Assembly: GCA_903895595.1 (NCBI GenBank)
Contig: CAITUP010000091.1
Coordinates: forward strand, 124,001-188,000
DNA: 64,000 nt
Origin: an uncultured Acetobacteraceae bacterium
GTDB lineage: Bacteria; Pseudomonadota; Alphaproteobacteria; Acetobacterales; Acetobacteraceae
Direction of reading: 5' to 3'
Shown: positions 1-64,000 of the stretch, piece by piece
Position numbering within the stretch: the first letter of the stretch is position 1
How the letters are laid out: each line of letters starts with the position of its first letter
The notes under the pieces: model-generated
What the model saw: the letters and a program-made list of their open reading frames with translations, nothing else
The model's database searches: none
What the model was told of the DNA's origin: nothing
Position numbers and translations under genes: made by a program

Positions 1-122
1 CGGCGACCCAGGCCAAGGGTCCGGCGGCGGCAAGAAGCGTGCGGCGGATGGGGGTCATGGGGAGAGCCCTTTTCAGCCCGTCATGGTCGGGTCAGGCCCG
101 ACCATTACGGGTGGTGCCTGCG

Positions 123-3100
123 TTAAGTGAAGTGCTTCACAACAATCTCCGACGGATCCAACGAAGCCGGATGCGTCGCCGACCCCAAAGTCACCAGCAC
201 CAGCGGCGCGTGCCCGGTAATATCCAGCGACAGCGTGTGCGCCGTGGCGTCGTAGACCAGCACCGGATTGGCCGGTGCCACTGGAGCATTCGCTGTCGTG
301 TAGAGGTTGACGTATTGCCCAACCCCCACCTGCACGGACCCCGACCCGGCGAAGGTCGCGCTGTCGGCGGTGGCGGCGTCGGTCAGCACCGTCTGCTCCA
401 GCGCGATGATCGGCGCGGACTCGCTGGTGGCGGCCGAGGCCCCCACGGTTTCCGTCACCACCACGCCATTGCCGATCGAACCCTCCGCCGCGTCGGCGGT
501 GAAGGCGGCACTGACGCCCGCGGTTTGCGACAGCGAAGCGCCGGACGAGGCGTAGACATTCAGTGTCGCCCCATCGACCCCGTTACCGGACACATGCACG
601 GTCCCGCCGCCGGAGGTCACGCCGATCCCCGTCGCCAGGGCCGACAGCGCGTGCCCGTTCAGCACGATATTGTCGGACTGCACCGCCGCGTATTCGGTCG
701 GCGTCAGGGACAAAGCATCTTGGGTTAGCGTGATCGTGTGCCCGTTCGCATCGAAGCCGGAGCCGAAATCCGCGAGCGCCGTCACCGCCGCCGCATTGGC
801 GTAGTCGTTGGTCGCCAGATGCAGCGTCGCACTGCCCAGGGTAAAGTTCGGCACCGCCGCCAGCGCCACGGCGGTGGCGACCGACACGGTTTCGTCGCCC
901 ACCAACGTCACGCTGGTCGCATCCACCTCCGCGGTGTGGTTGGCGGCATTGAGCAGGTAGTCGGAACTGTCCTGGATGCTCAGATCGCCGTTGTTGGTGA
1001 AGCCCGGCAGGGCGACCAAAGCGGCGGCGGTTTGCGCGTCCAGCGTTTCTGCCCCTGCCAGTTGCACATGCACATGCGATACGCCGGAGAAACCGGAGAT
1101 ATCGCCGCTGAGCACCCCGTCCAGCAGGTTGTCGGAACTGTCGGAAATCGTCAGCGTGTGGCCGTTGACGCTGAATTTCGCCGAAGTCAGCAGCGTTTCG
1201 GCATCCGCCGCCGCGACGGTGTCGTTGCCGGACAGGTTCCAGGCGGTGGCGATCGCCTCCCCGTCCGCGTTGGACGGATTGAGGATATTGGCGGCGGTGT
1301 CCTGGATGGTGACAGTGTGTCCGCCCAGGCTGAAGTGGATGCTGCTGGACAGGTTGACCAGGGATTCCGCGTTTGCGGCGGTGGTGGTCTGGTTGCTGGA
1401 AAGGGTCGTGCCGGCCAGCGCCTCCAGCGCGGCGGTATTGGCGGGGTCGATCAGGTGGGCGACGGTGTCGGCGGCGACCAGCGTGAAATCCGCGTGGACG
1501 GCGGCGTTGGACGTCCAGCCGGCCGAGCCGGTCATGGTCTGAATGTTCGCCAGGGTGTCGGTGATCGCCTCGGTATGCCCGCCGAAGGACACGTTGGCGA
1601 TCGGGATGCCGCCGTTGCCGCCGGCCAGCAGCAGCGCCAGGAAGGCATTGGCCTGCGCGACGGTCGGCGATGCGCTGTCGGTGATCGTCAGCGTGCCGGT
1701 CAGCAGGCCGGACGCGATCGTCAACGTGGCGATGTTGGCGAAGGTGTCGGTGATCGCCGTGACGACGATGGGTTTGGCCGCACCGCTTAGACCCGACACG
1801 GTGGCCACGGACCCGGCGACCCCCACCGTGTGCCCGCCCAGATGCAGCGTCGCGCCGAGACTGCCGAGCTGATTGGCCTGGGTGACGGTGGCGGTGCCGT
1901 TCGCGCCGATGGTCAGGGTGGATGCGCCGGGGCTGAACCCGGTCAGGCCGCCGAGGAAGGCTGCTCCCGCGATGGTCACCGTCGCGCTGCCGGACAGCGA
2001 CCAGGTCGTCGGCGTCAAGCTGGGGGAGCCGGATACTTGGGACGGTGCGTTGGCGATAATATTGGCGGCGGTGTCGCGCACCGTCAGGCTGGCGCCGAAG
2101 GAAGCGGTGGCGCCCAAAGTCAGCAAATCGCCATACACCGCATCGGTAACGGTGGTGCTGGCACTGACGACGATGCCGGACACCGCGGTCTTGTGGGCAT
2201 TCAGGGCGGCGAAGGCACTTTCCAGATGCGCGGCGGTATCCTGCACCGTCAGCGTGTTGGTGGAACTGTCCGGGTTGTTCTTGCTGAACCTGGGGATGGA
2301 GAACAACGCGGCGGCGGTGCTGGCGGACACGGTAGCCGTGCCGCCGACGGTTTTCAGATAAACCCCGTCGATGATCCCGGCGCTGACCGCCGCCAGATAC
2401 CCGTCGATACTGTCGGTCAGATGCGAGGCGGTGTCCCAGGCAACAAGGGTGTAACTGCCCTTCTGCAGTGCGGTCAGGGATTCCAGCGACAGCGCCTGCG
2501 ACGCGGTCACCACCGAATTCGCCGTCAGTTGCACCGTATGCGCGTTCAGGAACGTCAGCGCCGAGGCGCCGCCGGACTGGATGGTCGCGGCCAGTTGCGC
2601 CCCGGTGTCGGCGATGGTCAGGCTGCTGGCATGCAGGTTCGGGATGGTCAGCAGGCTGGACACGTACGATGCGTTCAGCGTGGCGTCGGTGATGGTGGCC
2701 GAGGAGAACTTCGCGCCGATCCCGTTCAACGCCGTCAGGTTGGACAGGATGTTGGCGGCGGAGTCGGTGACATCGACCTCCCCCACCACCGTATCGGCGG
2801 CCAGGCTGGACGATAGTGCCGCCAACTGCGCGGCGGTGCCGATGACCCGCACGGCCCCGGCGGTGGTAATCGTGTCGATGGTCGCGGCATCGGCCCCGTA
2901 GGTCGCGGCGGTGACGGTGATGGACGGGGTGTGCGCGACCCCGTCGCTCAGTGCGATCGACAGCGCGTGGCTGTGGCCGGTGACCACCGATTGCAGGTTG
3001 TTCAACGCGGCTTGCACATTGGCAGACGTATCGGTCACCGCCGCGAGGCTGGAGAAGCCAAGCGCGGGTTGCCCCAGGGCGGCGATGGCGGCGGCGGTGT

Positions 3101-6100
3101 CGGCGACGGTGATCGCGTGGCCGCCGTCGGCGAAGTTGGCGATGCCGCTAAGCGACGTCAGTTGCGCCGCGGTGACGGTGACATCGCTGGCGACCTCCAC
3201 CGTGCTGGCGGCGGCCAGGCCGTCGGCGTTGGCGGGGTCGAGCAAATGCGCGACGGTATCGGCGACGACGATCGCCGCCCCGGCGGTGAAGCCGTGCAGA
3301 TCGGCGAGTAGGGTGACGTAGGACGCGGAACTCAGAATGCCGACGCTGAGCTGCACCGTCGTCGCCAGCGCGATGCCGGCGGCGTTGGCGCTGTCCAGCA
3401 GATGCGCGGCGGTGTCGCTGACCCCCAGCGTCTGCCCGCCGCCCAGATGGCCGCCGAGGATGCTCGACAGAGTGGTGGCCTGGGCCGCGGTCAGTCCGGT
3501 GGGATTGCCGGTCATCGTCACCGCGTGCGCCGCCGTCAGCATGGCAGGCACGCCGGTGTGCGCGGTCAGCAGGTCGGCGGCGGTCCCGGTAATGGTCAGC
3601 CCGCTCTCGTTCAGCGTCGCGACACCCAACAGGGCATTATACAGGTCCGTGGCGTCGGCGACGGCCAAGGTCGCGTCGGTCGGCGTGACGCCGGTAATGG
3701 CGCTGGCGTTGGCGGCGATGACCGACGACCCGCCGGTCAGGTCGGCGATCAGATTCGCCTCGCTGTCCACCACGGTTATGTGCGCCGGAACGACGCCGAG
3801 GCCCATGATCGTGGCGATGTCCGCGACCGGCACGCCGGTCACGACCAAGGTTTCCCCGGTCATCAGCGACAGGGCCGAACCGGCTCCGTCATCGACGCCC
3901 GCGAACTGCACTTGTGCGTCGGTCAAGGTGATCGTCCCGGCCGGGCTGACGGCGATGCCGCCGATCAGGCCGAGGTTCGCCAGGATCGCCGACGCGCCGC
4001 CGGCCGCCAGATCGGCCTGGATATGCGCCGCCGTGTCGGACATCGCGATGCTGGCAGGCGTGACGAACAAACCGGCGATGCTCGGCAGCAGCGCGGCGGT
4101 GACCCCGGTGACGTGCAATGTCGCACCTGTCATCAGTGCCAACGCCGACCCGGCGCCGTCGTCCATACCCGCGATCGCGGCCTGCGCCGCCGTCAGCGTA
4201 ATGGTGCCGGCGGGGCTGACGGCAATCCCGGTAATGGCACTCAGATTGGCCAGAATGCCGGACGATCCGGATGTCAGATCGGCCTGGATATGGGCCGCGG
4301 TGTCGATGATGCCGATCTCGGTCGGAGGCACGTCCAAAGCCGCGACGATGGCGACGTCGGCGGCGAGGACATGGGTGACCGCCAGGGTCTCGCCGGTCAT
4401 TTGCGCCAACGCCGATCCGCCGGCGTCATCGATGTGGATGGCCCGCAGCTGCGTTTCCGTCAGGGTGATGGTGCCGGAGTCGCTGACCGCGATTCCTCCG
4501 ATCAGAGACAAATGCGTCACGATATGCGACGAGCCGGAGGCCAGGTCGGCCTGGATATGCGCGGCGGTGTCGCTCAGGTAGATCGTCGTCGGTGCAACCG
4601 GCAGCGTCGCCACGGTATCGATATCCGACACCGCCACGCCGGTCACGGTCAGCGTGCCACCCGACAGTTTCGAAAATACCGAACCGGCGCCGTCGTCGAT
4701 GTGCGAGGTTTCCGCCTGGCCGATGGTCAGCTCGATGGCGCCGCCGAAGCTGACCGCGATGCCGCCGATGGACGACAGATTGGCCAGGATCGCGGACGAC
4801 CCGCCGGTCAAATCCGCCTGAATATGCGCCGCCGTATCCGACACCGCGATGCTGCTCGGCGGCACGCCGAGGGCCAGAATCGTGCCGATATCGGCCACCG
4901 CGACGCCGGTCACGTGCAGCGTCAGGCCGGTCATCTTGGCTAGCGCGGATCCGCCGAAATCGTCCACGCTCGCGCCCAGCACCTGCGCCTCGGTCAACGT
5001 GATGGTGCCTGCCGGGCTGACGGCGATGGCGGAAATCGCCCCGAGATAGGCAAGGATGTGGGGCGATCCGGACACGAGGTCGGCCTGCAGATGCGCCGCC
5101 GTATCGGCGACCGCGAAGCTGTCCGGCGCCACCGTCAGCGCCCCGATCGTCGGCAGTTGGGCGGCTGTGACATGCGTCACCGCCAGCGATCCGCCGCTGG
5201 TCAGCGCCAGTACGGACGCCGGCCCGTCATCGACATGCGCCGCGAGCAGCTGCGTCGCCGTCAGCGTGATCGTGCCGGCGTCGCTGACGGTAATCGCCCC
5301 GATCAGAGACAGATTGGCCGCCAGCTGCGACGAACCGGAGGTCAAATCCGCCTGGATATGCGCGGCGGTGTCGGAGATCGACAGGCCGGTCGGGGCCACC
5401 GACAGGGCGCCGAGCGTGCCGATGTCGGAGACGAGGGCGCCGGTGACGTGGAGGGTCTCGCCGGTCATCTTGGCGAACACCGACCCGGCGCCGTCGTCCA
5501 CGTGGGCGGCTTCGATCTGCGCCACGGTCAGGGTGATCGTGCCGGAGTCGTTGGCCGCGATGGCGGAAATCGCCGAGCGTTGGGCGACCAGGACGGAGGA
5601 TCCGCCGGTCAGATCGGCTTCGATATTCGCGGCCGTGTCGGACACCGCGATGCTGTCGGGCGGCACGCCCAAGGCGAGCATGGTGCCGATGTCGGCGATG
5701 GGCACGCCGGTGACCGCCAGGGTTTCGCCGGTCATTTTGGCGAACGCCGATCCGGCGCCGTCGTCCACGCCGGCCGCCTGCAACTGCGCCTCGGTCAGCA
5801 CGATCGTGCCGGCGGGGCTGACGGCGATGCCGGCGATGTCCGCCAGATTGGCCAGGATGGCAGAGGACCCGCCGGCCAGATCGGCCTGGATGTGCGCTGC
5901 CGTGTCGGACACCGCGATGGTCGTGGGGGCGAAGGGCAGCGCCAGGATGGTGCCGATTTCCGCCGTCGTGACATGCGTGACCACCAGATCGCCACCGGAC
6001 AACAGCGCGAACACCGACCCCGCGCCGTCATCGACATGTGCCGCCAGGGCTTGGGTTTGCGTCAGGGTTACGGTGCCGGAGTCGCTGACGGCAATGCCGG

Positions 6101-9100
6101 AAATTGTCCCAACGTTAGCCACCAGCTTCGACGCGCCGGACGCCAGATCGGCCTGGATATGGGCGGCGGTATCGGAGATCGCCAGACGGGACGGCGGCAC
6201 CGAGAGAGCCTCCAAAGTCGCGATGTCGGACACCGCCATGCCCGTGACCGCCAGGGTTTCGCCAGTCATCTTGGAGAGGATGGAGCCCGCGCCGCTATCG
6301 ACATGCGCCGCCTCGGCCTGCGCCACCGTGAGGGTGATCGTCCCGCTGTCGCTGACGACGATGCCGGCGATGACGGACCGGTGGGCGAGCAGTTCGGAGC
6401 TGCCGCCGGTCAGATCGGCTTGGAGATCGGCGGCGGTGTCGCTGACATGGATCGTGTCGGGCGGTACGCCCAGTGCCAGGACCGTCGCGATGTCCGCGAC
6501 CGGCACGCCGGTGACATCGATGGTTCCGCCGGTCAGCAGCGACAGTGCCGATCCGGCCCCGTCGTCCACGCCGGCCGCTTCGATCTGCGCCTCGGTCAGA
6601 TGGATCGTGCCGGCGTCGCTGACGGCGATGCCCGCGATGGTGGCCAGATTGGTCAGGATGGCGGATGTGCCGGCGATCAGATCGGCCTGGATATGGGCGG
6701 CGGTATCGCTCAGCGCGATGTGGGTCGGCGCGAAGGGCAGCCCGACGACGGTGCCGGTTTCGGCCACCGTCACGCCGGTCACGATCAGGCCGCCGCCGCT
6801 GAGGACGGAGAACACGGACCCGGCGCCGTCATCCATATGCGCCGCCAGGACCTGCGTTTGGGTCAGCGCGATGTTGCCGGCGTCACTGACCGCGATGGAC
6901 GAAATCCCGGTCCGATGCGCCAGCAGCGCGGACGAACCGGAGGTCAGATCGGCCTGAAGATGCGCCGCCGTGTCGGAGATTGCCAGACTGTACGGCGTAT
7001 CGATCAGCGCCAAAGCGGCGTGGCTGGCGGCCAGTTGCGCCAATGTCAGCCCCAGGGCCGGCGTCCCCGCGTCGGTCAGCGCGATGGCGCCGATCGTCGC
7101 GATATGCGCCAGGATGTCGGACGCGCCGGAGGTCAGGTCGGCGTCCACGTCGGCCGCGCTGTCGCTGAGGTCGATCGCATGCGGCACCACGCCCAAGCCC
7201 GCCAACGTCGCGATGTCGGACACCGCCGCGCCGGTCACGACGATCGTGCCGCCGGTCGTTTCCGCGAGGACCGATCCGGCGCCGTCGTCGACTCCCGCGG
7301 CCTCGATCTGCGCCACGGTCAGGGAGATTGTGCCGGAGTCGTTGACGGTAATGCCGGTGACCGAACCGATATTACCCACCAGGACCGAAGAGCCGGAGCC
7401 GAGATCGGCCTGAATATGCGCGGCCGTGTCGGACACGGCGATGGACGCGGGAGGGACTCCGAGTCCCAGGACGGTGGCGATATGTGCGACGTCGACATGG
7501 GTGACGACCAGGGTCTCGCCGGTCATCAGCGCCAAAGCGGAACCGGCGCCGTCGTCCACGCCCGCGGTCAGCACCTGCGCCTGGGTCAGAGTGACCGTGC
7601 CGGCCGGGTTCACCGTAATGCCGGAAATCAGACTCCGTTCAGCGAGGATCGCCGACGAGCCGGACGCCAGATCGGCCTGGATATGCGCGGCCGTGTCCGT
7701 CACGGCGATGGACGATGGCACCACGGCCAAGCCGGCAATGGTCGAAAGATCGCTGACGGCGGCGCCGGTCACGACCAAGGTTTCGCCGGTCGTTTTGGCC
7801 AGCGCGGTTTCGACGCCGGCGGCCTCGATCTGGGCAACGGTGAACGCGATCGTGCCGGAGTCGTTGACGTCGATGCTGGCGACTGCGCTCTGGTGGCCGA
7901 TAATGCGGGATCCGCCCGCGATTAAATCGGCTTGCACGTGGGCCGCCGTATCGCTGACCGCGATGGCGGTGGGGGCGACGGGCAGAGCGGCGACGGTGGC
8001 GATATCCGCGACCGGGACGCCGGTCACCGTCAATGTGGCGCCGGTCAGCTTCGCGAACACCGACCCCGCGCCGTCATCGACATGCGCGGCGGTGGCTTGC
8101 GCCTCGGTCAGCGAAATGGCGCCGCCGCCCGTCGCGGTTATCGACGAAATCAGCGCCCGTTCGGCCACAAGTTCCGACGAACCCGAAGTCAGATCGGCTT
8201 GAATGTTTGCCGCGGTGTCGGCGATCGTCATGCTGGCGGGCGGGACACCCAGCCCCGCGACGATGCCGGCATCGGCCGCCGCGACGCCGGTCACCACCAG
8301 GGTGCCGCCGCTGAACAGCGCCATCGCCGACCCCGCGCCATCGTCCACGCCCGCTGCTCGGATATGCGCTTCCGTCAACGCGACGGTGCCGGAGTCGCTG
8401 ACGACAATGCCAGTCAGATCGGCCAGATCGCCCAGGATGACGGAACTGCCGGCGGTCAGATCGGCCTGGATATGCGCGGCGGTGTCGCGGACGGTCAGGT
8501 GATATGGCGAAGTAATCGCGGTCAGCACCGCATGATCGCTGCCCAACTGGGCGACGGAGACGGCGATGGTGGGCGTGGTGCCGTCGGTCAAAGCGATGGA
8601 GGTCACGACGGCATGGATCGCCTCCAGCCCGTCCAGCGCCGCGTTCACGTGCGCGGCGGTGTCGGAGATCGTGGCGGTGGCGCCCAGCGACACCAAAGCG
8701 GACCCGTGGGCGAGGACATGCGCCACGGTTTCGTTCGCCGCGACGATGCCGGAGATGCGGGAATGCCCGAGCATGGTCGCCAGACCGGCGGACGCGGTGT
8801 CGATATGCGCGGCGGTATCGGTGATGCTGAGTTGGACGCCTCCGCCCAGATGCGCCTGGATGGGCACCAAGGCGGCGGCGGTGGCGGCATCGGTCGCGGT
8901 GCCATCGGACAAGGCGACGGTGCCGAGGTCGCTGCCGAGCGCGGCCAGACCGCTGGCCTGGGCGGCGATGGCGGCGCCGGTGTCGCTGACGTCGATCGAT
9001 GTGCCGCCGGCCAGATCGGCCACAAGCGGGAGCAATCCGGTGGCGACGGCGACCGCGACGGGGCTGGTGTCGGTCAGCGTGATGGTGCCGAGATGCGCGC

Positions 9101-12100
9101 CCAGCGCCAGCAGGTTGCCGCTGTCGGCGACGACGTGCGCCGCGGTGTCGGACACGTTCACGGGCGAGCCGGCCAGCACCGCCACCAAGGTATGCAGTCC
9201 GGCCGCGGCATCGGCCGAGACCGCGCCCGTATCGGTGGGCGTCACCGATGCCAGATGCGCGCCCAGGCTCAGGAGACCGGCGACGTTCGCGTCGATGTTG
9301 GCGATGCTGTCGGTCACCGCGGCTTCGATCGCGAGCGACGTCAGCGCGGCACCGTTGGCGACAACGTTGGCGGCGGTGTCCGCCATGGTCAGGGTAAAGC
9401 CGCTGTTGTTGTAGTGGGACCCGAGGCCCGCGAGGAGGGTCGCCTCGGCGCCGGTCACCGAACGGCCGGCCGTGAGGATGTAGAACGGCGCGACGCTGCC
9501 CCAGTCGTGGGCGGCCGCCGTGACCAGATTGGCGGCGGTGTCGGTGACATCGATGACGCTTGCCAGCGCCACGCCGCCGGCATTCGCCGCGTCGGACAGG
9601 TGCGCGAAGGTATCCGCGACGACCAGATGGTTGCTGCCGGAGAAGGTCAGTTCGGAGGCGTTGGCCAGCGGCACCAGTTCCTCGGCTTGGGCAGCGGTGA
9701 GGCTGCTGGAGGAAATGATGCGCGCGGCGCTCGCCACGGTCAGGATCGCGGTGGCGTGGTCGGCGATGGCATCGGGGCTGTCGGCGACGACCAATGCGGC
9801 GGTGCCGCGGGTAAAGTTGGCGATGCCGGCGAGCGTATCGACCGTGGTGGTGTCGATGACGGAATCCCCGGCCAGCACCACGGACGCGGCGTTGGTCAGC
9901 AGTGGGGCGCTGGCGTTGGCCACGATATGCGCGACGCTGTCGGTCACGTCGTAGCTGGTGGCGACGGACTGCCAGCCGCCGGTGTTCAGATGCGCGAAGG
10001 TGTCGCTGACGACGATGGTGGCGCCGGTGTTGGAGAAGGCGTTCAGCGCCGCCAGACCTTGGGCCTGCGCCACGGTCAGGGTGACCGATGCGCCGGGGCT
10101 CAGGGTTTCACCGGTCGCGATGGCCTGCGCCGCGCCGGACAGCGCCGACAGGTTGGCGACCGTATCGACGATGGTTAATGTCGCTCCACCTGTGCGGGAG
10201 AAGTTCGGCAGGGCCGCCAGGGCCTCGGCGGTCGCGGCGTTGACGGTGGCGCTGGCGTTCAACACTTCGCCGCTGGCGAGACGGGTTTCCAGCGTGTTCA
10301 ATGTCGCGAGGTGTTCGGCGGTGTCGGCCACGGTCAAAGTATGGCCGTGCAGGGAGAAACGGGTGCCGAGTTCGGTCAGGCCCAGCAGGGTGGCGACATC
10401 GACGGTTTCCGATGCGACCAAAGCGAGGGTGCCGGTTTTGGCGTCGATGTCGCTGCTCAGTCCCAGCAGGGACGCGGCGGTGCCTTCGATGGTCAGGACA
10501 TGGCCACCGGTATTGAAGTCCGGATTGCCGAACAGCAGCGTGGCCTGGCTGGCGGAGGCGGTGGCGTCGCCGGACAGCGTCAGGACGGAGGCCAGCGCGA
10601 TTCCGGCCGCGTTGCCGCCGCTCAGCAGATTGGCCGGTGTGTCGGCGACGGTCAGGACGTTGTCGCCCATCAGCGCGCCGATGGCGGCGAGATGGTTGGC
10701 TTGCGCGGCGGTCAGGGTCGCATCGCCGATCAGATCGATTTCGGTTGGCACCGCGCCCGCGTTGACGGTGTAGGCGGCGAGGTGGCGGCCGGAGTCCATC
10801 ACGGTCAAAGCGTGGCCATTGAGGACGAAATGCGCGAACTCGGGCAGCAGGGCCAGGGTGTTCATCTGCGCCACGGTCGCGGTCGCGTCCTCCGACAGGC
10901 CGATGGCGGTGGCCTGCAGGATGGCGTTGTTGTGCGGCAGGCTCGCGGACCCGAGGCGCAGCAGATGGGTGAGCGAATCGGCGATGGCCAGGGCGGCGGT
11001 GCCGTTGGTCTGGAAGTTGATCAGCCCGATCAGGGATTCGGCCGCGGCGACGGACAGGGATGCGGCGACGCTGAGCTGGACACGATCCGCCAGCGCGATC
11101 CCGGCGGCGTTGGCCGGCAGCGCGAGGGAGGCAGCGGTGTCGGACACGGTGACGATGTTGGCGCCCTTGGCAAACCCGGCGATTCCGCTCAGTGCGGTGG
11201 CCTGCGCGGCGGAGATGGTCGCGTTGCCGGACAGGGTGACGGCGGCGGCGAGTGCCAGCCCGGCGGTGTCGGCGGGATTGAGTAGATTGGCGGCGGTGTC
11301 GCTGACAGTCAGCGTGTGGCCGCCGAGGATCAGGCGGCCTCCAAGCGCGGACAATTCCTCGGCCTGGGCAGCGGTGACGGTGGCGTCGCCGGTCAGGGCG
11401 ATGGTGGTCGCGACCAGCTCCCCGGCCCAGTCGTCGGGCAGAGGCCCGCTACCGGTGACATGCAGCAGGTTGGCGACGCTGTCGGAGATGGCGATATGCG
11501 CCGTGCCGGTCCCGAAGCCGGGCAGAGTCGTCAGGGATTCCGCCTGATCGGCTGTCAGGGTCGCGTTGGCGCGCAAAATGGCCGCGGTCGCGGGCGAAAT
11601 GCCGCCACTGACCAGGGTCAGGAGGTTCGCGGCGGTGTCCGACACCGTGAGCACATGGCCGTCGGTGCTAAAGTTCGGCAGCGCTTGCAGGGCCTGCAGG
11701 CGGGCGACGGACACGACGCTGTCGTCCGCGAGATCGATGGCGATGGCCAACGCGGCGGTGCCGGCGTCCAGCGTTGCCAGGGCCTTGGCGCTGTCGGCGA
11801 TGGTGATCGTATGCGTCCCGGCGGTGAACCCGGCGATCGTGTGCAGCGCGGTAGCCTGCCACGCCGCGACGGTCACGTTCGCATCGATGGTCACGGCGGT
11901 CGCGACCGCCAGCCCGGCCGCGTTGGCGGGCGCCAGCAGGTTGGCGACGCTGTCGGACACGGTCATCCCGGGTCCGGCGGAGAAATTCGGCAGGGACGCC
12001 AGGGTTTCCGCCGTCGCGGCGGACACGGTGGCGGCGGAGGTGAGCGCATAACCGGTGATTTGGCTGGCGATGCTGCTCCAATTGCCGCCGGCGGCGAGGT

Positions 12101-15100
12101 GCGCGGCGGTGTCGGCGATGGTCAGCATGTGGCCGCCATTGCTGAAACGGCCACCGAGCAGATCGAGAAGAGTGGCTTGGGCGGTGGCGATGGTGGCGTC
12201 GGCGGTGAGCGAAATGCTGCTGGCCAGCAGTTCCCCGGCCAAGTCGGCGGGGGCGATGCCGGAGGCGACCCGCACCAGGTTCGCGGCGGTGTCGGCGATG
12301 CTAAGACCGCTGCCCGTGAAGTGCGGCAGGGTGCTGAGCGTTTCCGCCTGATCGGCGGTCACCGTCGCCGGGGCGGCCAGGACGGTGCTGTCGATCGCGA
12401 TGGTGCCGCGGGTGAGCGTCAACAGATTCGCGGCGGTATCCGCGACGGTCAGCGACGCGCCGTTCTTGCTGAAGTTCGGTAGCGCGGCCAGCAGCGCCAG
12501 TTGCGCGACGCTGACGATGCCGTTGCCGGCCATGTCGATGGCGAAGGCCGTCGCGGCGGTGCCGGCGTCGAGCAATGTCAGCGGGACCGCGCCATCGACG
12601 ATGGTCAGATGGTGGGTGCCGGCGGTGAAGCCGGAAATCCCGTGCAGCCCGATGGCTTGGACCGCGTTGACCGTAGCATCGTTGTTCGGCGTCACCGAGG
12701 ACGCCGCCGCCAGCCCCGCCGCGTTGGCGGGGGCCAGCAGATTGGCGACGCTGTCGGACACGCTGTAGCCGGCCCCGGCGGAGAAGTGCGGCAATGTGGC
12801 GATGGCCTCGGCCATGCCGGCGGTCAGGGTCCAGGGCGCGCCCGTGGCGGTCAGCGTCGCCCCGCTCGCCAGCGCCAGCGCGCCGGTCGGCGCTGCCAGC
12901 AGCGCGGTGGGTGTGTCCGATACGGTCAGCACGTGCGCGCCGGTCGCGAATCCCGGCAGCGCGGCCAAGGCCTGCATCGACGAGGCCGAGACGGTCGCGT
13001 CCGCCGACAGCGTGGCGTGGCTCGCGCCTTGCGCGGCGAGCAGCGCCGAACCGGGGGAGGCGGCGGCGAACATCGCCTCCAGCAGCACCAGATTGGCGGC
13101 GGTATCCACGACCGCGATCGGGCCGGAGAACACGAGATTCGGCAGCTGGGTCAGGGCGACGAGCTGCGCCTCGGTCAGCGTGAAGCCGGCGGCGTTGAGG
13201 CCTGTCAGCGGCACAATTTGTTCCTGCGCCGCCAGCGCCAGGGCGCCGCTGGTCAGGGTCAGGAGACCGGCCGGCGTGTCGGCGACGGTCAGCGGATTGG
13301 CGTCGGCCGCGATCCCCGGCAGCGCGGCGAGCGCGTTGGCGGTGGTAGCACTGACGGTGACTGGGGCGAGCAGGCCGACGCTGCCGGCGATCGACAGGCC
13401 GGGCGCGACGCCCGACGCCAGCAGCCCGGCGGGCGTGTCGAGGACCGCCAGCACGTGGCCGCCCAGGCCGAAATTCGCCATATGCGCCAGCGTGTTGGCG
13501 ATGGCGGCGGATACCGTGGCGTCGGCGGACAGTACTGGCACGACATGGGTCGGCAGCGATCCGGTCGCGGCATTGGCGATCGTGGGCGCCAGGGCGGTCA
13601 AAGCGGCGGCGGTGTCGGTGACGGTGATGGCGTTGACGAAGCCGGCGACCGACAGGTTGCTCAGTCCAAGCAGGATGGAGAACTGGGCGGCGGAGATCGT
13701 GTAATCGGCGGCGTTGCCGCTGGTGCGGGCGACCAGCGCCTCGGTGCCGGCCAATGCCGCGACCGGCAGTCCCATCGCCGCGAGATGCGCGGGGGTATCG
13801 GCGACCGTCACCGCCTGGCCGTTGGCGGAGAAGCCGTGCAGCGCCAACAGCGCGCCGGCCTGAGCAACGGTGACCGTCGCGGGCTGCGACAATGCGACGG
13901 TGCTCGCCACCGTCTCGGCGGCGGCGGCGCCCGAGGCCAACAGGTTCGCGGCCGTATCGGACAGCCCGATCCGGTGCGTGCCGGCGGAGAAGCCGGTGAA
14001 GCCCAGCAGGGCTTGCAGGCCGGCGACGTTCAGCGTGGCGTCGGCCGTCAGTTGCACCTGGGCGTGCCACCCATTCAGCACGGATGCCGACAGGCCGGCC
14101 AACGCGGCGGCGGTGTCCTGCACCGTCAGCCCCATGCCGTTGGGGGAGAAGACCGATCCCAGGCCGATCAGAGTCGCCGTCTGGGCGGCGGTGACGACGG
14201 ACGACACCGACAACGTCACGCTGCCCGCCAACGCGATCCCGGCAGCGTTGGCCGTGCCGGCGATGTTGGCGCCATCATCGCTGACGGTCACGGTGTGGCC
14301 GTTCAGGCTGAAATTGACGAACCCGACCGCGGTCTTGATCGCCGCCAAAGCGGTCGCCCCGGCAGCCGTCACGGTTTCGGAATCCGTCACGCCCACCGCC
14401 GTCGCGTAAGTGCCGATCAACCCGGCATGCGGGATCATCGCCGCCATCGTGTCGCTGACGGTCAAGGTCGCGCCGCTCGCCAGCGAGAAATTGGGCAGGA
14501 TCGCCAGCGAGATCAGCTGCGCGACGGACGCCGTCGTGGCGCCCATCAACTGGGCGCTCGCCTGCACGATCGTGACGCCGAGGGTGCCGGCCGAACTCAA
14601 GTCGGCGAAATGCAAAGTGGGGTCGAGCAGTTGCGCCTTGGTGCCGGCGAACACCCCCGAGCTGACGGTGATGCCGGTGAATCCGCGGCCGAAAACCTGG
14701 GAAGCGAACGCGGTCAGATTGGCCCCGGTATCGGTGACCGACAGGCCGGAGGTGGCGCCGGTATAGGCCGAGGCCTGCACCGCCGACAGAACGGACCCGG
14801 TGAAGGTGCCGCCATCGGTCGCGGTCAGGGTCACCGGGCCATCGCCCTGCAGCGTCGCCAAAGCGGAGGCCGCGGCGGTCAGATGCTGGGCGGTGTCGGC
14901 GATATGCAGCGTGGTCGCCGAACCGGCTGGGATCAGTGTCAGGTGGGCGGACAGCGCCAGCAGCGCCTGCGCCTGCGCCGCGGTGTAGGTGCCGCCATCG
15001 ATCTGCGCGACCACGCGCGCCGTCCCGGTTGGCAGGCTGGACGCGGCCAGCAGATCGGCGACGGTATTCAGCACGACGATCGGCCCGGCCACGGCCAGTT

Positions 15101-16178
15101 CCGCGCCGGACATGGCGTTCAGCGCGACGAGCGAATCCTCGATTGTCAGCACCGCGCCGCCGGTGGGGACGAAGGAAGGTAAGGCCACCAGCGCTGCCAG
15201 TTGCGCGACGCTGACCGTGGCGCTGGACGTCAGATTGACCCCGACCGCCATCCCGGCGAGCGATTGCGGCAGCGCCAGCAGATTGGCGGCGATGTCGGCC
15301 AGGATGAACCCGCCGCCGGGGGCCACGGAGAAGTGCGGCAAGGACGACGCGGCCAGCAATGTGGCGGCGGAAATCGTCTCGAAATCCGCCATCGCGGCGC
15401 TGGCGCCAGGGAAGTTTTGCGCGAAGGTCGCGATGCCGCCGGCATGGGCCAGCAGCGTCGTCAGGCTGTCGCCGATCTGCAGGGCAACACCGGGCATCGC
15501 GGCGTAGCCCGCGAGAGTCGCGGCAATGGCGGAATCGGTCATCGCGGCGAACGGGCCGGTGACCGTCAACGTCGTACCGTTCGCGACCGCGAAGCTCGGC
15601 AGGTGGAACAGCGTCGCGGCAGTGGAAATATCGACGGAGGAATCGACCGACACGGTAAACGCCTTAAGCGCCGCCTTGGTTTCCTGCGGCGTTAAGGCCA
15701 GCAGATTGGCGGCGGAGTCCGCCAGGGTGACGATCTGGCCCGGCAGCACCGAAAACCCGGGCAAGGTCTCCAAAGAAATCAACTGCGCCAGCGTCAGGCT
15801 GGCACTGGCGGACAGAACGGCGCTGTTGGCATGCGACGCGAAAATCGTGCCGGCGACCGACAGCAGGCCCTCGGCGTGGTCGTAAAACGCATAAACAGTG
15901 CCCAGCGCGACGCCGGCGGCGAAGTCCGGGTCGGTCAGGTTGGCCGCCGTGTCGCGCACGATCAAACGGTTGCCGCCAGTGCTGAAACGGCTGCCCAGGC
16001 CGGCGAGCTGCGTGGCCGCGGCAGCCCAGATCGCGCCATTGCCGTTCATCGTGAACTGGCTGACCCGCGCCACCAGCGCCGTATTCGACAGCGCGGCGGC
16101 GATGTTGGCCGGCGTGTCGGCGATGATGATACCCGTGTCGCTGGAAGCACGCGCTTGTGCGATCGTCATGGTTGCCAT
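123..16178 (-). CDS. Giant repetitive surface/secreted protein (~5,351 aa), beta-strand-repeat type ('VSDTAAHIQADL' and 'VADTAANLL' repeats)
   Basis: Single uninterrupted ORF (track start 16328). Preferred start ATG at 16178 (MATMTIAQARASS) preceded by AAGGAAAA. Dense degenerate repeats throughout; no Sec signal at the N-terminus, so a C-terminal type I secretion signal is possible (inference). Confidence 0.85.
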   Translation of the reverse strand: MATMTIAQARASSDTGIIIADTPANIAAALSNTALVARVSQFTMNGNGAIWAAAATQLAGLGSRFSTGGNRLIVRDTAANLTDPDFAAGVALGTVYAFYDHAEGLLSVAGTIFASHANSAVLSASASLTLAQLISLETLPGFSVLPGQIVTLADSAANLLALTPQETKAALKAFTVSVDSSVDISTAATLFHLPSFAVANGTTLTVTGPFAAMTDSAIAATLAGYAAMPGVALQIGDSLTTLLAHAGGIATFAQNFPGASAAMADFETISAATLLAASSLPHFSVAPGGGFILADIAANLLALPQSLAGMAVGVNLTSSATVSVAQLAALVALPSFVPTGGAVLTIEDSLVALNAMSGAELAVAGPIVVLNTVADLLAASSLPTGTARVVAQIDGGTYTAAQAQALLALSAHLTLIPAGSATTLHIADTAQHLTAAASALATLQGDGPVTLTATDGGTFTGSVLSAVQASAYTGATSGLSVTDTGANLTAFASQVFGRGFTGITVSSGVFAGTKAQLLDPTLHFADLSSAGTLGVTIVQASAQLMGATTASVAQLISLAILPNFSLASGATLTVSDTMAAMIPHAGLIGTYATAVGVTDSETVTAAGATALAAIKTAVGFVNFSLNGHTVTVSDDGANIAGTANAAGIALAGSVTLSVSSVVTAAQTATLIGLGSVFSPNGMGLTVQDTAAALAGLSASVLNGWHAQVQLTADATLNVAGLQALLGFTGFSAGTHRIGLSDTAANLLASGAAAAETVASTVALSQPATVTVAQAGALLALHGFSANGQAVTVADTPAHLAAMGLPVAALAGTEALVARTSGNAADYTISAAQFSILLGLSNLSVAGFVNAITVTDTAAALTALAPTIANAATGSLPTHVVPVLSADATVSAAIANTLAHMANFGLGGHVLAVLDTPAGLLASGVAPGLSIAGSVGLLAPVTVSATTANALAALPGIAADANPLTVADTPAGLLTLTSGALALAAQEQIVPLTGLNAAGFTLTEAQLVALTQLPNLVFSGPIAVVDTAANLVLLEAMFAAASPGSALLAAQGASHATLSADATVSASSMQALAALPGFATGAHVLTVSDTPTALLAAPTGALALASGATLTATGAPWTLTAGMAEAIATLPHFSAGAGYSVSDSVANLLAPANAAGLAAASSVTPNNDATVNAVQAIGLHGISGFTAGTHHLTIVDGAVPLTLLDAGTAATAFAIDMAGNGIVSVAQLALLAALPNFSKNGASLTVADTAANLLTLTRGTIAIDSTVLAAPATVTADQAETLSTLPHFTGSGLSIADTAANLVRVASGIAPADLAGELLASSISLTADATIATAQATLLDLLGGRFSNGGHMLTIADTAAHLAAGGNWSSIASQITGYALTSAATVSAATAETLASLPNFSAGPGMTVSDSVANLLAPANAAGLAVATAVTIDANVTVAAWQATALHTIAGFTAGTHTITIADSAKALATLDAGTAALAIAIDLADDSVVSVARLQALQALPNFSTDGHVLTVSDTAANLLTLVSGGISPATAAILRANATLTADQAESLTTLPGFGTGTAHIAISDSVANLLHVTGSGPLPDDWAGELVATTIALTGDATVTAAQAEELSALGGRLILGGHTLTVSDTAANLLNPADTAGLALAAAVTLSGNATISAAQATALSGIAGFAKGANIVTVSDTAASLALPANAAGIALADRVQLSVAASLSVAAAESLIGLINFQTNGTAALAIADSLTHLLRLGSASLPHNNAILQATAIGLSEDATATVAQMNTLALLPEFAHFVLNGHALTVMDSGRHLAAYTVNAGAVPTEIDLIGDATLTAAQANHLAAIGALMGDNVLTVADTPANLLSGGNAAGIALASVLTLSGDATASASQATLLFGNPDFNTGGHVLTIEGTAASLLGLSSDIDAKTGTLALVASETVDVATLLGLTELGTRFSLHGHTLTVADTAEHLATLNTLETRLASGEVLNASATVNAATAEALAALPNFSRTGGATLTIVDTVANLSALSGAAQAIATGETLSPGASVTLTVAQAQGLAALNAFSNTGATIVVSDTFAHLNTGGWQSVATSYDVTDSVAHIVANASAPLLTNAASVVLAGDSVIDTTTVDTLAGIANFTRGTAALVVADSPDAIADHATAILTVASAARIISSSSLTAAQAEELVPLANASELTFSGSNHLVVADTFAHLSDAANAGGVALASVIDVTDTAANLVTAAAHDWGSVAPFYILTAGRSVTGAEATLLAGLGSHYNNSGFTLTMADTAANVVANGAALTSLAIEAAVTDSIANIDANVAGLLSLGAHLASVTPTDTGAVSADAAAGLHTLVAVLAGSPVNVSDTAAHVVADSGNLLALGAHLGTITLTDTSPVAVAVATGLLPLVADLAGGTSIDVSDTGAAIAAQASGLAALGSDLGTVALSDGTATDAATAAALVPIQAHLGGGVQLSITDTAAHIDTASAGLATMLGHSRISGIVAANETVAHVLAHGSALVSLGATATISDTAAHVNAALDGLEAIHAVVTSIALTDGTTPTIAVSVAQLGSDHAVLTAITSPYHLTVRDTAAHIQADLTAGSSVILGDLADLTGIVVSDSGTVALTEAHIRAAGVDDGAGSAMALFSGGTLVVTGVAAADAGIVAGLGVPPASMTIADTAANIQADLTSGSSELVAERALISSITATGGGAISLTEAQATAAHVDDGAGSVFAKLTGATLTVTGVPVADIATVAALPVAPTAIAVSDTAAHVQADLIAGGSRIIGHQSAVASIDVNDSGTIAFTVAQIEAAGVETALAKTTGETLVVTGAAVSDLSTIAGLAVVPSSIAVTDTAAHIQADLASGSSAILAERSLISGITVNPAGTVTLTQAQVLTAGVDDGAGSALALMTGETLVVTHVDVAHIATVLGLGVPPASIAVSDTAAHIQADLGSGSSVLVGNIGSVTGITVNDSGTISLTVAQIEAAGVDDGAGSVLAETTGGTIVVTGAAVSDIATLAGLGVVPHAIDLSDSAADVDADLTSGASDILAHIATIGAIALTDAGTPALGLTLAQLAASHAALALIDTPYSLAISDTAAHLQADLTSGSSALLAHRTGISSIAVSDAGNIALTQTQVLAAHMDDGAGSVFSVLSGGGLIVTGVTVAETGTVVGLPFAPTHIALSDTAAHIQADLIAGTSAILTNLATIAGIAVSDAGTIHLTEAQIEAAGVDDGAGSALSLLTGGTIDVTGVPVADIATVLALGVPPDTIHVSDTAADLQADLTGGSSELLAHRSVIAGIVVSDSGTITLTVAQAEAAHVDSGAGSILSKMTGETLAVTGMAVSDIATLEALSVPPSRLAISDTAAHIQADLASGASKLVANVGTISGIAVSDSGTVTLTQTQALAAHVDDGAGSVFALLSGGDLVVTHVTTAEIGTILALPFAPTTIAVSDTAAHIQADLAGGSSAILANLADIAGIAVSPAGTIVLTEAQLQAAGVDDGAGSAFAKMTGETLAVTGVPIADIGTMLALGVPPDSIAVSDTAANIEADLTGGSSVLVAQRSAISAIAANDSGTITLTVAQIEAAHVDDGAGSVFAKMTGETLHVTGALVSDIGTLGALSVAPTGLSISDTAAHIQADLTSGSSQLAANLSLIGAITVSDAGTITLTATQLLAAHVDDGPASVLALTSGGSLAVTHVTAAQLPTIGALTVAPDSFAVADTAAHLQADLVSGSPHILAYLGAISAIAVSPAGTITLTEAQVLGASVDDFGGSALAKMTGLTLHVTGVAVADIGTILALGVPPSSIAVSDTAAHIQADLTGGSSAILANLSSIGGIAVSFGGAIELTIGQAETSHIDDGAGSVFSKLSGGTLTVTGVAVSDIDTVATLPVAPTTIYLSDTAAHIQADLASGSSHIVTHLSLIGGIAVSDSGTITLTETQLRAIHIDDAGGSALAQMTGETLAVTHVLAADVAIVAALDVPPTEIGIIDTAAHIQADLTSGSSGILANLSAITGIAVSPAGTITLTAAQAAIAGMDDGAGSALALMTGATLHVTGVTAALLPSIAGLFVTPASIAMSDTAAHIQADLAAGGASAILANLGLIGGIAVSPAGTITLTDAQVQFAGVDDGAGSALSLMTGETLVVTGVPVADIATIMGLGVVPAHITVVDSEANLIADLTGGSSVIAANASAITGVTPTDATLAVADATDLYNALLGVATLNESGLTITGTAADLLTAHTGVPAMLTAAHAVTMTGNPTGLTAAQATTLSSILGGHLGGGQTLGVSDTAAHLLDSANAAGIALATTVQLSVGILSSASYVTLLADLHGFTAGAAIVVADTVAHLLDPANADGLAAASTVEVASDVTVTAAQLTSLSGIANFADGGHAITVADTAAAIAALGQPALGFSSLAAVTDTSANVQAALNNLQSVVTGHSHALSIALSDGVAHTPSITVTAATYGADAATIDTITTAGAVRVIGTAAQLAALSSSLAADTVVGEVDVTDSAANILSNLTALNGIGAKFSSATITDATLNASYVSSLLTIPNLHASSLTIADTGAQLAATIQSGGASALTFLNAHTVQLTANSVVTASQALSLESLTALQKGSYTLVAWDTASHLTDSIDGYLAAVSAGIIDGVYLKTVGGTATVSASTAAALFSIPRFSKNNPDSSTNTLTVQDTAAHLESAFAALNAHKTAVSGIVVSASTTVTDAVYGDLLTLGATASFGASLTVRDTAANIIANAPSQVSGSPSLTPTTWSLSGSATVTIAGAAFLGGLTGFSPGASTLTIGANGTATVTQANQLGSLGATLHLGGHTVGVAGSVATVSGLSGAAKPIVVTAITDTFANIATLTIASGLLTGTLTITDSASPTVAQANAFLALLLAGGNGGIPIANVSFGGHTEAITDTLANIQTMTGSAGWTSNAAVHADFTLVAADTVAHLIDPANTAALEALAGTTLSSNQTTTAANAESLVNLSSSIHFSLGGHTVTIQDTAANILNPSNADGEAIATAWNLSGNDTVAAADAETLLTSAKFSVNGHTLTISDSSDNLLDGVLSGDISGFSGVSHVHVQLAGAETLDAQTAAALVALPGFTNNGDLSIQDSSDYLLNAANHTAEVDATSVTLVGDETVSVATAVALAAVPNFTLGSATLHLATNDYANAAAVTALADFGSGFDANGHTITLTQDALSLTPTEYAAVQSDNIVLNGHALSALATGIGVTSGGGTVHVSGNGVDGATLNVYASSGASLSQTAGVSAAFTADAAEGSIGNGVVVTETVGASAATSESAPIIALEQTVLTDAATADSATFAGSGSVQVGVGQYVNLYTTANAPVAPANPVLVYDATAHTLSLDITGHAPLVLVTLGSATHPASLDPSEIVVKHFT
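3744..8463 (-). repeat. Intragenic tandem array of 18 units, mostly exactly 267 bp (89 aa)
   Basis: IQADL anchor codons at 3744, 4014, 4281, 4548, 4815, 5082, 5349, 5616, 5883, 6150, 6417, 6684, 6951, 7140, 7407, 7674, 7929, 8196, 8463: 15 of 18 intervals are 267 bp; the others are 270, 189 and 255, all multiples of 3. Confidence 0.93.
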
Positions 16179-16340
16179 GGTGCGGTTTTCCTTGCCTGGC
16201 CTGAGAAACTTGGCTCCGGCCCCCGAGGGGTTGCTCGCCGGTCGACAGGAAGTGTGGCAGCCAAAGGTTGACGAAAGGTTTACGCGGAACCCGAAAATGG
16301 CCTTTTTTTCGCTTATTTTCGTGAACAAAAAAGGAACTTC

Positions 16341-16356
16341 TTAACGAATGGTTAAC
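16341..16356. promoter_or_regulatory. Putative CtrA binding site (TTAA-N7-TTAAC) in a divergent promoter region
   Basis: ttaacgaatggttaac matches the full CtrA consensus; located between divergent genes starting at 16178 (-) and 16419 (+) in a locally AT-rich stretch. Confidence 0.55.
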
Positions 16357-16418
16357 AGCCCGCCGATGCCCGGACGGGTGGGGTATGACGCGCGCGGACG
16401 CTGGGCTATAGCGACCGC

Positions 16419-18341
16419 ATGCCCGCGGCACGCTCGCTGATTCGTATTGCCGTCAACGTCGCTCTGGATGCGCTCCTGGCGGCTATCGCGGTTCCAGTGG
16501 CGCGGTGGATCGCGGATCCGGCCGGCCACGCCTTCGCGCCGTTCTGGCTGATTCCGGCTGGGGCGGCGGCGCTTTTGCTCGCCGGTTTGCCATTCCGCCT
16601 GTCCCGCCAGTACTGGCGCTTCGCCGGCATCGAAGATCTTCTCACGGTCGCCGCCAGCAGCGCGGCCGGCTCGGTGTTGTTCGCCGCGATCACGATGGCC
16701 GGCGGCGCGGTGTCCGCCAACCCGGCCTTCCCCGTCGTCCACGCCTTCACACTGCTGGTGTTTCTCGGCGCCCCCCGCGTGTTCTACCGCCGCATGCGGC
16801 TGCGTGCCGCAGGGCATCCCCCGGAAGCCGACGCGGCCTCTATTCTTCTGGTAGGCGAAGGCGAGGACGCCGATCTGTTCCTGCGCGCCATGGCCCAGGA
16901 CCGCCGTCGCGCCTTTCAGGTGGAGGGGCTGCTGGCCCCGACCGCCCGCCTGACCGGACGGCGCATCCAGGGGTTCCCGATCCTGGGCTCCGTCGCCGAT
17001 GCCGGGGCGGTGCTGGAACAGTTGCGCGGCGAGGGACGGATGCCGGACATGCTGGTTATCGCATCCCCCGATCCGACGGGCGCACTGCTGACCGCCGTGC
17101 TGGCGGAGGCCGACCGCTTCGGGCTGCGGGTGCGACGGGCACCGCGGCCGACGGCGCTGGACAGCAACACCGGGGCGGACAAGGACCAGCGGCTGGAATT
17201 GAAGCCGGTCGCCATCGAGGATCTGCTGAACCGCGCCCAGGTACCGTTGGACCGCGACGGCATGGCGCGGCTGATCCAGGGTCGGCGCGTTATCGTCACC
17301 GGGGCCGGCGGCACGATCGGCAGCGAGCTGGCGCGTCAGGTCGCGGCGTTCGGACCGGCGTCTCTCGTGCTGATCGACAATGGCGAATTCGCGCTGTGGC
17401 AGATCGACCTGGAACTGGCGGAGACGCATCCCGGTGTGGCTCGCCGCACCCTGATCGCCGACATCCGCGACGAAGCCCGGATTCGCGCGGTGTTCGAGGA
17501 TGTGCGGCCGGAGCTGCTGTTCCACGCCGCCGCGCTGAAGCACGTGCCGATGGTGGAGGCGAACCCGCTCGAAGGCTTGCTCACCAACGCCGCCGGCACC
17601 CGCCACGTCGCCGACGCAGCGCGCGCGGTTGGGACTTTGGCGATGGTGCTGATCTCCACCGACAAAGCCGTAAACCCCACCAGCGTCATGGGCGCGTCGA
17701 AGCGGGTGGCGGAAATGTACTGCCAGGGGCTGGATATTCAGGCGCGGCAGACCGGCTCCGGCATGCGTTGCATCACCGTGCGGTTTGGCAACGTGCTCGG
17801 CTCCACCGGGTCGGTCGTGCCTTTGTTCCAGCGCCAGTTGGCGCGGGGCGGGCCGCTGACCGTGACCCACCCGGACATGCAGCGTTATTTCATGACGGTG
17901 CGCGAGGCCGTCGGTCTGGTCCTGCAGGCCAGCGTGCTGCGGGTGGGCGGCGCGGAACTGCCTTTGTCCAACGATGGCGGCATTTTCGTCCTCGACATGG
18001 GCGAACCGGTGAAGATCGTCGATCTCGCGCGCCAGATGATCCGACTGGCCGGGCTGCGGCCGGAGGAAGACGTGGAGATACGCTTCACCGGCCTGCGCCC
18101 CGGCGAGAAATTGTTCGAGGAACTGTTCCACGGCAAGGAACCGCCGGTTCCCACGGGGTATCAGGGCTTGTTGATGGCGTCGCCGCGGACCGCCGATCCG
18201 GCGATTGTCGGGCGTTCTTTGGATGAGATCGCCTCGGCCTGCCGAGCGGGGCAGCCTCGGTTGGCTTTGGCGTTGCTGGGGCGGCTGATACCGGAGTTCG
18301 AACATAACGCGGATGGTTCGTCCGGCGAGGTTCGGGCGTGA
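16419..18341 (+). CDS. Polysaccharide biosynthesis protein, CapD/FlaA1/PglF-type nucleoside-diphosphate-sugar dehydratase/epimerase, membrane anchored
   Basis: N-terminal hydrophobic segments, Rossmann motif VIVTGAGGTIGSELARQ, HAAALKHVPMVE, STDKAVNPTSVMGASKR. Confidence 0.9.
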   Translation: MPAARSLIRIAVNVALDALLAAIAVPVARWIADPAGHAFAPFWLIPAGAAALLLAGLPFRLSRQYWRFAGIEDLLTVAASSAAGSVLFAAITMAGGAVSANPAFPVVHAFTLLVFLGAPRVFYRRMRLRAAGHPPEADAASILLVGEGEDADLFLRAMAQDRRRAFQVEGLLAPTARLTGRRIQGFPILGSVADAGAVLEQLRGEGRMPDMLVIASPDPTGALLTAVLAEADRFGLRVRRAPRPTALDSNTGADKDQRLELKPVAIEDLLNRAQVPLDRDGMARLIQGRRVIVTGAGGTIGSELARQVAAFGPASLVLIDNGEFALWQIDLELAETHPGVARRTLIADIRDEARIRAVFEDVRPELLFHAAALKHVPMVEANPLEGLLTNAAGTRHVADAARAVGTLAMVLISTDKAVNPTSVMGASKRVAEMYCQGLDIQARQTGSGMRCITVRFGNVLGSTGSVVPLFQRQLARGGPLTVTHPDMQRYFMTVREAVGLVLQASVLRVGGAELPLSNDGGIFVLDMGEPVKIVDLARQMIRLAGLRPEEDVEIRFTGLRPGEKLFEELFHGKEPPVPTGYQGLLMASPRTADPAIVGRSLDEIASACRAGQPRLALALLGRLIPEFEHNADGSSGEVRA

Positions 18342-18354
18342 TTTTTTCACCCGC

Positions 18355-18432
18355 CCCGTCATGGTCGGGCATGACCCGTCCACCTTTATCCCATTGGCCT
18401 GACGTGGCCGGGTCAAGCCCGGCCATGACGGC
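18355..18432. repeat. Bipartite REP/BIME-like palindromic element (copy b)
   Basis: CCCGTCATGGTCGGGCATGACCCGTCCACCTTTATCCCATTGGCCTGACGTGGCCGGGTCAAGCCCGGCCATGACGG; same family recurs throughout the window. Confidence 0.85.
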
Positions 18433-18453
18433 GTATTGTCCCACGAGGTCCCC

Positions 18454-19590
18454 ATGACCGCCACACCGATTCCGTTCCTCGACCTCAAGGCCCAGCAGGC
18501 ACGCATCGCCGCGGACCTGCGCCGCCGGCTGGACGCGGTGCTGGAGCATTGCCAGTTCGTCATGGGCCCGGAGGTCGCGGAGCTTGAAGCGACACTCGCG
18601 AAGTTCTGTGGCGCGAAGCACTGCGTCGCGGTCAGCTCCGGCACCGACGCGCTACAGATCGCGCTGATGGCCGAGGGCGTGGGGCGCGGCGATGCCGTGT
18701 TCCTGCCGGCCTTTACCTATACCGCCACGGCGGAGGTGCCGTTGGTGCTCGGCGCCACGCCGGTGTTCGTGGATGTCGATCCCCGGACCTTCCAGATCGA
18801 TCCGGCACATCTGGAACAGCGCATCGCCGAGGTGCGGGCTGCTGGGTTGTTGAAGCCTCGGGTACTGATCGGGGTCGACCTGTTCGGCCAACCCGCCGAT
18901 TGGCCGGCCTTGTCGGCGATCGCGGCGCGCGAGGGCTTGTTCACGCTCGACGACCTCGCCCAAAGCTTCGGCGGGTCGCTGCACGGCAAGATGCTGGGGT
19001 CGCAGGCGGATGCGACGGCGACGAGCTTCTTTCCGTCCAAACCCCTGGGCGCCTACGGCGACGGCGGCGCGATGTTCACCGAAAGCGACGAACGCGCGGC
19101 CCTGTTCCGCAGCCTGCGCACGCACGGCGAAGGGCCGACCCGCTACGAGGTGCTGCGTACCGGCATGAACGGGCGTTTGGATTCCATGCAGGCGGCGGTG
19201 CTGCTGTCCAAGCTGACCGTATTCCCCGAGGAACTGGCCGCTCGTGAAAAGATCGCGCGGTATTATGATTCGCGGCTTGGCAATGCGGTGACGATCCCGG
19301 CGCGCGTGCCGGACAGCACCAGCGCCTGGGCGATCTACGCGGTGCTGCTGAAAGACGGCGCGACGCGGGACGCGGTGCAGGCGGCGCTGCGGGCCGATGG
19401 GGTGCCGACGGCGATTTATTATCCGCGGCCGCTGCATCTACAGCCGGCGTACCGGGATGCGCACGATGGGGCACCGCTGCCGGTGTCGGAAGATTTGGCG
19501 ACGCGGATCATGGCGCTGCCGATCCATCCCGATCTGGACGATGCGGCGGTGGAGCGGATTTGCGATGCGGTGATCCGGGCGGTTGGTTAG
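18454..19590 (+). CDS. DegT/DnrJ/EryC1/StrS family aminotransferase (nucleotide-sugar aminotransferase)
   Basis: IPFLDLKAQQ start, SSGTDALQIALMA, FFPSKPLGAYGDGGAMFT (PLP-lysine region), GMNGRLDSMQAA. ATG at 18454 preceded by GAGG; track uses an upstream TTG at 18436. Confidence 0.9.
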   Translation: MTATPIPFLDLKAQQARIAADLRRRLDAVLEHCQFVMGPEVAELEATLAKFCGAKHCVAVSSGTDALQIALMAEGVGRGDAVFLPAFTYTATAEVPLVLGATPVFVDVDPRTFQIDPAHLEQRIAEVRAAGLLKPRVLIGVDLFGQPADWPALSAIAAREGLFTLDDLAQSFGGSLHGKMLGSQADATATSFFPSKPLGAYGDGGAMFTESDERAALFRSLRTHGEGPTRYEVLRTGMNGRLDSMQAAVLLSKLTVFPEELAAREKIARYYDSRLGNAVTIPARVPDSTSAWAIYAVLLKDGATRDAVQAALRADGVPTAIYYPRPLHLQPAYRDAHDGAPLPVSEDLATRIMALPIHPDLDDAAVERICDAVIRAVG

Positions 19591-19643
19591 GGCCTTCCTC
19601 GCGTTCGATATGCATGTTTTTCCAACGGTACCACGCCGGCCGG

Positions 19644-19755
19644 CGTTGGTCGGGTTAAGCCCGACCATGACGGGCAGCAGTTCTCATTTTGCAATTTTGT
19701 TCCGCATACCCGTCATGGTCGGGCTTGACCCGACCAACTCAGGCCAATGGGGTAC
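19644..19755. repeat. REP-like palindromes (copies c and d)
   Basis: ttggtcgggttaagcccgaccatgacggg (~19646) and cccgtcatggtcgggcttgacccgaccaactcaggccaatggg (~19709). Confidence 0.75.
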
Positions 19756-19798
19756 CGCCAAAAAAAACCTCGCAATTTCAACGCGCCTCAAATCGCCA

Positions 19799-19876
19799 GA
19801 GATGGTCGGGTCAGGCCCGACCATGACGGAAAGTGTCGGAAATCCGCCATATACGATCCCGCTGCGACCATGACGG
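19799..19876. repeat. Extended REP-like element (copy e)
   Basis: agatggtcgggtcaggcccgaccatgacggaaagtgtcggaaatccgccatatacgatccc; the extension recurs at 39421-39481 and 39658-39717. Confidence 0.8.
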
Positions 19877-20096
19877 GCATGTGTCATCGGTCGCGCCGGT
19901 TGCTATAAGTGGCTTGCATGTCGGCATGATGTGCAATGCGGTCGGCCACGCCTCATGGGTGTGGCGGCCGGTTACGACCGGATATTCACTCTAAATCCGC
20001 GTTTCGCGGTGTATCGAATAAGACATTTATCCAGAATTCTTAGATTGATTTGGCGAGGGCGCAGATCGATAAACGATCAACTCCACGGAAGCCGAG

Positions 20097-23000
20097 ATGC
20101 CCCTCACGATCTCCACGACCTACGCCAGCCTCGTCAGCCTGACGAGTACGGCGCAAAATCCCACGACGATCACCAATTCCGCGCGGCTGAAAGCGGGCTT
20201 GAAGGTTTCGGTCAACGGCCTGACGGTTACGAACGCTGGCACCGTCGAGCCCAATCCAACGCTGGGATCCGGCGCCGGCATCTACCTCGCCGGCACTAGC
20301 GATATCGTCATCAACCAGAGCGGCGGGACCATCCTCGGCAACCGGGGGATTGTCGGCTCGGGCGCGCCGATTAGCGCATCGGACCTGTCGACCGTCGTCA
20401 ACTTCGGGATCATCGCGGGGAACGCGACCTCTGTTTCCGACGGCATGCTGATGTTCGAAGGGGGCGTTGTCACGAACCAAAGCAGCGGCACGGTCAGCGG
20501 CTTCTACGGCATCGCCTTTTCCGAGCAGGTGCAGCCCGTGCAGCTCCCGGAGATCGTCGTGAACGGCGGACTGATCGCCGGCGATGCGACCAAGGGGGTC
20601 GGGATCGCATTGGGGGGCGGCGGTACGGTCACGAACCGAAGCGGAGGGACCATCAGCGGCCTAAAAGCACTCAGTGCCCAAGGTGGGCCGTCGGGCAACC
20701 CGAGCACCGTCGTAAATGCCGGAATCATTGCAGGTAATGCGTCGAGTACGACCTTCTGGAGCGTGGGGGTGGGGCTTAATGCCGGCGGCTTTATTACCAA
20801 CCAGAGCAGCGGGCGGATCTCCGGCGACCGCGGCATTTACATCGCTGGGGGTACCATCCTCAACGCGGGCAGCATTGTAGGATACTCGTCGGTCAGCATC
20901 AGCTCCAGCAAGCTCGGCATCGCGCTGTACGGGGTGTCGGTCGTAACCAACCAAAGCGGCGGCTATATCGGCGGTGCGATTGCGATTACCGGGGTATCTG
21001 GCACCGAGACGGTCGTGAACGCCGGCACCATCGCGGGGAGCAACGCCACCACCAGCGGCCAGGGCGTTCAGCTCAATGCGGGCACGCTTACCAACCAAAG
21101 CGGCGGCACGATCGAAGGCTTCATCGCGGTCACGGCCTTCGCGGCCGCGACCATCTTCAATGCTGGCAGCATCGCGGGGAATTTAACCGCCGCATCCGGG
21201 CGGGGGATCTACCTGAGCACCACCGGAAGCGTCGCGAACCTGAGCGGCGGCTGGATCGGCGGGAACGACGCGGTTCGGTTCAACAGCACCGCGACTTTCA
21301 CGAACGCCGGAACCATCGCTGGCAATGCCACACTGGGCACGGGCATCGGCCTCTTTTTATTCCGAGGCGGATCTGCAACAAATAAGAGCGGCGCCATCAT
21401 AACCGGCTACCAGGCCGTTGTGTCGTCCTACGCGCCGGTCTTCAATTACGGCACTATCGCGGGGAACACGACCAGGGGTATCGGCGCGCAGGTCGGGGGA
21501 GGGCTGACCAACGAAAGCATCGGCATAATCACGGGTAAAGTGGGGGTAAGCGGGGCCGGACAGGCGATTGTCGCGAACGCCGGATCGATTACAGGGAATA
21601 CGACGAACGGAACCGGTATCGTACTCACGGGGGGTACGGTCACGAATCAACTCTCGGGTTCTGTCAGCGGCTTTACCGGCATTGGCGGCGGGACCAACGT
21701 CGTCGGCGGGGTCGTCGTCGTGAACGCCGGAGATATTACGGGAAGCATGAACGGCGGCTTCGGCATAAATAACGTCTACAATATTACCAATCAAAGCAGC
21801 GGCACGATCGCCGGCTACGATGGCGTCAAGTACGGGAATGTCCTGAACGCCGGCCTCATTACCGGGAACACGGTCGCCGGCGCGGGCGTTGCAATCTCCG
21901 GTCAGCGCGTCACCAACCAGAGCAGTGGCACGATCGCGGGTTTTTACGGCGCCACGCTGTCGGGACAAGGGAGCATCGTGAACGCCGGCCGAATCGCCGG
22001 AAACACGGCCGGCGGCACTGGCATTGTGCTTGGCCATGGCGGACTGGTCACAAACCAAAGCAACGGTTCGATCGACGGCTACAATGGCATCCACGGCTCG
22101 CAATTCTATCGTAATTTTACCTATTACGGATCTCAACACATCACCATCCGTCAGCCGACCATCGCGAACGCCGGGCGCATTACAGCGAACATGACCGCCG
22201 GCACGGGTATTATACTCATTCAAGGTGGCTCGGTCGTCAACCAAAGCGGTGGCTCGATTAGCGGCTTCGTTGGCATCGATGGCGGAAAATTCTCCTACAC
22301 CAGCGCCTCCAGGACCAACGCCATCTACAACTACTCCAGCCACAGCTACACTTACGTCTTCTACCCGGGCACGCTCGTTGTCTTGCGGCCGAGCCTAACG
22401 AACGCGGGTTCCATCATCGGGAACATGACTACCGGAACTGGCGTTGTTCTCACCGGCGGTGGCACGATCGTCAACCAAAGCGGCGGGCTGATCGCCGGCT
22501 ATAGGGGGATCGCCGCCAGCGGCGGTCCCACGACCGTCGTGAATGCCGGCAGCATCGCCGGAGCGTCCAGCGCGATCGCACTTACCGGCGGTTACGCGAA
22601 TCGCTTGATCAGGTCTCCGGGCGCCGCGATCGCCGGGACCGTGTCGGGCGGCAACACCTTCGGTTCGACCGTCCAAAGCACGCTGGAGCTCGTTTCCGCC
22701 GCGTCCGCCGGCAGCATTTCCGGTCTCGGCACGCGGTATATCGATTTCGCGCAAACAACCATCGACTCCGGCGCCACCTGGAGCTTCACGGGGACCAACC
22801 TACTCGGCGCCGGCTATACACTGACCAACGCCGGGACCCTGATCAACACCGGGACGCTGACGTTGTTCGATGCGACCCTGACAGGGGGCGGCATTGTCAA
22901 CAACGGTGGCATTATCCTCGACCCCAGCACGATGGTCGTCGCCAGCCTCACCGGCACCGGCAGCGTCACCATCGCCTCCGGCAGCACGCTGGAGGTGCAG

Positions 23001-24233
23001 GGGACCGTATCGTCTGGTGAAACGATCGTGTTTGGCGGCGCCGGAGCATATTTGCATATCGACACGCCCAGCAGTTTCGCCGGCCGCATACTCGATTTCG
23101 CGGGATCGGAAACGATCGACCTGAAAGGCGTGTCGCCGGGATCGGTGTCCTACACAATCGGGTCCGGTGTGCTGCAGGAAGGCGGCGGCACTATCGCACT
23201 ATCGACGACACCGGAAGTCCCGCTGTCCGCCACGGCCAGCGCCGACGGCAGCAGTGTCGCGACGCTCTGCTTTTGTGTGGATACATATATTCGCACCCCG
23301 TACGGCGACCGGCGGGTTCAGGACCTGCAGGTTGGCGACATCGTCAGCACCTTCGGTGGCGGTGTTCGTCCCATCGTCTGGATCGGCCTCGGCAAGGTGC
23401 TGGCGACCCCCGGTCGGCGTGGCGCCGCGACACCGGCGATCGTGCGCAAAGGCGCGCTCGCCCCCAACGTGCCGGGGCGGGATCTGCATTTGACCAAGGG
23501 CCATGCGCTTTATCTCGACGATGTTCTGATACCGGTGGAGTTTCTGATCAACCACCGTTCCATCGTTTGGGACGATCGTGCACGGGAAGTGGAACTTTAC
23601 CATATCGAACTCGATGCCCACGACGTACTGATCGCCGACGGCGCACCGGCCGAAAGCTACCGCGACGACGGCAATCGATGGTTATTCCGGAATTCCAACA
23701 GCGGCTGGAACCTGCCGCCGCTGACACATTTTGCCCCTGTCCTGACTGGCGGCCCTGTCGTGGACGCCGCTTGGCGCCGTATTCTGGACCGGGCGGGCCC
23801 GCGCCCGGGGCTACCGCTGACCGAGGACCCCGATCTGCATCTGTCGGTCAATGGAAGACGGATCGACGCGGTCTCCTGCGCGGCGGGCGCTTACGCTTTC
23901 GAACTTCCAACCGGGGTATCGGAGGTGCGCATCGTATCCCGAGCCGGCAGTCCCGCCGAACTCGGGCTGGCCCGCGATCCTCGCCGGCTTGGTGTCGCGT
24001 TACGCTGGATGGTGCTGCGCCAAGGGACCATCACCCGATCGTTGGATATCGCAAGCGAGTTGCTGCACCAGGGCGTTCATGCGTTCGAAGCCGACAACAA
24101 ATTCCGTTGGACGGACGGGGACGCGCTATTACCGGCAGGATGGTTTGCCGGATTGAGCGGGGCATTTTCACTCGCCCTGCGCATAACGGCGATGGCAAAT
24201 TACCCGCTTGAGGGGACGCGCATCGCGGCTTGA
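20097..24233 (+). CDS. Large repeat-containing surface/secreted protein with C-terminal Hint (Hedgehog/intein) domain
   Basis: About 16 copies of 'N.G.I.G......G..L..GG.VTNQSGG.I.G', then Hint signature beginning CFCVDTYIRTPYGDRRVQDLQVGDIV (Cys codon at 23268) with NVPGRDLHLTKGHALYLDDVLIPVEFLIN. Confidence 0.9.
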   Translation: MPLTISTTYASLVSLTSTAQNPTTITNSARLKAGLKVSVNGLTVTNAGTVEPNPTLGSGAGIYLAGTSDIVINQSGGTILGNRGIVGSGAPISASDLSTVVNFGIIAGNATSVSDGMLMFEGGVVTNQSSGTVSGFYGIAFSEQVQPVQLPEIVVNGGLIAGDATKGVGIALGGGGTVTNRSGGTISGLKALSAQGGPSGNPSTVVNAGIIAGNASSTTFWSVGVGLNAGGFITNQSSGRISGDRGIYIAGGTILNAGSIVGYSSVSISSSKLGIALYGVSVVTNQSGGYIGGAIAITGVSGTETVVNAGTIAGSNATTSGQGVQLNAGTLTNQSGGTIEGFIAVTAFAAATIFNAGSIAGNLTAASGRGIYLSTTGSVANLSGGWIGGNDAVRFNSTATFTNAGTIAGNATLGTGIGLFLFRGGSATNKSGAIITGYQAVVSSYAPVFNYGTIAGNTTRGIGAQVGGGLTNESIGIITGKVGVSGAGQAIVANAGSITGNTTNGTGIVLTGGTVTNQLSGSVSGFTGIGGGTNVVGGVVVVNAGDITGSMNGGFGINNVYNITNQSSGTIAGYDGVKYGNVLNAGLITGNTVAGAGVAISGQRVTNQSSGTIAGFYGATLSGQGSIVNAGRIAGNTAGGTGIVLGHGGLVTNQSNGSIDGYNGIHGSQFYRNFTYYGSQHITIRQPTIANAGRITANMTAGTGIILIQGGSVVNQSGGSISGFVGIDGGKFSYTSASRTNAIYNYSSHSYTYVFYPGTLVVLRPSLTNAGSIIGNMTTGTGVVLTGGGTIVNQSGGLIAGYRGIAASGGPTTVVNAGSIAGASSAIALTGGYANRLIRSPGAAIAGTVSGGNTFGSTVQSTLELVSAASAGSISGLGTRYIDFAQTTIDSGATWSFTGTNLLGAGYTLTNAGTLINTGTLTLFDATLTGGGIVNNGGIILDPSTMVVASLTGTGSVTIASGSTLEVQGTVSSGETIVFGGAGAYLHIDTPSSFAGRILDFAGSETIDLKGVSPGSVSYTIGSGVLQEGGGTIALSTTPEVPLSATASADGSSVATLCFCVDTYIRTPYGDRRVQDLQVGDIVSTFGGGVRPIVWIGLGKVLATPGRRGAATPAIVRKGALAPNVPGRDLHLTKGHALYLDDVLIPVEFLINHRSIVWDDRAREVELYHIELDAHDVLIADGAPAESYRDDGNRWLFRNSNSGWNLPPLTHFAPVLTGGPVVDAAWRRILDRAGPRPGLPLTEDPDLHLSVNGRRIDAVSCAAGAYAFELPTGVSEVRIVSRAGSPAELGLARDPRRLGVALRWMVLRQGTITRSLDIASELLHQGVHAFEADNKFRWTDGDALLPAGWFAGLSGAFSLALRITAMANYPLEGTRIAA

Positions 24234-24307
24234 CCGCTCGGCGTTGCTCCGCATCTGCCGATCCGGACGATGCTGCAGTGCGGACCGTCGGGTAGGGCGT
24301 GCGCCGC

Positions 24308-25156
24308 TCATCCCCGCGGGTCCAACGCATCCCGCAGCCCATCCCCCACCAGATTGAACGACAGCACGCACAGAAAAATCGCCAGGCCCGGAAACACCGC
24401 CAGCCACGGCGCCTGAGTCAAAAACCGCTGCGCCGCGTTCAGCATCGATCCCCAGGACGGATCCGGCGGCTGCTGGCCCAGGCCGAGGAACGACAGCGAC
24501 GCCTCGGCGATAATCGCGGCGGCGATGGCGAGCGTCGCCTGCACCAGCACCGGCGGCACGATATTCGGCAGGATGTGAAACACCGCCACCCGCCAGGGCG
24601 GATTGCCGATGGCGCGTGCGGCTTCCACATATTCCAGCGCCGCTGCCTCCAACGTCGCGGCGCGTGCCACCCGCATGAAACGGGGCGCGGTGGAAATGCC
24701 GATGGCGATCATGGCGTTGGTCAGATTCGGCCCGAGGATCGCCGCCAGTGCGATGGCCATGATCAGAAACGGGCACGCCAATACCGCGTCCACGATGCGG
24801 CTGAGCACGGCGTCGATCCAGCCGCGCGCGAACCCGGCCAGCAGCCCCGTCGGCAACCCGATCCCCGCCGCGATCGCGACCGCGACGGCGCCGGCCAACA
24901 AGCTGGCGCGCGCGCCGAAAATCACGCGGGACAGCACGTCGCGGCCGTTCTCGTCGGTGCCCATCCAATGCGCGAACGAGGGCGCTTTGCGGATCGCCGA
25001 CCAGGATGTCGCGGTTGGATCGTAAGGTGCCAGCAACGGTGCGAACACGGCTGCCAGAACGAACAGGACGATGACGATCAGGGCCGCAACGGCGACGCGG
25101 CGTTCGAGGAAGCGGGCCAACGCCTCATACCGAGGGCCTATGGCGCGGTCAGCCAT
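24308..25156 (-). CDS. Dipeptide/oligopeptide-type ABC transporter permease (DppC/OppC family)
   Basis: MGTDENGRDVLSRVIFGARASL and EAAALEYVEAARAIG motifs; ATG at 25156 overlaps the upstream gene stop by 8 nt. Confidence 0.88.
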   Translation of the reverse strand: MADRAIGPRYEALARFLERRVAVAALIVIVLFVLAAVFAPLLAPYDPTATSWSAIRKAPSFAHWMGTDENGRDVLSRVIFGARASLLAGAVAVAIAAGIGLPTGLLAGFARGWIDAVLSRIVDAVLACPFLIMAIALAAILGPNLTNAMIAIGISTAPRFMRVARAATLEAAALEYVEAARAIGNPPWRVAVFHILPNIVPPVLVQATLAIAAAIIAEASLSFLGLGQQPPDPSWGSMLNAAQRFLTQAPWLAVFPGLAIFLCVLSFNLVGDGLRDALDPRG

Positions 25157-26096
25157 CGCGTAGCCTTGGGTTAATGACAACGTAGAGAATATCGGCCAGT
25201 AAATTCAGCATCACCGTCAAAAACGCGGTGACCAGCACGACCCCTTGCACCACCGGGTAATCGCGGTTGAACACCGCATCGACAATCATCTTCCCAAACC
25301 CCGGAATGCTGAACACCTGCTCGGTCAGCACCGCGCCCGAAAGCAGCGTGCCGAGTTCCAGCGCCCCCAGCGTCACCACCGGCAGCAGCGCATTCCGCAG
25401 CGCATGGTCCACGATCACATGCATTTCCGACAGGCCCTTCGCCCGAGCGGTGCGCACGAAATCCTGGCTCATCGCCGTGAGCATGGCGCTGCGGGTGTGG
25501 CGCATCAGGATGGCCGCGATGGCGTTACCCAGCACGAAGGCCGGCATGATCGTGGTGGCCAAGGACTGCCGCCAATCCTCCGACGGTGGCACGAACCCCG
25601 ACGGCGGCAGCCAGCCCAGGTTCACGGACAGCAGCAGAATCAGCATGATCCCCAGCCAAAAATTAGGGGTGGACAGGCCGGCGAGCGCGGTGGCGGTGGC
25701 GGCGTAGTCCCAGACCTTGCCGCGGCACACCGCCGCGACGATCCCTGTCGGCACCCCGATCAACACGGCGATAACGAACGCCATGCCGCCGACCTGCAAC
25801 GTCACGGGCAGTTTCTGTCCGATCAGCTTGGCGATGGGTTCGCGCGTGTGCCAGGAAATCCCGAAATCGCCGCGTGCGATCTGCCCGATCCAATGCAGAT
25901 ATTGAACCGGCAGCGGCCGATCCAGCCACAGCTCCGCCCGTATCTGCGCCAGAACGACGGGGTCGCCGCGTTCCTCTCCCGCCAGGACGATGGCGGGGTC
26001 GCCGGGCATCAGATGTTGCAGGCAGAACACCAGAAGACTGACCAGCAGCAGAGTCGGAACGACCTGCGCGATCCGCGCCAGGAGCTGGGCGTTCAT
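25149..26096 (-). CDS. Dipeptide/oligopeptide-type ABC transporter permease (DppB/OppB family)
   Basis: HLMPGDPAIVLAG, DFVRTARAKGLSEMHVIVDHALRNALLPVVT motifs. Confidence 0.9.
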   Translation of the reverse strand: MNAQLLARIAQVVPTLLLVSLLVFCLQHLMPGDPAIVLAGEERGDPVVLAQIRAELWLDRPLPVQYLHWIGQIARGDFGISWHTREPIAKLIGQKLPVTLQVGGMAFVIAVLIGVPTGIVAAVCRGKVWDYAATATALAGLSTPNFWLGIMLILLLSVNLGWLPPSGFVPPSEDWRQSLATTIMPAFVLGNAIAAILMRHTRSAMLTAMSQDFVRTARAKGLSEMHVIVDHALRNALLPVVTLGALELGTLLSGAVLTEQVFSIPGFGKMIVDAVFNRDYPVVQGVVLVTAFLTVMLNLLADILYVVINPRLRDG

Positions 26097-26106
26097 CCGG
26101 CGGCGC

Positions 26107-27609
26107 CTATTTCGCCAGCGCCATGCCTTGCAGCCGGATCATGCCGTCGGGCACCGATTTGAAACCGGACAGTTTCGCCGACATCCCCACGATATTGACC
26201 GGGGTGAACAGGTACAGCAGCGGCAGATCGGCCCGTTCCTGCTGCCACAGTTTCGCGTACAACGCCCGCCGAGCCGCCACATCCGAAAGCGTACGCGCCT
26301 GATCCAGCATCGCATCGACGGTGGCATTGGAATAACGGGCATCGTTTTGCTGCGTGCCGGTGTGCAGGAACCCGTAAAGATTCCCATCGGCGTCGGCGCG
26401 CCCGGACCATCCGATCAGCCAGCTCTCGAAATTGCCTTGCGAGCCGGCGGCGAGGGACGATGCGAATTCGATCAGGTTGATCTTCAGATCGAACCCGGCC
26501 TCGCGCACCATCGCCTGGATCACCTCCGCTTCCTGCGTCGGACCGGCGGTGGTCGGAACGTTGATGTTGACGACAATCGGCGTCGGCACGCCGGCCTGCT
26601 TGATCAGCGCCTTGGCGCGCGCCAAATCGCGCGGCGGCGGCGGGATTTCGGCGACGTAGAACGGCGATGCCGGAGAAATCGCCTGCGCGTTCGGCTGATA
26701 CATCCCGGCATAGACGACCTCCACCAGCGCCTGGCGGTCGATCGCGGCCTCGAACGCCTGGCGCAGCAGGGCGTTTTGGTTGATCGGGGCTTTGGAGCGG
26801 TCGCCGTGATCGATGTTGAAGGTGATGCCCTCGTAGCCCAGCCCGGGCGATGTCACCAACCGCAGCTTCGCATCGGCCTTCACCGCGGCCACGTCGGTCG
26901 GCAACACGCGTTCGGCGAGGTCGATGGCACCGGCGCGCAAGTTCGCCATCAGCACCGCGCTGTCGGGCATCGGGCGATAGACGATTTTGTCGAAATGCAC
27001 GTTCGCCGCGTCCCAATATCCCGGGAAACGGTCCAGCACGATACGGTCCTGCGCCACGCGTTCGTTGAACATGAAGGGCCCCGAGCAGATCGGGTGCTGG
27101 GCGAAATCCTTGCCGGCGGCCTCGGTTGCTTTCGGCGGCAGCATCATGCCGGCGCGATCCGTCAGCTGCGCCAGCAAAGGGGAGGTCGGGGCTTTCAGCA
27201 CGATCCGCACGGTGGCGGGATCGACGATCTCCACCCGGTCGATGGTGCCGATTTCGCCGCGCCGGAAACTGCCTTGCATCGTCAGGTGGCGCTCCAGCGT
27301 GTATTTCACCGCCGTGGCGTCGAACGGTTCGCCGTTATGGAATGTCACGCCCTGGCGGAGATGCAGTACCAGCGTGACCGGATCGGCCCATTCGTAGCCG
27401 GTGGCGAGTTGGGGCACGATCTCCAGCTTTTCGTTCAGGTCGAACAGCTTGTCGCACAGACCGGCGAAGACGATGCGGCCGACATAGGAACGCGCCAGGG
27501 TCGGATCGAGGCCGTCGGCGTCCTCCCGCAGCGCGATGCGCAGGGTTTGCGCCTGCGCGGCGGACACAAGGGCCATGAAACAGGTGGCGGCGAGCAGCAA
27601 ACGGCGCAT
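26107..27609 (-). CDS. ABC transporter substrate-binding protein, family 5 (DppA/OppA type)
   Basis: Signal peptide MRRLLLAATCFMALVSAAQAQ; DGLDPTLARSYVGRIVFAGLCDKLF; upstream of dppB/dppC-like genes. Confidence 0.9.
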   Translation of the reverse strand: MRRLLLAATCFMALVSAAQAQTLRIALREDADGLDPTLARSYVGRIVFAGLCDKLFDLNEKLEIVPQLATGYEWADPVTLVLHLRQGVTFHNGEPFDATAVKYTLERHLTMQGSFRRGEIGTIDRVEIVDPATVRIVLKAPTSPLLAQLTDRAGMMLPPKATEAAGKDFAQHPICSGPFMFNERVAQDRIVLDRFPGYWDAANVHFDKIVYRPMPDSAVLMANLRAGAIDLAERVLPTDVAAVKADAKLRLVTSPGLGYEGITFNIDHGDRSKAPINQNALLRQAFEAAIDRQALVEVVYAGMYQPNAQAISPASPFYVAEIPPPPRDLARAKALIKQAGVPTPIVVNINVPTTAGPTQEAEVIQAMVREAGFDLKINLIEFASSLAAGSQGNFESWLIGWSGRADADGNLYGFLHTGTQQNDARYSNATVDAMLDQARTLSDVAARRALYAKLWQQERADLPLLYLFTPVNIVGMSAKLSGFKSVPDGMIRLQGMALAK

Positions 27610-27670
27610 ACGGGGACTCCTGGGGCGAGGCCGCAGTCTGGCAACTCTGTCCGCCGCGGTGCAAGGCGAA

Positions 27671-27859
27671 TTACCGGTTCGGATGCGCGCCGCTGCTGTC
27701 GATGGTTACGCAGTTCGTGCGGCCGGATGCGTAGCAGTCCTGCAGCGCGGCCGAACGGCGCAGCTGCGTCATGACAAACCAGACTCCGGCGAACAAAGCG
27801 ACGACCAGGGCCAGACCGACCAATGATCGCAGGCGGGACGAGCCGGGGTCCTGGGTCAC
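27671..27859 (-). CDS. Small membrane protein (62 aa), translationally coupled to the AI-2E family transporter
   Basis: GTG at 27859 after GGAGGAAAAATC; overlaps the upstream stop as GTGA; VTQDPGSSRLRSLVGLALVVALFAGVWFVMTQLRR has one TM helix. Confidence 0.6.
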   Translation of the reverse strand: MTQDPGSSRLRSLVGLALVVALFAGVWFVMTQLRRSAALQDCYASGRTNCVTIDSSGAHPNR

Positions 27860-28893
27860 GATTTTTCCTCCGATCGTGCCCACTCGTTCATCAGGGTGTA
27901 GCCCACGCCCAGCAGAACCGGTCCCAGGAAAATCCCCAGCAGACCGAAGGCAATCGCCCCGCCCATGACACCCAGGATCGTCAGCAGGAACGGCAAATGG
28001 GCGCCGCGGGCGATGAACCAGGGGCGGATCAGGCTGTCGGCGCCGGAGATTACGATCGACCCGTACACCGCCAGGAAAATGCCCCATCCCAGATGACCCG
28101 TACTCAGCAGCCAGATCGTCGCGGGAATCCAGATCAGCGGCGCGCCCACCGGCAGCACCGCCAGCAGCCCGGCGGTCCCGCCCAGCAACATGGCGCGCGG
28201 GACTCCGGCCATGCCGAGGCCGATGGCTGTCAGAATGCCCTGCACGATCGCGGTGCCCAGGATGCCGTAGACCACGCCGCGCACAGTGTTGCCGGTGACC
28301 AGGATCAGCCGGTCGGCTCGTCCGCCCGCGATCCGGTGCAGCAGCAGTTTGACATGCGCCGCCATCGCCTCGCCGTTCACGTAAATAAAGAACGCGGCGA
28401 ACAGGGCCAGCAGGAACATCAGCACACCGCCGGCGATGCCCAGCAGCACGTGCAACCCGTTCTCCAGCGCGATCCCGAAATAGGGCTGCAGGGCGCTCAG
28501 CATGACCCCGATGTCCTCGGCCCAGTGGTTCCAAAGCTCGCCGATCGTGGGGCCGACCAGCGGTATGGCGAACAGCCAATCGGGCGCGAGGGGCAAGCCG
28601 GACTTCAGCGAATCCTCGATGGCAGCGCGCAGCTGCCTTATATCGTCCGACCGGCTCGGCGCCGCCAGCACGATCGGCAGCACGACAACGACCGCGGTCA
28701 GCGCAACCATGAGACCGGCGGCCGGGCCGTTGGACAGGCGCAGGCGCGCGCGCAGCCATTCGAACACCGGCCAAGTGGTGAACACCAGAATGGCCGCCCA
28801 CAGCAGCGCGGAAATAAACGGATACAGCACCAGCACGCAGCCGATTGCTACGCCGCCCAGCAGCAATCCCATCAGGATACGTTCGGCCGTCAT
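27856..28893 (-). CDS. AI-2E family transporter (PerM/YdiK-like permease)
   Basis: Multi-TM protein with GILGTAIVQGILTAIGLGMAGVPRAMLLG..LLAVLPVGAPLIWIPA, typical of the family. Confidence 0.85.
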   Translation of the reverse strand: MTAERILMGLLLGGVAIGCVLVLYPFISALLWAAILVFTTWPVFEWLRARLRLSNGPAAGLMVALTAVVVVLPIVLAAPSRSDDIRQLRAAIEDSLKSGLPLAPDWLFAIPLVGPTIGELWNHWAEDIGVMLSALQPYFGIALENGLHVLLGIAGGVLMFLLALFAAFFIYVNGEAMAAHVKLLLHRIAGGRADRLILVTGNTVRGVVYGILGTAIVQGILTAIGLGMAGVPRAMLLGGTAGLLAVLPVGAPLIWIPATIWLLSTGHLGWGIFLAVYGSIVISGADSLIRPWFIARGAHLPFLLTILGVMGGAIAFGLLGIFLGPVLLGVGYTLMNEWARSEEKS

Positions 28894-28979
28894 ATGCGTC
28901 TGTCCTTTGGGCCGGCCCCATCTGGTAAAGCCGGACGGCCGCTTGTAGCTTCCCGCCGCGAGTCCGGGGAGGGTCCATC

Positions 28980-29759
28980 ATGCCACGCTTTGCCGCCAAT
29001 CTGTCGATGATGTTCAATGAGGTACCGTTCCTCGATCGCTTCGCCGCAGCCGCGAAGGCGGGGTTCGAGGGGGTGGAGTTCCTGTTTCCCTACGATTTTC
29101 CCGCCGCCGAGATCCGGAAACGGCTGAAAGGCGAGGGCCTGACTCAGGCGCTGTTCAACATGCCGCCGGGCGATTGGGCGAACGGGGAACGCGGGCTAAC
29201 GAGCCTGCCGGGTCGTCAGAGCGAATTCCATGAGGCGGTCAAGCGCGCGCTGGATTACGCGGCGGAACTGGAATGCCGGCACGTCCACTGCATGGCCGGC
29301 ATCCCCGGCCCCGATGTCGCGCCCGGCACCGCCGCTGCGTTGTTCGCCGCCAATCTGGCCTGGGCGACGGAACGGGCGGCTCCGGCCGGCGTGAAGCTGG
29401 TGATCGAACCGATCAACCACCGCGACATGCCCGGCTATTTCCTGAACACCCAGGCGCAGGGCGCGGCCGTGATCGAGGCCATCGGGCGCGACCGGCTCGG
29501 GCTACAGTTCGACCTGTACCATGTGCAGATCACCGAGGGCGATATCTCCAAACGGATGGAGAAGCACATGCCCATCATCTCCCACATGCAGATCGCCGAC
29601 GTGCCGGCGCGCAACGAGCCGGGCACTGGGGAAATCGGCTGGTCCTATCTGTTCCGCCGCATGGACGAGCTGGGCTACACCGGCTGGGTCGGCTGCGAAT
29701 ACCGGCCGGCCGGAGATACGGTGGCCGGGCTGAGCTGGCGGGAACGCTTCGCGGGGTAA
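28980..29759 (+). CDS. hyi: Hydroxypyruvate isomerase
   Basis: MPRFAANLSMMFNEVPFLDRFAAAAKAGFEGVEFLFPYDFPA and KLVIEPINHRDMPGYFLNTQAQ match Hyi; followed by glxR-like gene. Confidence 0.88.
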   Translation: MPRFAANLSMMFNEVPFLDRFAAAAKAGFEGVEFLFPYDFPAAEIRKRLKGEGLTQALFNMPPGDWANGERGLTSLPGRQSEFHEAVKRALDYAAELECRHVHCMAGIPGPDVAPGTAAALFAANLAWATERAAPAGVKLVIEPINHRDMPGYFLNTQAQGAAVIEAIGRDRLGLQFDLYHVQITEGDISKRMEKHMPIISHMQIADVPARNEPGTGEIGWSYLFRRMDELGYTGWVGCEYRPAGDTVAGLSWRERFAG

Positions 29760-29763
29760 TTCG

Positions 29764-29843
29764 CCCCGTCATGGTCGGGCCTGACCCGACCGACTTTATC
29801 CCATTGGCCTGAGATGGTCGGGTTAAACCCGACCATGACGGGT
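29764..29843. repeat. Bipartite REP/BIME-like palindromic element (copy f)
   Basis: ccccgtcatggtcgggcctgacccgaccgactttatcccattggcctgagatggtcgggttaaacccgaccatgacggg. Confidence 0.85.
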
Positions 29844-29866
29844 GGATCGCAAAGGAGAACACAACA

Positions 29867-30754
29867 ATGAAAATCGGATTCGTCGGCCTCGGCATCATGG
29901 GCCGCCCCATGGCTTTGAACCTCAAGAACGGCGGCCACGACCTGATCGTGCCGGAGCGCGCCAGCCTGACCGCGGAAATCCGCGCCGCCGCGACCGTCGT
30001 CGCCGACGGCAAGGCCGTGGCCGCCGCTTCCGATGTCGTGATCCTGATGGTGCCCGATACCCCCGATGTCGAATCGGCGCTGTTCGCCGCCAACGGCGTC
30101 GCGGCGGGGCTGAAGGCGGGCACGCTGGTGATCGACATGTCCTCGATCTCCCCCGTTGCGACCAAGGATTTCGCCGCGCGCGTCAACGCGCTGGGCTGCG
30201 ACTATCTGGACGCCCCGGTGTCCGGCGGCGAGGTCGGTGCCAAGGCCGCCAGCCTGACCATCATGGTCGGCGGGCCGGATGCCGCGTTCGCCCGAGCAAA
30301 ACCGCTGTTCGATCTTATGGGCAAGAACATCACGCATATCGGGGCCGAGAACGGCACCGGCCAGACCTGCAAGGTCGCCAATCAGATCATCGTCGCGCTG
30401 AACATCCAAGCCGTGGCGGAAGCGCTGGTGTTCGCATCCAAGGCGGGCGCCGATCCGGCCAAGGTGCGGTCGGCGCTGATGGGCGGGTTCGCGTCCTCGC
30501 GCATCCTTGAAGTGCATGCCGAACGCATGCTCGCCGGCACGTTCAACCCTGGCTTCCGCATCCGCCTGCACCAGAAGGACCTCAATCTGGCGCTGTCGTC
30601 GGCCAAGGACCTGAACCTTTCGTTGCCCAACACCGCCATCGCCCAGCAAATGATGTCGTCCTGCATGGCTCGGGGGGAGGGCGATCTGGACCACTCGGCG
30701 CTGGTTTTGGCCATCGAGAACATGGCCAATTACAGCATGCGCGATAAATCGTAA
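29867..30754 (+). CDS. glxR: 2-hydroxy-3-oxopropionate (tartronate semialdehyde) reductase
   Basis: MKIGFVGLGIMGRPMALNL, DAPVSGGEVGAKAASLTIMVGG, adjacent to hyi. Confidence 0.87.
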   Translation: MKIGFVGLGIMGRPMALNLKNGGHDLIVPERASLTAEIRAAATVVADGKAVAAASDVVILMVPDTPDVESALFAANGVAAGLKAGTLVIDMSSISPVATKDFAARVNALGCDYLDAPVSGGEVGAKAASLTIMVGGPDAAFARAKPLFDLMGKNITHIGAENGTGQTCKVANQIIVALNIQAVAEALVFASKAGADPAKVRSALMGGFASSRILEVHAERMLAGTFNPGFRIRLHQKDLNLALSSAKDLNLSLPNTAIAQQMMSSCMARGEGDLDHSALVLAIENMANYSMRDKS

Positions 30755-30905
30755 CGCCGATCAGTCCACGAGAATCCGTCGCAGAAACCGGCATGGAACT
30801 TGAAAAACAGTTCCATGCGGCGTAACTTGTGCCACGAACGCTGGTTCTGAGACTCGACTCGCGACGAGCGACAGAACCGGTGCGATACCGGCCAAGGGGC
30901 GAAAC

Positions 30906-31790
30906 ATGTCGATGCGGTTTACGGAAATTGGGCAGCAACTGCGGGCCTACCGGCTCGAGTCCGGATTGCGGGCCGAGGAAATCGCCGCCCGCCTCGGTGT
31001 GTCGCGCGCGGCGCTGTATCGCTACGAAAAAGGCGAGGTTATCAAGCTCGACACCATCAAGCGGCTGGCCGAACTGTTGAAAATTTCGCCGCTGTCGCTG
31101 TTGGGGATCGGAGTCGAGTATTACAGCCGCCCCATCGGCTACGCCGAACGCGTCCGCCAGATCGAGGAAACCACCGATCAGGTCCTGCAACTGACCGGGC
31201 CGCTCTGCTACCTCACGACGTCCGATTCCTACGACGCGACCCTGGCCGCGGCTTTCGACGAAGCGGTGGAGCAGGCCGGCGACGAACGCGTGGCGATGCG
31301 CAGCCTGACCGAACAGGTCCTGGGCATCCAGATCGCCCGCAAGCGCATGTACACGATGCGGCGCCCGAGCATCATCGCCATGGTCTCCATCGCTTCGGTC
31401 CGGCGTCTGCTGGAAGACGGCATCGCCAGCGGCATCGCGGTATCCGACCGGCTGCGCCGCATCTGCCGCGACGTGGCGGTGAAAGAGATCGAAAACATCG
31501 CGACGCTGATGGAAACCGAACCGATGGGCCTCCAATTCGGCCTGCTGACCGGGGTGCAACCCAGCTCGTCCTTCAAAATCCTGCGGGCGCGCGACCGCGT
31601 GTCGCTGGCGGTCAACCCGTTTTTGCCGGACATCTACCCCAATTCGCACACCGGCGTCGCGATGATCACCGGTGCCGATGAAGCGGTGGCGGCGCATCAG
31701 CGCGTGGCCGAGGCCAACTGGCGCGACGCGCTTAAGGGTTCGGTCGGTGCGGCTCGTCTGCGCCAGCTGATCGCCGCGGCAGCGGGATAA
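30906..31790 (+). CDS. XRE-family HTH transcriptional regulator with unknown C-terminal domain
   Basis: IGQQLRAYRLESGLRAEEIAARLGVSRAALYRYEKGEVIKLDTIKRLAELL. Confidence 0.8.
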   Translation: MSMRFTEIGQQLRAYRLESGLRAEEIAARLGVSRAALYRYEKGEVIKLDTIKRLAELLKISPLSLLGIGVEYYSRPIGYAERVRQIEETTDQVLQLTGPLCYLTTSDSYDATLAAAFDEAVEQAGDERVAMRSLTEQVLGIQIARKRMYTMRRPSIIAMVSIASVRRLLEDGIASGIAVSDRLRRICRDVAVKEIENIATLMETEPMGLQFGLLTGVQPSSSFKILRARDRVSLAVNPFLPDIYPNSHTGVAMITGADEAVAAHQRVAEANWRDALKGSVGAARLRQLIAAAAG

Positions 31791-32982
31791 TACGCGCCAG
31801 CGGCCAAGCCAGGGCGGTTACCGCGGCCGACACCAGGATCAATGGTGTCAGCCTGCCACCGAATGCGTGCTCGTAAAGCGCCGATCCGATCGTGTCGGCC
31901 AACGGGACGGCGAAGTTCACCGTTGACATCAGGGCCGCGAAACCGAACCCTTCCGCGCCCTCCGGACAGGCCTCAGCCGCGAGGCTGAACGTGGCGATGG
32001 TGGCCAACATGTTGGCGATCCCGGCGGCGAAATAAATCGCGACGGCGCTGGCGGGGCCGCCCAGAAGCAGATAGGCCAAGGTGGTGACGACGCCGGCCAA
32101 GATACTCAGGCGCAGCAACGACACGGTCGGCATGTCGCGCACGACGAAGCGGTAGAACACGCCGCCGGCGATCCACCCCGCCGCGTTGACCGACGCCAGC
32201 AGGCCGACGAACCCCTGGGAGAAACCCAGATGGTCCGTCATGTGGAAATATAGCGGCGTGCCGAAGCCGGGGCTGAAATAATACAGGAACAAATAGGCCG
32301 CGATCAGCCACAACACGCGGGACCGCAACGCCCGCAGCAACGCGGCGAACCGGTGCCGCAGGGCAACGAGGTCGATGGCGGCGCGCTCCTCATGGATTAA
32401 ACGCAGGGCCGGCAGCACGGCCAGCGGCGCGGCGGCGGCGATCCAGGCTGCGGTATGCAGCGCGTCGAGCGCGGCCAGATGCTGCGCCAACTGCCCGCCC
32501 ACCACCGACGCGGCGATCATCGCGACATTGTAGAACAGCCATTGCTGATTGACGAAAGCGCCGCTCCGCCCGGTGCGTTGCCCGTTCTCCACCAGCAAGG
32601 CACCGCACAAAGTGCTGGCGATCGCCAATGCCACCGACGCCAATACCAAAGCCGGCACAATCCCGGCCGGCGTGCTTGTCGTCGCCAAGCCGACGAAAGC
32701 TGCCGTACCCGCCAAACTCGCCAGCAACAGCCATCCCCGGCGGCGGGAGCCGAACAGCGGCACGAAATCCGACAGCACCCCGTATAATGGCTTGATCACC
32801 CAGGGCAGATCGACCACCGCCAGCGACGCGCTGATCTCGGTCGGGCCCCAGCCTTGCACCTCCTTCAGGAAATGCGTCAGCGGCACCCAGACGACGCCGG
32901 ATTTGGCCTGTCCGATCCCCTCCATCGCGTAAACGATGGCGAAGAACCACATCAGGCGGTGGGTGGGGGGAGAAGCGGTCAT
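31732..32982 (-). CDS. MFS transporter
   Basis: 12-TM-like hydrophobic pattern from MTASPPTHRLMWFFAIVYAMEGIGQAKSGVVWVPLTHFL; the track ORF to 34893 is an over-extension across hyuA. Confidence 0.8.
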   Translation of the reverse strand: MTASPPTHRLMWFFAIVYAMEGIGQAKSGVVWVPLTHFLKEVQGWGPTEISASLAVVDLPWVIKPLYGVLSDFVPLFGSRRRGWLLLASLAGTAAFVGLATTSTPAGIVPALVLASVALAIASTLCGALLVENGQRTGRSGAFVNQQWLFYNVAMIAASVVGGQLAQHLAALDALHTAAWIAAAAPLAVLPALRLIHEERAAIDLVALRHRFAALLRALRSRVLWLIAAYLFLYYFSPGFGTPLYFHMTDHLGFSQGFVGLLASVNAAGWIAGGVFYRFVVRDMPTVSLLRLSILAGVVTTLAYLLLGGPASAVAIYFAAGIANMLATIATFSLAAEACPEGAEGFGFAALMSTVNFAVPLADTIGSALYEHAFGGRLTPLILVSAAVTALAWPLARIIPLPRRSAGADEPHRPNP

Positions 32983-33060
32983 ATGCACCCGACCCTGCAT
33001 GAGGCGTTGCCCCGGAACAAGGGGCGCGTCACGATACCGGGGTTCAACGGAGTTCGGCAC

Positions 33061-35136
33061 ATGCCCTGGCGCATCGGGATCGACATCGGCGGTACTTTCA
33101 CGGACGTGGCCATGGTGGAGGAAGGGACCGGCCGCATCGGCATCGCCAAGGTCCTGACCACGCCGCACGACTTTGGAGAGGGTGTGATCGCCGGCATCGC
33201 CCAGGGCCTGCGGGAAAACGCCATCGACCCCGCCGACGTGGCCCTCCTGTCGCACGCCACCACCGTCGTCACCAACGCGCTTCTCGAAAAGAAGGGCGCT
33301 CGGACCGGCTTCATCGCCACGCGCGGGTTCCGCGACCTGCTTGAATTGCGCCGTTCCTCCCGCCCCGACCTGTACGATCTGTTTCAGGACGGGCCGGCCG
33401 TGCTGGTCCCGCGCCGCCACCGGTTCGAGATCACCGAACGAATCGACGCGCAGGGACAGGTCGTGACGCCTCTGGCGGAAGACGAACTGCCGGCGCTGAT
33501 CGACGCCATCCGTACCGCCGGCGTGGAAACGGTGGCGGTCTCCTTCCTCTTTTCCTTCCTCAACGACGCCCACGAGCGGCGGGTCGGCGAAGCCCTGCGC
33601 GCCGCGCTGCCGGGCGTCGGGGTGTTTCTGTCCTGCGAGGTTCTGCCGGAAATCCGGGAGTTCGAGCGTGCCAGCACCACCGCCGTCTGCGCCTATGTCG
33701 GGCCGTTGCTCGCTGGCTATCTGGAACGGCTGTCGGAAGCGACGTCTGCGTTGGGTTTGCCGCCGTTGTATGTGATGGGGTCCTCGGGTGGGGTGTTCGA
33801 CATTGCCGAGGGGCTGCGGATGCCGGCGATGGCGGTCGAATCCGGCCCGGCCGCGGGTGTGATCGCGGCGGTGCTGGTGGGGCGGCAATTGGACCGACCC
33901 AACCTGATATCGTTCGACATGGGCGGCACCACCGCCAAGGCCAGCGTGATCGCCAACGGGGAAATCGCCGTGACGGCGGAATACGAGGTCGGCGGCGCGG
34001 CGAACACGAAGCGCTGGATGCACGGCACCGGCCACCCGATCCGGGTGCCGGTGATCGATCTGGCGGAGGTTAGCGCCGGCGGCGGCTCCATCGCCTGGGT
34101 CGATCCCGGCATGGCGTTGAAAGTGGGGCCGCACAGTGCCGGCGCGGCGCCCGGTCCGGCGGCCTACGGCCGTGGCGGCACACGGGCGACGGTCACGGAC
34201 GCCAATGTCGTGTTGGGCTATCTCGATCGGACCGCTTTGTTGGGCGGTGGGTTGCCGATCGACGCGGCGGCGGCGGAGCGCGCGGTGCTCGCCGATGTCG
34301 GGGTGCATTATGGCTTGTCGGCCATCGAAGCGGCGCAGCGCATCGTTGGCATCGTGAACGCCAACATGGCGCAAGCGCTGCGCATTGTCTCGGTCGAGCG
34401 CGGCTACGATCCCCGCGAATTCAGCCTGATCGCGTTCGGCGGCGCCGGTCCCGTCCAGGCCGTGGCGCTTGCCGAGGAGCTCGGCATTCCCGAAGTGATC
34501 GTTCCGCCGGCGCCCGGCGCCTTTTCGGCCTTGGGTCTGGTGGCGACCGATCTGAAGCGCGACTACGCCCGGACGCTGTATGCCGACCTCGGCACCGTGG
34601 CGCCGGAACGCGTGGCGGACGTGGTCGCGTCCATGGAACAGGCGGGGGCGGCGATGCTGGAGGCATCCGGTGTGCCGGCGGACCGACGGGCGCTGCTGCG
34701 GTTGGCGGATGTGCGGTACCGGCGGCAGGCCTACGAGCTGACGATTCCGGTGGCGGAGGGGCCGATTACCCGAGCGACATTGGACGAACTGGCGGCCGCG
34801 TTTCACGCACGTCACGAACAGACGTACGGTCATGCCAACCGCGCGGAAAGCGTGCAGTTGGTGACCCTGCGGGTGACAGCGGTCGGACGGCATGCTGCCT
34901 TGCAGCTAACGCGTGCCGGCGACGCCGGATTGGCCCGTGTGCGCCACCGGGACGTGTGGTTTCCGGCGGCGGGGCTTGTCAGTACACCTGTATATTGGCG
35001 GGATGGCCTCGTCGCGGGCGACACGCTGCCAGGGCCGGTTGTGATCGAAGCCTTGGATGCAACGGTTGTTATACTCCCCGGATGGAATGCCAAGGTCGAT
35101 ATTGGAGGATATTTGCACGTTACGCGGGTATCGTAG
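33061..35136 (+). CDS. Hydantoinase/oxoprolinase, subunit A type
   Basis: MPWRIGIDIGGTFTDVAMVEEGTGRIGIAKVLTTP; SHATTVVTNALLEKKGARTGFIATRGFRDLLELRR; start chosen at 33061 after GGAG. Confidence 0.9.
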   Translation: MPWRIGIDIGGTFTDVAMVEEGTGRIGIAKVLTTPHDFGEGVIAGIAQGLRENAIDPADVALLSHATTVVTNALLEKKGARTGFIATRGFRDLLELRRSSRPDLYDLFQDGPAVLVPRRHRFEITERIDAQGQVVTPLAEDELPALIDAIRTAGVETVAVSFLFSFLNDAHERRVGEALRAALPGVGVFLSCEVLPEIREFERASTTAVCAYVGPLLAGYLERLSEATSALGLPPLYVMGSSGGVFDIAEGLRMPAMAVESGPAAGVIAAVLVGRQLDRPNLISFDMGGTTAKASVIANGEIAVTAEYEVGGAANTKRWMHGTGHPIRVPVIDLAEVSAGGGSIAWVDPGMALKVGPHSAGAAPGPAAYGRGGTRATVTDANVVLGYLDRTALLGGGLPIDAAAAERAVLADVGVHYGLSAIEAAQRIVGIVNANMAQALRIVSVERGYDPREFSLIAFGGAGPVQAVALAEELGIPEVIVPPAPGAFSALGLVATDLKRDYARTLYADLGTVAPERVADVVASMEQAGAAMLEASGVPADRRALLRLADVRYRRQAYELTIPVAEGPITRATLDELAAAFHARHEQTYGHANRAESVQLVTLRVTAVGRHAALQLTRAGDAGLARVRHRDVWFPAAGLVSTPVYWRDGLVAGDTLPGPVVIEALDATVVILPGWNAKVDIGGYLHVTRVS

Positions 35137-35293
35137 ACACGTCCAAGTTGAATTATCATCGTCACGTAAGGAATGACAAAACCCGACAAAACGCGCGTGG
35201 CCCATCGTTCGCCGATGCGCCACAGTCTTGCTGAAGCGGCGGCCTCGGCTGTACGGTTCTGTATAGCAATATTATTCCGGTGGAGGTTATCCC

Positions 35294-35542
35294 ATGGCTG
35301 AGAAGGCAAAAACTCCCATCGATCCGTCGATCCGGGGAATCGTCTGCTGCCTGATGGATCTTGAGCAAGAGGCATTGTCGTTGGGTCAAAATTTGGCGGC
35401 GAACCTGATCGCGGCGGCCCATCTCGCATTGGCCAACCGCGATGCCCCGGCCGTCAACGACAACCTCGGGCTACCGGTGGCAATCCTGAGCGGGCGGTCA
35501 GCTATCCGATTGAATGAGCGTCAGGGGATTGCCGGCGGCTGA
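35294..35542 (+). CDS. Small hypothetical protein (82 aa)
   Basis: ATG preceded by GGTGGAGGTTATCCC; independent short ORF between hyuA and the histidine kinase. Confidence 0.5.
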   Translation: MAEKAKTPIDPSIRGIVCCLMDLEQEALSLGQNLAANLIAAAHLALANRDAPAVNDNLGLPVAILSGRSAIRLNERQGIAGG

Positions 35543-38003
35543 CACGCCGCCCGCGTCTCGTGCGCTGGAGATCGCCGCCTGCATCGTCAGGATAAAGCAG
35601 GCCCCAGTGCCCGTGTTGGTTACGGACAGGCCGCCGCCGATCGACTGCATCATGCCGTGACTGATCGACAACCCCAGGCCGGTCCCCTCGCCGGGGGATT
35701 TCGTTGTGAAAAAAGGTTCGAACAGGCGTGGCATGACGCTGGCGGGAATGCCGCCGCCACGATCCACGATCCGCAGTTCGACCTGCGCGCGCGGTTTGGT
35801 GGGCGCCTCGATCCGCAAAACCCGTTGGTCGGAAGAAATATTCCTCATCGCGTCCCGGGCGTTGACGCACAGATTGACGATAACGTTTTCGATCAGCACC
35901 AGCCGGCCCGTGACCCGCGGCAGATCCGATGGCAAATAGGTCTCGACCGTCACGCCGTAGCTGCGCAGCATCCCGCTGACCAGCGCCAGCGCGCCGGTCA
36001 CGGCTTCCTCCAGATGCACCGGCTCCAGCGGCCCGGTATCGCCGCGGCCGAAAATACGCAGATGCGACACGATGTTTTTCGCCCGTTGGGCCTGCTCGAC
36101 AATCCGGGTCAGCCGGACGCGCGCGCCGGGAATGCCGGCCGGTCCGATGGACAAGGCGTCCTCGGCGTTTTCGGCGGCCAGGGACATGACCGCGATGGGC
36201 TGGTTCAGCTCGTGCGCCAATCCGGTCGCGAGCTCGCCCAAGGTCGCGAGTTTGGCGTTGTCCATGACCTGCTGCGCCATGCCGTGCTCGCGGGTGATAT
36301 CGGTCCAGTTGCCGATGATCTCGGTGCTGTCCGTATAGCGCTCCACCACGCGCGCTCGGTCGCGGATCCAGACGCCGCTGGAGCCCGGCAAATGATATTC
36401 GGTTTGCGCTTCGCCGGCTTCCAGCACACGCTGGAAGAATGCGTCGATCTGCGTACGGGCGTTGTCGCCGAGGTCGTCGTACCAGCCGGTCCCGCCACCC
36501 ACGGCGTCGATGGTTCGGCCCGTGATCGTGGCGACGTTGTCGCTGATGAAGTCGATCGTCAGGCGTCCGTGTGCGTCTATGGTGCCGCGGTACACCGCGG
36601 TGGGCATGCCGGACAGCAACCGGCTGACTTCGCCCCGGGCTGTTTCCGCCGCGCGTTCGGCCTGCCGAGCGACGGCGGCCTCGGTTTGGGCTTTGCGAAG
36701 GGCGGTGATGTTGGTACCGATGGTTAGGATCTGGGCGACATCGCCGGCCGGCCCGAAGATCGGCGTCTTGGTCACCAGCATATGCCGCTCGGGCTCGAAC
36801 GGGGTGGCGAGGTACGATTGTTCGATATCGAAGATCGTTTTACCGGTCCGAAGAACCTCGCGATCCGCTTCGTTGGCGTCTTTGACGAATGGGGCATCGC
36901 CCATGAAGTCCCCGATGCGTTTCCCCACCGGGGAACCGCCGGCGGGTCTGAAAAACGCGAGATAGGCCCGGTTCGTCCAGCGGATGCGCAGGTCGCGGTC
37001 CTTCAATTGAATCGTCGCAGGGGCCGATTCCAAAACGGTTTCCAGCAGCTTTTCCCCATCTTGGCGGCGGGCGATCTCCCGGATCAGGAAGGTGGCGATA
37101 CCCAGCGCCAACGCACCGATGAAAATATTGCCGAGCAGCACCTGATCGCGGAATCTGATGTAGGGCGCGAGGACTTCCTCGGTCGACAGGCCGATATTCA
37201 CGATCAGCGGATATTCGCGGACGCTGCGGTAGCTGACGATGCGTTCGATACGATCGGTCGAGTAGGCGACGGTGTAGTTTCCCACCGGTTCGGCGCTTAT
37301 CCGCTTGAACAGTTCCGAATTCGCGATCGATCGTCCGGTCGCCGGCCGCGAGGCGGGAGCGGATGACACCGTCCAACCCGACCAAAGCGATCGCGCCATG
37401 CTCGCCCAGCGAAAGCGAGTTATAGAAATTGGCGAAGTAATTGGGGTCGAGGCCGAAGACGACCGTGCCGGCGAAACGCCCGTCCGGACGTTCCAGCCGG
37501 CGGCTGAATTGCAGGCTCCAGCGGCCGCTGGCCTTGGCCCGGACCGGCTGGCTGATGAACAGGCCGACATCGGTGCGGTCCCGCTGCACGATGAAGTGAT
37601 CCCGGTCGCCGATATTATGACCGGCGGTGCCGACATTGTTCAACACAACCGTGCCATCCGTGTTGGAAATACCCAGCACCGCGGCTTCCGGTTGCAGCAG
37701 CAGATCGCTATGCGACACCCAGTAGTTCAGATCGAAACGATCCGGGTTCTGGCGGTAGTCGCGCGCGACGTTTAACAACAACTGATCGATGGACCGGATT
37801 GTCGCGACAACGTGTTCCTCGGTCGCGCGGGCCAGGTTGCCCGCGTTCACCACCGCCTGTTCCTGAACGGCTTGGCGTTCCCGGCTGAGCGTGAACCAGG
37901 ACGCCGACACGAAAGCGACCACGACCACCAGCACGAACGCGGTGAATTTCCAATTGCCGGACCGGATCGGTATCGGCCAGTTCATCGTGATCGGAGACGG
38001 CAT
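35498..38003 (-). pseudogene. PAS-domain sensor histidine kinase (Cache-like sensor, TM, PAS, HisKA, HATPase), split by a frameshift near 37324-37333
   Basis: N-terminal part lies in ORF 36840..38423 (MPSPITMNWPIPIRSGNWKFTAFVLVVVVAF...GLDGVIRSRLAAGDRTI); the remainder is in ORF 35498..37636 (IANSELFKRISAEPVGNYTVAYS...ELATGLAHELNQPIAVM...GTGLGLSISHGMMQSIGG). Confidence 0.8.
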
Positions 38004-38161
38004 CGACAGCTTCCGGATGGGACAAAGACAGGCAGCGGGCCATCCTAACCCCGTACGCCGCGATGCCCTAGTCCCCTGGCAAGAGGATTGAACGCGCGGT
38101 CCGAAGCCGTTAGCAAGGCACCGCCGCCGGCAGACGGTGGCATGAGGACCGCACACCCGCC

Positions 38162-38629
38162 ATGACGTTATTCGCCGCCCTCCCAACCGCTGAGAGCCCT
38201 CCACCGGTTCCGGTGCACTGGCAGGTCTTGATCGTCGACGACGAAGCCGCCGTTGTCGAGGAACTCGCGCACGGTCTGCGCCTGCGCGGCTATCGCATCC
38301 TAACGGCCACCTCGGGCGCGGAAGCGTGGAACCTGCTGACGACCCGCACCGACATAGGTGTTGCGGTATGCGACATCCGGATGCCCGGCATGGACGGCCA
38401 CGCATTGACCCAGGCCATCGCAATGCGCAATTGCGATGGACACCGGACGCAGGTTATCATGATCAGCGGACATGGCACGTCCCACGATGAAGCGATCGCG
38501 ACCGAGGCGGGCGCGGTTGCCTTCCTCAACAAGCCCTTTCGGGCCAGCGAGCTGCGCACCGCGCTCGGCATCGCCTTGCAGCGGGCCGGCGGGGACGATC
38601 AGACGTCGGGAAACGCCGTGAACGCGTAA
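38162..38629 (+). CDS. Single-domain (receiver) response regulator
   Basis: VLIVDDEAAVVEELAHGLRLRGY, CDIRMPGMDGHAL, FLNKPFRASEL. Confidence 0.85.
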   Translation: MTLFAALPTAESPPPVPVHWQVLIVDDEAAVVEELAHGLRLRGYRILTATSGAEAWNLLTTRTDIGVAVCDIRMPGMDGHALTQAIAMRNCDGHRTQVIMISGHGTSHDEAIATEAGAVAFLNKPFRASELRTALGIALQRAGGDDQTSGNAVNA

Positions 38630-39303
38630 CCCTGGTTGCGGATGGTGACGATGCTGCGCTCCCCGCCCGGACCGAGCTTCTGGCGCAAGTGGAGGACCAG
38701 GTTGTCGATCGCGCGCTCTTCGGACCGCCAGGGCCGCATGAAGACGCGCCGTGTCAGGGTTTCGCGATCGACCGGCTGATTGGGCGTTTCGAGCAGTTGG
38801 GCCAATAATTCGAACTCCGCCGCGGTCAGCGGGACGATCGAACTGTCGGGCCGGTACAGCAGGCGCTCCGGCAACGAGAACCGCCAGCGCGGCTTCGCCT
38901 CCCCCGCGGCCGGCGCGGCCGCCGCCGCTCGGCGTAGATGCGCGCGCACACGCGCCACCAGCTCCCGTCCGGAAATTGGCTTGATCAGGAAGTCGTCGGC
39001 GCCGATTTCAAGCGCCAGAATCCGGTCGGCTTCGCGCTGGTTGGCGGTGAGGACCAGTACCGGCACCTGCGTCAGCATGCGCAGCCGCGGCAGCCGGGGG
39101 ATCGAGTCCACGGACCCGAGAAGCTGATCGAGGACGATGATGTCGATTTGGTTTGCCTCGACACGCGCCAGCGCCTGATCCCAGTCGGGTGCGGTCAGCA
39201 CCTGCATGCCGTGGTGACGCAGGGATATCGCCATTTCGTCCGCGAGGCTGAGATCGTCCTCGACGATCAGCACAGTGGGATTGCCGTCTTCTCTGTCCTG
39301 CAA
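38599..39303 (-). CDS. OmpR-family response regulator (receiver + winged helix)
   Basis: VLIVEDDLSLADEMAISLRHHG, GADDFLIKPISGRELVARVRAHLRR, wHTH FELLAQLLETPNQPVDRETLTRRVF...RAIDNLVLHLRQKLG. Confidence 0.88.
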   Translation of the reverse strand: MQDREDGNPTVLIVEDDLSLADEMAISLRHHGMQVLTAPDWDQALARVEANQIDIIVLDQLLGSVDSIPRLPRLRMLTQVPVLVLTANQREADRILALEIGADDFLIKPISGRELVARVRAHLRRAAAAAPAAGEAKPRWRFSLPERLLYRPDSSIVPLTAAEFELLAQLLETPNQPVDRETLTRRVFMRPWRSEERAIDNLVLHLRQKLGPGGERSIVTIRNQGYAFTAFPDV

Positions 39304-39420
39304 GAGCGCGTCACCTCTTCATGGTACGGACCGGTCGCACCCTGCGTTGGGCGCGCAATCCTTCAAGAGCAATAGGCTATCGGCGCCGTGTCGGGCAAGA
39401 GAACAGCGACCGGTCCTCAG

Positions 39421-39717
39421 GGGGATCGCATATGGCGGATTTTCGACACTTTCCGTCATGGTCGGGCCTGACCCGACCATCTTCTGCGATTTTATACCAG
39501 CTGACCTAACTATTGACACATCGGCGCGTGGTAAATCGTCATGCCGACCTGCGTCGGCATGACGATGTGGCGAATTCCGGTGCGTCAGTGGTTAGTTCGG
39601 TTGGTATTACGCACCATTGAAAAGGCGGGTTTTTCGAACGGTGCCTAATTGGCAGGAGATGGTCGGGTCACGCCCGACCATGACGGAAAGTGTCGAAAAT
39701 CCGCCATATGCGATCCC
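39421..39717. repeat. Large inverted repeat made of two extended REP-like arms (39421-39481, 39658-39717) enclosing a MITE-like element
   Basis: Left arm GGATCGCATATGGCGGATTTTCGACACTTTCCGTCATGGTCGGGCCTGACCCGACCATCT; reverse complement of the right arm is identical except c/g in the loop. Confidence 0.88.
39494..39607. repeat. MITE-like 114-bp palindromic element, copy A
   Basis: ATACCAGCTGACCTAAC...GTTAGTTCGGTTGGTAT with central ATCGTCATGCCGAC-CTGC-GTCGGCATGACGAT; about 86% identical to the reverse complement of 52706-52819 (hand alignment). Confidence 0.85.
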
Positions 39718-39757
39718 ACCGGACCGGTCCTGGCTCCTGCGGGTCACGTTTGTTATC

Positions 39758-40207
39758 TCAGGGGCGAACGATCACCATGATGACGATCGCGACCAACAGC
39801 AGCGTCGGGACCTCATTGGCCATGCGATAGAAGCGGTGAGATTTGGTGTTGCGGTCTTCCATGAACAGCCGCCGCCATTTGGACATCGCACCGTGGAAGC
39901 CGGACATCAGCAGGACCGCCGTCAGTTTCACGTACCACCAGGGGGCGGACCAATCGACGATCCCCGGGGTCAGCACCAGCATGACCCCGAATGTCCAGGT
40001 CGCGATCATCGCGGGATTGATGATCTGTCGCAGCAGGCGATACTCCATGACCTTGAAGCGTTCGCTTTCGGCGGAACCCGGTTGCAGTTCGCAGTGGTAC
40101 ACGAACAGGCGTGGCAAGTAGAACATGCCGGCCATCCAGGCGACCATGGAGATGACGTGGAACGCCTTCGTCCAAGGGTACAACACCGCAAGCCATTCGA
40201 CCGTCAC
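39758..40207 (-). CDS. hemJ: Protoporphyrinogen IX oxidase, HemJ family
   Basis: LYPWTKAFHVISMVAWMAGMFYLPRLFVYH; start GTG 40207 overlapping the HAD stop (GTGA). Confidence 0.82.
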   Translation of the reverse strand: MTVEWLAVLYPWTKAFHVISMVAWMAGMFYLPRLFVYHCELQPGSAESERFKVMEYRLLRQIINPAMIATWTFGVMLVLTPGIVDWSAPWWYVKLTAVLLMSGFHGAMSKWRRLFMEDRNTKSHRFYRMANEVPTLLLVAIVIMVIVRP

Positions 40208-40857
40208 GATACGCCTTTCAGCAGCTCGGGCAGAGCGTGCATGGGACGGAAGGGGATGGCGCCGACCGCCCGCAGCGCCGCCCCGTCGTGATCGGCGCTG
40301 AAACCGAGGCACGCCATGCCGGCTTCCCGCGCGGCGGTCGCGCCGGCCACCGAGTCCTCGATCACCACGCAGTGGGCCGGGTCTATATTTTCCGCCGCCG
40401 CGGCTTCCAGAAACACGTCCGGTGCCGGCTTGCCGCGGCCGCCGCGCAGGATGATCTCATGGGCGCTATGGACGCGGTCGCGCACCAGATCGGACCAGCC
40501 GACGCAGGCGAATTTGGCGGCCATTTCCGTGTGGGAGGAGTTCGACGCGATGCGCCAGGGAAGGCCGAGCGCGGTTATGCCGGTAAGGGCTTGGTGGGCG
40601 CCTTGGATGGGTTCGACCCCGGTCGCCAGGATCGCGGTCAGGCGCTGCACAACACGATCGACCCAGCCCGGGCCGAGGGAGCGGCCGATACGGGCCTCGA
40701 TCATCGGCACCATGTCGTGGAAGGACAGGCCGAGGAAGCGGAGGTGGCATTCTTCGGGGGCGATGGTCCAGCCGAGTTCGGTGATGCAGGCCGAGACGAC
40801 GCGATCGCACAGGGCCTCGCTATCGATCAGGACCCCGTCGCAGTCGAAGATGACCAT
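40204..40857 (-). CDS. HAD-family hydrolase, phosphatase/beta-phosphoglucomutase-like
   Basis: MVIFDCDGVLIDSEALCDR, GKPAPDVFLEAA, VIEDSVAGATAAREAGM. Upstream track extension (MNSDPTPVMVGLDPTMTGG) is translated REP sequence. Confidence 0.87.
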   Translation of the reverse strand: MVIFDCDGVLIDSEALCDRVVSACITELGWTIAPEECHLRFLGLSFHDMVPMIEARIGRSLGPGWVDRVVQRLTAILATGVEPIQGAHQALTGITALGLPWRIASNSSHTEMAAKFACVGWSDLVRDRVHSAHEIILRGGRGKPAPDVFLEAAAAENIDPAHCVVIEDSVAGATAAREAGMACLGFSADHDGAALRAVGAIPFRPMHALPELLKGVS

Positions 40858-40900
40858 GCGGATGGGGGTTGTGCGGGCGGACAGGTAGGTGCGGACACCC

Positions 40901-40935
40901 CCCGTCATGGTCGGGTCAAGCCCGACCATGACGGG
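40901..40935. repeat. REP-like perfect palindrome (copy i)
   Basis: CCCGTCATGGTCGGG-TCAAG-CCCGACCATGACGGG: 15-bp perfect stem, 5-nt loop. Confidence 0.88.
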
Positions 40936-40949
40936 TGTGGGGTCGCTAT

Positions 40950-41744
40950 TCACCCCTTCGGCTCCACATCCAGCCGCACGGCGATCCCGTCCAACCCCGG
41001 CGCGGCGGCCGGGTAGCGGGCCAGGACCAGCGGGTCGTGGCCGGGGATGATGCCGTTCTTCTGGTCGGCAAGCTTCCGCATCGTGTCGTAGCCGTTCAGC
41101 GTGTCTTCATGGCTATGGACGATCGGAAAGGCGCGCCCTTCCTCCATGTTGGCATAGAAGTGGCTGGCATCCGCTGCCAGCACCATCCAGCCACGCTGGG
41201 TCCAGACGCGGACAATTTGCAGACCTTTGCTGTGGCCGCCGACGTGATGCACGGTCACGCCCGGCGCGATCTCATCCACGCCGTCGTGGAACGCCACTTG
41301 GCCGCGATAGAGCTTGCGGACGATGGCGACGACGTCTTCTTCCTCGAACGGACCGCGCAGGCCGGCGTGGCAGATGCAGCGCCCGGTGCAGTATTCCATC
41401 TCCTTGTCCTGGAGATGGTATTTTGCCGCCGGGAACATGTCGTAGTTGCCGCAATGGTCGTAATGCATGTGCGACAGGATCACGTCGCCGACTTTGTCGG
41501 GTTGCACACCGATGGCTTGCAGGCCCACGGCGGGGGAGCGCAGAAACTGCCGCCCCCGCTTCACGCCCATGGCCTCGTCGAAGCCTGTGTCCAGGATAAT
41601 GCTCCTGTCGCCGGACTTCATCGCCCAGACGAAGTAGTCCAACGGCATCGGCGCGTCGTGGGGGTCGCCGCCGATGAAGTTGGTGGACCGCCGCGCCGAC
41701 GGATTATGGGCGTAGCGGACGGCGTAAACCTCCCACGGAGCCAT
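40950..41744 (-). CDS. Metallo-beta-lactamase-fold hydrolase, N-acyl-homoserine-lactonase-like
   Basis: HMHYDH motif (HxHxDH) in VILSHMHYDHCGNYDMF, VHHVGGHSKGLQIV, IIPGHDPLVL. Confidence 0.82.
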   Translation of the reverse strand: MAPWEVYAVRYAHNPSARRSTNFIGGDPHDAPMPLDYFVWAMKSGDRSIILDTGFDEAMGVKRGRQFLRSPAVGLQAIGVQPDKVGDVILSHMHYDHCGNYDMFPAAKYHLQDKEMEYCTGRCICHAGLRGPFEEEDVVAIVRKLYRGQVAFHDGVDEIAPGVTVHHVGGHSKGLQIVRVWTQRGWMVLAADASHFYANMEEGRAFPIVHSHEDTLNGYDTMRKLADQKNGIIPGHDPLVLARYPAAAPGLDGIAVRLDVEPKG

Positions 41745-41749
41745 AGCGA

Positions 41750-42982
41750 TCAGGCTTTCGGCCAGAAGGCTTTGTGGGTCGCCACCGCTTCGGGGAACAC
41801 CGGCACCGGCTCGCCGTTCTGCCATTGCACGACGCACAGCTTGGCGCCGACGCGGCGGCCGGCTTCATCGAACTTGATGCGCCCGTCCGGGAAGAAGCGC
41901 GCCGGGCCGTCGGTGATGTCGATGGTGTGCAGCGCTTCGTTAACCTTGCGGCGATCGGCGGAACCGGCACGCTCGATCCCCGCGACCAGGGTCATCACAT
42001 GGGTGTAGCCGAACAGCGAGTCATGACCGAACCAGGGTTCCTTCGTCCGTTCGATGAAGCGCTTGGTCACGTCGGCCATCGCCTTGCCGGGCCAGTTGGC
42101 CAGACCCACGATCACCGATTCCAGGTTTTCCTTGGTGGTGAGTTTGGTGAGTTCGGGCTGGCACCAGTGGCCACCGCCGCCGACCAGCGCCATCTTCTTG
42201 GCGGTCAGGCCGAACTCGGCGAATTTCTCGACCAGCAGCTTATCGTCGCCGGCGTTGGTGGACTGCAGCAGCACGAAGTCGGGTTTGCCCTGGCGCAGCT
42301 TCTGCACGATCGTGGTGGCATCGGCCAGCGGCGGGGTGAAGACTTCGTCCACCACGAGGTCGAGTTTTTGCGCCTGCACCACCGTGCCGCGGATCGGTTT
42401 GTAGAAGGCGACGGAGGAAGCGGAATTATCGCCGACCAGTGCCACCTTGGTGGGGCGCTTGCCGCCGGCCTTCGCCGCCATGTCCATGACGATCGGCACG
42501 ATATCCTCGGCCTGCGCGCCGGCGGTGGGGGAGCACTGGAACACGTATTTGAAGCCGCGGCCGGTGATCAGGTCGGAATAGGACAGGGTCAGCCAGGGCA
42601 GTTCGGCGCGTTCGGTGACCTCCGTCGCGGCGAGCGTGAAGGTGGACAGCCAGCAGCCGAAGCCGCCGGACAGATCGGGTTCCTGCGCGATCATGCGCTG
42701 CGCGGCGTCTTTCGCCTTTTCGGCGGACTCGCCGGCGTCGAATTCCATCAGCTTCAGCTTGGCGCCGCCGAGGGCCTTGATGCCGCCATTGGCGTTCACT
42801 TCGTCCACGGCCATGCGGGCGCCCATCTGCTCCAGCAGACCCGAGCGTGCCCAGGGGCCGGAGAGCGGCACGAGCATGGCGATCTTGACGTCCGGTTTCG
42901 CTTGCGCGCGGGCGCGGGTCGCGGTGCCGGCGAGCGCGGCGGTACCGGCCAAAGCGGCGCGGCGGGTGGTGAGAAGGGTCAT
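41750..42982 (-). CDS. Branched-chain amino-acid-type ABC transporter substrate-binding protein (LivK family)
   Basis: N-terminal export signal; KIAMLVPLSGPWARSGLLEQMGARMAVDEVNANGGIKALGG; SD GGGAG upstream. Confidence 0.9.
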   Translation of the reverse strand: MTLLTTRRAALAGTAALAGTATRARAQAKPDVKIAMLVPLSGPWARSGLLEQMGARMAVDEVNANGGIKALGGAKLKLMEFDAGESAEKAKDAAQRMIAQEPDLSGGFGCWLSTFTLAATEVTERAELPWLTLSYSDLITGRGFKYVFQCSPTAGAQAEDIVPIVMDMAAKAGGKRPTKVALVGDNSASSVAFYKPIRGTVVQAQKLDLVVDEVFTPPLADATTIVQKLRQGKPDFVLLQSTNAGDDKLLVEKFAEFGLTAKKMALVGGGGHWCQPELTKLTTKENLESVIVGLANWPGKAMADVTKRFIERTKEPWFGHDSLFGYTHVMTLVAGIERAGSADRRKVNEALHTIDITDGPARFFPDGRIKFDEAGRRVGAKLCVVQWQNGEPVPVFPEAVATHKAFWPKA

Positions 42983-43009
42983 GGTTTTATCTCCCTGTTT
43001 GTTGCAATA

Positions 43010-43086
43010 TCGTCGTGGTCGGGCCTGACCCGACCAACTCAGGCCAATGGGATAAAGGCGGTCGGGTCAAGCCCGACCATGACGGT
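43010..43086. repeat. Bipartite REP/BIME-like palindromic element (copy j)
   Basis: cgtcgtggtcgggcctgacccgaccaactcaggccaatgggataaaggcggtcgggtcaagcccgaccatgacgg. Confidence 0.85.
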
Positions 43087-43094
43087 GGTTGCCA

Positions 43095-43797
43095 TCACGT
43101 CAGCCCCAAATACGACTTCCGTACACGGTCGTCCGCCAGCAGTGTCTCGTAGTTCCCATCCAGCACCATGTGCCCGGTTTCCAGCACATAGCCGTGGTCG
43201 GACAGTTCCAGCGCCTCGGCGACCCGCTGTTCGACCAGCAGGATCGTCACGCCGTCTTCCTTGTGGATCTGTTGCACCCGCTCGAAGATCGTGTCGGTGA
43301 CGGCCGGAGCCAGACCCATCGAGGGTTCGTCCAGCATCAGCAGGCGCGGCGCGCAGGCTAAGCCGCGGCCAATGGCGACCATCTGCTGCTCCCCGCCCGA
43401 CAACGTGCCGGCCATCTGCCCGGCGCGTTCGTGCAGGATGGGAAACAAGGTGTGGATGCGGTCCAATGTGCGCGCCCAGGCGGCCTGCCCGGCGGCAGGG
43501 TAAGCCCCCATTTCCAGGTTTTCGCGGACCGTCAGGGTTTTGAACACCTGCCGTCCCTCCGGCACATGCGCGATGCCCAGATGCGCGCGCTGCGACGCCG
43601 ACAGCGACAGCAGGTCTTTGCCGAAGAAGGTAATGCTCCCGCTGGCCGGTTTCACCACGCCGGAGATGGTTTTGAACAATGTCGTTTTGCCGGCACCGTT
43701 CGGCCCGACAACGGTGACGAACTGGCCCTCGGCCACGGTCAGCGACACATCGGTCAGCGCCCGCAAACCGCCGTAGGAGACGGAGAGGTTGGAAATC

Positions 43798-43805
<8 letters not shown>
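43095..43805 (-). CDS. livF: Branched-chain amino-acid-type ABC transporter ATP-binding protein LivF
   Basis: GPNGAGKTTLFKTI, LSGGEQQMVAIGRGLA, LLMLDEPSMGLAP. Confidence 0.9.
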
Positions 43806-45561
<1,756 letters not shown>

Positions 45562-45562
45562 G

Positions 45563-46519
45563 TCACGCGCGCTCCGCCGAACGGCCGAACAATCCCTGCG
45601 GGCGGAGCAGGACGATCAGCAGGAAGACGATAAAGATCGCCGCGTTCTGCAACTGCGGCGGCAGAATCAAGGCCGAAAACTGCTGCACGAAGCCGACCGT
45701 CAGCCCGCCCCAGAAGGCGCCCATAATGGAGCCGATGCCGCCCAGCACCACGCCGGAATACATGATGATGACGTAGTCGAAGCCGACGAAGGGGCCGAAG
45801 CTCAGATACGTGGCCATCAGCCCGCCGGCGATCGCGGTGATGCCGCAGCCCATGCCGAACGCCATGCGGTAGTACTTGTCCACGTCGATGCCCATATAGG
45901 TCGCAGCCGTCGGGTTATCCGCCGCCGCGCGCAGGGCTTTGCCGATGCGGGTGAACTCCATGGTCATATACAGCGCCAGCGCGGTGACGATGGCGACGGC
46001 GCAGGCAATCAGCTTGGCCTTGTTCAGGAACACCGAGGCGTCGCCGATTCCGAGCCCGACCTCGATGGCGGAGGACGACAGCGGCGTGCGCACCGTGAAG
46101 GGGGTCGAGCCGAACACGATCATGCCGCCGTTCTGCAGGATCAGGGAGATGCCCAGCGTCACGATCAGCTGCCCGAAATGCCCGTCGTCGATGCTGCCCG
46201 CCGTTTTCAGGCCGGAGACTCGCGATATCAGGAACTTATGGATCAGCGCCCCGACCACGAAAATAATCGGCCCCGCCAGGATCGCGCCCACGAACGGCCC
46301 GACATACGGCCCCAGAAACGCCAGCACGCCGCCGCCGGTTACCAGATACAGGCTGGCGAACATGCCGAGCATCAGGATCTCGCCCTGGGCGAAGTTGACG
46401 ACCTTCATGATGCCGAAGATCAGCCCCAGGCCGATGCACATCAGTCCGTAAATGCAGCCAATGGTCACCCCGGCGGTGAGCGCATTGGCGACGTTCTCGA
46501 TCAGGCTTTCGATATCCAC
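45563..46519 (-). CDS. livH: Branched-chain amino-acid-type ABC transporter permease LivH
   Basis: GCIYGLMCIGLGLIFGIMKVVNFAQGEILMLGMF; likely GTG start at 46519 (VDIESLIENVANAL). Confidence 0.88.
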   Translation of the reverse strand: MDIESLIENVANALTAGVTIGCIYGLMCIGLGLIFGIMKVVNFAQGEILMLGMFASLYLVTGGGVLAFLGPYVGPFVGAILAGPIIFVVGALIHKFLISRVSGLKTAGSIDDGHFGQLIVTLGISLILQNGGMIVFGSTPFTVRTPLSSSAIEVGLGIGDASVFLNKAKLIACAVAIVTALALYMTMEFTRIGKALRAAADNPTAATYMGIDVDKYYRMAFGMGCGITAIAGGLMATYLSFGPFVGFDYVIIMYSGVVLGGIGSIMGAFWGGLTVGFVQQFSALILPPQLQNAAIFIVFLLIVLLRPQGLFGRSAERA

Positions 46520-46655
46520 CTTGGTCCGTCGCTTCCTGAGGCCGGCCTGAGTGGCCCGCACGTTCGGGCGGGGTCTTAGCTGGTTGGGGGGCGGGTCTCA
46601 AGGTGGGTGTTACGGAGCGGTTCCAAGCCGGCGTCTATGCGGGCCGTTTTCCCCC

Positions 46656-48008
46656 TCAGTGCCCGCTCCCCACACTTCCGGCCTTCCGTAGCCGCGCATG
46701 CGGGATCGCGAACGCGGCCAGGATCGTGCCGAACCCGATCAGGACCGCCGCCGCCGAGAACCCCGTGTAAATCGTGCCCGTCGCGTCCTTCAGATAACCG
46801 ACCGATGCCGGCCCGAGCAGCCCGCCGAACTGCCCCATCGCGCTGATCAGCGCGATGCCCGCCGCCGCACCTCGGCCTTCCAGCCACACCGGCGGGATCG
46901 TCCAGAAGATCATGAACAGGGAGTACGCGCTGCCCACGGAAATCGCGAGCAGAACGGCTGTCCCGATTACGCTGCCGGACACCAGCGGCAACAGAAGATA
47001 GGCGACCGCCGCCGCCGCGCCCGTGGCGAGCATGTGCCATTTGCGTTCCAGCATCCGGTCGGAGCTGCGGCAGAGCACCAGCACCTCGATCGCGGCGAAC
47101 CCCCAGACAAACATCAGGATATGCGCAGCCTCGGTCACCGATTTCGCGCCAGCCTGTCGCAGCAGGGTCGGGAACCAGACGTTGCTGTTGTTCAGGTAGG
47201 CAGTGGTGAAATATATGAACACCATCAGCCACACGCGCGGACTGGTGAAAACCGCCGTCACGCTGGACGCCACGCCATGTTTATGCGCGGCTCGGTCTGC
47301 CGCCATATCCGCGACGACGATATCCTTCTCTGCCTGCGTGAGGAATTTGGCATTTTCCGGCCGATCGGTCAGCATGAACCACGCGCACAGGCCGAGCAGA
47401 ACGGCGGGCACGCCGTCGATCAGAAACAGCCAGCGCCAGCCGCGCATGCCAAGGAACCCGTCCATCCCATCCATGATCCCGCCCGAGATCGCGCCGCCGA
47501 CGATACCGGCCAAGGGGATACCGACCAGAAACAGGCTGGTCGCGCGACCGCGCTGATGGTTCGGGAACCAGAAGCTTAAATACAGCAGCACGCCGGGGAA
47601 GAACCCGGCCTCGAACGCGCCGAGGAAGAAGCGCTGGATGTAGAACCACGTCTCGTTTTGCGCCCAGGCCATCGAGATCGTGACCAGACCCCACAGCGTC
47701 ATAATGCGCATCAGGGTTTTCGGCGCGCCGATCTTCAGCAGCCATAGGTTGCTGGGAATTTCGAACAGGATGTAACCGACGAAAAAGGCGGATGTGATCA
47801 GGCCGAAGACCGTATCCGACAGTTGCATATCCTTCAGGAATTGCAACTTCGCGTAGCCGATGCTGACACGGTCGAGATAGTTGACGATGTAGCACGCCAG
47901 CAGGAACGGCAGCAGGCGCCATCCGATCTTGCGATAGACGGCGTTATGGTCGGGGACTGCGGTTTCGGTCATCGTCGGAGTCTTCCATTCGTTCGGCGGA
48001 GGCTCCAT
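46656..48008 (-). CDS. MFS transporter, anion:cation symporter (ACS) type
   Basis: RLLPFLLACYIVNYLDRVSIGYAKLQFLKDMQLSDTVFGL..FFVGYILFEIPSNLWL; start 48008 with GGAGG SD. Confidence 0.85.
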   Translation of the reverse strand: MEPPPNEWKTPTMTETAVPDHNAVYRKIGWRLLPFLLACYIVNYLDRVSIGYAKLQFLKDMQLSDTVFGLITSAFFVGYILFEIPSNLWLLKIGAPKTLMRIMTLWGLVTISMAWAQNETWFYIQRFFLGAFEAGFFPGVLLYLSFWFPNHQRGRATSLFLVGIPLAGIVGGAISGGIMDGMDGFLGMRGWRWLFLIDGVPAVLLGLCAWFMLTDRPENAKFLTQAEKDIVVADMAADRAAHKHGVASSVTAVFTSPRVWLMVFIYFTTAYLNNSNVWFPTLLRQAGAKSVTEAAHILMFVWGFAAIEVLVLCRSSDRMLERKWHMLATGAAAAVAYLLLPLVSGSVIGTAVLLAISVGSAYSLFMIFWTIPPVWLEGRGAAAGIALISAMGQFGGLLGPASVGYLKDATGTIYTGFSAAAVLIGFGTILAAFAIPHARLRKAGSVGSGH

Positions 48009-48081
48009 AGCGGGCACCTCCTGGACAAACAACAGCGACAGGCGGACAATCTGCGCAGTCCCCCATCGGAGCCCCGGTACG

Positions 48082-49188
48082 ATGAACGTCCAGGTCACCA
48101 CGCTGCCGCGCGCCACCAACCAGTCCAAGCTGGCGACCGCGGACTGCGACATCCATCCGCAGCGCAGCAACGACAAGCAGCTGCATCCCTACCTGGAAAA
48201 GCGCTGGATCGAGCATATGCAGATGTTCGGCGCCCGCCCGCGTCAGGCGTATCAGGCGGGACCGGCCTACCCGAAGGGGCAGCCCAACGCCTCCCGCCGC
48301 GACGCGTGGCCGCCGGAGGGCGGGCGTCCCGGCAGTTCGCTCCGCTTCATGCGCGAACAGCTGCTGGACCAAAACAACTGCGTCCTCGGTGTGCTGAACC
48401 CGACCGGGGACAACGGACAGGCCTACCAGAACCGGGAGTTCGGCGCCGCCGTCTGCCACGCCATGAACGAATGGGTTCTTAATGAATGGCTTATCCCCGA
48501 ACCGCGCCTGAAAGGCTCGATCGTGGTGCCGTTCGAGGACCCGGAAGCCGCGCTGGCGGAGCTGGAACTCTACGCCGGCGACCCGCGCTTCGTGCAGGTG
48601 CTGATGCTGAACCGCACCGCCGAACCGGCTGGGCAGAAGCGCTATTGGAAGCTTTACGAAGCCGCCGCCGCCGCCAACCTGCCGATCGGCGTCCACGCCT
48701 TCGGCTTCGGCGGGCACCCGTCCAGCGGCTCTGGCTGGCCGTCCTATTATATCGAGGACATGGTCGGCCACGCGCAGTCCTGCCAGACGTTCCTGACATC
48801 CATGGTGATCGAGGGCGTGTTCGAGCGGATCAGGAACTGCAAGCTGGTGCTGGTCGAGGGCGGCTTCGCCTGGCTGCCGTCCCTGGCGTGGCGCCTGGAC
48901 AAGCTATGGAACCGGTTGAAGGTCGAAACACCGCACCTGAAGCATCTGCCGAGCGAATACATCCACGAGCATCTGTGGCTGACGACTCAGCCGATGGAGG
49001 AGCCGGCGAAGCGGGAGCAGGTGCTGGACGCCATCGACTGGATCGGCTGGGACAGACTGCTGTTCGCCACCGACTACCCGCATTGGGACTACGACGACCC
49101 CGATCAGGTCCTGCCGATGCCGGTGGCGGAGGAGAAGAAGCGGGGGTTCTTCCTCAATAATGCGATGAAGCTGTACGGGCAGGGTTAA
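48082..49188 (+). CDS. Amidohydrolase family protein (amidohydrolase_2 type)
   Basis: ADCDIHPQ N-terminal metal motif, LPIGVHAFGFGGHP, LLFATDYPHWDYDDP. Confidence 0.86.
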   Translation: MNVQVTTLPRATNQSKLATADCDIHPQRSNDKQLHPYLEKRWIEHMQMFGARPRQAYQAGPAYPKGQPNASRRDAWPPEGGRPGSSLRFMREQLLDQNNCVLGVLNPTGDNGQAYQNREFGAAVCHAMNEWVLNEWLIPEPRLKGSIVVPFEDPEAALAELELYAGDPRFVQVLMLNRTAEPAGQKRYWKLYEAAAAANLPIGVHAFGFGGHPSSGSGWPSYYIEDMVGHAQSCQTFLTSMVIEGVFERIRNCKLVLVEGGFAWLPSLAWRLDKLWNRLKVETPHLKHLPSEYIHEHLWLTTQPMEEPAKREQVLDAIDWIGWDRLLFATDYPHWDYDDPDQVLPMPVAEEKKRGFFLNNAMKLYGQG

Positions 49189-50159
49189 CCCCGCGGCACC
49201 ACCGTCGGATTGGCCAGCCGCAACGGCTGGCCGGCCGCGTAAGCCGCGATCTGCTCGAACGTCTCGGCGAAATACAGCTCGAAATTGTCCCATTCCGCCC
49301 AGCCCAAATGCGGCGTGCACACCACGTTCGGCATCTTCAAATACGGGTGGTCGCCGTTGACGATCGGTTCCCGATCGTAAACATCCACCGCCGCGTAACC
49401 CGGACGCCCCGCTTGCAATGCCGCCAGCAACGCCCCCGGCGCGATCAGCTCGGCGCGCGAGGTATTCACGATCAGCGCCGTCGGCTTCATCCGAGCCAAA
49501 TCCTCGGTCCCAACGATCCCTCTGGTGTCCGGCCGCAACCGCACATGCAGCGACAGCACGTCGGACTGCTCGAAGAACGCCGCCTTGCTTTCGGCGACAG
49601 AATAGCCTCGTTCCAGCGCCCGCTTGGCCGATTGCGCCTGCCCGTAGACCAGGATTTTCATTCCCAGCCCGGCCCCGGCCTCGGCCACCAGCGAGCCGAT
49701 ATTGCCCAACCCGAAAATCCCCAGCGTGCTGCCGCGCAGCCGGTGCGACAGCGTCATCGGCCATTCGCCTCGCCGCATCCGTTCGGCCTCCAGCACGATA
49801 TTCCGTCGCGCCGCCACCATCAGCGCGACCGTCAGTTCGGCCGGAGCCACCGGAGAGTTGCTCTTCCCCGTCGACACCATCACCCCGTGATCCGTCGCGG
49901 CCGCGTAATCGATCGTCGTGGCGTTCCGCCCCACCAGAGCGATCAGTTTCAGGTTCGGCAGCCGCTCGATCAGCGCCCGCGAAAACGCCACCCGTTCGCG
50001 AATGGATACGATCACGTCGGCCGGTCGCAACCGCTCCACCAACGCCTCGAAATCCGCCGCGGGTTCGCGATGGATCGTGACCGTGTGGCCGGCGATCAGC
50101 TTGTAGCAGTCCAGGCGAGGGACGATGTCCTGGTATTCGTCCGGGATGACAATGTGCAT
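49185..50159 (-). CDS. D-isomer-specific 2-hydroxyacid dehydrogenase
   Basis: GSTLGIFGLGNIGSLVAEAGAGLGMKILVYG, LHVRLRPDTRGIVG, PHLGWAEWDNFE; ATG 50159. Confidence 0.87.
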   Translation of the reverse strand: MHIVIPDEYQDIVPRLDCYKLIAGHTVTIHREPAADFEALVERLRPADVIVSIRERVAFSRALIERLPNLKLIALVGRNATTIDYAAATDHGVMVSTGKSNSPVAPAELTVALMVAARRNIVLEAERMRRGEWPMTLSHRLRGSTLGIFGLGNIGSLVAEAGAGLGMKILVYGQAQSAKRALERGYSVAESKAAFFEQSDVLSLHVRLRPDTRGIVGTEDLARMKPTALIVNTSRAELIAPGALLAALQAGRPGYAAVDVYDREPIVNGDHPYLKMPNVVCTPHLGWAEWDNFELYFAETFEQIAAYAAGQPLRLANPTVVPRG

Positions 50160-50177
50160 GGGTAGACGTTTCCTCAT

Positions 50178-50254
50178 CCGTCGTGGTCGGGCCTGACCCG
50201 ACCATCTCAGGCCAATTGGATAAAGATGGTCGGGTTACACCCGACCATGACGGG
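50178..50254. repeat. Bipartite REP/BIME-like palindromic element (copy k)
   Basis: ccgtcgtggtcgggcctgacccgaccatctcaggccaattggataaagatggtcgggttacacccgaccatgacggg. Confidence 0.85.
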
Positions 50255-50257
50255 GGG

Positions 50258-51163
50258 TCAGTACGGCACCGTCCCTTTGACCACCGTCCGGTGCAACACC
50301 CGCCGATGAGTCCCCATCGCCTCATGCGGCAGCGCGCGGTGCACCAAACACCGGTTGTCCCACAGCACCAGATCCCCCTGCCGCCAGCGGTGCGTGTAAA
50401 CGAACGGCGCTTGAGTCGCGTGCGCCAGTAACCGCCGCATCAGCACCTGCCCGTCCGGCACCGGCCGCCCCACGATGTGCGAGGCATGATTGCCGAGGTA
50501 CAGCACCTTCGCCCCCGTATCCGGATGCGTCCGCACCACCGGATGATCGACCGGCGGCCGTTCGGCCATTTGCTCCGCCGTCGCCGGGCGGCTGTTGGAC
50601 TGGATGCGGCTCGCCTCCCAGCTATGGATCGCGCGCAGCCCCGCGACCAGAACCTTGTCCGCCTCAGGCAGCGCCGCGTAGGCCTTTGCTGTATTCGCGA
50701 ACTGCGTCTCGCCCCCCTTGGGCGGCAATTCGACCGCGTGCAGCATCGTTAGCAGCGACGGCACGGCGTGATAGGACTTGTCGCTATGCCAGTAGTAGTT
50801 GCCGCGCTCCCGCAGCACCTCCGACGGGTTGCCCTCGGAATCGAGGTTCGAAACCGTGTGCACCGGCGCGTAGTTCTTGGCGTCGATCAGTCGGTTGACG
50901 TGCGCGCCCTCGATTTCGCCGAAGTTCAGGGTGAAGGCGTATTGCTGGTCCTTGGTCAGGCTTTGCCCACGGAACACCAGCACCGGATGCGCCTTGAACA
51001 TCGCCAGCAGCCGGTCGCGCTGCGCCTCCGTCAGCGGCTGCGACAAGTCCATATCGGCGATTTCCAGACCGCCGAAATCCTCCAACCGAGCGGTCTCGTC
51101 CGGGCGGGGACCGGTGGGGGGAATGCCATGGGCCGGGCGAGGGGCGTCGATGGTCGCGCTCAT
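50258..51163 (-). CDS. TauD/TfdA family 2-oxoglutarate-dependent dioxygenase
   Basis: NYYWHSDKSYHAVPSLLTMLHAVELPPKGGETQFANT (HxD) and DLVLWDNRCLVHRALP; ATG 51163. Confidence 0.9.
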   Translation of the reverse strand: MSATIDAPRPAHGIPPTGPRPDETARLEDFGGLEIADMDLSQPLTEAQRDRLLAMFKAHPVLVFRGQSLTKDQQYAFTLNFGEIEGAHVNRLIDAKNYAPVHTVSNLDSEGNPSEVLRERGNYYWHSDKSYHAVPSLLTMLHAVELPPKGGETQFANTAKAYAALPEADKVLVAGLRAIHSWEASRIQSNSRPATAEQMAERPPVDHPVVRTHPDTGAKVLYLGNHASHIVGRPVPDGQVLMRRLLAHATQAPFVYTHRWRQGDLVLWDNRCLVHRALPHEAMGTHRRVLHRTVVKGTVPY

Positions 51164-51247
51164 GAGACTGCCTTTCTGAATCGATAAGAGTCTTTCAAAG
51201 CCGCCAGCCCCTGTCAAACCATCGCGGTTCCGGTAGCATGGCGGGCA

Positions 51248-52522
51248 ATGACGGACTCGCCCACGGAAGCAACCGGAACGCCCGGCCCCACACTGCCGCC
51301 CAGCAACGCCGGCTGGCAACGCACGCTTTGGGCCATGGTCGGCATCCAGTTCGTCATGACCGGTGCCATGAGCTTCCTGTCCCCCATCATCCCCCTGATG
51401 CTGCCGCAACTCGGCGTCGAAACCATTGAGGGCATCGACATCTGGGCCGGCCTCATTACTGGATCGACGTCCTTCATCGCGGCCTTCGCATCTCCGATTT
51501 GGGGCCGGGTCGCCGACAAGCACGGGCGCAAGCTGTCGCTGGTCCGGTCCAGCTGCGCCATCGCCTTGTTTACCGGCCTGATGGGACTGGCCACCAACGT
51601 CTGGTGGTTCTTCGGCGCCCGAGCGGTGATGGGGGCGTTCGCGGGGTTCTCGACGTCGGCCATCGCGCTGGTCGCCAGCCAGGTGCCGGAGCGTCGCATC
51701 GGCTACGCCTTGGGCTGGCTCAGCACCGGCCAGATGGTCGGCTCTCTGATCGGCCCTGTCCTGGGCGGCGCTTTGGCAGACATCACCGGCAGTTACCGAG
51801 CGCCGTTCTTCTGGGCCTCCGCCACCACGTTCGGGACCCTGGCGATGGTGTGGTTTTTCGTCCATGAGGACTTTACGCCCCCCAAGGCCAGCACCAAATC
51901 CCGTTCCCTACGCGGCGGCTACGCGCTGCTGACCAGTTCCGGCGCCGTCATGGCGCTGCTGTTCGTGCTGTTGATGGCGCAGTTCGGCGTCCGCACCGTG
52001 CAGCCGGTCGTGACGATCTTCGTGCAGGAGCTGATCGGCTCCCCGCCGCAAATCGCCACGCTGGCGGGGGTCGCGTTCTCCATCACCGGGCTGGCCAACC
52101 TGATGGCGTCCCCGTTTCTGGGCAACCGATCCGACATCATCGGCTACCGCAAAGTCCTGCTCATCTGCCTGCTCGGCGCCACGTTGACCAGCATCCCGCA
52201 GATCTGGGTGAGCAACTACTGGGTCTTCGTGGCCGAACGCTTCGCCGTTGGCCTGTTCATCGGCGGCATCCTGCCGACCGCCAATGCCCTGATCGGCCGC
52301 AGCGTATCGCGAGAGAACCGGGGCACGGTCTACGGCATGACCGCCTCTGCCACGTTCCTGGGCAATTCGCTCGGCCCGCTGACCGGCGGGACCCTGGCGG
52401 CGGGCCTGGGCATCCGCTGGGTGTTCGCGGTCACGGCGCTGCTGATGGCGGTGAACCTGATCTGGGTGTGGTTCACGGTGCCGGAGTATAAGGAAGGGCC
52501 ATCGGGAGAAGCCGCGTCCTGA
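51248..52522 (+). CDS. MFS transporter, DHA1/multidrug-type
   Basis: TSFIAAFASPIWGRVADKHGRKLSLVRSS motif A; 12-TM pattern. Confidence 0.87.
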   Translation: MTDSPTEATGTPGPTLPPSNAGWQRTLWAMVGIQFVMTGAMSFLSPIIPLMLPQLGVETIEGIDIWAGLITGSTSFIAAFASPIWGRVADKHGRKLSLVRSSCAIALFTGLMGLATNVWWFFGARAVMGAFAGFSTSAIALVASQVPERRIGYALGWLSTGQMVGSLIGPVLGGALADITGSYRAPFFWASATTFGTLAMVWFFVHEDFTPPKASTKSRSLRGGYALLTSSGAVMALLFVLLMAQFGVRTVQPVVTIFVQELIGSPPQIATLAGVAFSITGLANLMASPFLGNRSDIIGYRKVLLICLLGATLTSIPQIWVSNYWVFVAERFAVGLFIGGILPTANALIGRSVSRENRGTVYGMTASATFLGNSLGPLTGGTLAAGLGIRWVFAVTALLMAVNLIWVWFTVPEYKEGPSGEAAS

Positions 52523-52705
52523 AACGCATGGTACTGAAGAAGGCTCCCGCCCGTTCACGAATCCTGGGACGAAAGCTGCGTATTTCCCAGCGTTGTCGTT
52601 CGACGCGACAAACCGAGTTCCCTCCGATCGCCGAACAACACGACTGTTATAATCGACTACGCCACAACCATCGCTCGGACGGCGATATTCGCGATCGCCG
52701 CGATA

Positions 52706-52819
52706 ATACCAACGGACCTAACCATTGACGCACCGGAGTTCGCCACATGGTCATGCTGACGGAGGTCAGCATGACGATTTACCACGCGCCGGTGCGTCAA
52801 TGGTTGGTTCGGTCGGTAT
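52706..52819. repeat. MITE-like 114-bp palindromic element, copy B (inverted relative to copy A)
   Basis: ATACCAACGGACCTAACCATTGACGCACCGG...CCGGTGCGTCAATGGTTGGTTCGGTCGGTAT: ~31-bp terminal inverted repeats (27/31 by hand), central hairpin CATGCTGAC-GGAG-GTCAGCATG. Confidence 0.88.
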
Positions 52820-53373
52820 AATACCCTCGCCTGTCAACAGATGCGTCAGCCCGATCCGCAGACCGGTTTGGCGTTGGCGCGGGGCAGGGGGTGGGGTAAG
52901 AACGGAGGATGAACAGTCATCGCCCTCCGCCTCCGCCTCCCGTGGCTGCCGTCTGTGTCCGTCGCGTCAATACCGCATGCACCGTGAGCGGTTCGTTCGG
53001 TTGCTCGGGTGTTTCGGTTTTTTTACACGGATGAACACCGATGGCCATGATGGGCGTCGGTGGTGGCGGTTTCGGTGTGTTCCGGCGGCGGGTGGGGTTT
53101 GTCGCGAGTGGTGAGACGGAGTCTCGGATTTCGTGGGTTGAGACGGTTGTGAGACTCCGAGAGCAGTGGTGGTGGGAGTTTCGGGGATGGCGGTCGGTTC
53201 CCGGCGGCAAGACCCGATACAACGTGAGAGATCGCGGTGCCGCGTTTCGCGGGGCCGTGCCGGGATCGGTCCGCGGGATGATCCTCGGGTCAAGTCCGAG
53301 GACGCGCATGACGGGCCGGGGCAACACCCCATGCACCGTGAGCTTTTTAGCCGCTTCGGCGCGGCGTTATTCC

Positions 53374-54159
53374 TTATGACGCGGGCGGGAGGTCGACGAT
53401 GAACTCGCTGCCGCCGTAGCCTGCTTCTTCGGGGATCAGGAGTTTCCGGCGGGTGTCGTCGATCTTGGCGGAACGGGGGAGAACGGTGACGACGGTCGAG
53501 GCCTGGGCGGCCGCGATGGCCTCGGCGACGGTGGCGGAGCGGGCCAGTTTCTGCAGGTTCATTTGGGTGGCGAAGACCAGCTTGTAGCGGCCCTCCTCGG
53601 TTCCCTTCAGGGCGTCTTGCGGGGAAATCCAGATGGAATCGACGGACTCGTGCCCATCGTGGACGGCGACGTGTTCGGCCGGGGCCTCGGCGAGGAAGAA
53701 GTGGGTGTCGTAGCGCTTGGGCTGGTTCGCCGGGGTGATCCAGTGGGCGTAGTGGACCAGCAGGTCGGCGGCTGGTTCCAGCCCGTGCGTGGTCAGGATG
53801 GTGCCGAACTCGATCTCGCCGGCGTTCAGCGGGCCGCGATGCTGGTCTTCGACCCGGCGGAGGGTCTCGGCGCCGATCAGGACGGGGCAGAAGGCGGGGC
53901 GGGCGAGCAGGACGCCGCATTCCTCGAAGGTCTCGCGGATGGCGGCGAGCTGGAAGGCGCCGGTCACCGGATCGGGAGCGCCGAGCTGAACGGCGAGGGC
54001 GTGGTCGGAGTCCTCGACACGCCCGCCGGGGAAGACCAGGGCGCCGGAGGCGAAGTCGATCGCATGGTGGCGGACCACCATGAACACTTCCAATCCGTTC
54101 GCCCCGTCCCGCAGCAACAGAATGGTTGCCGCCGGTCGTGCCACTGCTTCTTGCGCCAT
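53374..54159 (-). CDS. NUDIX hydrolase-family protein
   Basis: GALVFPGGRVEDSDHALA...AAIRETFEECGVLLA (Nudix-box-like). Confidence 0.82.
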   Translation of the reverse strand: MAQEAVARPAATILLLRDGANGLEVFMVVRHHAIDFASGALVFPGGRVEDSDHALAVQLGAPDPVTGAFQLAAIRETFEECGVLLARPAFCPVLIGAETLRRVEDQHRGPLNAGEIEFGTILTTHGLEPAADLLVHYAHWITPANQPKRYDTHFFLAEAPAEHVAVHDGHESVDSIWISPQDALKGTEEGRYKLVFATQMNLQKLARSATVAEAIAAAQASTVVTVLPRSAKIDDTRRKLLIPEEAGYGGSEFIVDLPPAS

Positions 54160-54199
54160 CGTTCGTGTCTCCGTTTGGCGCCAGGGTAGCGGGCGGGTG

Positions 54200-55630
54200 T
54201 CAGGGCGCAAGATGGCGGGCGAGTCGCTCGGTTTGGGCCGGGGTGAAGCGGAGGCCGAGCTTGGTGCGGCGCCAGAGGATGTCTTCGGCGGTGCGGGCGT
54301 ATTCGTGGCGGACCAGCCAGTCGATTTCGCGCTCGGTCAGGCCGGCGCCGAGGTCTTCGCCGGGGTTTTCCGTCAGTGCGGCCGCGTCGGTACCGTAGGC
54401 GCGGATCAGGCGGCGGGCGGTCGCTGGGGGCAGGGTGGATGTGCGGCGCAGCAGGTCTGCGATGAGGGCGTCCGCGCCGTCCCAGGGGAAGTTACCTCCG
54501 GGGAGGGTCGCGTGTGCGGTCCAGGGCTGTTTCAAGCCGGGGAAGAACGGCGCCAGCTTGGCCATCGCGGCCTCGGCGAGGCGGCGATAGGTGGTGATCT
54601 TGCCGCCGAAGACCGACAGGACCGGGGGCGTGCCGGTCAGTTCCAGGACGTAATCGCGGGTCGCTTCCTGCGCCTTGCTGGCGCCGTCGTCGCGCAAAGG
54701 GCGGACGCCGGCGTAGCGCCAGACGATGTCCTCGCCCGTGACCGGGGTGCGGAGGTAGGTGTTTACGGCGCCGAGCAGATAGGCTTCCTCGGAGGGGGAG
54801 ATGGCGACGGTGCGCGGGTCGCCCGTGTAGTCCTCGTCGGTGGTTCCGATCAGGGTAAAATCGTCCTGGTAGGGGATGGCGAAGCAGACCCGGCCATCGG
54901 CGTTCTGGAAGATGAAGGCGTGCTCGCCGGGGAAGAGGCGGCGGGTGACGATGTGGCTGCCTTTGACCAGACGGACCCGCGTGGGGGCGTTTTGCGCCGC
55001 GACGCCGGACAGGACCTGGGACACCCAAGGGCCGGCGGCGTTGACCAGGACTCGGGCGCGGGCTTCCTGGCCGGGGTCCAGCGTCAGGGACCAGACGCCG
55101 TCCACGGGCCGAGCGGCGAGGCAGCGTGTGCGGGTGCGGATGTCGGCGCCGCGGAGGGCGGCGTCGCGGGCGGTCAGCACGACCAGCCGCGCGTCGTCCA
55201 CCCAGCAGTCGGAGTATTCGAAGCCGCGCGGGAAGCCGGGTTTCAGCGCTCCGTCGGACAGGGCGACGGAGCGGGTGGGTGGCAGCAGCTTCCGTCCGCC
55301 CAAATGGTCATACAGGAACAGCCCCGCCCGGATCGTCCACCAGGGCCGCAAACCGGCATGGTGCGGCAGGACGAAGCGCATGGGGCGCACCAGATGCGGG
55401 GCGGCTCGGAGCAGGATTTCGCGTTCGGTCAGAGCCTCCCGCACCAGGCGGAATTCGTAATGCTCCAGATAGCGCAGCCCGCCGTGGATCAGCTTGGTGG
55501 AGGCCGAGGATGTGGCGCCCGCCAGATCGCCTTGCTCCAGCAGGAGAACGGACAGGCCGCGTCCGGCGGCGTCGCGGGCGATGCCGGCGCCGTTGATCCC
55601 GCCGCCGATGACCGCGACGTCGAAGATCAC
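54200..55630 (-). CDS. glpD: Glycerol-3-phosphate dehydrogenase
   Basis: FDVAVIGGGINGAGIARDAAGRGLSVLLLEQGDLAGATSSASTKLIHGGLRYLEHYEFRLVREAL; GTG start 55630 overlapping the upstream stop (GTGA). Confidence 0.93.
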   Translation of the reverse strand: MIFDVAVIGGGINGAGIARDAAGRGLSVLLLEQGDLAGATSSASTKLIHGGLRYLEHYEFRLVREALTEREILLRAAPHLVRPMRFVLPHHAGLRPWWTIRAGLFLYDHLGGRKLLPPTRSVALSDGALKPGFPRGFEYSDCWVDDARLVVLTARDAALRGADIRTRTRCLAARPVDGVWSLTLDPGQEARARVLVNAAGPWVSQVLSGVAAQNAPTRVRLVKGSHIVTRRLFPGEHAFIFQNADGRVCFAIPYQDDFTLIGTTDEDYTGDPRTVAISPSEEAYLLGAVNTYLRTPVTGEDIVWRYAGVRPLRDDGASKAQEATRDYVLELTGTPPVLSVFGGKITTYRRLAEAAMAKLAPFFPGLKQPWTAHATLPGGNFPWDGADALIADLLRRTSTLPPATARRLIRAYGTDAAALTENPGEDLGAGLTEREIDWLVRHEYARTAEDILWRRTKLGLRFTPAQTERLARHLAP

Positions 55631-56343
55631 CGCGGTTCGTCGGGCGCTTCGATGACGGTGCCGGAGTAGGGCTCGATGAACACCAGATGATCGTGCACCT
55701 TCGTCACGCCCGCGGTGTTCTCCGCCACCACCATGATCGCGCGGCGTTCGGCGTCGTCGGTGATGGTGCCCCAGACGTCCACGACGCCGTCCGCGACGGT
55801 GACGTTCAGCGAGGTGACGGGCGCCCAGGCCTGCTTTTCCAGCGCGTCCAGGATCGCGGTGCGGATGGCACTGTCGCCGCCGGCCGCGGGTTCGGCCTTG
55901 CGGGCATGCCCGATCAGATAGCGCAGCAGGTCGGAACGGCTGACGACGCCGGTCACGCGGTTGTGCTCCACGACCGGCAGCCGCTTGATGCGGTGCTTTT
56001 CCATGGTCTCCACCACCTCCTCCAGCGCCGCGGTGGCGGGGACGGCGATGACGTCGGTGGTCATGACATCGCGCACATGGTGGCCGTGGGAGTGGGTGAA
56101 ATCCGCCGCCTGCCGCCCGGGGGAGACCAGCAGCCGCAACCACCAGGGCCGGTGCCGCTGGGTGCCGAGTTCGGTGCGGCGGAGCAGATCGCCCTCGGTC
56201 ACGATGCCGGCGAGTTCGCCCTTGGCATCGACCACGAACAGGCCGGAAATGTCGCGGGCGAGCATGGTCTTCGCCGCTTCCTCCACCGTCGCGTCGGGGG
56301 AGACGGAGATCACGTTGCGGTTCATCACATCGGCGACGATCAT
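55627..56343 (-). CDS. CBS-domain pair plus BON-like domain protein
   Basis: MIVADVMNRNVISVSPDATVEEAAKTML, VVDAKGELAGIVTEGDLL, RLPVVEHNRVTGVVSRSDLLR, then SLNVTVADGVVDVWGTI. Confidence 0.87.
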   Translation of the reverse strand: MIVADVMNRNVISVSPDATVEEAAKTMLARDISGLFVVDAKGELAGIVTEGDLLRRTELGTQRHRPWWLRLLVSPGRQAADFTHSHGHHVRDVMTTDVIAVPATAALEEVVETMEKHRIKRLPVVEHNRVTGVVSRSDLLRYLIGHARKAEPAAGGDSAIRTAILDALEKQAWAPVTSLNVTVADGVVDVWGTITDDAERRAIMVVAENTAGVTKVHDHLVFIEPYSGTVIEAPDEPR

Positions 56344-56524
56344 GGTTTTGTCCTCTGCGGTTGCCTCGGTGAGTTCGTGTATCCCGCTTATAGCCGGGTT
56401 GCATTGATCTCGCACCGTCGCTGCGTATTCACGTCCAACGGATAATGTTGACGCGAACTCGTGCGATTGCCAAATAGGAACCATCGACCCGAACGCAGAG
56501 ATCGCCCCATGTTTCGTATTTTTT

Positions 56525-57163
56525 TTGATAAGCGCCATTATTTTTACCGGGGCACTGTCGCAAGCCTGGGCCAATGTGGTGTTTTACACCGATAAAACCA
56601 GCTTTGCCGCCGCCGCGTATACATCGCTGCTGGAGGATTTCGAAAACACGGGTGCGTCGGTCGAGGTGCCACTGCCGGGCTTCAGCCATAACGGCGTGAC
56701 CTATACCGGTCTGGCGGGAACCCCTTTCCCCAATGTCTACATTGTGACGCCGGGGGCTACCGGTTACGGCGCGGGCGTATCCCAACCGGTCCCAACCAGT
56801 GTTCTGGTGGGTAACGGCGATGAGAGTTTTCGCGTCGCATTCGACGTATCCCGTAACGCGGTTGGGTTCGACGTGTATCTCAATGGACTTGGTGCGGCCC
56901 AGGTAAGGGTTTACGGGGGTTCGGATTTGCTGGGGAGCTATGATTTTAACCCGGCCGAGAACGATCTGACCTATCTTGGGTTCACCAGTACAACGCCGAT
57001 CGATGCGTTCGAGTTTACATCGACGGACGGCCGTATATTGAATACCGGAATCGACAATATTGCCACGGATATCCCGGAACCCGGTTCCCTCGCGTTGTTG
57101 GGAATGGGTTTGGCGGGATTCCTGGGACTGCGCCGCCGCGCCGGAACCGACACCCCGGCCTAA
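56525..57163 (+). CDS. PEP-CTERM sorting-domain protein (N-terminus probably frameshifted at a T8 homopolymer; intended start likely ATG 56509)
   Basis: C-terminal DIPEPGSLALLGMGLAGFLGLRRRA is a canonical PEP-CTERM tail; hydrophobic N-terminus with AWA cleavage site. Confidence 0.85.
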   Translation: MISAIIFTGALSQAWANVVFYTDKTSFAAAAYTSLLEDFENTGASVEVPLPGFSHNGVTYTGLAGTPFPNVYIVTPGATGYGAGVSQPVPTSVLVGNGDESFRVAFDVSRNAVGFDVYLNGLGAAQVRVYGGSDLLGSYDFNPAENDLTYLGFTSTTPIDAFEFTSTDGRILNTGIDNIATDIPEPGSLALLGMGLAGFLGLRRRAGTDTPA

Positions 57164-57183
57164 CCAGGGGGGGCGCTCGGCGC

Positions 57184-58581
57184 TTATCCGCCGGCCAGTT
57201 TCGCCAGCAGGCGGATGTGGGAGCGGATTCCGTGGTGGAAACACGCCTGTTCGAATTTTTCGTTCGGGCTGTGGATCTGGTCGTCGTCCAGGCCGAAGCC
57301 CATCAGCACGGAATCCAGGTCCAGCACCTTCCGCAACGACGTCACCACCGGAATGGAGCCGCCGCAGCCCATCAGGACCGCCTGCTTGCCGTATTCCTCG
57401 GTCAGCGCGTCGAGTGTCGCCTTGATCCACGGTGTGTCGGTGTTCACCGCGATCCCCGGTGCTCGGGCGTGGTCGGCGAATTCCACCGTCGCACCCGGCG
57501 GCAACCGGTCTTGGACGAACTGCTGAAACTGGGCCACGACTTCGTCCGGTTCCTGCCCCGGCACCAGCCGGAACGATACCTTGGCGGACGCGTGCGCCGC
57601 GATCACGGTCTTGCTGCCCTCGCCGATATAGCCGCCCCAGATGCCGTTGATATCCGCGGTCGGCCGCGCCCACAGCCGCTCCAGCGCGGAATAGCCCCGC
57701 TCGCCAGATGGCGCGGTCAGCCCGATATCGCGCAGGAATGCGGCCTCATCGAACCCGAGCGCATCCCACTGCGCGCGTTGGGCGTTGGAGATCGGCTTCA
57801 CCCGGTCGTAAAATCCCGGCAACTGAATCCGCCCGTTCTCGTCATGCAACTGCCCGAGGATGCGGGTCAGCGCGTTGATCGGGTTCAGCGCCGCCCCCCC
57901 ATACAACCCCGAGTGCAAATCCCGTTTCGCCGCCTTCAGGGTCAGTTCGGCGTAAACCATCCCGCGCAGCATCGTCGTCACCGCCGGGGTTTCGACGTTC
58001 CACATGTTCGTATCGGAAATCAGTGCCACATCGGCGGCGGAAAGTTCCGCTTTGTTCGCGATCAGGAAAGGTTCGAGGTTTTTGGAACCGACCTCTTCCT
58101 CCCCCTCGATCAGCAGAGTCAGACGCGCGGGAATGCAGCCGCCAGCGGTGTGCCAAGCGCGCAGAGCCTCGATGAACATCATCGCCTGACCCTTATCGTC
58201 CACCGCGCCGCGCGCGACGAAACGCTTGCCGCGCGGGCCGTCGATCAACTGCGGTTCGAACGGCGGGCTGTTCCAAAGCTCCAGCGGGTCGGGCGGTTGC
58301 ACATCGTAATGGCCGTAGAACAGTACGTGCGGGCCTTTGTAGCCGGCCGGCCCAGGATGATGCGCGACTACCACCGGATGGCCAGCGGTCGGGCGCACGC
58401 TGGCCTCGAACCCCATGCCGGACAGTTGGTCCCGCACCCATTCGGCGGCTTTGACACACTCGCCTTTATATTCCGGCTGCGTGCTGATGGAGGGGATACG
58501 CAGCAGATCGAACAAGCGGTCGCGAGAGCCCGCCAAATCGGCGTCGGCGTGGGCGAGAACAGCATCGACAGACGCGGACAT
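57184..58581 (-). CDS. M20 family dipeptidase/peptidase
   Basis: VLFYGHYDVQPPDPLELWNSPPFEP, GAVDDKGQAMMFIEAL, EGEEEVGSKNLEPF. Confidence 0.9.
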   Translation of the reverse strand: MSASVDAVLAHADADLAGSRDRLFDLLRIPSISTQPEYKGECVKAAEWVRDQLSGMGFEASVRPTAGHPVVVAHHPGPAGYKGPHVLFYGHYDVQPPDPLELWNSPPFEPQLIDGPRGKRFVARGAVDDKGQAMMFIEALRAWHTAGGCIPARLTLLIEGEEEVGSKNLEPFLIANKAELSAADVALISDTNMWNVETPAVTTMLRGMVYAELTLKAAKRDLHSGLYGGAALNPINALTRILGQLHDENGRIQLPGFYDRVKPISNAQRAQWDALGFDEAAFLRDIGLTAPSGERGYSALERLWARPTADINGIWGGYIGEGSKTVIAAHASAKVSFRLVPGQEPDEVVAQFQQFVQDRLPPGATVEFADHARAPGIAVNTDTPWIKATLDALTEEYGKQAVLMGCGGSIPVVTSLRKVLDLDSVLMGFGLDDDQIHSPNEKFEQACFHHGIRSHIRLLAKLAGG

Positions 58582-58596
58582 GGCGGACTCCTTCGT

Positions 58597-59739
58597 TCAA
58601 GCCGGCGCGAACAGACGTTCTTCGGAGCCGGTGGCACTGCCCTCGAACGGATCGATCTCGCCCTGGAACGCCTTGTCGCGTTGCAGCACCGGCATCACCT
58701 TGTCGGCGAACAGGCGCATGTTCAACTCGGCGAGGTGATGCGGCATACTGCCGAAGGAGAATTCCGTCACGAAATGATCCATCCCTGTCAGTCGCCGCAG
58801 TTCGGCGATTTGTTGGATGCAATCGTCCGGCGTGCCCGCGACCTGGATGCTGACGTAGAAGTCCGTTGCCTTGTCGCGGAACGTGTCGTCCTTCATTTTG
58901 GTGTAGGTTTTCGCCAGCTTGCCGTAGGATTCATAGCCTTTCACGTTGGCCAGATGCCCGTCGGCGAAATGGTAGTGGTTGTCGATGGACTCCCATTTCT
59001 CACCGAGGTACCGCGTTGCCAGGTCGCGCGCTTCCTGACGCGTCGGCGCGCAGGCGACATTACTCAGGATAATCGGCGGCCGGGGCGTGTGGCCGACGCT
59101 GCGGGCGATCTCTCGGTAACGGAGCACATCTTCCGCCGCTTTCGGCCATTCGTTCTGCATCACGACCAGCATGCCGAAGCCGAGTTTCGCCATGATCTCC
59201 GACGACTCGGGGCTGACCGAGGACGCATAAAACCGCCGTTCGGGATGCGAAATCGGCCGGGGGCGGATCGACATTTCGGGGATTTTGTAAAACTCCCCGT
59301 TCCAATCGAACCGCTCGTTCGACAGCGCCTTCACGATCAGCTGCGCCGATTCCACGAAACGCGGGCGTGCTTCCTCCATCGGAATGCGGAAGCCTTCGTA
59401 TTCGACGGTGGCGGCACCGCGGCCGAAGCCCATCAGGGTGCGCCCGCCGCTCATGACATCCAGCAGCGCGATTTGTTCCGCGACCCGGATCGGGTCGTGC
59501 CAGGGCAACACGATCACGCAGGTGCCCAGCGTGATCTTGCTGGTGCGGCCGGCGTAGTACGACAGCAGCTGCAACGGCGCCGGCGACATCGAGTAGCCGG
59601 TGAAATGATGCTCCAGCGCGAACAGCGAGTCGAAGCCCAACGGCTCCGCCAGATCGCCCAGGCCCATGTGTTCGTGATAAAGCGCAACGTCGGGGCGCCC
59701 GGGTTGGGCCAGGATGCTGAGTGCGGTACCGACTTTCAT
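58597..59739 (-). CDS. LLM-class flavin-dependent oxidoreductase (luciferase-like)
   Basis: LAEPLGFDSLFALEHHFTGYSMSPAPLQLLSYYAGRTSKITLGTCVIVLPWHDPIRVAEQIALLDVMSGGR. Confidence 0.9.
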   Translation of the reverse strand: MKVGTALSILAQPGRPDVALYHEHMGLGDLAEPLGFDSLFALEHHFTGYSMSPAPLQLLSYYAGRTSKITLGTCVIVLPWHDPIRVAEQIALLDVMSGGRTLMGFGRGAATVEYEGFRIPMEEARPRFVESAQLIVKALSNERFDWNGEFYKIPEMSIRPRPISHPERRFYASSVSPESSEIMAKLGFGMLVVMQNEWPKAAEDVLRYREIARSVGHTPRPPIILSNVACAPTRQEARDLATRYLGEKWESIDNHYHFADGHLANVKGYESYGKLAKTYTKMKDDTFRDKATDFYVSIQVAGTPDDCIQQIAELRRLTGMDHFVTEFSFGSMPHHLAELNMRLFADKVMPVLQRDKAFQGEIDPFEGSATGSEERLFAPA

Positions 59740-59751
59740 GGTTCATTCCTC

Positions 59752-60732
59752 CTAGCGAAAACTCGCGAAACACAAGCCCGTGCCGGTCAACGCGGGCGTG
59801 CGATAGCCGGGCACATAGGTGACCCAATCCAGGTCCAGCGGGCCCAGCGCGCCGGCCATGCAGATCCAATTGCGAATTTCCGAGCTGCCCGCTTGCAATT
59901 TCGACAGCGGCGCGTGGCGGAAAAAGGCGGCATCGTGCCGGCGCAGAGCATCGATCACACGGTGGTCCCATTCCTCGTCGACGACGAAATGGCTCAGCCC
60001 TCCGGACGCCAGAACACCGATCCGCGCATCGCCTGGGAACAGACGCACCGCGCGCGCCAAGGCTTCACCCAGGGCGTAACAGCGCGCCGGACTGGGCTGG
60101 TTCGGCGGGTAGTAGGCGTTCAGAAATACCGGCACGATCGGCAACGGTTTTTCATCCAGGCAAAACTTATGGACATACGAATACGCATGCCCTTCCGCCC
60201 GACCGGCCGGAATACGGTCCGACACCGAAAGATCGAAATCCGCATCGCGCAGATGTTCGACCAGATGCGTGGCCAATGCCGGTTCGCACGGATATTCCAC
60301 ATCGCCTTCGGTTTCCAGAAACCGCATCCGTGCTCGGCTCATCGCGTCCGTCGCCGGTTTCCCTTGGGCATTGCGGATCGTCGCGCCCAGGTAAAATCCG
60401 ATCGCCGGCATGTTCGAATGGTCGAACAGTTCCTCCTGATCGTCGCCCACGACAATCAGTGCATCCAAGGCCGCCTCGGCGATGGAGGCGCGCAGCCGAG
60501 CCTGGGCGGCGCGGATGTTGGCGTGGCGCTGGCGCAGGACGTCGGGGGCGATTCGGTCGAGGGCGTCCAGCGGCGCCACCGCCAGCAGATCGTCGTAGCG
60601 GCAGGGGCGCCCGTCGAGGCCGAAATGGGCGCGGGCGCGGTCGCGGGGCAGAAAACTTTCCCGCCATTCGTCGGCCTCTCCCGCCAGCATGGGGCTGTGG
60701 GAGGTGCCGAATGCCGCGACCAACTCGGCCAT
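59752..60732 (-). CDS. LigB-type class III extradiol ring-cleavage dioxygenase family protein
   Basis: AAFGTSHSPML, ALIVVGDDQEELF, IGVLASGGLSHFVVDEEWD. Confidence 0.85.
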   Translation of the reverse strand: MAELVAAFGTSHSPMLAGEADEWRESFLPRDRARAHFGLDGRPCRYDDLLAVAPLDALDRIAPDVLRQRHANIRAAQARLRASIAEAALDALIVVGDDQEELFDHSNMPAIGFYLGATIRNAQGKPATDAMSRARMRFLETEGDVEYPCEPALATHLVEHLRDADFDLSVSDRIPAGRAEGHAYSYVHKFCLDEKPLPIVPVFLNAYYPPNQPSPARCYALGEALARAVRLFPGDARIGVLASGGLSHFVVDEEWDHRVIDALRRHDAAFFRHAPLSKLQAGSSEIRNWICMAGALGPLDLDWVTYVPGYRTPALTGTGLCFASFR

Positions 60733-60741
60733 GGATGCCTC

Positions 60742-61362
60742 CTACCGAATGGGGGAGAACGAGGCCGGCGCGACCAACTGGTTTTCCTGCTTCAGGATCG
60801 CCCCCGTCGCGCCGCTTCCCGGCGGCCACAGGCCGCGCGCGACCGCATCGGCGCGAATGCGCTGGCGTTCGGCGGCGTCCTTATAGGCCCAGATATGGAC
60901 CCATTTGTTCAGCCCGCCGAATTCCGAATACATCGCGGCGACCAGGGGGGAGAGCTTCACGCGTTCGTCGATTTTCGTTGCCCAGCGCTCCATCACACCC
61001 GGCATGGCGCCCGGGGCGATCGTGTAGCTGCGGATTTCGAACACCGGTCCGACTTCTCGGGGTGTCCAGGCAGGGGAGAACGGGGCAGGGGTGAAAACCT
61101 CGCTTTGCTGCGATTCCACGAACTCCCGGATCGGCGGGGGCCAGCCTTCTTCCTTGGCGGCGGCAGCGCGGACTTCGGTGCGGTGTGCGAAACTGTCGTA
61201 GCACCAGACGTGGATAATTTGGTTCAGCGCACCGACTTCGGTGTGCCAGAAGGCTGCGAGCTTGGAGTGTTTCTCCCGCACCGGCAAAGCGGCGGCGAAG
61301 CGCTTCTCTGCCTCGGCCAAGGTGCCGGGTTTCAGCTGGTAGGTGCGTACTTCGACGATCAT
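60742..61362 (-). CDS. NIPSNAP family protein with two tandem NIPSNAP domains
   Basis: Two related halves: IVEVRTYQLKPGTLAEAEKRFAAAL..LNQIIHVWCYDS and VFEIRSYTIAPGAMPGVMERWATKI..LNKWVHIWAYKD. Confidence 0.87.
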   Translation of the reverse strand: MIVEVRTYQLKPGTLAEAEKRFAAALPVREKHSKLAAFWHTEVGALNQIIHVWCYDSFAHRTEVRAAAAKEEGWPPPIREFVESQQSEVFTPAPFSPAWTPREVGPVFEIRSYTIAPGAMPGVMERWATKIDERVKLSPLVAAMYSEFGGLNKWVHIWAYKDAAERQRIRADAVARGLWPPGSGATGAILKQENQLVAPASFSPIR

Positions 61363-61421
61363 GACCGTTCCTCGTTCTTGTCCGCGATAACGTTAGAACG
61401 GGTCGGTTCGGACGCAAAGAC

Positions 61422-62159
61422 CTATCCGCCGCCCGCCCGTTTCTCGCGGAGCGCTTCGAGGACCTGCTTGATCTCCGGCGGCGACATATCGCGGCCGAGG
61501 ACCGCTTCCGCGTCGCGTTCCCGCCCGGCCATTGCCAGCACAGCGGCGTAATCGTGCCGCACCTTGGATGACGCCGAGGGGTCGTTGGCCAGCGGTTCGA
61601 TCAGCGGCAACGCTTCGGCGGCATTGCCGGTCATTGCCAGCGACAGCGCGAGATTGACACGGGCGGCGATGTTCGCAGGTTCGATCGATCGCACCTTGCG
61701 ATACGCGACCTGCGCTTCCTGGTGCTGACCCAGCAGGTCACGGGCGATCCCAAAATTGTTGAGGGCGTTCAGATTGGCCGGTTCTTGCCGCAGTACATCT
61801 TCGAACAGCGTTGCCGCGGCGGCGGCGTCCGTTCCCAACCGCAGTCGGCCCAGGCCGATCTTGCCGTGCACGGATTTGGGGTCCAGCGCCAGCACCTGCA
61901 GAAACGCTGCCTCGGCATCGTTGTTCTGTCCCAGCTGCGTGGCGGCGTCGCCCTTGATCAGCAAAGCCTGCTTATCCGACGGCGATCGAGTCAGAATCCC
62001 TTGCGCCACCTGCAACGCGATTTGAGGGGACCCGTTCCGCAACGCCGACTCGCCGACCTGAATACCTGGTTCCGCCGAATGCCGGCCGGCGCATCCCGAC
62101 AAAACCAGCGCCAGGACGAGCCCGCATAACCCCGTTCGCACGAATGGATTACCCCTCAA
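61422..62159 (-). CDS. tadD: TPR lipoprotein, TadD-like Flp pilus assembly protein
   Basis: Lipobox LVLSGC; TPR repeats; directly downstream of tadC. Confidence 0.82.
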   Translation of the reverse strand: MRGNPFVRTGLCGLVLALVLSGCAGRHSAEPGIQVGESALRNGSPQIALQVAQGILTRSPSDKQALLIKGDAATQLGQNNDAEAAFLQVLALDPKSVHGKIGLGRLRLGTDAAAAATLFEDVLRQEPANLNALNNFGIARDLLGQHQEAQVAYRKVRSIEPANIAARVNLALSLAMTGNAAEALPLIEPLANDPSASSKVRHDYAAVLAMAGRERDAEAVLGRDMSPPEIKQVLEALREKRAGGG

Positions 62160-63091
62160 TGGCCGAAAACCCTGCTGACCTGAAGAAAAGCCGGACCGGC
62201 CGCTACGATGAACACCGCGGGCAGAATGAAAACGATCATCGGACCGGTGATCGCCACCGGAAGACGCGCGGCCTTCTCTTCGAATTTGGTCAGTATTTCC
62301 TCGCGCAACTCCGCCGAAAGTGCGCGCAGTGCCTGGGATACGGGCGTGCCGTACTGGAGCGTTTGGATAAGTGTCGTTGTGAACCGTTTAAAGCTTTCGA
62401 TGTTGGTGCGCTGGCTGAGGTTCAGCAATGCCTGCCGGTTGTCGGTCATGATCTGGAATTCGGTGGCCGTGAGCGCGAACTCCAGCGACAGTTCGCGATA
62501 GGAGTGCCGCATCTCCTCGGCAACCCGCACCACGGCGGAACCGAGGCCCAAACCGGACTCCGTGCAAATGACCATCAGATCCAGCGCGTCCGGCAAACCT
62601 TGCTCGACCCGCTTCAGATAGTTTTTCCGGCGTTTGCCGATAACCCAATCCGGCATGATCAAGCCAACGATGAAGAACGCAGGCAGGATAAGGATTTTCA
62701 AACCGCGCAACGACTCGAAGTAGTTGGTTACGAACAGGCCGATAATCAGCATGAACAGCGGCGAAAACAGTTTGAAACCGAGGAAAACATGCAAACCTTG
62801 GTGTCCCCGCAGTCCCGAACTTGCCAGCATCAGTTCCAGTTCAGTCCGGGTTCCGGCGGGAATCAGGCCGCTGCGCAACAACAGAGTGCCGACGGCCGAT
62901 GCGACACCGGTCATGGTGTCGCGCATCGCGTCGCCCTGCGAACCCGGAACGCTCGTACCCCCTTCGCCGTGAATCATGCGGATTCGCGCGGCCATCGTCT
63001 CACGCGCGCGAATATCCTGCAGCAGCAGCAAGCCCGAGACCATTAGCATCACGAGCAGGAAGCCAGAGGTCATAAGGAGGAAGGACTTCAT
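62156..63091 (-). CDS. tadC: Type II secretion system F family protein TadC
   Basis: RVEQGLPDALDLMVICTESGLGLGSAVVRVAEEM...QTLQYGTPVSQALRALSAELRE; ATG 63091 overlaps the tadB stop (ATGA). Confidence 0.87.
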   Translation of the reverse strand: MKSFLLMTSGFLLVMLMVSGLLLLQDIRARETMAARIRMIHGEGGTSVPGSQGDAMRDTMTGVASAVGTLLLRSGLIPAGTRTELELMLASSGLRGHQGLHVFLGFKLFSPLFMLIIGLFVTNYFESLRGLKILILPAFFIVGLIMPDWVIGKRRKNYLKRVEQGLPDALDLMVICTESGLGLGSAVVRVAEEMRHSYRELSLEFALTATEFQIMTDNRQALLNLSQRTNIESFKRFTTTLIQTLQYGTPVSQALRALSAELREEILTKFEEKAARLPVAITGPMIVFILPAVFIVAAGPAFLQVSRVFGH

Positions 63092-64000
63092 GACAGAGCC
63101 CTTTTGATGATGAAGTGGATGCTGAGCAGCCCCGCTGTGAGCAGTACGATAGCCAGTCCGAGCATGTATTGCCCGGCGGGGTCGGTGAATAACACGCTGA
63201 TGTATTTGGGGTTGACGAGCCAAAGGAGAAACCCGATCGCGATCGGGAGCACCGCGAGCACCATTGAGCTGCTGCGCGCCTCGGACGTCATCGCGCGACC
63301 TTTGGCTTTCAGAGCCGCACGCTTTCTGATGACGTCGGCCAAGCTTTCCAGCGTGTCGCTCAAGGTGCCGCCAGTTTGACTTTGCAATGTCAGCGTGGTG
63401 GCGAAGAAGCGGTATTCTGTCAAACCGGTGCCTCGTGCGAGGTTTTGCAGTGCCTCTTCCATCGTCACGCCAACCGAAACCTGGTCGACCAGCCGGGCGA
63501 ACCCGTTCGCGGTCGTCGGCGGCGCGACACGCGACACATTTCGGATGGCTTCCATCACCGGAATGCCGACGCGGATGGCGCGCACCATCAACGACAGGAC
63601 ATCCGGAAATTCGTTGAGCAGCGCTATTTGCCGCCGGCGCACGAAATAGCCGAAGTAATTGCGGCACATCAGTACCCAGATAACCGGCACGGACGCGGTA
63701 GCCCAGGAACCGAGGAAGGCGGATACCGTGGCTTCCGCGAGGCGCGCCGCGACCAGCAGTCCCGCCAGCGCGACCCACCAAGGTGTCGGATAAAGGGCGC
63801 TTTTGAGTGGATCGAACCCAAAGACCCAGCCGATGCGCGCGACAACCGAACGTCCGATCACCTGCTCGGACTCGCCGAACGCCGATACCTCGATATAGGT
63901 CGGGCGCAGGTGGGAGGCGACGATCGCCGCCAAACGTTTATCCCGCTTTTCCGCTTGCTTTTGCGCCTGTGTGACCAGCACCGCGCTGATGCACAGGCCA
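63088..64000 (-). CDS. tadB: Type II secretion system F family protein TadB (truncated by window edge)
   Basis: LLNEFPDVLSLMVRAIRVGIPVMEAIRNVSRVAPPTTANGFARLVDQVSVGVTMEEAL; frame remains open to the edge. Confidence 0.85.
   Translation of the reverse strand, partial: GLCISAVLVTQAQKQAEKRDKRLAAIVASHLRPTYIEVSAFGESEQVIGRSVVARIGWVFGFDPLKSALYPTPWWVALAGLLVAARLAEATVSAFLGSWATASVPVIWVLMCRNYFGYFVRRRQIALLNEFPDVLSLMVRAIRVGIPVMEAIRNVSRVAPPTTANGFARLVDQVSVGVTMEEALQNLARGTGLTEYRFFATTLTLQSQTGGTLSDTLESLADVIRKRAALKAKGRAMTSEARSSSMVLAVLPIAIGFLLWLVNPKYISVLFTDPAGQYMLGLAIVLLTAGLLSIHFIIKRALS

What the first reader, a model, noticed from the sequence alone, without database searches (positions are those of the whole stretch)
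3744..8463. 89-aa repeat array with near-perfect 267-bp register inside a giant gene
Nineteen IQADL anchors give 18 intervals; 15 are exactly 267 bp and the exceptions (270, 189, 255) keep frame. Unit length is strictly maintained while sequence diverges, which suggests one repeat is one structural module. The 189-bp unit (SHAALALIDTPYSLAISDTAAHLQADL) is a distinct short variant that also appears just outside the array (HAVLTAITSPYHLTVRDTAAHIQADL, near 8465-8560), as if it marks array boundaries.
Basis: seen in the sequence. Interest (0 to 1): 0.72.

Follow-up and report, generated by a model that had tools for sequence, protein, structure and literature searches.

The report
Giant exported protein of β/α repeats
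A 5,351-residue protein, encoded directly next to its own export machine, is built almost wholly of small strand-helix repeats; the 89-residue units are predicted to be rigid three-rung modules that species gain and lose in blocks, probably to make a long surface rod that helps cells stick.

Summary
The repeat is real: 19 anchors and 18 intervals (15 x 267, plus 270, 189 and 255 bp) on the minus strand of a gene at 16178..123 encoding 5,351 aa. The rest of the protein is related ~53-aa units. AlphaFold2 on four units (pLDDT 95) predicts a continuous β/α solenoid: 53/59/63-aa units have two strand-helix rungs, 89-aa units have three. No solved structure matches at E<=0.001. Length changes fall almost only in loops, which explains the strict register. 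The short unit is not a boundary mark: one lies at the N-terminal edge, one sits inside the array after the fifth long unit in five species, none at the C-terminal edge; in two species short units fill much of the array. Units are gained or lost in blocks, often of three. A PrtD-type ABC transporter and an HlyD-type adaptor follow the gene directly. That transporter occurs in exactly the 11 of 33 congeners that carry the giant protein's C-terminus. No cysteine, pI 4.2, no RTX motif. Best reading: a dedicated type I secretion substrate forming a long surface rod, probably an adhesin. Secretion is well supported by genomics; the solenoid is a confident prediction; adhesion is inferred. New variant of a known kind.

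The parts
123..16178 (-). Giant gene, 5,351 aa, ~517 kDa, pI 4.2, no Cys; likely start ATG at 16178 behind AAGGAA
   Evidence: upstream sequence; orthologues align from this Met; composition
8664..16178 (-). N-terminal ~53-aa repeat region (about 2,500 aa), predicted two-rung units
   Evidence: (lag 53); the last units of this region are in the model
8487..8663 (-). 59-aa short (two-rung) unit at the N-terminal edge of the array
3768..8486 (-). Array of 17 long units (15 x 89, one 85, one 90 aa) and one 63-aa unit; each long unit is a predicted three-rung beta/alpha module
6975..7163 (-). 63-aa short (two-rung) unit inside the array, after the fifth long unit; same place in five species
6174..6974 (-). 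Long units 6-8: first copy of a three-unit block
5373..6173 (-). Long units 9-11: second copy of the three-unit block (the species G008 has only one)
732..3767 (-). C-terminal ~53-aa repeat region
126..731 (-). Non-repetitive C-terminal ~200 aa, conserved (61-85% over the last 400 aa in 8 orthologues); likely holds the type I secretion signal
   Evidence: no NCBIfam match
1..58 (-). Start of the PrtD-type type I secretion ABC transporter gene (558 aa, runs on as L004:14382-16058); the HlyD-type adaptor gene follows at L004:13101-14369, outside the window

Best explanation
This is a giant type I secretion substrate exported by the ABC transporter and HlyD adaptor encoded directly downstream. 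Once outside, it folds into one very long beta/alpha solenoid rod. The ~53-aa units (and the 59/63-aa ones) are two-rung pieces and the 89-aa units are three-rung pieces of the same solenoid; the length is fixed because every rung must stack on the next, so nearly only loops tolerate insertions or deletions. The array grows and shrinks by whole units, often blocks of three, without breaking the rod or the frame. The most likely role is a surface-attached or released adhesin or matrix protein whose reach depends on the number of units. Shown by computation: repeat, register, gene order, co-occurrence with the transporter, block changes. Predicted: the solenoid. Inferred: secretion, surface location, adhesion.
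For: ABC gene matches TIGR01842 (PrtD, 584.6 bits, cut-off 510) and the next gene TIGR01843 (HlyD, 324.3, cut-off 209). The ABC gene, and where the sequence reaches the HlyD gene, follow directly in the orthologues. The 69-83% identical transporter is in exactly the 11 of 33 genus genomes with the giant protein's C-terminus; elsewhere only ~40% paralogues reach the cut-off. No Cys, pI 4.2, K+R 1.1%. Conserved non-repetitive C-terminus. AlphaFold2: pLDDT 95 / pTM 0.79 for four units; pLDDT 91 over 776 residues spanning 55, 52, 59, 89, 85 and 63-aa units, the 89-aa unit differing from the 63-aa one by one extra strand-helix rung. 140 of 148 units are 89 or 90 aa, indels almost only in loops. Three-unit superperiod in G000, G021, G031, G013 (0 of 5,000 shuffles) and one three-unit block fewer in G008. 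dN/dS about 0.3 between orthologous units.
Against: No RTX motif and no match of the C-terminus to any NCBIfam model, so the secretion signal is inferred from position and conservation. No adhesive domain, membrane anchor or retention module was recognised. The outer-membrane partner is not adjacent (the next gene on the strand is Rho). The pTM of the long model is 0.49, so overall curvature is unknown. Co-occurrence counts are not corrected for phylogeny.
Confidence: 0.66

Rival explanations
1. It is a secreted surface-layer or coat protein that tiles the cell rather than an adhesive rod.
For: Type I secretion, no Cys, acidic, very low Lys/Arg; from general knowledge, alphaproteobacterial S-layer proteins such as Caulobacter RsaA use type I secretion.
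Against: Present in only 11 of 33 congeners; about 5,300 aa and variable in length between species, unlike a fixed lattice subunit; no RTX or S-layer family match.
Confidence: 0.13
2. It is a released matrix or scavenging protein (for polysaccharide, metals or ice) whose long repetitive face is itself the binding surface; no separate adhesive tip exists.
For: The solenoid runs nearly the whole length with no recognisable separate domain; conserved Asp at each DTAAH motif; polysaccharide-type sugar genes lie divergently upstream.
Against: No binding motif was tested; the upstream neighbours may be unrelated.
Confidence: 0.15
3. It is a beta-solenoid filamentous-haemagglutinin-like protein of a type V or two-partner system.
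For: Giant, repetitive, Ala/Thr/Gly/Ser/Val rich.
Against: No Pfam match to such domains, no Sec-like N-terminus by eye, alpha/beta instead of all-beta prediction, type I transporter genes adjacent.
Confidence: 0.03
4. The strict 267-bp register is a by-product of recent unit duplication with no structural meaning.
For: Unit blocks do duplicate and are lost; some units in G032 are 99% identical.
Against: Units in this window are only 48-76% identical and adjacent units are no more alike than shuffled ones, yet 140 of 148 units over the genus keep 89 or 90 aa, with indels almost only in predicted loops.
Confidence: 0.03

Closest known systems
RTX giant adhesins exported by type I secretion (LapA, ice-binding adhesin of Marinomonas; e.g. 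the 5,047-aa Aeromonas adhesin, PMC12077191)
   Same: Size, tandem repeats as a long stalk, type I secretion genes, acidic, non-repetitive C-terminus.
   Different: No RTX nonapeptides (0 GGxGxD); predicted strand-helix solenoid instead of strings of beta-sandwich domains; no recognised ligand-binding or retention domain.
BapA with BapBCD of Paracoccus denitrificans (PMC5588039)
   Same: Alphaproteobacterial giant repeat protein encoded beside its type I secretion genes; there the protein and transporter are needed for biofilm.
   Different: BapA has 891 Asp-Ala dipeptide repeats and an outer-membrane gene in the operon; here 53/89-aa repeats and no adjacent outer-membrane gene.
Leucine-rich-repeat proteins
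   Same: Open strand-helix solenoid; the best viral-library hit is an LRR protein (E 0.03) and a weak profile hit is a Rab family (Roco-type) chain that I recall as an LRR protein (E 0.03).
   Different: No Pfam LRR match, no LxxLxLxxN pattern seen by eye, no significant structural match.
Fibrillar adhesins and periscope proteins (PMC9210967, PMC8201768)
   Same: Stalk repeats varying in number between relatives, which sets the reach.
   Different: Described mainly for Gram-positive bacteria with near-identical domains; here diverged solenoid units in a Gram-negative type I substrate, and variation was seen between species, not tested between strains.

Membership tests
Type I secretion locus (PrtD/HlyD type) | ABC permease/ATPase of the type I class | tested here: met
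   TIGR01842, 584.6 bits over a cut-off of 510
Type I secretion locus (PrtD/HlyD type) | Periplasmic adaptor of the HlyD type | tested here: met
   TIGR01843, 324.3 bits over a cut-off of 209
Type I secretion locus (PrtD/HlyD type) | Outer-membrane TolC-like gene in the operon | tested here: not met
   Next gene on the strand is Rho; a TolC elsewhere in the genome was not sought, and it is often unlinked
Type I secretion substrate | C-terminal uncleaved secretion signal | tested here: inconclusive
   Conserved C-terminus but no model matches
RTX adhesin | GGxGxDxUx nonapeptide repeats | tested here: not met
   0 GGxGxD in the window's protein
RTX adhesin | Stalk of beta-sandwich (Ig-like) domains | tested here: not met
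   No Pfam match in the giant protein; strand-helix solenoid predicted
BapA | Asp-Ala dipeptide repeats | tested here: not met
   Sequence
LRR proteins | LRR family signature | tested here: not met
   No LRR model at E<=0.1
LRR proteins | LRR fold | tested here: inconclusive
   No PDB match at E<=0.001; only weak LRR hits
Fibrillar adhesin / periscope protein | Large size with tandem stalk repeats varying in number | tested here: met
   Array about 1,310 to 2,150 aa across species
Fibrillar adhesin / periscope protein | Adhesive domain and surface anchor | tested here: inconclusive
   None recognised by Pfam or NCBIfam

The most novel reading that the evidence does not exclude
The protein belongs to an undescribed class of exported beta/alpha solenoids (not LRR), made of interchangeable two-rung and three-rung pieces with a three-unit higher-order repeat that may reflect a turn of the superhelix, giving Gram-negative bacteria a rod of adjustable length without RTX or Ig-like domains.
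Probability: 0.35. Interest if true: 0.65.

Novelty: new variant of a known kind. Interest (0 to 1): 0.5.

Why it matters
Giant type I secreted adhesins are usually described as strings of beta domains with RTX calcium motifs. A ~5,300-aa substrate with neither, predicted with high confidence as one strand-helix solenoid without a match in the PDB, would add a new architecture for long surface rods. The two-rung and three-rung units, and species that differ by whole blocks, make a natural test of how solenoids change length without loss of fold.

Tried and rejected
The plasmid collection has no relative. PDB sequence hits of the array to designed WRAP-T and WD40 chains follow composition and vanish with a profile. 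Foldseek hits to TIM barrels have TM-scores of about 0.1-0.3 and show only local strand-helix resemblance. Profiles found nothing in 289 other genomes of the class (the first look scores few candidates per genome, so distant relatives can be missed) and scattered matches in 3 to 7 of 149 other genomes sampled from the family. ORFs 16341-18644 (-) and 18652-19437 (-) are antisense to real genes on the + strand. Secondary peaks at lags 48 and 41 hint at an old internal duplication of the 89-aa unit, but by eye the halves do not align convincingly; not claimed.

Full report
What is there. The finding lies in a minus-strand gene that fills the first quarter of the window (ORF 123..16328). The orthologues align from the Met at ORF residue 51, which has AAGGAA upstream, so the gene is probably 16178..123 and the protein 5,351 aa, 517 kDa, pI 4.2, 20.7% Ala, no Cys and 1.1% Lys+Arg. 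Residue numbers below count from the ORF start.

The repeat. Nineteen equivalent anchors give 18 intervals, 15 of 267 bp and one each of 270, 189 and 255, as reported. Twelve are literally IQADL, the rest close variants. Identity at lag 89 is 45.7%, against a maximum of 13.9% in shuffles. The rest of the protein is also repetitive with a period near 53. The whole is therefore one repeat family with a special central array.

Structure. AlphaFold2 with 43 own and orthologous segments gives pLDDT 95 and pTM 0.79 for four units; each 89-aa unit runs strand-helix-short helix-strand-strand-helix-strand-helix. A second model of 776 residues covers 55, 52, 59, 89, 85 and 63-aa units with pLDDT 91 but pTM 0.49, so local structure is sure and overall curvature is not. 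In it the 63-aa unit is strand-helix-helix-strand-strand-helix-helix: the 89-aa unit is the same with one extra strand-helix rung of about 26 aa. I read the 53/59/63-aa units as two rungs and the 89-aa units as three; since no coordinates were available, the rung count rests on secondary structure and sequence. Neither model has a PDB match at E<=0.001; the nearest classes are local TIM-barrel pieces and, weakly, leucine-rich repeats.

Why the register is strict. In 148 long units of this and related genomes, 77 are 89 aa and 63 are 90 aa. Length changes fall almost only after unit position 11, around 28-31, around 49-53 and after 59, which are predicted loops or ends of strands. The single 85-aa unit lost the DDGAG loop and the 90-aa unit gained a residue in the first loop. 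Orthologous units have dN/dS about 0.3.

The short unit. A 59-60-aa unit precedes the array in most orthologues, but the 63-aa unit sits inside it, after the fifth long unit, in G000, G002, G008, G010 and G026. In G030 and G018 short units alternate with ~87-aa ones over most of the array; G021, G031, G032 and G013 lack the inner short unit. It is a building piece, not a boundary mark.

How the array changes. Long units 1-5, 6-8 and 12-17 match G008 in order, but G008 has one three-unit block where this genome has two (6-8 and 9-11). G002 also has 12 long units after the short one, mostly in register, so a loss in G008 is the simpler reading. Similarity at unit distance three exceeds all 5,000 shuffles in G000, G021, G031 and G013; G032 shows seven-unit blocks; G008 and G002 show no such excess. 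Adjacent units are not more alike than shuffled ones and in G000 are less alike (99.7% of shuffles reach the value at distance one). That fits the known tendency of neighbouring tandem domains to diverge, thought to limit misfolding (PMC4660218), but block duplication alone would also produce it.

Context. The next gene, 64 bp downstream, is a PrtD-type ABC transporter and then an HlyD-type adaptor. The same genes follow in the orthologues where the sequence reaches. In the genus the 69-83% identical transporter is found in exactly the 11 of 33 genomes with the protein's C-terminus. The C-terminal ~200 aa are not repetitive and are well conserved. This is the layout of a dedicated type I substrate. 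On the other side, divergently, lie genes for a polysaccharide-type nucleotide-sugar enzyme and a DegT aminotransferase; a link is possible but untested.

Function. No enzymatic or adhesive domain was recognised. By analogy with BapA of Paracoccus, where loss of the protein or of its transporter makes the cells deficient in biofilm (PMC5588039), and with fibrillar adhesins whose stalk repeat number sets reach (PMC9210967, PMC8201768), I think a long adhesive or matrix rod most likely. Type I export is about 0.85 likely, the beta/alpha solenoid about 0.85, adhesion about 0.6.

Membership. It is not an RTX adhesin (no RTX motif), not BapA (no Asp-Ala repeats), not a recognised LRR protein. It works like the first two.

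Noticed in passing
window 20097-24233 (+): 1,378-aa protein with NQSGGTISG / VNAGSIAGN repeats (beta-helix-like by eye) and a C-terminal Hint_2 domain (E 3.9e-33): a second likely exported repeat protein near the giant gene.
   Followed up: partly
window 16419-19590 (+): Divergent neighbours: Polysacc_synt_2 nucleotide-sugar enzyme and DegT/DnrJ aminotransferase, a pair often seen in amino-sugar synthesis for surface glycans.
   Followed up: partly
L028 (G031:C24:11465-13630): In G031 the giant protein's C-terminus (profile positions 1-363 of 398) and the ABC transporter from residue 196 on share one open frame: an apparent in-frame fusion with loss of the end of one and the start of the other. 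Assembly error or real fusion not decided.
   Followed up: no
G007:C49:45630-55478: A congener without the dedicated transporter has a 3,857-aa open frame with distant relatives of the repeat (E 1.5e-26), perhaps a second class of giant protein.
   Followed up: no
L027 (G032): Unit similarity peaks at distance seven (and three, four), with units up to 99% identical: recent duplication of a seven-unit block.
   Followed up: partly
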